A stretch of DNA of 36,568 bases from Deltaproteobacteria bacterium (lineage in GTDB: Bacteria > Desulfobacterota > Desulfobulbia > Desulfobulbales > SURF-16), in the NCBI GenBank assembly GCA_016219175.1, contig JACRCD010000049.1:1-36568 (forward strand). The letters are read 5' to 3'. Position 1 is the first letter of the stretch, and each line of letters opens with the position of its first letter. Shown piece after piece: positions 1 through 36,568 of this stretch. The translations under genes were made by a program, and so were the position numbers. The notes beneath the pieces are model-generated. The model was not told the DNA's origin. It did no database searches and saw only the letters and a list, made by a program, of their open reading frames with translations.

Positions 1-69
1 AAGTTAAGCTTCTCAGCGCCGATGGTACTGCCAGGGAAACTTGGTGGGAGAGTAGGTCGCTGCCGAATC
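1..69 (+). rRNA. rrf: 5S rRNA, 3' portion (5' end outside window)
   Basis: The opening bases carry the conserved 3' half of bacterial 5S rRNA: the AAGCTTCTCAGCGCCGATGG block, the GGGAGAGTAGG loop E/helix IV block, and the closing GCTGCCGAATCC strand that would pair with the missing 5' end. A strong terminator follows about 10 nt later, which fits the end of an rRNA operon. The exact 3' end (68-70) cannot be fixed without the 5' strand. Confidence 0.9.
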
Positions 70-78
70 CTTTTTCTT

Positions 79-117
79 AGCCCTCATGACCTTACCGGTT
101 CTGAGGGCTTTTTTTTT
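79..117 (+). terminator. rRNA operon intrinsic terminator
   Basis: Perfect 8-bp stem AGCCCTCA (79-86) / TGAGGGCT (102-109) followed by an uninterrupted T run to 117. It sits directly behind the 5S rRNA. Confidence 0.9.
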
Positions 118-228
118 GCCCACTTCTCGGGGGGTGCTTGGGCGGAATCTGCCTGTTTTATTCTAGTGTCACTATGCGTTTTTTTTCTTAGGGTGTGCGA
201 ACGGGTTCATTAAGCGCATACGCGGATC

Positions 229-252
229 GGTGGGCAATAAAGCCTGCCCACC
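229..252. repeat. Short hairpin GGTGGGCA / TGCCCACC
   Basis: Perfect 8-bp inverted repeat (229-236 and 245-252) with an 8-nt loop, between the rRNA terminator and the GlmU-like gene. There is no T tail, so it is not an obvious terminator. It could be a REP-like palindrome or part of the leader of the next gene. Confidence 0.5.
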
Positions 253-318
253 CTGCCAAAAGATCAAGAGTTACATGGTGCTAGCCCCTCTGCAACATAA
301 TTTTTTTCCGGATGGGAT

Positions 319-1350
319 ATGATCGCGCATACTGTCACTGGACTTATTTTGGCCGCGGGCAAGGGGACAAGAATGAAATCCGCCCGGGCCAAGGTTCTGC
401 ATGAAGTATTCTTCAAGCCAATGATTCATCATGTTCTTGATGCTGTTTCTCCCCTTCATTTTGATCAGACGATTGTGGTTACCGGTCACCAGGCTGAAAT
501 GGTTGAAAAGGCGTGCTCCGGGTATCCTGTTGCTTTTGCCAGGCAAGATCAGCAGCTCGGCACCGGTCATGCCGTGCTGGCCGCCGAGTCTGTACTGGGA
601 TCTTCGCCGGGAGATGTCATGATACTCTGCGGTGACACGCCGCTGATTCGTACGGAAACGCTGCGGAATATGCTCAGCGGCCACCGTGCAGGTTGCCAGG
701 CGCTGACGGTGATGACCACTTATCTAGATAATCCGGCCAATTACGGAAGAATCCTGCCGGATGGTTCAGGACATATCCAGGCGATTGTCGAAGAAAAGGA
801 CGCCAGCCCGGAACAGAAAGAAATAAAGGAAATAAATGCCGGCATCTATTGCGTGGATAAGGAATTTCTTTTCAAGGCCCTGAAAGGCGTCGGTACGGAT
901 AACAAGCAGGGGGAGATCTATCTGACGGATATCATCGCTATCGCCCACGCAAACGGTCTGCGGGTTCAACGTTTTTTCTGCCATCATTCCATAGAAACCC
1001 TTGGAATAAATTCACGACTTGAATTATCCTTGGCCCATGCAACTTTGCAGAAACAATTGCTTCACCAATTGATGGACCAGGGAGTGACCTTGATTTCACC
1101 TGAGACGATAACGGTGCATGGCCAGGTCAAGGTCGAACGGGATACAATCATTTCTCCAAATGTTTTTATTTCAGGGAACACAACAATTGGGTACAATTGT
1201 CGCATTGCGCCGTTCTGCTATCTGCGGGATTGCCGGCTAGGGGATAATGTGTCAATAGGTGCAGGTTGTTATTTGCATGGGGCCCAGGTTGGCGCCAATG
1301 AAAATATCGATCCTCATAGCAGAATTATCGATCAGATTGAGCATATTTAA
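319..1350 (+). CDS. GlmU-like UDP-sugar pyrophosphorylase lacking the acetyltransferase site
   Basis: A 343-residue protein with an N-terminal nucleotidyltransferase domain (about residues 5-235). It has the LILAAGKGTRM nucleotide loop, QLGTGHAV, the metal-site CGDTPL and NAGIYCVD, as in the uridylyltransferase half of GlmU, which makes UDP-GlcNAc from UTP and GlcNAc-1-P. A short left-handed beta-helix follows (about 255-335). Full GlmU is about 450-460 residues; this one stops near the point where the acetyl-CoA and catalytic His region of the beta-helix would begin. It therefore probably lacks GlcN-1-P acetyltransferase activity. The ATG at 319 is the only plausible start in frame, and its ribosome binding site is weak. 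The gene is followed 20 nt later by the zapB-like gene. Family is fairly sure; exact sugar substrate is not. Confidence 0.8.
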   Translation: MIAHTVTGLILAAGKGTRMKSARAKVLHEVFFKPMIHHVLDAVSPLHFDQTIVVTGHQAEMVEKACSGYPVAFARQDQQLGTGHAVLAAESVLGSSPGDVMILCGDTPLIRTETLRNMLSGHRAGCQALTVMTTYLDNPANYGRILPDGSGHIQAIVEEKDASPEQKEIKEINAGIYCVDKEFLFKALKGVGTDNKQGEIYLTDIIAIAHANGLRVQRFFCHHSIETLGINSRLELSLAHATLQKQLLHQLMDQGVTLISPETITVHGQVKVERDTIISPNVFISGNTTIGYNCRIAPFCYLRDCRLGDNVSIGAGCYLHGAQVGANENIDPHSRIIDQIEHI

Positions 1351-1370
1351 GTTAAGGAGATTGAACAGTC

Positions 1371-1688
1371 ATGGAACATAACGAAGATCTTGCCCGGTTG
1401 GCCGGGGTTGTGGAGGAATTGCTTGCCAGTTTTAATCAGCTGAAACAGGAAAAAATGGAACTTGTTCAGTCCCTTAAGGATAAGGAAAGCCATATTCAGG
1501 AATTACAGTCCGCCATTTCCCGCTTTAAGGAAGAAAAGGCAGACGTCAGCCAACGGGTATCCGGTATTTTGAGCGCGCTTGAACAATGGGAAAAGGGGCA
1601 GGTGGGCAGTGAAAAAAAATCCGCTGAGGAAAATACCTCTCAAGCCTTTTCCGAAGCTCCACCGCAGTTATTTCCCATGGAAAGTTGA
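1371..1688 (+). CDS. zapB: ZapB-like coiled-coil cell division protein
   Basis: A small (105-residue) acidic protein. Residues 8-75 are almost entirely heptad-patterned and charged, as in the ZapB/DUF904 family; the last 25 residues look disordered. An AAGGAG ribosome binding site at about 1354-1359 supports the ATG at 1371. ZapB works with ZapA at the FtsZ ring, and zapA is the next gene, so context supports the name. Coiled coils are easy to misassign by sequence alone, so the gene symbol is an inference from length, heptads and neighbourhood. Confidence 0.65.
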   Translation: MEHNEDLARLAGVVEELLASFNQLKQEKMELVQSLKDKESHIQELQSAISRFKEEKADVSQRVSGILSALEQWEKGQVGSEKKSAEENTSQAFSEAPPQLFPMES

Positions 1689-1730
1689 AGATAAACCTGT
1701 TGCCTCACTCTTTTTATTCTGGTAACAAGA

Positions 1731-1868
1731 AGAGGCTCTTGTATAATAAGCAAAAGAGACCCTCCTGTCATTTCGGCCGAAGGGAGAAATCTAATAAAAT
1801 AAAGGCAATTAAAGATTCCTCGCTGCGTTCGGAATGACACGCAAGTTCATTTTGCAAGAGCCTCAAGA
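1731..1868. repeat. Imperfect palindromic repeat element (~135 bp)
   Basis: Two nested inverted repeats fill the gap between the zapB-like gene and zapA. The inner arms are TGTCATTTCG... (from 1766) and ...CGGAATGACA (to 1839), with AGAAATCT / AGATTCCT inside. The outer arms are GAGGCTCTTG (about 1732) and CAAGAGCCTC (about 1857-1866). The inner arms resemble the widespread TGTCATTCCGAACGCAGCGA family of dispersed bacterial palindromes. There is no coding potential, so a non-autonomous mobile or REP-like element is likely. Confidence 0.6.
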
Positions 1869-2034
1869 ATTACGGGAAATTCCTGGGAAGCGAATTTGCC
1901 TGGTTTTTAATACATCATGACCCATTAAGGTAGAAAACAACTTGCCCAATTTTAATGCTGTTATCTCACCGCATTGGTTTGTTGGCGCCGCCATTATTTT
2001 TTTGCAGGCAAATTCCAGCCTGGAGCATATTTAG

Positions 2035-2040
2035 CAGGTG
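2035..2040 (+). promoter_or_regulatory. Ribosome binding site that selects the zapA start
   Basis: CAGGTG lies 5-7 nt before a TTG codon at 2046. The upstream ATG at 1974 has no Shine-Dalgarno and would add 24 residues with no resemblance to ZapA. Confidence 0.5.
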
Positions 2041-2045
2041 CCCCT

Positions 2046-2333
2046 TTGCAACGATTGGTTAGATTTGAAGTACTCGGTCAGGAATATCCTCTTTATACGG
2101 ATGCGACAGAGGAAGATGTTAAAGAGATTTTAGATCTGGTCAAAGAGCAGTTTGAGGCGTATGCACAATCATCATCCACTCTCCCGGCCAACAAGCTGGC
2201 CATTCTGACCAGTTTGAACATTGCCGGTAAATATGTAAAACTCAAAAAAGAGTTTGAGAAATATAAGCAGATGGTGGGAGAAACAGCCGGGATGATGAAA
2301 ACTAAGATTGATAATTCTCTGGAATTTAAGTAA
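2046..2333 (+). CDS. zapA: Cell division protein ZapA
   Basis: A 95-residue protein. The N-terminal part (VRFEVLGQEYPLYTDATEED) is the typical ZapA beta-strand segment, and the rest is the long helix that forms the antiparallel tetramer. The DANKLAILTSLNIA-type motif is seen here as LPANKLAILTSLNIAGKYVK. ZapA bundles FtsZ protofilaments at midcell. I take the TTG at 2046 as start because of the ribosome binding site and family length; an ATG at 1974 would extend the protein by 24 unmatched residues. 6S RNA follows immediately, an arrangement also known in other proteobacteria. Identity is good; the start is less certain. Confidence 0.85.
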   Translation: MQRLVRFEVLGQEYPLYTDATEEDVKEILDLVKEQFEAYAQSSSTLPANKLAILTSLNIAGKYVKLKKEFEKYKQMVGETAGMMKTKIDNSLEFK

Positions 2334-2348
2334 AATTAAATAAAAGGA

Positions 2349-2528
2349 TTCCCCTGCCTGGCTCGTGATGTCCAGTATAATTGAGCCAACACGAACATCT
2401 AGGGACTCTCCGCTGACCCATAAAAGATGCTCCGCTTCGGTGGAAGAACTTGCGTGGATTATGAGCCTGTCCCACCTAACTCTGTTAGGTTCGATGTCGC
2501 TGGACACACGGTTATGGCGGGGGTTTTT
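2349..2528 (+). ncRNA. ssrS: 6S RNA
   Basis: The segment folds as expected for 6S RNA. A closing stem pairs CCCCTGCC (2351) with GGCGGGG (to about 2522). A second stem pairs CGTGATGTCCAG with CTGGACACACG. The central part is largely unpaired, and small hairpins such as CCTAAC-tct-GTTAGG project from it. Length (about 175 nt) and position directly behind zapA are typical. 6S RNA mimics an open promoter and sequesters sigma-70 RNA polymerase. A GGCGGGGGTTTTT end may contribute to termination. No open reading frame here is convincing. Ends are approximate. Confidence 0.85.
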
Positions 2529-2935
2529 GCTCATTTATACTCTGCCCGGTCGGCAGTTTATATACATGTTAATTATATTAACTGGTTTCGTCGCTTTCGA
2601 AGGACCGATATTTGTAAGGATTCAGGCAAATTCACTGGTAAAGAAAATGCCAAGCACGAGGACGAATTGAGTTTTACGCTTAAGCCATGTTACTCCTGGA
2701 TTTTCAGGTTTATATATATTCTTTGATGCCAACATGGGAATATCAGGCGCTTTCTGCTATTTTGGCCTGTATCTCCGTTGTTGGGGCCGAAAGCTATCTG
2801 TTCTGCTGAATTGAACATTCTGCTGTAAGACGGTCTGCTTATAGCCTCACTTCCTCCTCCCCGCTTATTCCTGCTGTTGTCTCTTCGTGACCGCTCGCTC
2901 CAGTATTTTTCTAATTTTTTCTGGAGGTCTGCTCC
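2529..2935 (+). other. Non-coding leader between 6S RNA and rny
   Basis: About 400 bases without a convincing gene. It contains a small hairpin CTGCC-cggtc-GGCAG (2542-2556), AT-rich stretches (TATATACATG near 2570; TTTATATATATTC near 2710) that could hold the rny promoter, and a GGAGG ribosome binding site at about 2922. No riboswitch recognised. Confidence 0.4.
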
Positions 2936-4495
<1,560 letters not shown>

Positions 4496-4611
4496 CGACG
4501 CCTCGTGCTGCTCGGGGGGCGGAATACAGAACTCAGGAGCGAGGTGCGCGGAGTCGGAATGAACAGGAAAAAAATACCGGCATTTTGCATTGCAGCTTCT
4601 TGGGAAAAGAT

Positions 4612-5829
4612 ATGAAATATACCATTGAAGAACAGGTTGCCCTTATTGAGCGTGGGGCGGTTGACGTCATTTCCCGAGAGGATCTCATCAAAAAACTCAG
4701 GAAATCCGAGGCAACGGGAACCCCGCTCAGGGTCAAGGCAGGTTTTGATCCGACCGCGCCGGATCTGCATCTGGGCCACACGGTGCTCATTCAGAAGTTG
4801 AAGCATTTTCAGGATCTGGGGCATGATGTGTTGTTTCTGATCGGCGATTTTACCGGGATGATCGGTGATCCGACCGGTAAGTCCGAAACCCGCAAGCCTC
4901 TGACCCAGGAGGATGTGGCCCGCAATGCCGAGACCTATAAGACGCAGATCTTTAAAATACTTGATCCAGCCAAAACCACGGTCCTGTTCAACAGCGAGTG
5001 GCTGGGCAGGATGTCTTCCTATGAGTTCGTCAAACTAGCCTCGCAGCTGACCGTGGCCCGGATGCTGGAACGCGAGGATTTTCGGGAGCGCTTTGAAAGC
5101 CAGCGGCCGATCAGTATCCATGAATTTCTGTACCCCCTGGTGCAGGGCTATGATTCCGTGGCCATGCGGGCCGATGTTGAGCTGGGCGGCACCGATCAGC
5201 TCTTCAATGTTCTCATGGGCCGTGATCTGCAGCGGACCTGGGGGCAGGAACCGCAGGTTGTCGTCACCATGCCTCTTCTTGAAGGTCTGGACGGCGTCAA
5301 CAAGATGAGCAAGTCGTTGGGCAACTATATCGGCATCACTGAAAAAGCGGATGACATCTACGGCAAGGTTCTCTCGGTTTCCGATGAGCTCATGTTCCGC
5401 TATTATGACCTGCTCTCCGATCTCACCACCGCGGAAATCAATACACTTAAACAAGATATGCATGAAGGGCGCATACACCCCAAGGATGTCAAAAAGAAAC
5501 TGGCCCGCGAACTGACCGCCCGTTTTTATGATGCGGATACGGCCTTGAAGGCGGAAGAAAATTTCGAGCGTGTCTTCAAACAGCATGATGTTCCCGAGGA
5601 TGTGCCGGAAATGCAGGTGACAGTCGACGAGGATGCGGTCTGGCTCCCCCGCCTGCTGGTTATTGCCGGCCTGGTTTCGAGCACGGGCGAGGGGAGGCGC
5701 ATGATCACCCAGAATGCCGTGAGCGTTGACGGTCTGAAAATTGATGATGTCGATTGCAAACTCAAGGCTGGTGGCGAGGTTTTGCTGAAGGTCGGCAAGC
5801 GAAGATTCTGTAAAGTAAAGTTTGTGTAA
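4612..5829 (+). CDS. tyrS: Tyrosyl-tRNA synthetase (TyrZ-type, KMSKS form)
   Basis: A 405-residue class I aminoacyl-tRNA synthetase. The HIGH signature appears as HLGH (53-56), and the second signature as an intact KMSKS (231-235). [13 protein letters not shown] and [15 protein letters not shown] are characteristic of the bacterial TyrRS branch with KMSKS, rather than the E. coli type with KFGKT. An S4 RNA-binding domain (about 340-400) ends the protein. It charges tRNA-Tyr. I prefer ATG 4612 over a TTG 27 nt upstream because the protein then starts like its relatives, with GGGAAAAG as a modest ribosome binding site. Confidence 0.96.
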
Positions 5830-5832
5830 TAT

Positions 5833-5875
5833 AGCCATTTGGCGACCCTCTATTGGGTCATATCACCAAGTGGCT
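5833..5875. terminator. Hairpin behind tyrS, possible terminator
   Basis: Ten-pair outer stem AGCCATTTGG (5833-5842) / CCAAGTGGCT (5866-5875), one pair being a wobble, with a second inner stem GACCC (5844) / GGGTC (5855). No T run follows, so factor-independent termination is doubtful. It may only protect the 3' end. Confidence 0.45.
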
Positions 5876-6237
5876 GGGCTGATTCCCTTTGTTGTTGTGG
5901 GTCATATGCCCCAGGTGAATGGTTTTTCTAGTTGAAGCCATTGCCAATTCCTAATGATTGCTCTCTAAAAAAATACGCTATGCGCCCGGTAACGTCATGC
6001 TCCGCAGGGCATTGCCCGGGATTTTCTCCTCATTATCTTTTTCCCTGTTGCAGTCGCCTATATATTTTTGAAAACAGGTACAAATCTTGCTGTATGGTCT
6101 TCTGTTGACTTCTGTACGAGAATGTTTTACTGGATATTTCTCCCCCTGCTTTTGCCTCAACAGTGCCTGAAAGGGAGAGCCCATCCGTACCTTTTTTATT
6201 TTAATTTGCCGCCTGCCGGCAATGGTGAGGGATACCC
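5876..6237 (+). other. Non-coding region before the histidine kinase
   Basis: About 360 bases with no convincing gene. GGGTCATATGCCCC near 5900 imperfectly repeats the GGGTCATATCACC in the preceding hairpin. A small hairpin TTGCCG (6206-6211) / CGGCAA (6217-6222) lies just ahead of the kinase ribosome binding site and could influence its translation. No promoter can be assigned with confidence. Confidence 0.35.
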
Positions 6238-8073
6238 GTGGATAGAGTAGTTTCTGATCTTCGTTCGCTTTACCGGAGCGCTAGAAGAATGGGCCGTTCC
6301 GACGAGGTGATGGTCCTGATGGATTGTCTCGTTGAGGATATCGTCAGTTGTACCGAGCTTGAGCGGGTGCTGGTGCTTAAACTTGATGACCGGGGTAAAA
6401 GCTTGGAAACGCAGGTTTTTTACGGATTCAAGGAATTCGGACGAAGGCCTTTCAATGTCGATTTCCAGCAGGTCAACGGTTTGCTGCGCAAGGTTTATAC
6501 GGACAGGGAACCGCTTAATGTTGTTGGTTTTTCCGATCTGACCGAGGAAAACCAGTCTCTGCCGCGTGCCTGCGGCATTCTCAGGGACGACTACCGGGGA
6601 AAGAATCACCCCAACAGAAGACAACGGGTGAATCTCTGCGTTCCGGAGGTTGCCCTGCAGGATTTTGAGCTGGACCAATACTCGCGTTTTCGTCATTTCT
6701 CCGTAATGAATCTGGACACCCATGACAAGACTGTTCATTATCTGATGGGTGAGGTGAATTCTTTTCTTATTTTGCCCATCTGTGACGATAATAATTTTTA
6801 TGGGTATGTCATAGCCGATAAGATCTTCAGTAAACAGCCCGTGTCCTATGAGGAAATCCGGCTTTCCGCGGCCATAACAAGTCATGCCGCCCTGGCTATA
6901 GGGAGGGCCTTGAAACAGAAGGACATGTTGCGCAAGATTGCCCGGCAGCTGGCGGAAATCGAGTATCTGAAAAGTTTTTATGAAAGTATTATCCAGAATC
7001 TGCGCAGCGGCTTGATCACCGTGGATCAGTTCATGCGCATTACCGATGTGAACAGGGCTGCCGAAATCATTCTGGGCTACCGAAAAGAAGAGATGATGTC
7101 CAGGCAGCTCGATGATTTTCTTTCTCCCATGGATGGGAAAAAATGTCTGTTCCTCGATGCCGCGGACGAGATGGACAGCACCATGGGACACCTTTCCGAG
7201 GTGCCCATGAAAAAGAAAAACGGCGATCTTTTCCCGGCCGAGGTCTGTTTCTCCGTCATCATGGACAGCACGGACACGGTGACGGGTTTAAGCTGTATTT
7301 TCCGGGATATAACGGCCAAGAAAGTACTTGAACAGGATCTGGCCCGGGTTGACAAACTTGCCTCCCTGGGTGAGATGGCGGCCGGCGTGGCCCATGAAAT
7401 TAAGAATCCGCTGGCCGGAATTTCCGGGGCCATGCAGATTCTCGCCCGTAATTTCCAGGATGGCGACACCAATCAGCTCATTTTCAATGAGGTGCAGAGC
7501 CAGGTGAAACGGCTGGACAATTTCATCAACAATCTGCTGCAGTTTGCCCGGCCCGGCCAATCCCAGTTTGCCGAGGTGCATCTGGATACGATTATCGACA
7601 AGGTTCTTTTCCTGGCCGCCTCCCGTCTGGAAACAAAACTGATAAAAGTGGTCAGGGCTGTTGACCCTGCTCTCCCCATGGCCCAGGGTGATGAGGGCCA
7701 GCTGCAGCAGGTCTTCCTGAACATTGTCCTGAATGCCATAGACGCCATGGAAAAGGGCGGAACCCTGACCTTTCACAGTTGCGGGCAGGAAACTTCCGAA
7801 GGGCGGGTGGACAGCTGCAAAAGTCCGGTTTGCCGCTATCTGAACGGCAAACATATCAGGATCGCCATCCAGGATACGGGGAAGGGCATTGACCCGGGCT
7901 CCATGGAATCAATCTTCAACCCCTTTCACACGACCAAGAGTAATGGTACCGGCCTCGGTCTTTCCATATCCCAGCGGATACTGGAACAGCACGGGGGCAC
8001 GATATTCGTTGAAAGTGAACCTGGATTCGGGGCAACCTTCATTGTCTGTCTGCCGGTCTGCCGGGCATTATAG
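6238..8073 (+). CDS. GAF-PAS sensor histidine kinase (NtrB-like)
   Basis: A 611-residue cytoplasmic kinase with no signal peptide or clear membrane helix. A GAF-like domain (about 20-230) is followed by a PAS domain (about 245-360), the phospho-acceptor helix with H386 in GVAHEIKNPL, and an ATPase domain with the N box NIVLNAID (N495/N499), DTGKGI and GTGLGLSIS. The layout suggests soluble ligand, redox or haem-type sensing rather than an external signal. Start is GTG 6238 with GTGAGGGAT upstream. Its partner regulator follows; the two are separated by a 106-bp repeat. The signal cannot be read from sequence. Function class is secure. Confidence 0.93.
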   Translation: MDRVVSDLRSLYRSARRMGRSDEVMVLMDCLVEDIVSCTELERVLVLKLDDRGKSLETQVFYGFKEFGRRPFNVDFQQVNGLLRKVYTDREPLNVVGFSDLTEENQSLPRACGILRDDYRGKNHPNRRQRVNLCVPEVALQDFELDQYSRFRHFSVMNLDTHDKTVHYLMGEVNSFLILPICDDNNFYGYVIADKIFSKQPVSYEEIRLSAAITSHAALAIGRALKQKDMLRKIARQLAEIEYLKSFYESIIQNLRSGLITVDQFMRITDVNRAAEIILGYRKEEMMSRQLDDFLSPMDGKKCLFLDAADEMDSTMGHLSEVPMKKKNGDLFPAEVCFSVIMDSTDTVTGLSCIFRDITAKKVLEQDLARVDKLASLGEMAAGVAHEIKNPLAGISGAMQILARNFQDGDTNQLIFNEVQSQVKRLDNFINNLLQFARPGQSQFAEVHLDTIIDKVLFLAASRLETKLIKVVRAVDPALPMAQGDEGQLQQVFLNIVLNAIDAMEKGGTLTFHSCGQETSEGRVDSCKSPVCRYLNGKHIRIAIQDTGKGIDPGSMESIFNPFHTTKSNGTGLGLSISQRILEQHGGTIFVESEPGFGATFIVCLPVCRAL

Positions 8074-8087
8074 TCCGGCAAAGCTCC

Positions 8088-8193
8088 TAAGCCGTTGTTA
8101 ATAAATAACATGGCCATTTGGATGGCCGGAACGGCACAAAGAGCCGTAATAAAATAGTTATAAATAGCCAAGTTATTTCGCAACGGCTTCTAA
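8088..8193. repeat. 106-bp imperfect palindromic repeat, copy A
   Basis: Runs from TAAGCCGTTGT to AACGGCTTCTAA. The ends are inverted (AAGCCGTT / AACGGCTT), and a central ACGGC-N7-GCCGT forms a second palindrome. A second copy of exactly the same length lies at 35458-35563, similar along its whole length. It sits between the kinase and its regulator, so it is probably transcribed within that operon. Confidence 0.7.
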
Positions 8194-8211
8194 GATGAAA
8201 TTGAGGAAACC

Positions 8212-9642
8212 ATGAGAGAACATCGGGTACTTGTCGTTGACGACGAGAAACTGGTTTGCTGGTCGCTGAGTCAGATGCTGACCGGGGCCGGTTATGCCGT
8301 GCAGACGGCCATGAGCGGGGCGGAGGCCAGGGCGAAATTTACTGATTTTATTCCGGAAATGGTACTGCTTGATGTGCGTCTTCCTGATGCCAACGGCGTG
8401 GAGCTGTTAAAGGAGTTCAAGGGGCATGACGAGGATATCGTCGTTCTGATGATTACCGCCTACGCGGATGCCGATTCAGCGGTAAACGCCCTGAAGATAG
8501 GGGCTGACGACTATATCGGCAAACCTTTTGATGTTGAGAATATCCGCCATATTGTCGATCAGAGTTTTGAGAAGAAAAAGCTCAGAAAGGAGGTTGATCT
8601 CTTCCGCCGGGAATTGCGAAAAAAGTATGATTATGACAATCTCATTGGCAATTCCCCAAAAATGATCGAAGTGTTCAAGATGATCAAGGTCTGCGCCGAG
8701 ACCGACGCCAAGATTGTCCTTGTCCTGGGCGAAAGCGGCACGGGCAAGGAGCTGGTGGCCCGGGCCATCCATTACCACAGTGCCCGCTCCCAGGAACCTT
8801 TCATCGAGATCAACTGTGCCGCCATTCCTGAAACACTTCTTGAAAATGAACTCTTCGGCCACGAAAGAGGGGCCTACACCGATGCCTCCAAAAGCCATAA
8901 GGGCATTTTTGAGGCTGCGGCCGGCGGCTCGGTTTTTCTGGATGAAATTGGGGACATGCCCCTGCAGATGCAGGCCAAAATTCTTAAAGTCATCGATGCA
9001 AAAAAGTTCCGTCGCCTGGGTGGCTCCCGGGATATAGACACGGACGTGCGTATCATTGCCGCCACCAATCAGGATTTACCCTTGATGGTGAAGGAAGGAG
9101 GTTTTCGCGGGGATCTTTTTTTCCGGCTCAATGTCATGACGATACCTCTTGCCCCGTTGCGGGAACGTAAGGAGGATATTCCCTCGCTGGCCAATTATTT
9201 CATTCTACGGCTGAACGAAGAGTATGGCAGAGGTGTGGCCGGGATTTCCCCCGCGGCCCTGGAATGTCTGCATCGTTATGACTGGCCGGGCAATGTGCGC
9301 GAAATGCGCAATGCCATGGAGCGGGCCATGATGCTTGAGCCGGGCACCATGATCAGCCAGGAATTTTTTAATCAGCAGATCCGCAATTGCGGCCAGGCCA
9401 AGGCAAAGGAGGCCTCACCCTCTGTCCATGAACCTCCCGCTGTTTCGGAATGCGGCTATATCACACTGCCGCCCGACGGTATCTCCATCGAAGAGGTGGA
9501 AAAGAAGCTCATTGAGCAGGCCCTGGCCCGCTTCAACGGCAATCAGACCAAGGCCGCCAATTGTCTGCGGATGTCCCGTGACACCCTGCGTTACCGCATT
9601 AAAAAGTTCGGGTTTCAGTCCGCCGGACGGGATGACGACTGA
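8212..9642 (+). CDS. NtrC-family sigma-54-dependent response regulator
   Basis: A 476-residue protein with three domains. The receiver (about 5-120) has D54 in LLDVRLPD as phosphorylation site. The AAA+ domain (about 145-380) has Walker A GESGTGKE (173-180), LDEIGDM and an arginine-finger region. A Fis-type helix-turn-helix (about 430-472, NQTKAANCLRMSRDTLRYRI) ends the protein. It should activate sigma-54 RNA polymerase at -24/-12 promoters when phosphorylated by the kinase upstream. The sigma-54 contact loop reads GAYTDA (220-225) in place of the textbook GAFTGA. Its targets are unknown; candidate -24/-12 promoters lie at 25820-25835 and 26137-26152. Confidence 0.95.
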   Translation: MREHRVLVVDDEKLVCWSLSQMLTGAGYAVQTAMSGAEARAKFTDFIPEMVLLDVRLPDANGVELLKEFKGHDEDIVVLMITAYADADSAVNALKIGADDYIGKPFDVENIRHIVDQSFEKKKLRKEVDLFRRELRKKYDYDNLIGNSPKMIEVFKMIKVCAETDAKIVLVLGESGTGKELVARAIHYHSARSQEPFIEINCAAIPETLLENELFGHERGAYTDASKSHKGIFEAAAGGSVFLDEIGDMPLQMQAKILKVIDAKKFRRLGGSRDIDTDVRIIAATNQDLPLMVKEGGFRGDLFFRLNVMTIPLAPLRERKEDIPSLANYFILRLNEEYGRGVAGISPAALECLHRYDWPGNVREMRNAMERAMMLEPGTMISQEFFNQQIRNCGQAKAKEASPSVHEPPAVSECGYITLPPDGISIEEVEKKLIEQALARFNGNQTKAANCLRMSRDTLRYRIKKFGFQSAGRDDD

Positions 9643-10036
9643 TCCGGCTCCCTGTTTTTCGCCACGTCTCTTCTCCGGAGCGGGAAGACAACCATTTTTC
9701 CGGGTGAAATAACCCTTTTGTTGTTGTTGTCCCTGTTGCGTTGATGGGGGAATTCCCCCAGTGAGCATTTTCCGCTGTTTTCCCTTATTTGTCCTGATTT
9801 CAATACCTTACTTTTTCCTTTTTTTGGCGAGGATGTTATTCCGTTTTGCCGGCAGCAGGCGCTGTGCCGTGGGGTTATTTTCTTTTCTTTGCGATTAACA
9901 TATTGATTACACGAGTAAAAAATAAAATAATCTTTTTTTGTGAGTTGCTTGGTTCATTTTTTGCTGTGTATTTGTGCAAAGTTTGCAGCGCATCTCCCTT
10001 GTCATGTCGTAAATATACCATAAGGAGTTTCATCAT
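9643..10036 (+). other. Intergenic region with a GGGGGAATTCCCCC palindrome
   Basis: About 390 AT-rich bases without a gene. A perfect GGGGGAATTCCCCC palindrome occurs near 9745-9758. The stretch 9890-10020 is very AT-rich and probably contains the promoter of the following secreted-protein genes, but no -10/-35 or -24/-12 pair is convincing. Confidence 0.4.
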
Positions 10037-10675
10037 ATGAAGATCGTGAAAAGTAAATCAGCGAAAATGTTTGCCGTCTCGGCGGCCTTTCTGGGCATGG
10101 TTTCCGCCGCTTCAGTTCAGGCCGGTTCCGTCAGTCTCGGCGGCCATATTGACTGGATCGACGTGAGCTTCCCCGTCGCCGGCCTTACCTCTGGTTCTCC
10201 TGTGTCACTTGATCTGTTTTGGGATGACGCGGCAATCAATGCCATTGGCGGGACGGATCTCGAGATCAACGGCGCGCCCAACTCCATGCTCTTTACTGTC
10301 GGTCCGATCCACTTCAGCGAGGCGGACCGCTATATTGACCTGGATGATCCTTCTTTTTCAGACCTGTCTCCCCGGGCGCATTTCACCGACGGCATTCTTG
10401 ATGGGGTACTCATGAATTTTTTCCTGGTCCCTGCTGAATTTGATGGTGTTGTTAGCGAGTGGTCGCCCATTGTTACCTGGAATTACGATGTGAATGAGGG
10501 TATTTTCCGGGGTAATAGCGGCAATTATTTTGAAATTATTGACGAAAATACCTTTACCTTCGTCGAAGGCGAATTTGACGTGGCTTCGGCCCCAGTGCCT
10601 GTTCCCGGCGCTTTCTGGCTGCTTGGTTCCGCACTCATCGGTCTTGCCGCCCGGTTGCGGGGCAGAAGAAGCTGA
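10037..10675 (+). CDS. Secreted protein with PEP-CTERM-like sorting tail
   Basis: A 212-residue exported protein. A signal peptide (about 1-30, ending VSAASVQAG) leads into a beta-rich domain of unknown function. The C-terminus has a VPVPG motif, a hydrophobic helix (AFWLLGSALIGLAARL) and a basic RGRRS end. That tripartite tail is the PEP-CTERM/VPxxP pattern processed by exosortase in exopolysaccharide-producing Gram-negatives. AAGGAG lies before the ATG. The N-terminal domain resembles that of the next gene (see findings), so the two are probably tandem duplicates. Function is unknown; no exosortase gene is seen in this window. Confidence 0.75.
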   Translation: MKIVKSKSAKMFAVSAAFLGMVSAASVQAGSVSLGGHIDWIDVSFPVAGLTSGSPVSLDLFWDDAAINAIGGTDLEINGAPNSMLFTVGPIHFSEADRYIDLDDPSFSDLSPRAHFTDGILDGVLMNFFLVPAEFDGVVSEWSPIVTWNYDVNEGIFRGNSGNYFEIIDENTFTFVEGEFDVASAPVPVPGAFWLLGSALIGLAARLRGRRS

Positions 10676-10732
10676 TAGGGGTGCTGGAACACCCGTCAGT
10701 CTACCCCCTGAACTGTTGCAAAAGGACACCTT

Positions 10733-11449
10733 ATGAAATGCCAAAATTTGCTCCGGAAAACTCTCATTGTATCAGCCATGCTTTTGCTTGCCTCTGTTTC
10801 CCAGGCTTGGGCGGGATCGTATGTTCTGCACGGCCGGATAGTTGAGGTAATCGACGCTGATAAGAATCATGTCACCCTGGACACCCCGGTAACCCTTGAG
10901 TTGGGCTGGTCCTATGAGCCGCTTGTGCCGGCCGAGGGCGAAACCACGGTGACTTTCAGATCCACTTCCCCTTATTTTAATCCGATGAAACTGACCATAG
11001 GCAGCATGGTGATCACGGATACCCCGAAATATGGCAATAGCTACCCAAAAGGACATTTTACCGACGCCAATCTGGATAGTTTTACCATGGCCTATTGGGA
11101 TATCCCGATAAACGGTGATGTTACCAATAAGATGTCCTGTTATGCCTTTGGGGACGCCAGGCGTGGTGAAACGTTTATCCGGGTCGAGTTGATTAATGAG
11201 AACAGCACAACCGGGGACCAGTTTGTCGCCGAGATTCCCTTCAATCTGCCCGAACCTCCTGCCGGCCTTTTCGGGGACGGCGATGACGATGCGGATGTTG
11301 ACGCGGCTGATCTGGCTGGTTTCGCCTTTGCTTACAATGCAAGCGAGGGAGATGTTGCTTATGTGAATGGTTATGACAGTGATGGCAATGGTGTAATCGA
11401 CAGCATTGATCTTGGTGCCATTGCCGCAAATTTCGGCCAGATATTATAA
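10733..11449 (+). CDS. Secreted protein with C-terminal dockerin-like calcium repeats
   Basis: A 238-residue exported protein. A signal peptide (about 1-27, ending SQAWAG) precedes a beta-rich domain similar to the previous gene product. The C-terminal ~55 residues hold two EF-hand-like Ca-binding loops (DGDDDADVDAADLAGF and DSDGNGVIDSIDLGAI), the dockerin type I pattern. Dockerins normally bind cohesins; here the module may simply be a calcium-dependent attachment domain. The gene is separated by 57 nt from its paralogue and followed by a strong terminator, so the two probably form one transcript. Domain call is good; role unknown. Confidence 0.75.
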   Translation: MKCQNLLRKTLIVSAMLLLASVSQAWAGSYVLHGRIVEVIDADKNHVTLDTPVTLELGWSYEPLVPAEGETTVTFRSTSPYFNPMKLTIGSMVITDTPKYGNSYPKGHFTDANLDSFTMAYWDIPINGDVTNKMSCYAFGDARRGETFIRVELINENSTTGDQFVAEIPFNLPEPPAGLFGDGDDDADVDAADLAGFAFAYNASEGDVAYVNGYDSDGNGVIDSIDLGAIAANFGQIL

Positions 11450-11509
11450 ACCGCCAGGTGACAATTGTTTGCCTCCCCCCACCACGGAACCTTGCGCAGT
11501 CCGCAAGCT

Positions 11510-11553
11510 GAAGAAGGCGGCTTTCCCCTCCCCTGGGCCGCCTTCTTCTTTTT
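11510..11553 (+). terminator. Intrinsic terminator of the secreted-protein pair
   Basis: Perfect 11-bp stem GAAGAAGGCGG (11510-11520) / CCGCCTTCTTC (11538-11548) followed by TTTTT. Confidence 0.9.
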
Positions 11554-11573
11554 AATTTTGACCTCATGATCGT

Positions 11574-12392
11574 ATGCGCGGATTTTTCCTGAAAACCATG
11601 CTAATGCTGCCGGCGCTGCTTATCCTCAGTCGGCTTGCCCTCGCCGGTGATACTTCGGCTGGCGACTCTGCCGTGCCGGTTTATGGCTATGAGGTTGTGG
11701 CCGAGTATGATCATGACCCCCAGGCATTTACCCAGGGTCTCTGCTTTGACCAGGGCATGCTTTATGAGGGCACGGGACTGTATGGGCAATCCTCGCTGCG
11801 CAGAATGACGCTTGATGGAAAGAATCTCGAACTGCGGACCCTGCCCGGTTATCTGTTCGGAGAAGGGGTGACCATTTTTGACGACCGGGTTATCCAGCTC
11901 ACCTGGAAGGAGCATACGGGCATGGTCTGGGATCGGCGCAATCTGCGGTTCAAGCATTCTTTTTCCTATAACGGCGAGGGCTGGGGGTTGACCCATGACG
12001 GTCGCCATCTGATCATGAGTGACGGCAGCGCGGAGCTTGCCTTCCTTGATCCCACCTCATTTGCCCTGCGGAAAAAAATTATGGTGCTTGATCATGATAT
12101 GCCGGTTTTGAAATTAAACGAGCTTGAATATATCAAGGGAGAGATATGGGCCAATATCTGGAAGGAGAGCAGAATTGCTCTCATCAATCATGAAAGCGGC
12201 AGGGTCACCGGCTGGCTCGATCTTTCCGCCCTGGTGGCCCGGGCAGCAGCGCCCGGCGACGTTGATTCCGTGCTGAACGGCATTGCCTATGACAAGGAGC
12301 TGGGCCGGATTTTTGTGACCGGCAAGCGCTGGAACAGGATTTACGAAATCAGAATCGCTGATGAAAAAAAACTCCCCCACCAGCTGCAATAA
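11574..12392 (+). CDS. Glutaminyl-peptide cyclotransferase (beta-propeller type), exported
   Basis: A 272-residue protein with a signal peptide (about 1-25, ending LALAG). The rest matches the plant/bacterial glutamine cyclotransferase beta-propeller family, with FTQGLCFD, GEGWGLTHDGRHLIMSDG, LNELEYI, IWANIW and NGIAYD...IFVTGKRW. The enzyme turns N-terminal Gln into pyroglutamate on exported proteins and blocks aminopeptidases. The ribosome binding site is poor and the start could also be the ATG nine codons on. The last codons overlap the terminator hairpin of the opposing operon. A neighbouring cytochrome is predicted to mature with an N-terminal Gln, which would be a fitting substrate (inference). 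Confidence 0.85.
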   Translation: MRGFFLKTMLMLPALLILSRLALAGDTSAGDSAVPVYGYEVVAEYDHDPQAFTQGLCFDQGMLYEGTGLYGQSSLRRMTLDGKNLELRTLPGYLFGEGVTIFDDRVIQLTWKEHTGMVWDRRNLRFKHSFSYNGEGWGLTHDGRHLIMSDGSAELAFLDPTSFALRKKIMVLDHDMPVLKLNELEYIKGEIWANIWKESRIALINHESGRVTGWLDLSALVARAAAPGDVDSVLNGIAYDKELGRIFVTGKRWNRIYEIRIADEKKLPHQLQ

Positions 12393-12419
12393 GGTGGTAA
12401 GCCACAAATGGTGGGGGAG
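12364..12419 (-). terminator. Intrinsic terminator of the minus-strand PKD/cytochrome operon
   Basis: Ten-bp stem (plus-strand CTCCCCCACC 12372-12381 / GGTGGGGGAG 12410-12419) followed, reading the minus strand, by TTTTTTTT (12371-12364). It lies 19 nt behind the stop of the PKD gene and inside the 3' end of the opposing glutaminyl cyclase gene. Confidence 0.85.
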
Positions 12420-12437
12420 AGGCGCTGCTCTATTGAA

Positions 12438-13220
12438 CTAAGGTAAGGTTACAGCCAGATCCGCATCATCCGCAAAGGTATAATTCAGCCCGTTATGGGC
12501 GCCGTCCAAGGTCTGGACCCTTATGTTATAGGTGCCTGCCTTGGTATAGGTGTGACTCGCCGTTGTGCCGGTGGCCGGATTGATGAGGGAGGATCTCTTC
12601 CTGTCGCCCCAGTAAATATAGGCCTTGGCCAGACCGGCTGGCGCCGCGTCAAAGCTCAGGGTGACCGCGTTGCCTGTTGCCGAGGTGCTGAAGTCAGCGG
12701 TTTTTCCCGGAGGCTCCACGATAACGGCCTCAACTGTTACCGTGTTGTTTTCGCTTGCCCCGGAAACAGGTTCGGTCACGGTCAGGGAAACGTCATAGGT
12801 GCCGCTGACCGCATACTCATAGGTAATGACAGCGCCAGTGCCGCCCACAACCGCACCTGCCCCGCCATCCCCGAAATCCCAGGTATAGGTGCAGGTAAGA
12901 TCAGTGATGGTCTGTTTTACCTGGGGATCGTAACAGTCGCCATTGGTAAAACATGGTGCTCCATCGTCTGAACAGCCACCGGCAATATGGTTGATGGGGT
13001 CGGGGTCACTTATATCCGGCAGCGGATTCGTACAGGTCGGCTGCGGAATAGACTTATCATAGCAAGCCGCCCTGCTGGCGTTAAATTCCACGACCAGGTC
13101 TGTATCGGTTGATTGGAGGGCACTCAGGTAGGGAACAATCACTACCTCGGCCTGGGCAACCATTGCTGTACTGAGGACCAGCATTCCCGCGGCAATAAGC
13201 GATATATATCTTTTTTTCAT
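12438..13220 (-). CDS. Haem-free secreted PKD-domain protein, paralogue of cytochrome C-termini
   Basis: A 260-residue exported protein (signal peptide about 1-24, ending AMVAQA). It has two PKD-like domains: one with CTYTWDFGDGG and GTYDVSLTV, the second with AYIYWGDRKR and GTYNIRVQT. It has no CxxCH motif. Along nearly its whole length it resembles the C-terminal module of the 812-residue cytochrome at 32867 (shared starts PYLSALQS / PLVSALHS, YWGD, and final VTLP). An extra cysteine-rich insert (about residues 50-110) is not in that cytochrome. AGGAG precedes the ATG. It is last in the operon with the two cytochromes upstream. Likely a surface structural or adhesive partner; this is inference. 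Confidence 0.8.
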   Translation of the reverse strand: MKKRYISLIAAGMLVLSTAMVAQAEVVIVPYLSALQSTDTDLVVEFNASRAACYDKSIPQPTCTNPLPDISDPDPINHIAGGCSDDGAPCFTNGDCYDPQVKQTITDLTCTYTWDFGDGGAGAVVGGTGAVITYEYAVSGTYDVSLTVTEPVSGASENNTVTVEAVIVEPPGKTADFSTSATGNAVTLSFDAAPAGLAKAYIYWGDRKRSSLINPATGTTASHTYTKAGTYNIRVQTLDGAHNGLNYTFADDADLAVTLP

Positions 13221-13339
13221 TATAGCTCCTGTTTAATTCATGAATTACCTCATAATCGGCTTGCCGTGTTCCATCTTTTGGCGAAACGGCAGCCTGCGCT
13301 CAGAGTTTTTGGGGAAAACCGTTCAATATGCAATATGTT

Positions 13340-13377
13340 TCAAGGGGTTTTTCCTTTTTTACCGGAAAAACCCCTTG
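13340..13377. terminator. Long hairpin between cytochrome and PKD gene
   Basis: Fifteen-bp-class inverted repeat CAAGGGGTTTTTCC / GGAAAAACCCCTTG with the loop ttttttacc, just behind the stop of the 708-residue cytochrome. On the minus strand there is no T run after the stem, so it may attenuate or protect the transcript rather than end it completely. Confidence 0.6.
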
Positions 13378-13381
13378 GTGT

Positions 13382-15508
13382 TTACGGGTTGACCACTGTC
13401 ACCTCGAGTGACGGTTCTTCAAGATATGTGTAAGTGTACTTGCCGTAATTAATGTCATAGACAACAACTTTGATCCGGTAGGCGCCGGAAATGGTGTAGT
13501 GATGATCAACGGGCTGGATCGGCCTGTTGACTATCGTTGTTTTTCTGTCGCCCCAGTAGACATAGATCTTGGCCACAGGAACGCCGGAGGTTGTTGTTTC
13601 CGGCAGCGTCACCGTGACAAGCCCGGTGGCCGGATCAACCGAAGCCCCGACCGTCGCTCCATCAGGTCCGGCAATCTCCTTGGCTGTCACCGGATTGGTC
13701 TTGTCCACTTCCATGGAGTGGTTGTTGGCGTCCCAGACGTTCCAGGTTACATTATAGGCGCCTTCAGCCGGATAGATGTGGCTGGCGTTGCAGTTGACCC
13801 GCTCCTCGCTGGTGCTGTCGCCCCAGTCAAAGGAACAGGTGAACGGAGTGCTGCACACAGCTGCCCCGCAGTCAGTCACATTGACTTGGAAATTGATTTC
13901 GTTTGACTCATCGCCTGCGGTAATGGATGGCGAGGCATGCAGATATGTATTACCCCAGCGGATCGGGGTGTTGAAGCCGAAAAACGCGTGGCAGGAGTTA
14001 GTTGAACAGGTTCCGCCGCCGGTGTCGAATTCATAAACCAGATTGAGCACGTGATCCTGGTTGTTGGCCCTGAAGGTCGGGGCGCCGATGACATCGTAGC
14101 GGCCGTTGCCGTGATTGCCGGCCGGTTCGATGGATGTTCCATCCGTGGTGGTGGTGTTATGGCAGGTGTTGCAGGAGAATCCTGCCATGATGTGGCGCTG
14201 GTGGCTGTTTGATTTTGGCTGGTCCTGGGCATAGGAGGGCGGATAGCTGTGACAGGAGTCGCAATCGGTGTTGCCGTTTGTCCAGGAGGGGGACGGCTGA
14301 GTGGCCAGCACTCCCGTGGCTATGGAGGTTCCGTCACTGTGGCAGTAAACGATACAGGTCATGGACCCCCCGGTTGTCACCGAGGTGTTGTTCGTTCCCT
14401 GATAGCTGTAGGCGGGACGCAGACTCTGGCCATCGTAACGGTTGCCGGTTGTATTTTGTCCCGCAATGTCAAATCCCAGCTGCAGTCTGTAATCGTCGAC
14501 AATCGGGGAAACCGGCATGCCGCCGGCATGGCAGGTGGTGCATGCCATGCCGTTGTCCACCACATGGGTGGCGTGGGCCCCGGCGCTGGTTGCCCCTGTC
14601 CGCTCGGGATTCCAGACCAGCCCGTCAGGTACGATATCATTGATCACGGGCGGATAGCCGTGGCAGGCGTTGCAGCTCGGCCGGAATCCCAGTTCGTGCT
14701 CGTGGCAGCTGATGCAGTTTTCCCCGTTGAAGTGGTCGGCCAGGGTGCCGTCGCTGCGCCAGTGTCTGGTCTGGGTGTGGCAGACCTGGCAGACCCCGTT
14801 TGGAGTGGGGTCCGTGGCGGCGCCGGATTCGTTATCGGCCAGTCCGGCGGGAGACCCGGCAAAGCTGACGGCTTTGCCGTCAATGGCGCTCTTGACATAC
14901 TGGCCGTAAAGGATTTTGAAATTCCTGATGGTCGAGATCTGGGTGATTTCACCCTGCACGGTGATGGCGCCCGCCGTGGCGGCCACAATCTCCGCGGAAA
15001 AATCAACGTATTTGTTCTGTTCGTTGTCCCACAGCAGGCCTTCCACCAGCAGGATCAGGCCGCGACCCGGACCGGTTTTGGAGCTCCAGGAGGTAATATC
15101 CCGCCAGTCCGCATCATGGACCGTAACGGTGTTGAGGGTGAAGGTGGAGGTTCCTCCCCCGGCACTATAACCGGTAAAGGTACCGCTGGCCAGGGGGGTG
15201 CCGCACTGGGCGGAGACATGGGGATCATGACAATCAACGCACTGTCTCGCCCAGTTGCCATACTGGCTGCTGCCGATTACCGCAGCCGAGTGGGTGGCCA
15301 CCCGCGGGGCGCTCGTTTTGGCATAATTTGCTCCGGTGTCGTTGTTGTGGCAGAATTCGCAGGCTGTTTTCGGGCCCATGTGGTTTGCGTGGCAGTCGAT
15401 ACAGTCGATGGAATTTGTTGTCCAATGTGGCGCGGTATTGGCTGATCCTATCTGCGGAACCGCTGCTATTCCCAACACCAGCAGGCTGTTTGCAATGAAT
15501 TTTTTCAT
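13382..15508 (-). CDS. Undecahaem c-type cytochrome with C-terminal PKD domains
   Basis: A 708-residue exported protein (signal peptide about 1-23). I count nine CxxCH motifs, one CxxxCH (CIVYCH) and one CxxxxCH (CSTNSCH), giving 11 predicted c-haems. Hallmarks of the CxxxxCH/CxxCH family seen in Geobacter relatives are CQVCH, RPSCNACHGYPP, AGAHATHV, CTTCHAGGMP, CDSCHSYPP and GGGTCSTNSCHA. A haem-free beta-rich insert (about 110-225) splits haems 3 and 4. The C-terminus (about 530-708) has two PKD-like domains with YVYWGDRK. AAGGAG supports ATG 15508. It follows the 740-residue cytochrome by 35 nt. Likely extracellular electron carrier; function inferred from family and location. Confidence 0.88.
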   Translation of the reverse strand: MKKFIANSLLVLGIAAVPQIGSANTAPHWTTNSIDCIDCHANHMGPKTACEFCHNNDTGANYAKTSAPRVATHSAAVIGSSQYGNWARQCVDCHDPHVSAQCGTPLASGTFTGYSAGGGTSTFTLNTVTVHDADWRDITSWSSKTGPGRGLILLVEGLLWDNEQNKYVDFSAEIVAATAGAITVQGEITQISTIRNFKILYGQYVKSAIDGKAVSFAGSPAGLADNESGAATDPTPNGVCQVCHTQTRHWRSDGTLADHFNGENCISCHEHELGFRPSCNACHGYPPVINDIVPDGLVWNPERTGATSAGAHATHVVDNGMACTTCHAGGMPVSPIVDDYRLQLGFDIAGQNTTGNRYDGQSLRPAYSYQGTNNTSVTTGGSMTCIVYCHSDGTSIATGVLATQPSPSWTNGNTDCDSCHSYPPSYAQDQPKSNSHQRHIMAGFSCNTCHNTTTTDGTSIEPAGNHGNGRYDVIGAPTFRANNQDHVLNLVYEFDTGGGTCSTNSCHAFFGFNTPIRWGNTYLHASPSITAGDESNEINFQVNVTDCGAAVCSTPFTCSFDWGDSTSEERVNCNASHIYPAEGAYNVTWNVWDANNHSMEVDKTNPVTAKEIAGPDGATVGASVDPATGLVTVTLPETTTSGVPVAKIYVYWGDRKTTIVNRPIQPVDHHYTISGAYRIKVVVYDINYGKYTYTYLEEPSLEVTVVNP

Positions 15509-15543
15509 ATTTTTCTCCTTGTTCAGATCGAGGTTTTTTGCCG

Positions 15544-17766
15544 TTAATTAAAACTCGGAACAACGACCTGGATGTTGGGACTGAGCGTTATATAACTTGA
15601 ACCGCCATTGTCTCGCACGTAATACTGGACATAACGCGTGCCTGCCGTGGTGTAGGTGTGACTGAAGGTCTGTCCGGACGGTGAGCCGCTCAGATTGAGG
15701 GGCAGCTCGCTGTCGGTTACGCCATCACGCCAGTTGATTCTGGCAAATCCTGATCCCGAATGGCCGCAGGCATCGAAATCAGAGTCAATGGACAGGTCGG
15801 TGATGGTCACGGTGTAGGCGGTTTTTTGGGCCGGATTAGCAGGATTGCCGTATACCGGGGTGTAGACAATACCTGTCCTGTTGACGTTGGGAACCGGGGC
15901 CGCATTGGCCGCGCCCGCCGAGGAAGAGACAGGGGTGGTTTTGGTGCCGGCGGACAGGGTATGCATCTTGGCGTCCCGGACCGTCCAGGTGACTGTGTAG
16001 TTGGTGCTCATGGCGGGATAGACATGGGTGTGGCTGCCCAGTTGCCCTTCATAATCCCAGCTGCCGTCGCTTTCCCAGTCGATTGAGTAATAATAGGGCG
16101 GCACACCATTGCTGGATATCACGTTAATGGCAAAGTTAACTGAAGCACACAGGCTGCCCGGAGACCAGGAAACATTGGCGCTTATGGCGTTGAATCCCCA
16201 GGGCCGGTCCGCGCTGGTGCCCATGTTGGCATGACAGGTGATACCGGAGCAGGTGCCGCCCCCCGGGTCATAGGTGTAAGTGAAGTTGACATTGCTCGGA
16301 AGGCTGCCCACCACATAAACGGTGGCCGTTGGGTCTGGAACAACGTCGTACTGTCTGTTGACATGTTTGCTCCGGTCAGTGATGGTGGAGCCGTTTTGCG
16401 TTGTGCCGTAATGACAGATGTTGCAGGTGTAGCCGAAACTTGCGTGCAGCCCATGCTTGTTGGCCTTGGGCTCGTCAGGGGCATAGGCCGGCGGATAGCT
16501 GTGGCATGAGGAGCAGGAGGTTGAGCCGTCCCAGGCGGGCGAGCTCTGATGCGGACCAGGGAAGGCGGCCGGATCAAAGACGCTGGTGGCGACCCCCGTG
16601 CCGTCGCTGTGGCAATAGATGTTTTCACAGGTGGTGGCTGGGCCGGCTGTGGATATGGTGGTGCCGTTGGTTCCGTGGACACTATACGATGTATTCAGGG
16701 TTTGGGCATTGTAAACCGAACCCGCGCCGCTGAAGCCAAGGATATTGAAACCCATCTGGATTCTGTAATCGTCATTAACCGGGGTAATCGGCATGCCATC
16801 GGCGTGACACTTATAACAATCGATTTTATAATCAGTAACATGGAGGGCATGGGCCCCGGCAGTGGTTGATCCGGTTGGCGCGGGAGATACCACAAGGCCA
16901 TCAACTCCCTGCGGCGTATTAACCTCCGGAGGATAGCCGTGGCAGGCGCTACAGCTTGGCCGCCACCCGTCATTACGCGTGCTGCCGTCATGGGCGTGAC
17001 AGTCGGTGCAGACCGGCCCCTGATCGTGACCTGAAAAGCAGGGGGACTGGCAGTGCTTGGTGTGGTGGTGACATACCTGGCACACACCATCATACGGGGG
17101 GGCGATATTGTGGACATAGTCGCTTGGCCGCTGGTTGTCAAGGAATGTGACACCTTGCGTAGCTACCGGAATGCCATACTGGCCGTCCGTACGTTCGGCA
17201 ACGTCATCATGAATCATAAAGATATTGTTGTCACCATGAGGGTCATGACAGTCCCAGCAGAACGCGCCGCCATCCTGCGGTTCGTCATGTTCGTATCCGG
17301 CGTGGTGGCTCTTTTTTTTCAGGACTGAATTGACCAGGGCAAAGGAAGCGCCAGCCCCATCCGGGTCAACGCCAGGACTGTCTGCGTCGTGGCAGGCCCA
17401 GCAGGTGGAATTCTGGCCAAGGGGGCCTGCGGCCGTGGCATTGCGCAATCTGAAGGGGTTGTCCGGCTCGCCGTGCCTTGTGTCATAATCATGGCAGTAA
17501 GCGCAATCCAAGGCGATTCCGGGCTGGCCATGTCCGTTGCTTTGCCACTCATTGTTGTCTATCCGGGCGGCAGTGAAGTTCATCTGGTAATCGTTGACAT
17601 CTCCGGCGCCCAAGTGGCAGTCGGCGCAGGTCCCTTGCGGTTTGCCCGGTGTCACGCAGCCGGTTGTGCCGTGGCAGTCAAAGCAGCCGGCGGAAGCGAT
17701 ACCCGGCGCGCTCATTATGGCAAGACCTGTCATAACAGCTGTCTTGGCAATATTGATTATCTTCAC
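15544..17766 (-). CDS. 13-haem c-type cytochrome with C-terminal PKD-like domains
   Basis: A 740-residue exported protein (signal peptide about 1-26, ending GIASAG). It holds eleven CxxCH motifs plus two CxxxxCH motifs (CENIYCH, CSGITCH). The first five haems are packed in the N-terminal ~180 residues. A core shared with the 708- and 812-residue proteins then runs from CQVCHHHTKH through CSACHGYPP, AGAHALHV, CYKCHADGMP, CSSCHSYPP to GGGTCSGITCHA. About 210 C-terminal residues are haem-free PKD-like beta domains. The start is GTG 17766 with a strong GGGAGGGGAGG upstream; no ATG fits the signal peptide. It is first in a three-gene minus operon. Probable surface electron-transfer protein. Confidence 0.88.
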   Translation of the reverse strand: MKIINIAKTAVMTGLAIMSAPGIASAGCFDCHGTTGCVTPGKPQGTCADCHLGAGDVNDYQMNFTAARIDNNEWQSNGHGQPGIALDCAYCHDYDTRHGEPDNPFRLRNATAAGPLGQNSTCWACHDADSPGVDPDGAGASFALVNSVLKKKSHHAGYEHDEPQDGGAFCWDCHDPHGDNNIFMIHDDVAERTDGQYGIPVATQGVTFLDNQRPSDYVHNIAPPYDGVCQVCHHHTKHCQSPCFSGHDQGPVCTDCHAHDGSTRNDGWRPSCSACHGYPPEVNTPQGVDGLVVSPAPTGSTTAGAHALHVTDYKIDCYKCHADGMPITPVNDDYRIQMGFNILGFSGAGSVYNAQTLNTSYSVHGTNGTTISTAGPATTCENIYCHSDGTGVATSVFDPAAFPGPHQSSPAWDGSTSCSSCHSYPPAYAPDEPKANKHGLHASFGYTCNICHYGTTQNGSTITDRSKHVNRQYDVVPDPTATVYVVGSLPSNVNFTYTYDPGGGTCSGITCHANMGTSADRPWGFNAISANVSWSPGSLCASVNFAINVISSNGVPPYYYSIDWESDGSWDYEGQLGSHTHVYPAMSTNYTVTWTVRDAKMHTLSAGTKTTPVSSSAGAANAAPVPNVNRTGIVYTPVYGNPANPAQKTAYTVTITDLSIDSDFDACGHSGSGFARINWRDGVTDSELPLNLSGSPSGQTFSHTYTTAGTRYVQYYVRDNGGSSYITLSPNIQVVVPSFN

Positions 17767-17870
17767 GTTTTCCTCCCCTCCCAGTGTGGAAAATTTGCGA
17801 TACTGAAACCTGCAAGCGCAGGATGTCTTTTTTGGTGGTGTTAGGTATTAAAGATCAATATTTTTATTAT

Positions 17871-17886
17871 TGCAAGAAGCGCACCG
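17871..17886 (-). promoter_or_regulatory. Weak sigma-54-like promoter before the 13-haem cytochrome
   Basis: Minus strand reads CGGTGCGCTTCTTGCA: GG and GC separated by exactly 10 nt, and a perfect TTGCA -12 element, but only part of the -24 box (9 of 12 consensus positions). It would start transcription about 90 nt before the GTG. Confidence 0.35.
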
Positions 17887-17985
17887 AATATTTGTTGTAG
17901 TTAATTCTTTTTTTATTTTATTGAAATTGTTAGTTTATTTCGGCCAATGAGGTCGGGGCGCGGGGAGGGATTGTAATAAGGTGGT

Positions 17986-18025
17986 GGGTGCTATGGCCTA
18001 CTGCTGGGGCATAGCACCCTTTTTT
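17986..18025 (+). terminator. Plus-strand intrinsic terminator without an obvious gene
   Basis: Perfect 10-bp stem GGGTGCTATG (17986-17995) / CATAGCACCC (18010-18019) followed by TTTTTT. The T run makes it a plus-strand terminator, but both flanking genes run on the minus strand. It may end an unrecognised small RNA, or its hairpin may simply stop the minus-strand conduit operon. Confidence 0.65.
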
Positions 18026-18274
18026 CTTTGCTGCAAGGGTTATGTGGCGAGGGATCGCTGGAGAAAATGGAGGGAGTTCGGCTACATTGTAGCACCTATT
18101 TTTGGCGTGGCGTAAGTGGTTTCATTTTGGGACGCATGGATTGAAACACCACGCTATACCCGGTGGGCATGGATTCACCATACCCGCTGCTGCTGCACGG
18201 AAAAGTGGGCCGGCCATTCTGGCCCATGAGGCATGAGCCACCAGCCATACAAAGGGCGCCCAGAGCCAATCAGC
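18026..18274. other. Spacer behind the 12-haem cytochrome gene
   Basis: About 250 bases with no convincing gene. A GGGCCGGCCATTCTGGCCC palindromic patch lies near 18208-18226, and short direct echoes of ACCGGGTATA / GCGGGTATGG occur around 18155-18195. No T-tailed terminator for the minus operon is visible here. Confidence 0.35.
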
Positions 18275-19987
18275 CTAAGGGTAGGTGGACGAGGCGCCAC
18301 CGTCATGGCTCTTGCCGTGGCATACCAGCAGACAGCGGCCGGATCGGGTTCCCAGATCAAAAAAGAGCGGTGTAGCATTGGGAGGGAACGGTGAGACAAT
18401 GGCAACGTCAAAATTAATGAGATGAGTATGGTCGCCCAGGCCGTCATTTTTCACGCCATGGGGGTCATGGCAGGCCGAGCAGGGCGTTCGTTGGTCAGCC
18501 ACATGCCGCCGGTGGCCGCTGGCATTGTACAAGCCCTGATCGTCCAGCAGTTTGGTGCGGTCATGGCAGCGATAACAGAGGGCATAGGAGGCCTCGCTTT
18601 CCGGCAGGTTGTCCATGGTGTCGTAACGTTGCCTGAGGATGGGCCGGTAAATGGAGCCGTGAGGGCCGTTCGGACCCGCGCCGCCGATGGCCGGGCTCTC
18701 GTTGCTGTCGTGACAGCTGGTGCAGGCGATCATGCTGGTGGCGGTCATCTCAGGTTCATAGACGCTTGGCAGGGTCGGCACGTCCGGGTTGCGGCCGATG
18801 GCGATGACCGGATGGTACGAGGGATTGGTCGTGGTAAATTCCAGCATGGTATTGTTCTCGTTGCTCCAGCGGGTGATCAGCGGAATGGAGTTGCTTGAGT
18901 CGCCATGACATTTGAAGCAGAGTTCGTATTCGTAGACAAGGGGGGCAACCACGGCGCCGCTCTGGGCCTTGCCGGCTACCAGGGCCAGAGAACCCGAGGC
19001 GTTGGGAACGATGGACTGGTCGCTGTATGCCGCATGGGGGTTATGGCAGTCGACGCATTCAACGTGGTCCTGGAGAAACATCAGGTCTTCCGCCGGATCA
19101 TGGGCGTTGCCGGTGACATCGATAGTGGTCGCTGCTACGGGATGATGTGATATCTTGCTGAACTGGGCTTTGATGTCAAGGCTGGCCACCGTGCCGTCAT
19201 GGCAGGGATAGCAGTTTTTTTCCTCTTCCAGCTGATGCAGCAGACGTTTCGGTCCCCCTGCCCCGTGGGGCCGGTGACAGCTGGCGCAGGCGTGCTCGGC
19301 CACGGTTTTTGTATTTCCCTGGGAGCCGCCGTTCCATGTTTTGGTGGAGGTGGCGTGGCTCGACGTGCTCCAGCCGGCAACATTCACATGGCAGGTGGTG
19401 CAGAGGGCGGAATACTCATTACCCATGACGAGAAATTTCCCGAAGGTGTCGTCGTGCGGATCATGACAGGTGGTGCAGTGGATGTTGCCGTCCCCGTAAC
19501 TCCGCAGCCCCTGCGGGATTGCCGGGGCCAGTTCGGGGTTGGGCAGGGCCTCGTAGTAGTTGAAGGATACGGGATGATCATTGGATATGTCGGTGTCAAG
19601 ATTGCTTGTTCTGGCGGTAAGTTCCATGCTCATCTGGATGCCTTCCACCGGTCGCAGCACATCGCCCAGGGCAATGGTGCCGTCATGGCAGCTCAGGCAG
19701 AGGCGGGTGGGACCGGAGGGTTGCCGCGGAGTGGCGCTTAAGGTGCTGCTTTGGTACAGGGTGTAATTGGTCGGCTGCAGATTCTTATTCCATAAAGGCG
19801 TGCCTGGCGCGGCATTATGAGGCGTATGGCAGAAAATGCAGATTCTGTCCTCGGTTAAAGCCCGTATCTCACCCGGGCCGGTTATGGACAGGTTATGCTT
19901 TGAGTCGACAATACTCATGCCCGCCATGGCCTGTCCCGCCACAAACTGGCCCAGGATAAGGATGGCAAGGAGTGTGGAATGGTTCAT
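18275..19987 (-). CDS. Dodecahaem c-type cytochrome built of three OmcE-like tetrahaem modules
   Basis: A 570-residue exported protein (signal peptide about 1-22, ending GQAMAG). It has eleven CxxCH motifs and a final CxxxCH (CLLVCH), so 12 predicted haems. They fall in three groups of four. Each group follows the order CxxCHxPH or equivalent, CxxCHDGT/DRT, a free His or HHP, CxxCH(D/N)PH, CxxCH. The first group (about 30-215) closely resembles the tetrahaem protein at 26315: SKHNLS, CIFCHTPH, PLWN, LCLSCHDGT, HPVSFNY, CTTCHDPH. Its ATG overlaps the stop of the NHL gene (ATGA), so translation is coupled. Last gene of the porin operon. Likely the cytochrome that passes electrons through or beyond the barrel; inference. 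Confidence 0.88.
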   Translation of the reverse strand: MNHSTLLAILILGQFVAGQAMAGMSIVDSKHNLSITGPGEIRALTEDRICIFCHTPHNAAPGTPLWNKNLQPTNYTLYQSSTLSATPRQPSGPTRLCLSCHDGTIALGDVLRPVEGIQMSMELTARTSNLDTDISNDHPVSFNYYEALPNPELAPAIPQGLRSYGDGNIHCTTCHDPHDDTFGKFLVMGNEYSALCTTCHVNVAGWSTSSHATSTKTWNGGSQGNTKTVAEHACASCHRPHGAGGPKRLLHQLEEEKNCYPCHDGTVASLDIKAQFSKISHHPVAATTIDVTGNAHDPAEDLMFLQDHVECVDCHNPHAAYSDQSIVPNASGSLALVAGKAQSGAVVAPLVYEYELCFKCHGDSSNSIPLITRWSNENNTMLEFTTTNPSYHPVIAIGRNPDVPTLPSVYEPEMTATSMIACTSCHDSNESPAIGGAGPNGPHGSIYRPILRQRYDTMDNLPESEASYALCYRCHDRTKLLDDQGLYNASGHRRHVADQRTPCSACHDPHGVKNDGLGDHTHLINFDVAIVSPFPPNATPLFFDLGTRSGRCLLVCHGKSHDGGASSTYP

Positions 19988-21033
19988 TTTCCGGTTCCCC
20001 CATTGCGTTGTTTGTCAACCTCCACCGTCCCGGTCAACAGCTCGAATATCTGCACGCGTTTATTATAGGTGTCGCACACGTAAAGGTGGTTCCCCGTATC
20101 GACAAAAAGGCCGGAAGGCATCCAGAACTGGCCGGCCTCGCCGCCCTGTCCGCCGATGGCCAGCAGATAGGTCCCTGTGCCGTCAAACATCTGTACGTTG
20201 TCAAAAAGCGTTTCCGCCACATAGATAATGCCGTTTGCGTCGGCCCCGATCCCCTTGGGGCTGGCAAAGTCGCCCGAGCCGTTGCCGTGATGGCCGAAGG
20301 TGCTCCAGACTCCTTTTTCCGGATGAAAAATCTGAGCCCGGAAGTTCATGGAATCGGTGACATAAATATTTCCCTCCCTGTCCGAGGCCAGGTGGGTGGG
20401 GAAGTTAAGCGCACCCGGCTGTTCCCCCCTCTCGCCCAGGCGGGTGATGAACTCGCCCAGCCGGCTGAAAACAAGAATCTGATGACGCAGGGTTTCCGCC
20501 ACATACAGCCGGTTGTCATAGCGGTTGAAGGTTATGCCCGTGGGCCGCAGCAGGGGCAGGCCGCCGGCCTGGTCGATGGTGCTGATGAACTCGCCTTTGG
20601 CGTCATATATCAGTATTTTGTTGAGCTGTGAATCGGTCACGTAGAGATTGCCGGCATCATCGAAAGCGACGCCGACAGGGGTGCTGATTCGCTCCTTGCC
20701 GGCCAGGACAAGCAGCTTATAATTCTTGTTGCGGGGAGCAAAGAGATGGATGCCTTGCCTGTCCTGATCGGCAATGGCCATCTGTTCTTCCGGACCCGTT
20801 GCCAGGGCCACCGGCTTTAAAATTCTGCCGCTCTGGCTCTTGCCGGCGATGATGGAGATCAGTGATCTGCTGGTCTGTTCAAACGCATGCATTTCCCCGG
20901 CATAGCGCACCTTGCAGTCCCCTTCGGGCGGCCAGCAGATGTCAGCCGTTTTCAGGGTCAGGGGCTGCCACTCCGCCGGCGCGCAGCCGCTGAAGAGAAG
21001 GGTTGTTAGCAGGAGGAAAAAAAGTCTTTTCAT
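19984..21033 (-). CDS. NHL-repeat beta-propeller lipoprotein (second copy)
   Basis: A 349-residue predicted lipoprotein. The first 17 residues end in the lipobox LFSGC with C17 as acylation site. The rest is a six-bladed NHL propeller with repeated G(V/I)AFDDAGNLYVTDS, GITFNRYDNRLYVAET, HLASDREGNIYVTDS, GIGADANGIIYVAET and GLFVDTGNHLYVCDT. I start at ATG 21033, 4 nt after the isomerase stop, because it gives a normal lipoprotein signal; the longer form adds 12 unlike residues. It is a distant paralogue of the first gene of the operon. NHL propellers are protein-protein scaffolds; here probably an outer-membrane or periplasmic component of the conduit. Confidence 0.9.
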   Translation of the reverse strand: MKRLFFLLLTTLLFSGCAPAEWQPLTLKTADICWPPEGDCKVRYAGEMHAFEQTSRSLISIIAGKSQSGRILKPVALATGPEEQMAIADQDRQGIHLFAPRNKNYKLLVLAGKERISTPVGVAFDDAGNLYVTDSQLNKILIYDAKGEFISTIDQAGGLPLLRPTGITFNRYDNRLYVAETLRHQILVFSRLGEFITRLGERGEQPGALNFPTHLASDREGNIYVTDSMNFRAQIFHPEKGVWSTFGHHGNGSGDFASPKGIGADANGIIYVAETLFDNVQMFDGTGTYLLAIGGQGGEAGQFWMPSGLFVDTGNHLYVCDTYNKRVQIFELLTGTVEVDKQRNGGTGK

Positions 21034-21037
21034 GAAA

Positions 21038-22132
21038 TCACTTCTTTTCCTCAACCCTGAGAAGATCATGCATGATTTTGATATCCGCCTCGGCCATCAG
21101 CTTTTTGCGCCAGTCGGCCAGCATCTGGCGGCGCAGGTTTGATTTGAGCTGTTTGGCGATGGATGCCTTAGCCTCTTTTTCAGGGGTTTCCCTGGCCGGC
21201 TGGTAAAATTCGAATTTGACCAGGTGCAGGGTGCCGTCAATGACCAGGGGGTCGGACAGTGCGCCAGCCTGCATCTTTTTTGCAGCCTCATAGAGCCCCG
21301 GTCTGTTTTCCGGGGAGACATTCAACTGACTTTCCACCACAAACCCTTCCGCTGGGATCTCTGCCGGATTACTGTAGTATTCATCAATGATTTTCTGACG
21401 GATGGCAGCGACTTTTTCTTGCGCGGAAGGATCCTTGGGGTCAAGGAAAAAAATGATGTCCGAGACGGTGACCTTTTCCGGGGAGGTGAACTGGGTCTTG
21501 TTCTCCACATATGTCCGGTCAATCTCCTTGTCCGTCACCTTGACCTTGCCGTAAACTTCCTGTTCGATGGCCTGTTTGACCACAAGGTAGCGGGTGATCT
21601 CCTTTCTTATCTCGTCAGGTGTTTTTTTCTGCCCGGCCAGGGATTTCGCAAAGGCTTCCTCGCCTCCCGCCTGTTCCATCATGGCGTTGACCTGGACCTC
21701 CACAACAGCCGGATCGGCCTTGAGGCCGAGGGTAATCCCCTTCTGATAGGCCAGTTCCTCCAGGGCGAGCTGTTCCAGTGCGTCATACCGGATGCGCTGG
21801 GACATCTCCATGGTCATGTTGCCGCCTCCGCCGTAGCCGCCCCGCATGATCAGGTCCGCGATACTCTTCATCAATTCGCCCATGGTGAATTCCCTGCCGT
21901 TGACATTGGCGACGACCATGCTGGTGTTGCCCGCATGGCTCGGTACGTCAATATCCTTCATGCCGCCGCCGGGACTTGCCGCACCTCCATGGGGAGCTCC
22001 GTTGCCCGCCCCCGCGCCGGTTCCGCCCGATCCCATGCCCTTGAAGGCGGAAGAGTGGCCTGCGTGGCCTAGGAAGAGTCCGGCGGTTAAAGCCGCGGTA
22101 ATGATTATTTTCATGCTGGTTATCCGTTTCAT
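21038..22132 (-). CDS. SurA/PpiC-like periplasmic peptidyl-prolyl isomerase
   Basis: A 364-residue exported protein. The signal peptide (about 1-30) is followed by a Gly-rich linker (about 32-60), a SurA-type helical chaperone domain (about 70-200, with VVANVNGREFTMGEL) and a parvulin-like domain (about 215-320). The parvulin core is degenerate but keeps the order VSDIIFF, AAIRQKI, EGFVVESQLNVSPE, ALSDPLVIDGTLHLVKF. ATG 22132 has AAGGA at good distance; a second ATG at 22114 is less well placed. It lies between the porin and the second NHL gene. It probably assists folding of the barrel or cytochromes in the periplasm. Isomerase activity itself is uncertain. Confidence 0.85.
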   Translation of the reverse strand: MKRITSMKIIITAALTAGLFLGHAGHSSAFKGMGSGGTGAGAGNGAPHGGAASPGGGMKDIDVPSHAGNTSMVVANVNGREFTMGELMKSIADLIMRGGYGGGGNMTMEMSQRIRYDALEQLALEELAYQKGITLGLKADPAVVEVQVNAMMEQAGGEEAFAKSLAGQKKTPDEIRKEITRYLVVKQAIEQEVYGKVKVTDKEIDRTYVENKTQFTSPEKVTVSDIIFFLDPKDPSAQEKVAAIRQKIIDEYYSNPAEIPAEGFVVESQLNVSPENRPGLYEAAKKMQAGALSDPLVIDGTLHLVKFEFYQPARETPEKEAKASIAKQLKSNLRRQMLADWRKKLMAEADIKIMHDLLRVEEKK

Positions 22133-22164
22133 TATGCTGTCCTTGTTTGTTGATGAGGCTGTAT

Positions 22165-22207
22165 GGGCTAAGGGCTGAAGGCTAAAGACTAAAAGCTGTA
22201 GACTGTT
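22165..22207. repeat. Degenerate GGCTnnn heptamer tract (left arm)
   Basis: Imperfect heptamers (GGGCTAA, GGGCTGAA, GGCTAAAG, AGCTGTAG) in one direction. A matching inverted tract lies at 22332-22363, so the pair can form a long hairpin around the gene remnant between them. Confidence 0.55.
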
Positions 22208-22349
22208 AAACCCGCAACGATCGAATTGAGCCGCTTAATACTTTCTCTGTTTCAATAATTTTCTCTTCAAGGTTAGTGTTCTCTTTATCCAGGAAATCCA
22301 GCCGCCGGGATAAATTCAACTGGTATTTTCCCTTTAGCCTTCCCCCTAC
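22206..22349 (-). pseudogene. Remnant of a four-helix-bundle (S23/IVP-like) protein gene
   Basis: Reading the minus strand directly after the porin stop, 48 open codons end at TAA (22208-22206). The segment YQLNLSRRLDFLDKENTN, then EEKIIETEKVLSGSIRSLRV, looks like the C-terminal helices of four-helix-bundle proteins (TIGR02436 family, often inside 23S rRNA genes or scattered in genomes), which commonly read QLxLAxRLGYLD...ML.GLIRSL. No start codon or N-terminal two-thirds is present. It is flanked by heptamer tracts. A small expressed peptide from an internal TTG cannot be ruled out, but decay is more likely. Confidence 0.5.
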
Positions 22350-22363
22350 AGCCTAAAACAGCT
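22332..22363. repeat. Degenerate heptamer tract (right arm, inverted)
   Basis: Contains TTTAGCCTTCCCCCTACAG and CCTAAAACAGC, the inverse of the GGCTnnn tract at 22165. It overlaps the last codons of the porin gene, so the repeat reaches into coding sequence. Confidence 0.5.
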
Positions 22364-24434
22364 CCCGTTTCACATTAAACCTGACCATGGTGTACGATCT
22401 GGTTGTGTTGCTGTCGGCGATGCTTGAGTCGGAGGTTGTGTAGGAGGCCGACAGATCAAGGTCAATTTTGCCCACGTGCCAGACAAAGGTGGAGAAAAGG
22501 GAAAGATTGGTCGACTCGCCGACCCCTTGGTATAAGGTATAGTTGCTGCCCAGCGAGGCGTTCATGTTTTTTTCCGGCAGGACGGTCTGGAGCTGGGCCT
22601 GGGCGGTATAAAACTGTTCCGACAGATTCTCTTCCGGAGCGTCCTTGAGGAGTTCATACTGGGTTGTCTGGGCGTCCTCGAAGGAGCAGGTGAGAAAACC
22701 CGAAGTATAGGTGTTGATTTCCCTGGTATAGGAGAGGTAGGTGGTGAGCCGGTCTTCATCCGTGGTGTTTGATCTGATCCAGCTTTGAGTGACGTCGCCG
22801 GCAAAGGGGAATTTGCTGAAGCTGACACCGAAGGTGTGTATTCTGGAAGCGGCCGGCTCGCCGGGATAATTCCCTTCCAGAACAGACTGGTCAGTCTGCA
22901 TGTAGGAATAGTGAGGGTTAATCAGATTGTTATACAGGGGGAGCTGCAATGAGCTGCCCCAGGTTTTGGCTTGCAGCAGGTAATCCGCGGGAAGAAAAGC
23001 GTAATCCGCCTGGTACGTGTATTCCCAGATATTGCCGTCCGGATCTTCCAGCTCTTCATAGGGCAGACTGGTGATGGTGATGCGGTAGGAGTTGGGAAAA
23101 GGGGTGACGATGTAATTGATGCCTTCGATGAGCAGCACCTGCCGGTTATTGTTGTTGCTGTCAATAATCCGCACTTGCAGGGTGGTCAGGTCAATGGTCT
23201 GGTAGTTGATGGTGAAAAAATTAAGCCCCGTGGTAATGGGGTGGGTCTCAAAGAGCGTGGACGGGGCGCCTTTATTATCCGTGAAGGAGAGTCCGTCCCA
23301 GACCCCGGCCAGAACGCTGCCCCAGGGAATTTTTTTGCTGTAATCGCAGGTAAGCCGGTAATTTTGCTGGTCCATGGTGCCGCCCACGGCATCGGTGGTA
23401 CTGTACCCGGCGCCGAATGAAGAGGAGAGACTGGAGAACAGGCGGTGATGAAGATAGAAGTTATAGCGTTCACCCTTGCTGAATGACTCACTGATGCGGG
23501 TTTCCCGCTGATGATCCGAGCTTCTGTCCGTATTGTGATAGGAAAGGGATGTATCAAAATTGCGGGGCAGCTCAACCGCCAGTTCGCTGGCAAACTCCTC
23601 CATGGTCAGCAGGGAGGTGTTGATGACCTCCGGGTTGAATTTGTTGTCTTCGTCCTGTTCGTCGTAGCTCCAGCGGTTTGTGAAGCGAATTTTTTCGCCG
23701 AAGGCCTTGACCATGCCGAGGCTGTAAAGATCACGTGTTGTATTGTTCAGTCCGCCTTGGTTGGAGCTGGTGGTGTGATTGTATGCCCCTTGGCCGTTAA
23801 AGCCGGTGATATAGTAATGGAGGTTGTACAGTAATGTCTCAAAATCAGAGGGTGCGATGGCGTCGGTTTCCCGGTTGGTCATGGTGAGAGACGTTGACCA
23901 GGGGCGCGCGTCATATCGTGCCAGAGCGCCTTGTTCATAAATGATGACGGCGCTGCTGTCTCCCGGGTTGCCGGCGGTCATGGGCGTGGCCCGCAGGAAA
24001 TAGAGTTCGGCATTGTAGGGATGGCTGGGCAGAATCTTGAATTCCTGCTTGAAATTGTGGGCCCAGCCCGAAAAGCTCTCGTCCCTGCCGCCGCTGTTTC
24101 TCATTTCCTCCTGCTTGAGCCCCAGTCCCAGGGTGGTGGCCAGGCTGACAAAAAGCGGGCTGTAAATATAGCCCAGCCCCTTGACGGAGACGCCTTCCTG
24201 TAGAAGGTAATCCTGCCGTGTGCTGGATCTGCGGGCCTCGACCTCATCTTTTTCATACAGTCCGCCTATGCCCATCTCGGATGAAAAATCCACATATCTC
24301 GGGACGAACTGTTTCATGGCAGCCCGGGCGTACCCCTGGTGAAAAAGAAGCAGAACGAAAAAAAACGCGGCCGCGACCCATGCCGGAGGCCACAGGGTTC
24401 CCGCCTCCATCCTCATGGTGCGAGGCTTCAACAT
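22353..24434 (-). CDS. Outer-membrane beta-barrel (porin-like) protein of the cytochrome conduit
   Basis: A 693-residue exported protein. A long signal sequence (hydrophobic core WVAAAFFFVLLLF, about 20-35) is followed by many alternating amphipathic strands rich in Tyr, Ser and Thr, the pattern of a large beta-barrel. The chain ends in MVRFNVKRELF, a C-terminal Phe beta-signal for the BAM machinery. A stretch around 410-480 (QVRIIDSNNNN..., then ITITSLPYEELEDPDGNIWEY) looks like an inserted soluble domain. I start at ATG 24434, which has an AGGGA site and lies 17 nt after the NHL stop; a longer form has no signal peptide at its N-terminus. In this context it is best read as the sheath for a cytochrome. 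No haem motif is present in the barrel itself. Confidence 0.85.
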   Translation of the reverse strand: MLKPRTMRMEAGTLWPPAWVAAAFFFVLLLFHQGYARAAMKQFVPRYVDFSSEMGIGGLYEKDEVEARRSSTRQDYLLQEGVSVKGLGYIYSPLFVSLATTLGLGLKQEEMRNSGGRDESFSGWAHNFKQEFKILPSHPYNAELYFLRATPMTAGNPGDSSAVIIYEQGALARYDARPWSTSLTMTNRETDAIAPSDFETLLYNLHYYITGFNGQGAYNHTTSSNQGGLNNTTRDLYSLGMVKAFGEKIRFTNRWSYDEQDEDNKFNPEVINTSLLTMEEFASELAVELPRNFDTSLSYHNTDRSSDHQRETRISESFSKGERYNFYLHHRLFSSLSSSFGAGYSTTDAVGGTMDQQNYRLTCDYSKKIPWGSVLAGVWDGLSFTDNKGAPSTLFETHPITTGLNFFTINYQTIDLTTLQVRIIDSNNNNRQVLLIEGINYIVTPFPNSYRITITSLPYEELEDPDGNIWEYTYQADYAFLPADYLLQAKTWGSSLQLPLYNNLINPHYSYMQTDQSVLEGNYPGEPAASRIHTFGVSFSKFPFAGDVTQSWIRSNTTDEDRLTTYLSYTREINTYTSGFLTCSFEDAQTTQYELLKDAPEENLSEQFYTAQAQLQTVLPEKNMNASLGSNYTLYQGVGESTNLSLFSTFVWHVGKIDLDLSASYTTSDSSIADSNTTRSYTMVRFNVKRELF

Positions 24435-24451
24435 GGGGTGTTCCCTGATCT

Positions 24452-25612
24452 CTATTTTTGTTCTTGCTGCCACTGTTTGAGTTTTTCTTCCGCCTTTTGG
24501 GACATATCTTCCTCGCTTGGGTAGGTTCTGCCCTTTTCCTTGCCAAAGGCATAGACATTGACCAGCCGCTGGCCGAACTGGCTGGTGACGATGACCAGGG
24601 ACTCGATGTCAAAGTTCGGGTCCGCGTATTCCTTGAAATACTCGATGTTGTCGTAATCAATGAAAACATCGGCGGGCAGGAAGAGTTTCCCAGGCCCGGT
24701 GCCGGAACCGCCGAAAAAGAGCAGCAGCTGGCCGTCGTTGCGGAAGATCTGTACATTTTCAAAGGCCGCGTCCACGGCAAAAACCCTGCCCTGCCGGTCC
24801 GTGGCCACGCCCCTGGGCCGGGCAAAATGGCCCAGGTTGGCTCCCGGTCTGCCGATGGTGCCTCGCTCATGACCGTCCCGGTCATAGATGACAACCTGGA
24901 AACGGCCTGAGTCGCTGATGTAGAGCAGCTCATCCGGACCCATACTGATGCCGGTGGGCAACCCCAGGTTTTCTTCCGGTTTGTTGTTGCGGCCGAAGGC
25001 CGTCACCTTCTCGGCGGTTTCAATGTCAAAGACCTTGATTTCCCGTTCCTTGGAGTCCACCACATAGAGCAAGCCCTGGTAGGCCACCGAGTCCACCGGT
25101 TTCCACTGGCCGGGCAACCCGAAACCTTTGACAAAGAAGTCATTTTTATCATACATAAGGACCTCGCCCCGGACCACGTCGGAGACAAATTTGTTGCCGT
25201 CCGCGTCAAGGGCGATGTTCAGCGGCTGGACAACCTTGCCCAGGCCTTTGGCCCCTTCCATTTCATGGAATTTTTTATTTTTCAGGTCAAAAACCACCAC
25301 GGTGGCCTGGGAGTCACACACGTACAGTTTGCCGTCGGTCAGGGCCGCTCCGTATGGTTTGACAAGGTGGTAGCTCTGATTTTCATCGCCGGTCAGAAAG
25401 GAGTCAAAGGCGTCGCCGGCGGGCACGATGTCGTCGGAGGTGGTGAAGCTCCGCAGAAACTGCAGTCTGGGGGGAGCGGGAGGATCGGGAAAGAAAACGT
25501 CCTGTTCTTTTTCTTCCGGTTTGGGGGTCGTCACGCAGCCGCTTAGGAATGTTGTGCCGATGAAGAGAGAGAGCAGAAGAGCGTTGCAGAGAAAAATTTT
25601 TGCCTTGTTCAT
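24452..25612 (-). CDS. NHL-repeat beta-propeller lipoprotein (first gene of conduit operon)
   Basis: A 386-residue predicted lipoprotein. The signal sequence ends in the lipobox LSGC (C26). NHL blades follow: GAALTDGKLYVCDS, NIALDADGNKFVSDV, VAYQGLLYVVDS, GISMGPDELLYISDS, GVATDRQGRVFAVDA, DVFIDYDNIEYFKEY. The N-terminus begins at ATG 25612, which has AGGTG upstream; an upstream in-frame start at 25690 lies in the repeat-rich leader and gives no signal peptide. It precedes the porin gene by 17 nt and is paralogous to the NHL protein at 19984-21033. A -24/-12 promoter lies about 200 nt upstream. Probable scaffold of the outer-membrane complex. Confidence 0.9.
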   Translation of the reverse strand: MNKAKIFLCNALLLSLFIGTTFLSGCVTTPKPEEKEQDVFFPDPPAPPRLQFLRSFTTSDDIVPAGDAFDSFLTGDENQSYHLVKPYGAALTDGKLYVCDSQATVVVFDLKNKKFHEMEGAKGLGKVVQPLNIALDADGNKFVSDVVRGEVLMYDKNDFFVKGFGLPGQWKPVDSVAYQGLLYVVDSKEREIKVFDIETAEKVTAFGRNNKPEENLGLPTGISMGPDELLYISDSGRFQVVIYDRDGHERGTIGRPGANLGHFARPRGVATDRQGRVFAVDAAFENVQIFRNDGQLLLFFGGSGTGPGKLFLPADVFIDYDNIEYFKEYADPNFDIESLVIVTSQFGQRLVNVYAFGKEKGRTYPSEEDMSQKAEEKLKQWQQEQK

Positions 25613-25647
25613 CAAACGCACCTTTTTTTGTAACGACTCAGTTGAGG

Positions 25648-25670
25648 CGGAAGGCTGTAGGCTAAAGGCA
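25648..25670. repeat. Heptamer tract in conduit-operon leader (left arm)
   Basis: GGCGGAAGGCTGTAGGCTAA-type degenerate heptamers. The inverse occurs at 25724-25753 (CTTCAGCCTGCAGACT), so the transcribed leader of the NHL gene can fold into a long hairpin. Confidence 0.5.
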
Positions 25671-25723
25671 CAGGGGCGCGACTTAATCATATGTCACCTG
25701 TCACTGTCCCGCCTGTCTCTCAA

Positions 25724-25753
25724 TCTTCAGCCTGCAGACTATCTACCTGAGCC
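25724..25753. repeat. Heptamer tract in conduit-operon leader (right arm)
   Basis: Inverted partner of 25648-25670. It ends in GAGCCGTTA, which resembles the end of the 106-bp repeats. Confidence 0.45.
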
Positions 25754-25819
25754 GTTACCCTTAATTATTAATTTGAATGAAACGACAACAAGTCCTTTAA
25801 GGAGAAATTTCTATAGAAC

Positions 25820-25835
25820 AGCAATGATGATGCCA
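25820..25835 (-). promoter_or_regulatory. Sigma-54 (-24/-12) promoter of the NHL-porin-cytochrome operon
   Basis: Minus strand reads TGGCATCATCATTGCT. Compared with TGGCAYRNNNNTTGCW it matches 11 of 12 constrained positions, with GG and GC exactly 10 nt apart. Transcription would begin near 25809, giving a leader of about 200 nt before ATG 25612 that includes the inverted heptamer tracts. Activation should need an NtrC-type protein. Confidence 0.7.
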
Positions 25836-25863
25836 ATAAACAAAAAAAGCAAGATAAAAATAG

Positions 25864-25880
25864 GCAGAAGGCAGAAGGTT
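25864..25880. repeat. GGCAGAA heptamer tandem
   Basis: GCAGAAGGCAGAAGG, two exact 7-bp units plus a partial one, between the two divergent -24/-12 promoters. Confidence 0.45.
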
Positions 25881-25906
25881 GCGGGCTGCAAGGGGAAGGG
25901 GCCGGT

Positions 25907-25929
25907 ATGGCGGCGACGCTTGCCGCCAT
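25907..25929. repeat. Hairpin ATGGCGGC / GCCGCCAT between divergent promoters
   Basis: Perfect 8-bp inverted repeat with a 7-nt spacer, centred about 90 bp upstream of the minus-strand -24/-12 site and about 220 bp upstream of the plus-strand one. These distances are usual for an enhancer-type activator site, but no matching protein is known to me. Confidence 0.4.
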
Positions 25930-26136
25930 TTCCGCCCGCCCACGATCTAAAAAACCCGATAGCCTATGATCTTCGGCCTTGATTTTGTCAGGCTGGGTGA
26001 AAAAACGCAGGGGATTGGGTGAAACGACCCCCTCAGGCAGGTGAGGTGAGAAAAAAGAAGGGGTTATTTTTCTGGTTTCATGGATAACTAGCTGTAATAA
26101 AAAAACAAAAAAAATAATAAAGGTGACGTCCGGTGG

Positions 26137-26152
26137 TGGCATGGCGCGTGCA
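26137..26152 (+). promoter_or_regulatory. Sigma-54 (-24/-12) promoter of the OmcE-like cytochrome gene
   Basis: TGGCATGGCGCGTGCA matches TGGCAYRNNNNTTGCW at 11 of 12 positions (the only mismatch is G for the first T of TTGC), with GG and GC 10 nt apart. The start would be near 26163, giving a leader of about 150 nt. Confidence 0.7.
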
Positions 26153-26169
26153 CAATCCTCGGACAGAAG

Positions 26170-26188
26170 ATGATCATATCGTGATCAT
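26170..26188. promoter_or_regulatory. Candidate operator ATGATCA-N5-TGATCAT
   Basis: A 7-bp perfect inverted repeat with a 5-bp spacer (TATCG), just downstream of the predicted start of the OmcE-like transcript. The position suits a repressor site or an RNA element in the leader. No specific regulator recognised. Confidence 0.45.
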
Positions 26189-26301
26189 ACTTGTAACGCG
26201 CTCATGGAATTTGGGGAAATTCATGGGAAGCTGTTCTATCAGAGAACAGCTAAAAAGCAAAAAAAAGGCGACAGAGGTCAAAACGTGACGCTGTCCCAAG
26301 C

Positions 26302-26307
26302 AGGAGG
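26302..26307 (+). promoter_or_regulatory. Ribosome binding site that selects the OmcE-like start
   Basis: AGGAGG lies 7 nt before ATG 26315 but only 1 nt before ATG 26309. The later ATG is therefore the start, and the longer frame back to 26204 is not translated. Confidence 0.75.
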
Positions 26308-26314
26308 AATGAAA

Positions 26315-27133
26315 ATGAAAAAAAGTCTTCTTTTAGCAGCCGCATTCGGCGTAATCGCAGCTGGTACCGCTCTGGCCCAGAACTCCACCACCGGTTCCTT
26401 TAACGCGGATGCCGGCGCCGGTATCGTCGGCTCCAAGCATGACCTGAGCATTGCCACCGGTATCGGAGCGCTTTACGGACAGACAGATCAACTGGACCGT
26501 ATCTGTATTTACTGCCATGCTCCTCACCATGCCATCAACGAGGCCGATGCCGCGGGGATCAAGTATCTGCCCCTGTGGAACCATGGTGTAACCACCCAGT
26601 TTTACAACACCTATCAGAGCGATTTCGGTGATGGCCCCGCCGCTTCCGGTCTGAACGGTGTTGGTACAGTAAGCAATATCAACCAGTTTGCCGATCGTCA
26701 CCTGTTCAACGGTGACGCCACCCTGGGTGAGCCGGGTTCCGTTTCCCGTCTCTGTCTCTCCTGCCATGACGGCACGGTTGCCATCAACGAGTATGGTTTT
26801 GATCCGGGCCGCGCTGAGTCCCGTGGCGCCGCCACCCATTTCATCGCTGATCAGTTCAAGATCGGCGGCGGAGGCAATCTGACCAACCATCATCCCATCG
26901 GTTTCAGCTACCTCGACGTAGCGTTGCATGATGATGAGATCGCCGCTCCCGATACCGTTATCAACGGCCTTGCCACCAAAGAGCAGACCACCATCCGCTC
27001 CTTGCTTTATGCGGGCGAGATGATGGAGTGTGTTACCTGTCATGACGTTCATAATACTAAGAACGAGGGTGAGACATTCCTGTGGAAGTCTGACCGGAAC
27101 AGTGGTTTCTGTCTGACCTGTCACATCAAATAA
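26315..27133 (+). CDS. OmcE-like tetrahaem c-type cytochrome (candidate extracellular filament subunit)
   Basis: A 272-residue exported cytochrome. The signal peptide (1-21, ending GTALA) would leave an N-terminal Gln. Four CxxCH motifs start at residues 64 (CIYCH), 147 (CLSCH), 239 (CVTCH) and 266 (CLTCH); the last one ends two residues before the C-terminus. The IVGSKHDLS opening, CxxCHAPHH, PLWN, CLSCHDGTVA, NHHP and CVTCHDVH pattern is that of OmcE, the Geobacter tetrahaem protein whose monomers stack into extracellular nanowires. Enough extra His residues are present for bis-His ligation. It is monocistronic, with its own -24/-12 promoter and a UUCG terminator, and divergent from the porin operon. 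Family call is from motif order; filament formation is inference. Confidence 0.88.
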   Translation: MKKSLLLAAAFGVIAAGTALAQNSTTGSFNADAGAGIVGSKHDLSIATGIGALYGQTDQLDRICIYCHAPHHAINEADAAGIKYLPLWNHGVTTQFYNTYQSDFGDGPAASGLNGVGTVSNINQFADRHLFNGDATLGEPGSVSRLCLSCHDGTVAINEYGFDPGRAESRGAATHFIADQFKIGGGGNLTNHHPIGFSYLDVALHDDEIAAPDTVINGLATKEQTTIRSLLYAGEMMECVTCHDVHNTKNEGETFLWKSDRNSGFCLTCHIK

Positions 27134-27165
27134 GTAAAGATAGCACCCGTTTTTCGTATAACGCA

Positions 27166-27197
27166 AGAAAAGGAGCCTTCGGGCTCCTTTTCTTTTT
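27166..27197 (+). terminator. UUCG intrinsic terminator of the OmcE-like gene
   Basis: Stem AGAAAAGGAGCC (27166-27177) / GGCTCCTTTTCT (27182-27193) closed by a TTCG tetraloop and followed by a T run. Very stable, so the downstream glycosyltransferase gene probably has its own promoter. Confidence 0.93.
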
Positions 27198-27292
27198 TAC
27201 ATTACAGGGTGGCTCCTGCTACACTCGTAAATGTTCCGTGGATATCTGGCGCAACACGAATCTAAATGAATGCGTAAATTGACCACCCGGGT

Positions 27293-29446
27293 ATGAGTTC
27301 TCTAAAACCCCGTAAAAAAAACAAACAGCCAGGCAAAACATCACCAAACCTCGCTCTTGCCGCGGCCCTCAGGCTGCACCAGGCCGGCAATCTGGAGGAG
27401 GCAGCCGCCCTGTATCGCGCCATGGCCGCAAAGGACCCTGAAAATCCGGGGGTTAACCATCTGCTTGGCGTGCTCGAATCCCAGCAGGGCAGGAAAGAGG
27501 TGGCTGAAAGTTTACTCAGGCGGGCCATCACGGCCGAGCCTCGCTTGGCGGAAGCCCACAACAACCTCGGCGTTGTCCTTTGTGATCTGGGCAGGTTTGC
27601 TGAAGCGATTGCCTCGTACCGGAGCGCCCTGGCCATCAGGCCTGACTATGTCGAGGCCCTGCAGAATCTGGGCAATGTTTGGCGCGATCTGGGCGAAACC
27701 GATGAGGCCATCGGCTGCTACCGCAAGGTGCTTGAGCTGGCCCCTGATTTCGTCGAGGCCTTGAATAATCTCGGCGCCGCATTAAACGCCCGGTTGCGGT
27801 TTGCCGAGGCCCTGGGGTGGTTGCAAAAGGCGGTTTCCCTCAATCCCGGCCTGGCGGAAGCCCGGTACAACCTGGGCAAGACCCTGGCCGGACTTGAAAA
27901 ACCGGAGGAGGCGGTAGCTGCCTACCGCCGGGCGCTCTCCATCAGGCCGGAGTATGTCGATGTCCACATCAGTCTCGGCTCGGCCTTGGACATGCTGAAC
28001 CGGATCAGCGAGGCCGCGGCCTGCTACCGGAAGGCGCTGATCCTGGATGCCGGTCACGCCGGGGCCTGGAATAATCTGGGCAATGTTCTCAAGGACCAGG
28101 GCAATATCGAGGAGGCCATTGACTGTTACCGCCGCTCTCTCGCCCTTGCTCCCGACAGCCACTCTACCCATTCCAATCTGCTGCTGGCCTTAAATTATCT
28201 TCCCGCGCTTTCCAAGGAGGAGCTTTTTGGCCAGTCAAAACGCTGGGACGGGCAGCATGCCGCGCCGGCGTATTCTTCCAGCCATGGGAACAGCCCTGAA
28301 AATGACCGGAGGCTGAAGGTCGGCTATGTCTCTCCTGATTTCCGCAATCATCCGGTGGCCTGTTTTTTTGAAACGCTCTTGCGAGGCCACAACAGGGAGA
28401 ACGTTGAAGTCTTCTGTTACTCCGACGTGGTGAAGCCGGACGCTGTCACCTCTCATCTCGAAGCCCGGTCTGATCACTGGTGTTCGATAAAGGGGTGGTC
28501 CGGCGAGCAGGTGGCCGGGCGGATCCGGAGCGACGGGATCGATATCCTGATTGATCTGGCGGGGCACACCGCTGGTAACCGCCTGCCGGTTTTTGCGGCA
28601 AAACCGGCGCCGGTGCAGGTGAGCTGGCTGGGTTATCCCAACACGACCGGGTTGCGCGCCATGGACTACCGGATAACGGACGCGGTTGCCGATCCGGTTG
28701 GCGAGGCGGACCCGCGGCACAGTGAAACCCTGGCTCGCCTGCCGCACATCTTTCTCTGTTACCGGGGTGATCCTCGGGCCCCTGCCGTGACGGCGCCGCC
28801 TTTTTCCCTGAGCGGCGGTATAACCTTCGGCAGTTTCAATAATCTGAGCAAAACCAACCCGCGGGTGATTGCGGTATGGTCGCGCATTCTCCATGCGGTG
28901 GAGGGATCCCGGCTGTTTCTGAAATGCCGGCAGCTTCTTGACCCCGGGACCCGGGAAATAGTCCTCCGCCTGTTTGCGGAACACGGCATCGGCCGTGACC
29001 GGCTTGAGTTTTGCGGCTGGATTCCCGCGGCGCAGAGCCATCTGGAAACCTATGGCCGGCTTGATATCGGGCTTGACCCCTTTCCATATAACGGCACGAC
29101 CACAACCTGCGAGGCTTTGTGGATGGGGGTGCCGGTGGTCTGTTTGCGCGGCGACCGGCATGCCGCCCGGGTGGGGGCAAGCATCCTGACCTGTATCGAT
29201 ATGGAGGAGCTGATTGCCGAAACAGAGGCGGAGTATGTTGACAGGGTTGTTGCCCTGGCCGGAGACCAGGAGAGGCTTGCCCTTTACCGGTCGACCCTGC
29301 GCCGGCGCCTGGCTGTTTCGCCATTGACTGACAGCGCGGGATTTGCCGCCAGGATGGAAAATGCCTACCGGGAAATGTGGCGCGCGTGGTGCGCGCGGAA
29401 ATTGGCCCCTCTTTTGCAAAAAAAATCTTCCCTCTTAACAACATAA
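27293..29446 (+). CDS. TPR-containing GT41 (OGT/SPINDLY-type) glycosyltransferase
   Basis: A 717-residue soluble protein without a signal peptide. About nine tetratricopeptide repeats (about 20-310; LAEAHNNLGVVLCDLGRFAE and similar) lead into a GT41 catalytic region (about 335-700). Its marks are HPVACFFE with H353, IDLAGHT, PVQVSWLGYPNTTG, FGSFNNLSKTNP with K520, RLEFCGW, and DPFPYNGTTTTCEALWMGVP. The family transfers GlcNAc or another sugar from a nucleotide donor to Ser/Thr (or Asn) of proteins chosen by the TPRs. It is directly downstream of the OmcE-like gene and 3 nt ahead of a TPR-sulfotransferase, so modification of surface cytochromes is possible but unproven. Confidence 0.92.
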   Translation: MSSLKPRKKNKQPGKTSPNLALAAALRLHQAGNLEEAAALYRAMAAKDPENPGVNHLLGVLESQQGRKEVAESLLRRAITAEPRLAEAHNNLGVVLCDLGRFAEAIASYRSALAIRPDYVEALQNLGNVWRDLGETDEAIGCYRKVLELAPDFVEALNNLGAALNARLRFAEALGWLQKAVSLNPGLAEARYNLGKTLAGLEKPEEAVAAYRRALSIRPEYVDVHISLGSALDMLNRISEAAACYRKALILDAGHAGAWNNLGNVLKDQGNIEEAIDCYRRSLALAPDSHSTHSNLLLALNYLPALSKEELFGQSKRWDGQHAAPAYSSSHGNSPENDRRLKVGYVSPDFRNHPVACFFETLLRGHNRENVEVFCYSDVVKPDAVTSHLEARSDHWCSIKGWSGEQVAGRIRSDGIDILIDLAGHTAGNRLPVFAAKPAPVQVSWLGYPNTTGLRAMDYRITDAVADPVGEADPRHSETLARLPHIFLCYRGDPRAPAVTAPPFSLSGGITFGSFNNLSKTNPRVIAVWSRILHAVEGSRLFLKCRQLLDPGTREIVLRLFAEHGIGRDRLEFCGWIPAAQSHLETYGRLDIGLDPFPYNGTTTTCEALWMGVPVVCLRGDRHAARVGASILTCIDMEELIAETEAEYVDRVVALAGDQERLALYRSTLRRRLAVSPLTDSAGFAARMENAYREMWRAWCARKLAPLLQKKSSLLTT

Positions 29447-29449
29447 GCC

Positions 29450-31522
29450 ATGTCTATCCGCAAACTGAAACGTTCCAAGACAAAACAGGCATCGGAGCGG
29501 CTGAAGTCAAGCCAGGGCCCGGAAAGCTTTACCCGGCTGCTGCAGGTTGCCCACGGACACCATCAGTCCGGACGCGGGGAGGAAGCGGAGAAACTCTATC
29601 ATGAGCTGATCCGGGCTTTTCCGGCCCGCGCTTCCGTTCATAATGATCTTGGCGCCCTGTATCACGGCCAGGGTAAATTGGCGGAGGCGGCCGAGCACTA
29701 CAGGAGGTCCCTCTCCATCGACGCCTTCAATCCCCAGGCCCTGTCCAATTATGGGCTCGTCATGCAGGCCCAGGGGAATATGGCCGAAGCCATCGCCCTG
29801 TTTGAGCGGGCCATTAAGGCCGGTCCAGGAGATGTCGGCGCCTTGACAAATCTTGGCGTCATCCTGCACGCGGAGGGAAGACTCGCCGAGGCGGCAGCGC
29901 TCTTCCGTCAGGTGTTGTCCCTTGATGCGAACGATGTCTATGCCCTCAACAACCTGGCGGCGGTTTCCAGGGACCAGGGAGAGTTTGTCGCGGCGGAGGA
30001 GGCCTACCAGCAAGCCATAGCCTTGCATCCCGCTTTTGTCGAAGCCTACACCGGCCTTGGGCGTCTTTTCCGGAAACTGGGTAGATTCCCCGAGGCCGTG
30101 GCGGCTTTTGAAAAGGCGGCGAAGGTCAATCCCGGCCATGCGGATTCATGGAGAAATCTCGCCGTGGCCTGCACTGAGCACGATGAGTTTGACCGCGCCA
30201 TTACCGCCTATGAAAAGGTAACGGAGCTGTGCGGGCCGGACGGTGATGTGTTGACGAAACTCGGCATTCTGCACCAGAAGGCGGGGCGGCTGGAGCAGGC
30301 TGTAGCCTGTTATACCGAGGCCCTGGCCGTGAGCCCTGACTTTTTGCCGGCCTATGAGAGTCTTGCGGAAACGCTGGAACGCCATAATAAACTTGATGAG
30401 GCCTCTGATGTGGCCCGCCGGGGGCTGGAAAGGCACCCGGACCATATCCCGCTTCATGTCCAGGCGGCTGCCTGCGAGCGGCGTCAGGGAAAATACCGGG
30501 CAGGAGTGGCCCGCCTCGCGAGATTTGCGGGCGCCGGGCTTGAGATGGCCGAGCAGCGCCTTTTTTCCTTTGAGCTGGGGCGGCTTTATGACAAGGGTGG
30601 CGACTACGAAAAGGCGTATGACTGCTTCAGCTCGGCAAACCAGGCCGCGAGACAAAGCAGCGCTCCTGTTGATCCGGATTATTTTTTTACGAGAATGGCC
30701 ATCCTCCGCGAGCAGTTCAGTGCCCTTGCCGCACCGCCTGAGCCCGTTTCCACCCTGTCGGGCAGGGGGCCGGTCTTTCTCTTCGGCTTTCCCCGGTCGG
30801 GCACAACCCTGCTTGATCAGATTCTCGACAGCCACCCTGCCTTGCAGACCATGGAAGAAAAGGATGTGGTCGCTGTTCTGGAAAACAGGCTCATGGACCC
30901 TTTTGAGCGCTATCTCGACATCTGGCAGGGCTTGACGCCGGAGACCATAAAAACGGCCCAGGATGGTTATTTCCAGGAGGTGGTAAATCATATCGAGCGG
31001 AAAGCCGGAACCATCCTGGTCGACCGCATGCCCTTGAATACCATGCGCGCCGCCTTGATCTGGCGGCTCTTCCCGGACGCCAGGATGATACTTGCCGTCC
31101 GCCACCCCTATGATGTCTGTCTGAGTTGTTTTATGCAGGATTTCCAGATCAACCAGGCCAATGTGAATTTCTTCACCCTGGAGGATGCGGCGGCTTTTTA
31201 TGCCGCGGTCATGTCGCTCTGGCGGGTCTATGTTGAGGTCTTGCCCCTGCGGGTTCATGTGGTTCGCTATGAGGACCTGGTTGTCGACCTGGAGGGCGAA
31301 ACCCGGCGTATCCTTGATTACCTCGGCCTGCCCTGGGACGATGGGGCCCTGCAATTCCATGAACATGCCAGAAACCGGGGTAGAATCAACACCGCCAGCT
31401 ATAGCCAGGTGACTGAAAAAATCTACCAGCATGCCCGCTACCGCTGGCAACGGTATGAAAAATATTGTGAGCCTATTCGGGAAAAACTGGCGCCTTTTAT
31501 TAAGTATTTCGGCTACTCATGA
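29450..31522 (+). CDS. TPR-containing sulfotransferase
   Basis: A 690-residue soluble protein. About ten TPR units (about 22-400) precede a sulfotransferase domain (about 440-680). The 5'-phosphosulfate loop FPRSGTT is at residues 447-453, and the 3'-phosphate motif RHPYDVCLS begins at R551. It would move sulfate from PAPS to a protein (possibly tyrosine) or glycan hydroxyl. The start is 3 nt after the stop of the GT41 gene, so the two are co-translated and probably act on related substrates. No signal peptide, so it acts in the cytoplasm unless exported by another route. Family is clear; acceptor is unknown. Confidence 0.9.
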   Translation: MSIRKLKRSKTKQASERLKSSQGPESFTRLLQVAHGHHQSGRGEEAEKLYHELIRAFPARASVHNDLGALYHGQGKLAEAAEHYRRSLSIDAFNPQALSNYGLVMQAQGNMAEAIALFERAIKAGPGDVGALTNLGVILHAEGRLAEAAALFRQVLSLDANDVYALNNLAAVSRDQGEFVAAEEAYQQAIALHPAFVEAYTGLGRLFRKLGRFPEAVAAFEKAAKVNPGHADSWRNLAVACTEHDEFDRAITAYEKVTELCGPDGDVLTKLGILHQKAGRLEQAVACYTEALAVSPDFLPAYESLAETLERHNKLDEASDVARRGLERHPDHIPLHVQAAACERRQGKYRAGVARLARFAGAGLEMAEQRLFSFELGRLYDKGGDYEKAYDCFSSANQAARQSSAPVDPDYFFTRMAILREQFSALAAPPEPVSTLSGRGPVFLFGFPRSGTTLLDQILDSHPALQTMEEKDVVAVLENRLMDPFERYLDIWQGLTPETIKTAQDGYFQEVVNHIERKAGTILVDRMPLNTMRAALIWRLFPDARMILAVRHPYDVCLSCFMQDFQINQANVNFFTLEDAAAFYAAVMSLWRVYVEVLPLRVHVVRYEDLVVDLEGETRRILDYLGLPWDDGALQFHEHARNRGRINTASYSQVTEKIYQHARYRWQRYEKYCEPIREKLAPFIKYFGYS

Positions 31523-32003
31523 GCGCCGGAGGCTGATTCCTGAAAAATTCGGCGCCTGCATTTTCAGCGAGGATATTGATTTGCAGGTTACCCTGCCGTG
31601 AGAGGAAGGAGACTTAAGTTCGGAACGAATTGAATTTACTCGCTAAGTCAGGAATTCCGAAGTCGCAGCGTTTTTTTGGGTTATTTGCCCCACTGGTTGG
31701 GGCGAATAACCCATTTTTTTTTGCGTTGAGGTGTATTGCTCATTATGCACCTGCGCCGCGGTTGTAAAAAAAATTAAGTGATGTCAAAGAGTTAGGTGTT
31801 TATTTTGCGCGGGCTGCATGGTTTTTTCAGGGGAGTTGCTTTGTGGCATGCAAATTGATCCGATTATATATAAGGCGAATAGAACCCTGCAATCGCGGAC
31901 AACCTGATCCGGTGGGTAAACGGTGATGCCACAACAGGAGTTGGGGGGGAGCCCGGAAAATTGAAACTGCATGACCGGAGTAAAATAACCGCCAGGGACG
32001 AGA
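31523..32003 (+). other. Long non-coding region with stacked hairpins
   Basis: About 480 bases between the sulfotransferase and the TPR protein. Apart from the terminator at 31678, it has AGCGCCG / CGGCGCCT arms around 31522-31554, a GCAGGttaCCCTGC hairpin near 31583-31596, and GTTCGGAA / TTCCGAAGT arms around 31617-31663. The last 200 bases are a possible leader of the TPR gene. No convincing gene or known riboswitch. Confidence 0.4.
31678..31721 (+). terminator. Strong intrinsic terminator behind the GT41-sulfotransferase pair
   Basis: Fourteen-position stem GGGTTATTTGCCCC (31678-31691) / GGGGCGAATAACCC (31699-31712), one pair mismatched, followed by a nine-T run. T residues also precede it, so it may work in both directions. 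Confidence 0.92.
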
Positions 32004-32807
32004 ATGAAAATTTTTGCTGTCTTTTCCATGCTGCTGCTCTGTCTCCTGACAACTCCGAACGTTGACGGGCAGGACACTCCCGCACCGGAAACGAGCATTC
32101 TGGAGAGTCAGGTGCTGGTGCGGCAGGGCGACGGGCAAAAGGCCAGGGCGGTGCTGGAGGACGGGTTGCGGGTTTTCCCCGGAGAGCCGAGGCTCTATCT
32201 GCATCTGGGCGATGTTTATCAGACCCTTGACCAGCCCCGGGACGCGCTGGAGGCATACCGGGCGGCCGTGAATCTTCATCCCGGCTATATCCGCGCCTAT
32301 GAACAAATGGCGGCGGTCAGCCGGAATCTTCGGGAATGGGCTGAGGCAATCAACGCCTATGAGAAAATTGCCGCCATCGATCCCTCTGCCGCCGCTCCCT
32401 GGTTTGAGATGGCCATGATCTACCGGGCGCAGGGCTTTGTTGACCAGGAGAAGATGGCTTTGTCCGAGGCGTGGCGCCGCAATGCCGACTATGTCGTCAA
32501 GGCGGCCCTCCTGAAGAATTTTGAAATTGATGCCCTGAGTCTGCAGGCTCGGGCAAAAGAGGAGAGTAACAGTGTTGATGGCGCTCAGTCCGGCAAGAAA
32601 ACAATAACTCCGGATGAGCAAATAAACGCCCCAAATTCCGTGAACAGTCATTACCCCGGGGAAACGGTTCAATCCCCCGGGACGGACACGGTCAGCAATA
32701 AAAAAGAAGAGGTGGTAAGCGGGTATGGAGCGGCCTTGACTGCGGGAGCGGCAGTGGTGCTTTTGGGTTTGGCATTCATGCTCGGCTGGAAAAAGAGAAG
32801 GGGCTGA
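32004..32807 (+). CDS. Exported TPR protein with C-terminal membrane anchor
   Basis: A 267-residue protein. The signal peptide (about 1-22, ending NVDG) is followed by about four TPR units (about 30-165), a low-complexity polar linker (about 180-235) and a C-terminal hydrophobic helix (GAALTAGAAVVLLGLAFMLG) with a basic KKRRG end. The TPR part should face the periplasm or outside, with the helix in the inner membrane. The tail resembles sorting tails such as PEP-CTERM in shape, but no recognition motif is visible. It precedes the 812-residue cytochrome by 59 nt and may belong to its assembly. No specific function recognised. Confidence 0.75.
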   Translation: MKIFAVFSMLLLCLLTTPNVDGQDTPAPETSILESQVLVRQGDGQKARAVLEDGLRVFPGEPRLYLHLGDVYQTLDQPRDALEAYRAAVNLHPGYIRAYEQMAAVSRNLREWAEAINAYEKIAAIDPSAAAPWFEMAMIYRAQGFVDQEKMALSEAWRRNADYVVKAALLKNFEIDALSLQARAKEESNSVDGAQSGKKTITPDEQINAPNSVNSHYPGETVQSPGTDTVSNKKEEVVSGYGAALTAGAAVVLLGLAFMLGWKKRRG

Positions 32808-32866
32808 ACCGCCCTTATTCTTGAATTAATTGAAAAATAACGAATCTACTGAAATGGGAGAGAAAA

Positions 32867-35305
32867 ATGAAGAAAAAAACGCTGTGCCACGCGATAACCT
32901 TTGTCGTGATCATGTCGCCCCTGGCTGCCGGGGCCGACATTTCGCCTCATAACCGGACAAATCTGATTGATTCATTCGGCATCACGTATCCGGACGGCAC
33001 CTCCGGTTTAAAAGGCGACTGCTCCAATTGTCATGGCGCAAACTATGCGTCCAAGTGCGACCAATGCCACACCAACACCAGCGGCGGCGGGTACGGCAAC
33101 ATGGTGGGCTGGGACGGTCTGCACAACTATATCACGGACAGCGCGCCCGCCATGGCCACCCACCTTGATCTGGCCTGCGGCGACTGCCATATACCGGTTA
33201 CCCATGACTCCCATGGTTCGCTGGCCAACGTCCTCAACAATAAACTGGTTACCGGCTCTTTCCCCGCCGCCTCGGTGGCTAACACCCTGATGAGCACCGA
33301 AACCTGGATGCCCGACCCTGCCGTGTGGCACGACACCAATGGCGCGCCGGGCAACGGCGTCGTGCAGGAGCAGTGGACTTCCACCCTCACCATCAGCAGC
33401 GGCTATAGCGTTCTTGCTCCTGACTGGACTGATCCGTCCCTGTGGATGGAAAAAACCGGGCCCGAGCGCGGGCTTATCCTGGCTATTCTTACTACCACCG
33501 GCACGGCCTTTGACGATGATTACGGCTCCTTTGAGGTGGTCAATGCCGTGGCCAGCGGCAATGGCGCCGTGACGCTTACGGTCAAGGGCAAGGTCGTCGT
33601 GGCCTCTCTCTATCAGGTCGATCAGACCACGCCCTCCTTCGCCCTCTACTATTATCAGATGGTCAAGCCCTTTATCGGCTACTGCGATGATCCCGCCCAG
33701 CCGGGAGACCAGATTAACACAACAAATCCGCAGCTCTGCTTTGATATCATAGGCGGCAATCTGTACGGCAGCTCAAACTGCCCCGGCGAGGTCAAATGCA
33801 TCCGCCAGTCTGTCGCCTTTACCGGACCATCCGACTTTGCCAAAAATGACGGTCTTGCCGCGGGCGGCAACGACTCCACCCCCAACGGCATCTGCCAGGT
33901 CTGTCATCTGACCACCAGTCACTGGCGGCGGGACGGCAGCCGGGGCGATCATTATAACGGACAGCAATGCACCAACTGTCACGATCACCGGACAGGCTTT
34001 CAGCCGAGCTGCACCCTGTGCCACGCCATGCCCCCGGTTGACAGCGCCGGAATGGTGCATGATCCGTCCGCCACCGGCTCGGCCACGGCCGGCGCCCATG
34101 CTCTGCACGCCACTCCCTCGGGCTTCAACTTCGCCTGCGATATGTGCCATGCGGGCGGCATGCCTGATTCCCCGGTCTCGGACAACAACAAGATCCAGAT
34201 CGGCTTTGGCGTCAATCCGGCCGGCATCCCCTCAAGCTATGACGGCCAGGCCAATCTGGCTGTCCCCTACAGCTATGAAGGAACAGGCGATACCACGGTG
34301 AGCACCGGAGGCAACCTGACCTGCGCCAATGTTTACTGCCACAGTAACGGGGCCTACATCTCAACCGGCAACTTCAATTCCCATGTCACCCCCTCCTGGA
34401 ACACGGCGGGGCCGCTGGCCTGCGACAGCTGTCATCCTTATCCCATGAGCTATGGGCCGGATGATCCGCGCAAGGATACCCACGGGGTGCACACCAGTAA
34501 GGGTTACGGGGACTGCGGTCTCTGCCATTATGCCAATATCACCAACCACGCCCTGCATTCAAACAAGGTCTATGACGTCAATCCCTCGCCCACCTTCCAG
34601 GGCCGCCCGACGGATGGGGCCGTGCCTTTGAGTTTCACCTATGCCTTTGCCCCCGGCGGCGGGACGTGCTCATCCAACTCCTGCCATGCCTACTGGGGGT
34701 ATTCCGATCCGGCCAAGTGGGGCGTCAATACCGAGCTGGTGGTGACGCCCCTGGTCAGCGCTCTGCATTCCATGACTGTGGACCGGACCGTGACCTTTGA
34801 CGCCGGCCGTTCGGCCTGCTACGAGAACGTGGACGGCGCGCCTGTGGAGCGCACCTGCAGCTACAGCTGGGATTTCGGCGGCAGCGGCAATGTTACCGGC
34901 GGCAACGGCAGTGATGTCATGATCTACCAGTACGCAGCCGAGGGGACCTACACGGCCTCCCTGACTCTGCGCGAGTCGGTGACCGGCAAGAGCGCTGCCG
35001 AGACCGCCACCGTTACCGCGGAAAACGTGGCGCCGCCGCCGGCGACAGCTGATTTCGCCACCTCCGTTGCCGCCAGGACCGTGACCCTGACCGCCAGCCT
35101 GCCCTCCGGGGTGGTGCGGCTCTATGTTTACTGGGGTGACGGCAAGAAGACGATTTACTCAAGTCCGGCCACCGATGTCATGAGCCATGCCTACACGGTT
35201 GGCGGCCGCGGTTATGACATCAGGGTGGTAACCTATGACGCATCCTATAACAAGGTTGACTATACCGTTGTTCAGGATCCTGATCTGCATGTGACGCTGC
35301 CGTGA
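32867..35305 (+). CDS. Undecahaem c-type cytochrome with C-terminal PKD domains
   Basis: An 812-residue exported protein (signal peptide about 1-23, ending AAGA). It has nine CxxCH and two CxxxxCH motifs (CANVYCH, CSSNSCH), 11 predicted haems. The N-terminal three haems are followed by a haem-free beta insert (about 120-330, with WMEKTGPERGLIL) that matches the insert of the 708-residue cytochrome on the minus strand. Then comes the shared core CQVCHLTTSH, CTLCHAMPP, AGAHALHA, CDMCHAGGMP, CDSCHPYP, GGGTCSSNSCHA. Two PKD-like domains (about 625-812) with CSYSWDFGG and VYVYWGDGKK close the chain. GGGAGAG precedes the ATG. Likely extracellular electron carrier. Confidence 0.88.
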   Translation: MKKKTLCHAITFVVIMSPLAAGADISPHNRTNLIDSFGITYPDGTSGLKGDCSNCHGANYASKCDQCHTNTSGGGYGNMVGWDGLHNYITDSAPAMATHLDLACGDCHIPVTHDSHGSLANVLNNKLVTGSFPAASVANTLMSTETWMPDPAVWHDTNGAPGNGVVQEQWTSTLTISSGYSVLAPDWTDPSLWMEKTGPERGLILAILTTTGTAFDDDYGSFEVVNAVASGNGAVTLTVKGKVVVASLYQVDQTTPSFALYYYQMVKPFIGYCDDPAQPGDQINTTNPQLCFDIIGGNLYGSSNCPGEVKCIRQSVAFTGPSDFAKNDGLAAGGNDSTPNGICQVCHLTTSHWRRDGSRGDHYNGQQCTNCHDHRTGFQPSCTLCHAMPPVDSAGMVHDPSATGSATAGAHALHATPSGFNFACDMCHAGGMPDSPVSDNNKIQIGFGVNPAGIPSSYDGQANLAVPYSYEGTGDTTVSTGGNLTCANVYCHSNGAYISTGNFNSHVTPSWNTAGPLACDSCHPYPMSYGPDDPRKDTHGVHTSKGYGDCGLCHYANITNHALHSNKVYDVNPSPTFQGRPTDGAVPLSFTYAFAPGGGTCSSNSCHAYWGYSDPAKWGVNTELVVTPLVSALHSMTVDRTVTFDAGRSACYENVDGAPVERTCSYSWDFGGSGNVTGGNGSDVMIYQYAAEGTYTASLTLRESVTGKSAAETATVTAENVAPPPATADFATSVAARTVTLTASLPSGVVRLYVYWGDGKKTIYSSPATDVMSHAYTVGGRGYDIRVVTYDASYNKVDYTVVQDPDLHVTLP

Positions 35306-35310
35306 GGAAA

Positions 35311-35343
35311 GGCTGTTGGCTGATGGCTCATGGCTCATGGCTC
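35311..35343. repeat. GGCTnnn heptamer tract (left arm) behind 812-residue cytochrome
   Basis: GGCTGTT-GGCTGAT-GGCTCAT-GGCTCAT-GGCTCG, five consecutive heptamers. The inverse set lies at 35418-35459, giving a long potential hairpin that could also act as a 3' end. Confidence 0.6.
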
Positions 35344-35417
35344 GTTTCAACCGCTACCGGTTTACAGCAGGAAGGCAAAAGGCAAGGTGGGCACGGGTTT
35401 ATCGAGCCCATCGTCCA

Positions 35418-35459
35418 CCAGCCATCAGCTATCACCCATGAGCCACAAGCCATGAGCTA
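35418..35459. repeat. Heptamer tract (right arm, inverted)
   Basis: AGCCATCAGCTATCACCCAT followed by GAGCCACAAGCCATGAGCT, the inverse of the tract at 35311. It runs straight into the second 106-bp repeat. Confidence 0.6.
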
Positions 35460-35563
35460 AGCCGTTGTCAATAAATTACGGTAACACACCATGCGTGGCA
35501 ACGGCATAAGGGGCCGTATAGATGATATCAAATCTGTAATGGTTATTTTATAACGGCCCCTAA
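35458..35563. repeat. 106-bp imperfect palindromic repeat, copy B
   Basis: Runs from TAAGCCGTTGTCAATAAAT to TAACGGCCCCTAA, aligned end to end with copy A at 8088-8193, including the central ACGGC-N7-GCCGT. It ends 30 nt before the next cytochrome gene, so it lies in that gene's promoter or leader. Confidence 0.7.
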
Positions 35564-35593
35564 TTCATCTGACCTCAAAGGGGGGAAAAGAAA

Positions 35594-36568
35594 ATGAAGA
35601 AAAAATTCTGTACAGGCGCCTTGGCGGTTCTGGGACTTGCCATCCCGTCCCTGGGCATGGGGGCGTTCGGCGACATCCCGTGCTCTAACTGCCATGTGTG
35701 GAATGATTGCCAGAGTCCGAAGGGGGAGTGCGGGGGCTGTCATGCGCTGCCGCCGGCCACCGGCGCTCATCTTGCCCATTTCGGGGGCGGTGATGCTCCG
35801 GTAAGCTACGGGGATCTGCGTCTCACCGCGGATTTCGCCGGAGGCCAGCCTGCCGCTGAGAACATGATCGGCTGCGGCAACTGTCACCCCTTAAATAGTG
35901 ATTCCCACGGCAACGGGGTGTGGGGTGATATCGAGCTGGCCAATCCCGCGGCTCCAGCGGGCAGCATCAAGGCATTAAACAGCAGCGCCTCCTATGAGCC
36001 GTCAACCAAGACCTGTAGCAACGTCTACTGTCACAGCGCCAACACCTGGACGACGGTCGGCTCAATCCCCATGCCCTGGCCGGAAGCAACCGGCTGGGAC
36101 AAGTATATTGATCCCTTGCCCAGGCCGCTGCCTGACAATATTATCACCACCAGGGTGTTCAAGGATGTCCAGTGGGCTGGAGGCGCAACGCTTGATTGCA
36201 ATGGCTGCCATGGCAACTCGCCCACTACGAGTTATCTGAATAACGACGGCGGCGCCGGTGACAGCCATTACTGGATCGATCCCTACGGCTATGAGAATCT
36301 GCATGTGTGGAACATGGGCTTTCCGGCCCTGGGCTGCCGTACCTGTCATTATAATACGGTGCGCGAGCCCAGCTCAGTGAATATCGATCCCGCCAGCAGC
36401 CGCAGGGTTTATAACGATGTGGCCCTTTTTGACCGGGCGCACCATGTCAACGGCTCCGTTGATGTGGCCTTTGATACGGTTAATGAGATGACCTACAACA
36501 CCTCTTCCGGACCGGTAACCTATGATATGACGGTTGCCTCCTTTGATCCGGCCACCAGGACCTGCAGC
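35594..36568 (+). CDS. Multihaem c-type cytochrome, CxxxxCH family (3' end outside window)
   Basis: The first 325 codons of an exported cytochrome. The signal peptide is about residues 1-23 (ending LGMG). Five CxxCH motifs (CSNCH, CGGCH, CGNCH, CNGCH, CRTCH) and one CxxxxCH (CSNVYCH) are visible. The last codons, TRTCS, look like the start of another CxxxxCH, matching TKTCSNVYCH earlier. GGGGGAAAAG lies before the ATG. CHALPPATGAH is a typical motif of this family in Geobacter-like bacteria. It differs in layout from the three PKD cytochromes, so it is a separate branch. A PKD tail, if any, is beyond the edge. Confidence 0.85.
   Translation, partial: MKKKFCTGALAVLGLAIPSLGMGAFGDIPCSNCHVWNDCQSPKGECGGCHALPPATGAHLAHFGGGDAPVSYGDLRLTADFAGGQPAAENMIGCGNCHPLNSDSHGNGVWGDIELANPAAPAGSIKALNSSASYEPSTKTCSNVYCHSANTWTTVGSIPMPWPEATGWDKYIDPLPRPLPDNIITTRVFKDVQWAGGATLDCNGCHGNSPTTSYLNNDGGAGDSHYWIDPYGYENLHVWNMGFPALGCRTCHYNTVREPSSVNIDPASSRRVYNDVALFDRAHHVNGSVDVAFDTVNEMTYNTSSGPVTYDMTVASFDPATRTCS

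Follow-up and report, generated by a model that had tools for sequence, protein, structure and literature searches.

The question raised by this locus is whether a single protein can join a filament of OmcE-type cytochromes to a conduit through the outer membrane. The secretion and outer-membrane anchoring of OmcS nanowires were termed speculative in a 2025 review (PMC12307469), and the legend of one figure in the OmcZ structure paper leaves possible tip proteins out of consideration (PMC9473688). The original prediction concerned a stretch of DNA of 36,568 nucleotides, hereafter the window, and read a 12-haem cytochrome encoded there as three tandem OmcE-like modules, a fused trimer of wire subunits acting as a covalent adaptor between conduit and wire. 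In the analysis described below, one module is an OmcE homologue and a ten-motif range of the chain superposes on MtrA. A conserved chain in which the domain of a wire subunit is joined to a run resembling a membrane wire would make the anchoring and tip questions testable via a single gene and a single complex.

The features of the window are listed in Table 1. The gene of the 12-haem protein is real, and all the haem motifs previously listed for it are present in its open reading frame: 11 CXXCH motifs at residues 50, 97, 171, 196, 234, 259, 311, 357, 422, 471 and 503, and a twelfth motif of the CXXXCH form (CLLVCH) at residue 552. Its N-terminus resembles a signal peptide by eye, and no lipobox was found by eye. 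The gene is the fifth of a minus-strand run with the ordering NHL, porin, isomerase, NHL, 12-haem cytochrome. Judged from the listed ORF starts, neighbours in the run overlap with the exception of the porin and isomerase couple, the second NHL gene overlapping the 12-haem ORF by 4 nt. A promoter scan returned 11 sites versus 9.1 expected. The stand-alone tetrahaem cytochrome, which had been placed about 6 kb away, is indeed located at a distance of 6.2 kb. By eye, the start of this gene is likely near 26309, and a terminator-like site with a 13-bp stem (27165-27194) is found 3' of it.

Table 1. Positions of the features discussed in the text, in window coordinates.
Feature	Position	Strand	Basis
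12-haem c-type cytochrome, 570 aa	18275..19987	-	UetJ-like by description
Module 1, residues 24-202, haems 1-4, OmcE homologue	19382..19918	-	phmmer, hhalign, VIA-align
Module 2, residues 203-366, haems 5-8, divergent doubled-CXXCH tetrahaem	18890..19381	-	shuffles, weak in-register OmcE-type matches
Module 3, residues 367-570, haems 9-12, not OmcE-like by sequence	18278..18889	-	profiles, shuffles; haem 12 (CXXXCH) in predicted beta strands
MtrA-superposing range, residues 91-525, haem motifs 2-11	18413..19717	-	VIA-align to 6r2q_A
Stand-alone OmcE-like tetrahaem cytochrome, presumed wire subunit	26204..27133	+	phmmer to 7TFS, E 7.9e-16
NHL beta-propeller, lipobox-like LSGC by eye, first of the minus-strand run	24452..25690	-	PF01436
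Outer-membrane porin, predicted 28-strand barrel, small inserted beta domain at about residues 403-497	22353..24473	-	AlphaFold2
SurA/PpiC-type peptidyl-prolyl isomerase	21038..22132	-	PF13145, PF13624
Second NHL beta-propeller, FSGC lipobox-like by eye	19984..21069	-	PF01436
Downstream cytochrome, 11 CXXCH and 2 CX3-4CH, weak PKD-like C-terminus	15544..17766	-	sequence, Pfam
Downstream cytochrome, 9 CXXCH and 2 CX3-4CH, PKD domain over the Pfam cut-off	13382..15508	-	sequence, Pfam

Relatives of the 12-haem protein were collected at two levels. Matches of some length were found in 40 of 58 related genomes; besides the window's own protein, 16 relatives from these genomes were of full or near-full length, at 45-81% identity, and 14 of the 16 were aligned with the window's protein as a query. 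Named genomes were then scanned using two peptide patterns; of the 569 relatives confirmed in this way, the best 80 were kept as loci. Both patterns lie in module 1, so that these best 80 of 569 may overstate how conserved the motifs of this module are and how strongly they are linked to OmcE-like genes. The 80 loci are distributed over about a dozen phyla as named in the records and come mostly from metagenome-assembled genomes, in which binning errors may occur. Structure modelling of the 12-haem protein used the window's sequence together with 71 of the 80 relatives. A later profile alignment drew on 77 relatives, 3 of the 80 having been dropped earlier, and comprised 71 of them plus the window piece; the tetrahaem alignment was formed by the window's protein and 45 of 65 others.

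Each module was compared with the neighbouring OmcE-like family and with the other two modules. Module 1 matched OmcE from Geobacter sulfurreducens (7TFS) with an E-value of 2.1e-26 using phmmer, and the neighbouring OmcE-like family with an E-value of 3.7e-62 and a score of 381 in a profile-profile comparison with hhalign, against 135 for the best control family. Its model superposed on OmcE over 168 residues (residues 30-201) with a Z-score of 12.1 and an rmsd of 2.9 using VIA-align. It also matched chain N of 9YUQ, an entry of 16 chains in which this chain is named a 'putative multiheme cytochrome c'; 7TFS and 9YUQ were the only sequence matches of the 12-haem and tetrahaem proteins among solved structures at E 1. 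Between module 1 and the window's tetrahaem, the identity was 32% (E 3.6e-26). Module 2, in comparison, scored 102 with the OmcE-like family versus 105 and 94 with two other families of multihaem proteins encoded in the same loci, and module 3 scored 44.5 versus 118 for its best control. The control families are of the doubled-CXXCH type and originate from the same loci; they may be distant kin of the OmcE-like family, which itself scores up to 142 with one of them.

The modules were further compared against a null in which the haem motifs were kept and the remaining residues shuffled, with 300 shuffles per comparison. The similarity of modules 1 and 2 was reached by 0/300 shuffles and is thus real, while that of modules 1 and 3 was at chance (103/300) and that of modules 2 and 3 was weak (38/300). 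For the match to the window's tetrahaem, the corresponding counts were 0/300, 3/300 and 8/300 for modules 1, 2 and 3, respectively. In a register test, the OmcE-like profile aligned with module 2 as three pieces, collinear and in register, and with module 3 by pairing haems 9-10 with OmcE haems 3-4; these matches are weak, with scores of 7 to 17 bits. Because of this pairing of haems 9-10, the repeat beyond module 2 looks like one of dihaem units. The three groups of haems had been described as sharing the same spacing logic, a description which the motif spacings do not bear out: they are 47/74/25, 25/52/46 and 49/32/49 for modules 1, 2 and 3, respectively (83/92/27 in the stand-alone tetrahaem). 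The conserved additional histidines recur more evenly than the motifs when split into three sets by our own grouping: H31/57/138/178, then H211/241/282/318, then H392/443/492 and 495/510.

Clear OmcE homology is therefore observed for module 1 alone, in a protein of 12 haems and 570 residues as opposed to a single four-haem subunit of about 200 residues. The sequence comparisons led us to reject the reading as three OmcE modules for module 3; for module 2 this reading could not be sustained. Module 3 resembles the OmcE-like family less than control families do, which is the outcome named in advance as contrary to the three-module anatomy; module 2 is ambiguous in this respect. A fused trimer of wire subunits is consequently not upheld, and, as far as sequences tell, the threefold repeat is valid for one module and perhaps two. 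In a phylogeny of 74 rows (every second sequence), the module 1 copies formed one near-exclusive group with respect to the stand-alone tetrahaems, requiring 2 changes with one tetrahaem row inside the group; only one change was needed in 56% of the bootstrap trees. This grouping fits one old fusion or split, with which it is compatible short of proof.

The 12-haem protein was modelled with AlphaFold2, yielding a mean pLDDT of 88.3 and a pTM of 0.85. The sole segment of at least 3 residues with a pLDDT below 50 is formed by residues 53-64, beside haem 1, and this low-confidence loop may have any cause. In the model, haems 4 and 8 are located in helices (191-199 and 353-361, respectively) and haem 12 in beta strands (541-546, 549-556 and 559-562). 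Searching with Foldseek, OmcE alone was retrieved at an E-value of 0.001 or better. Using VIA-align over 59 chains, MtrA was recovered in addition to OmcE, followed by OcwA, an outer cell-wall cytochrome, with a Z-score of 5.1, all others being at 3.3 or below. OmcE and MtrA aside, no family stood out among the 59 chains compared.

MtrA is the decahaem cytochrome lodged within the MtrAB porin. The 12-haem model superposed on it with a Z-score of 10.0 and an rmsd of 4.9, over 237 aligned residues at 30% identity (target 6r2q_A, 265 residues), and the match runs in the same direction as the 12-haem chain. Judging from the identity in this superposition, haems 2-11 of the model would pair one to one with the ten haems of MtrA. 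Given an rmsd of 4.9 and 237 residues drawn from a 435-residue range, the match may alternatively mirror a common stacking of haems. At the sequence level, the DmsE/MtrA-type profile TIGR03508 was matched at an E-value of 0.01 or better by 72/72 sequences cut to residues 203-570 (from the best 80 of 569), one such cut member scoring 51.2 bits versus a cut-off of 192.2. The whole 12-haem protein reached 66.6 bits against this curated NCBIfam cut-off of 192.2.

The adjacent porin was modelled from 58 sequences, namely the window's and 57 of 61 relatives (pLDDT 87.7, pTM 0.74), and 28 long strands were counted by hand from the list of elements in the model. Its best PDB match by both Foldseek and VIA-align is MtrB, from the same entry as MtrA (6r2q), with a narrow lead: the Z-score is 15.4 for MtrB versus 15.1 for the PapC usher. 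In Foldseek, the superposition on MtrB had a TM-score of 0.40 and an rmsd of 17.5. MtrB_PioB was absent from the Pfam matches at E 0.01 of the 58 porins scanned, and a sequence search against solved structures returned no match to the porin at E 1.

The genomic context was analysed in 82 sources: the best 80 of 569 loci, the window, and one locus (L001) that is a piece of the window; many of the loci are cut short. The 12-haem gene was labelled in all 82 sources, an NHL gene in 80, a porin in 70, a four-motif tetrahaem in 60, a five-motif cytochrome in 44 and an isomerase in 14. When only loci with 8.5 kb on both sides were considered (from the best 80 of 569), the porin and NHL genes were each present in 38/38 and a tetrahaem-type gene in 37/38, the latter defined by 3-6 motifs and similarity to either the 12-haem protein or the tetrahaem of the window. 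Going upstream from the 12-haem gene, the first labelled gene encountered is an NHL gene in 76/81 cases (window and best 80 of 569).

Co-occurrence of the 12-haem and tetrahaem genes was tallied by hand in 257 genomes of the class, using cuts of 330 bits for the former and of 140 bits, outside the 12-haem frame, for the latter. Both genes were found in 30 genomes, the 12-haem gene only in 4 (G038, G043, G052 and G220), the tetrahaem gene only in 4 (G002, G132, G167 and G171) and neither in 219; the Fisher p-value of 1.6e-30 is inflated by shared ancestry. Weaker matches were excluded by these cuts: 12-haem matches in G231, G236 and G237, and tetrahaem matches of 51-85 bits in several genomes, for instance G038, G208 and G219.

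Conservation was then inspected residue by residue in the window and the best 80 of 569 relatives. All 24 cysteines and 12 proximal histidines are invariant (81/81). His31 is present in 80 of the 81 sequences, with a gap in the remaining one. Other conserved non-proximal histidines are found at positions 57, 138, 178, 211, 241, 282, 318, 443, 492, 495 and 510, followed by positions 296 (77 of 81), 308 (78), 392 (80) and 561 (79), and less so by 522 (55). With 16 strong candidates available to fill 12 distal positions, the 12-haem protein could give one histidine away and stay complete. In the tetrahaem family, which has four haems, four non-proximal histidines are near-universal (64, 61, 66 and 66 of 66) and a fifth is found in 54/66.

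From these results we tentatively propose that the 12-haem protein is a wire-to-porin adaptor made of an OmcE-like head on an MtrA-like run, a reading to which we give slightly less than even weight. It is supported by the homology of module 1 to OmcE, by the MtrA superposition, by the large-barrel porin, by the linkage to OmcE-like genes and by His31. The covalent adaptor of the original prediction is thereby strengthened, on another anatomy than the one first drawn: an OmcE-like head running on into an MtrA-superposing stretch takes the place of three OmcE modules, with a large barrel encoded beside it and a strongly linked OmcE-like gene. Under the adaptor reading, the protein would be the trans-outer-membrane haem wire of a porin-cytochrome conduit, with residues 91-525 or so inside the porin and the N-terminal 180 residues forming a built-in OmcE-type nanowire subunit. 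The ligand shared between OmcE subunits is an N-terminal histidine. Likewise, the free N-terminal face of module 1, bearing the near-invariant His31, would dock at the open end of an OmcE-like filament, where His31 would supply the missing distal ligand to the last haem, as happens between OmcE neighbours. Electrons would then pass without a gap between the periplasm and the filament, and the isomerase and propellers could help assembly or export. The contacts between the 12-haem protein, the porin and the filament are our proposal, and both the docking on the filament and the end of the protein that faces outward are inferred. We doubt, while holding it possible, the broader statement that in about a dozen phyla (best 80 of 569) the missing base of OmcE-type nanowires in the outer membrane is this family, providing an MtrA-like wire through a 28-strand porin together with the first filament subunit; if true, a continuous haem chain would plug the filament into the cell.

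Several results argue against the adaptor: the score of the whole protein with TIGR03508 is 66.6 of the 192.2 bits of the cut-off, the lead of MtrB among the matches of the porin is narrow, and the co-evolution of module 1 with the tetrahaem shows no excess, its distance correlation over 55 loci (from the best 80 of 569) being 0.352, versus 0.429 and 0.372 for modules 2 and 3, respectively. The prediction that G. sulfurreducens omcE is monocistronic, with gsu0615-0617 forming a separate unit (PMC1829397), also counts against it; ppcA of this species is GSU0612 (PMC2700814).

The order of genes around the porin further weakens the adaptor and raises a rival. In the window and the best 80 of 569, 70 sources bear a porin, and 7 of these have no labelled gene preceding it. 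In 54 of the other 63, the gene immediately preceding the porin is a same-strand cytochrome; it has five motifs in 39 (out of the 70 porin-bearing sources) and 3-19 motifs in the 15 others, which were read by hand. The protein encoded there could be the conduit instead of the 12-haem protein. The latter would then be located outside, either capping the conduit in the manner of MtrC or serving as the first subunit on which the filament is founded, consistent with the wire-subunit pattern retained in module 1 and with OcwA being the third structural match of the model. We regard this arrangement as unlikely: the strong match is MtrA and not MtrC, the 12-haem protein has no lipobox by eye, and an NHL propeller instead of a cytochrome precedes the porin in 8 of the 63 sources, window included, making the 12-haem protein the obvious conduit candidate there (the remaining source has an opposite-strand cytochrome).

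Another rival takes the porin as an usher-like secretion pore, with the isomerase and propellers as helpers, through which the 12-haem protein would exit first and end at the distal tip of the filament. The ushers PapC and FimD are near-equal matches of the porin (Z-scores of 15.1, 14.4 and 13.2), the isomerase directly follows the porin in 8/70 porin-bearing sources, window included (best 80 of 569 and window), and a block of eight genes has been connected with the maturation and secretion of OmcS (PMC12977616). However, a run superposing on a membrane-crossing decahaem exceeds the needs of a tip, and the isomerase profile has no match in most loci (best 80 of 569 and window), so we hold a role in export or at the tip to be decidedly unlikely. 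The N-terminus of MtrA lies on the periplasmic side, and from the same direction of the MtrA match the OmcE-like head of the 12-haem protein would, by analogy, face the periplasm; this polarity is the second main weakness of the adaptor, beside the cytochrome gene that usually precedes the porin. A periplasmic collector built on this orientation, whose MtrA-like insertion would let the head take electrons from periplasmic carriers with no direct contact to an outer wire, is highly improbable in our view, as it leaves unexplained both the OmcE-type histidine and motif pattern kept by the head and the separate OmcE-like gene alongside in 30/34 genomes.

With the adaptor reading retained on these tentative terms, the cluster can be set beside known systems. 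The closest gene content is that of the predicted undecahaem electron transfer (Uet) cluster, described for Tenderiales and present in six Gallionella genomes (PMC10734462). Its parts are UetJ (11 and 12 motifs, doubled CXXCH), the tetrahaem UetA, the isomerase UetB, the porin UetC, the trihaems UetDEG and the NHL proteins UetHI (PMC10734462). UetJ with a porin has been reported for a Leptothrix group (PMC13386937), an undecahaem protein is cited for Ca. Dechloromonas occultata (PMC13264449), and a large survey of outer-membrane multihaem cytochromes is available (PMC11475568). Likened by gene content and description alone, the window has an 11-12-motif doubled-CXXCH cytochrome, a tetrahaem, a porin, an isomerase and NHL proteins. 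It differs in its trihaems: none of the window ORFs of at least 80 aa has exactly three CXXCH, which is why we call the cluster Uet-like and not Uet. Two relatives (L065 and L099) seem to possess such genes, with three-motif cytochromes before the porin. Given this Uet-like gene content, the 12-haem family is probably not new, the comparison with UetJ being by description only. The word OmcE is absent from the main text of the Gallionellaceae pangenome paper (PMC10734462) and of the Tenderia metatranscriptome paper (PMC5371394), and we noticed no report of an OmcE domain in UetJ among the titles and abstract openings of the literature matches listed.

By description only, GSU2500-GSU2493, which has been linked to the maturation and secretion of OmcS nanowires (PMC12977616), is similarly a cytochrome-containing block beside a wire subunit gene; its wire subunit differs, OmcS being a hexahaem unlike OmcE in sequence (PMC9473688). 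A haem ligand is shared between subunits in both OmcE and OmcS (PMC9473688). The OetABI conduit of syntrophic sulfate reducers (PMC10553843), again compared by description only, also combines a porin and multihaem cytochromes with wire-like cytochromes near. The phylum range of the best 80 of 569 loci suggests that OmcE-type wire genes spread well beyond Geobacter; one Geobacteraceae genome (L087) carries the cluster. Finally, the 12-haem protein differs from OmcE by its eight additional haems and by modules 2 and 3, which are not clear OmcE copies, and it differs from MtrA by its 570 residues, its OmcE-like head, its score under the DmsE/MtrA cut-off and porins with no MtrB_PioB match. It nevertheless resembles OmcE in the sequence, four haem motifs and fold of module 1, with a stand-alone OmcE-like tetrahaem encoded nearby, and MtrA in a superposing ten-motif range beside a porin whose best match is MtrB.

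The two window proteins with OmcE-like sequence could also be matched to a second solved OmcE-like chain, chain N of PDB entry 9YUQ (16 chains in the entry), with E-values of 6e-24 for module 1 of the 12-haem cytochrome and 4e-15 for the stand-alone tetrahaem cytochrome. Elsewhere in the same genome, a second and more distant OmcE-like match was found on contig C60 (8486-8857, minus strand; 281 aa frame, 71.8 bits), and doubled-CXXCH matches are dense around it.

Among the 70 porin-bearing sources (the window and the loci of 12-haem relatives, these being the best 80 of 569), a five-CXXCH cytochrome directly precedes the porin in 39 (L022-L098) and other cytochromes take its place in 15. Comparing labelled genes, the five-CXXCH cytochrome was absent from the window cluster.

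Further genes of the window
Feature	Position	Strand	Remarks
Secreted protein	10037..10675	+	C-terminal tail, which we take to be PEP-CTERM-like
Two TPR-rich proteins	27293..31522	+	Directly 3' of the tetrahaem gene
Cytochrome	32867..35305	+	9 CXXCH and 2 CX3-4CH; weak PKD match
Multihaem cytochrome, 5' part	35573..36568	+	Five CXXCH up to contig end; ORF cut by window end

The cytochrome at 32867..35305 is similar in make-up to the pair encoded at 13382-17766. Inspected by eye, one of the TPR-rich proteins appears O-GlcNAc-transferase-like and the other sulfotransferase-like. Since OmcE is reported to be glycosylated (PMC9473688), modification of the wire by this TPR-rich pair is conceivable.
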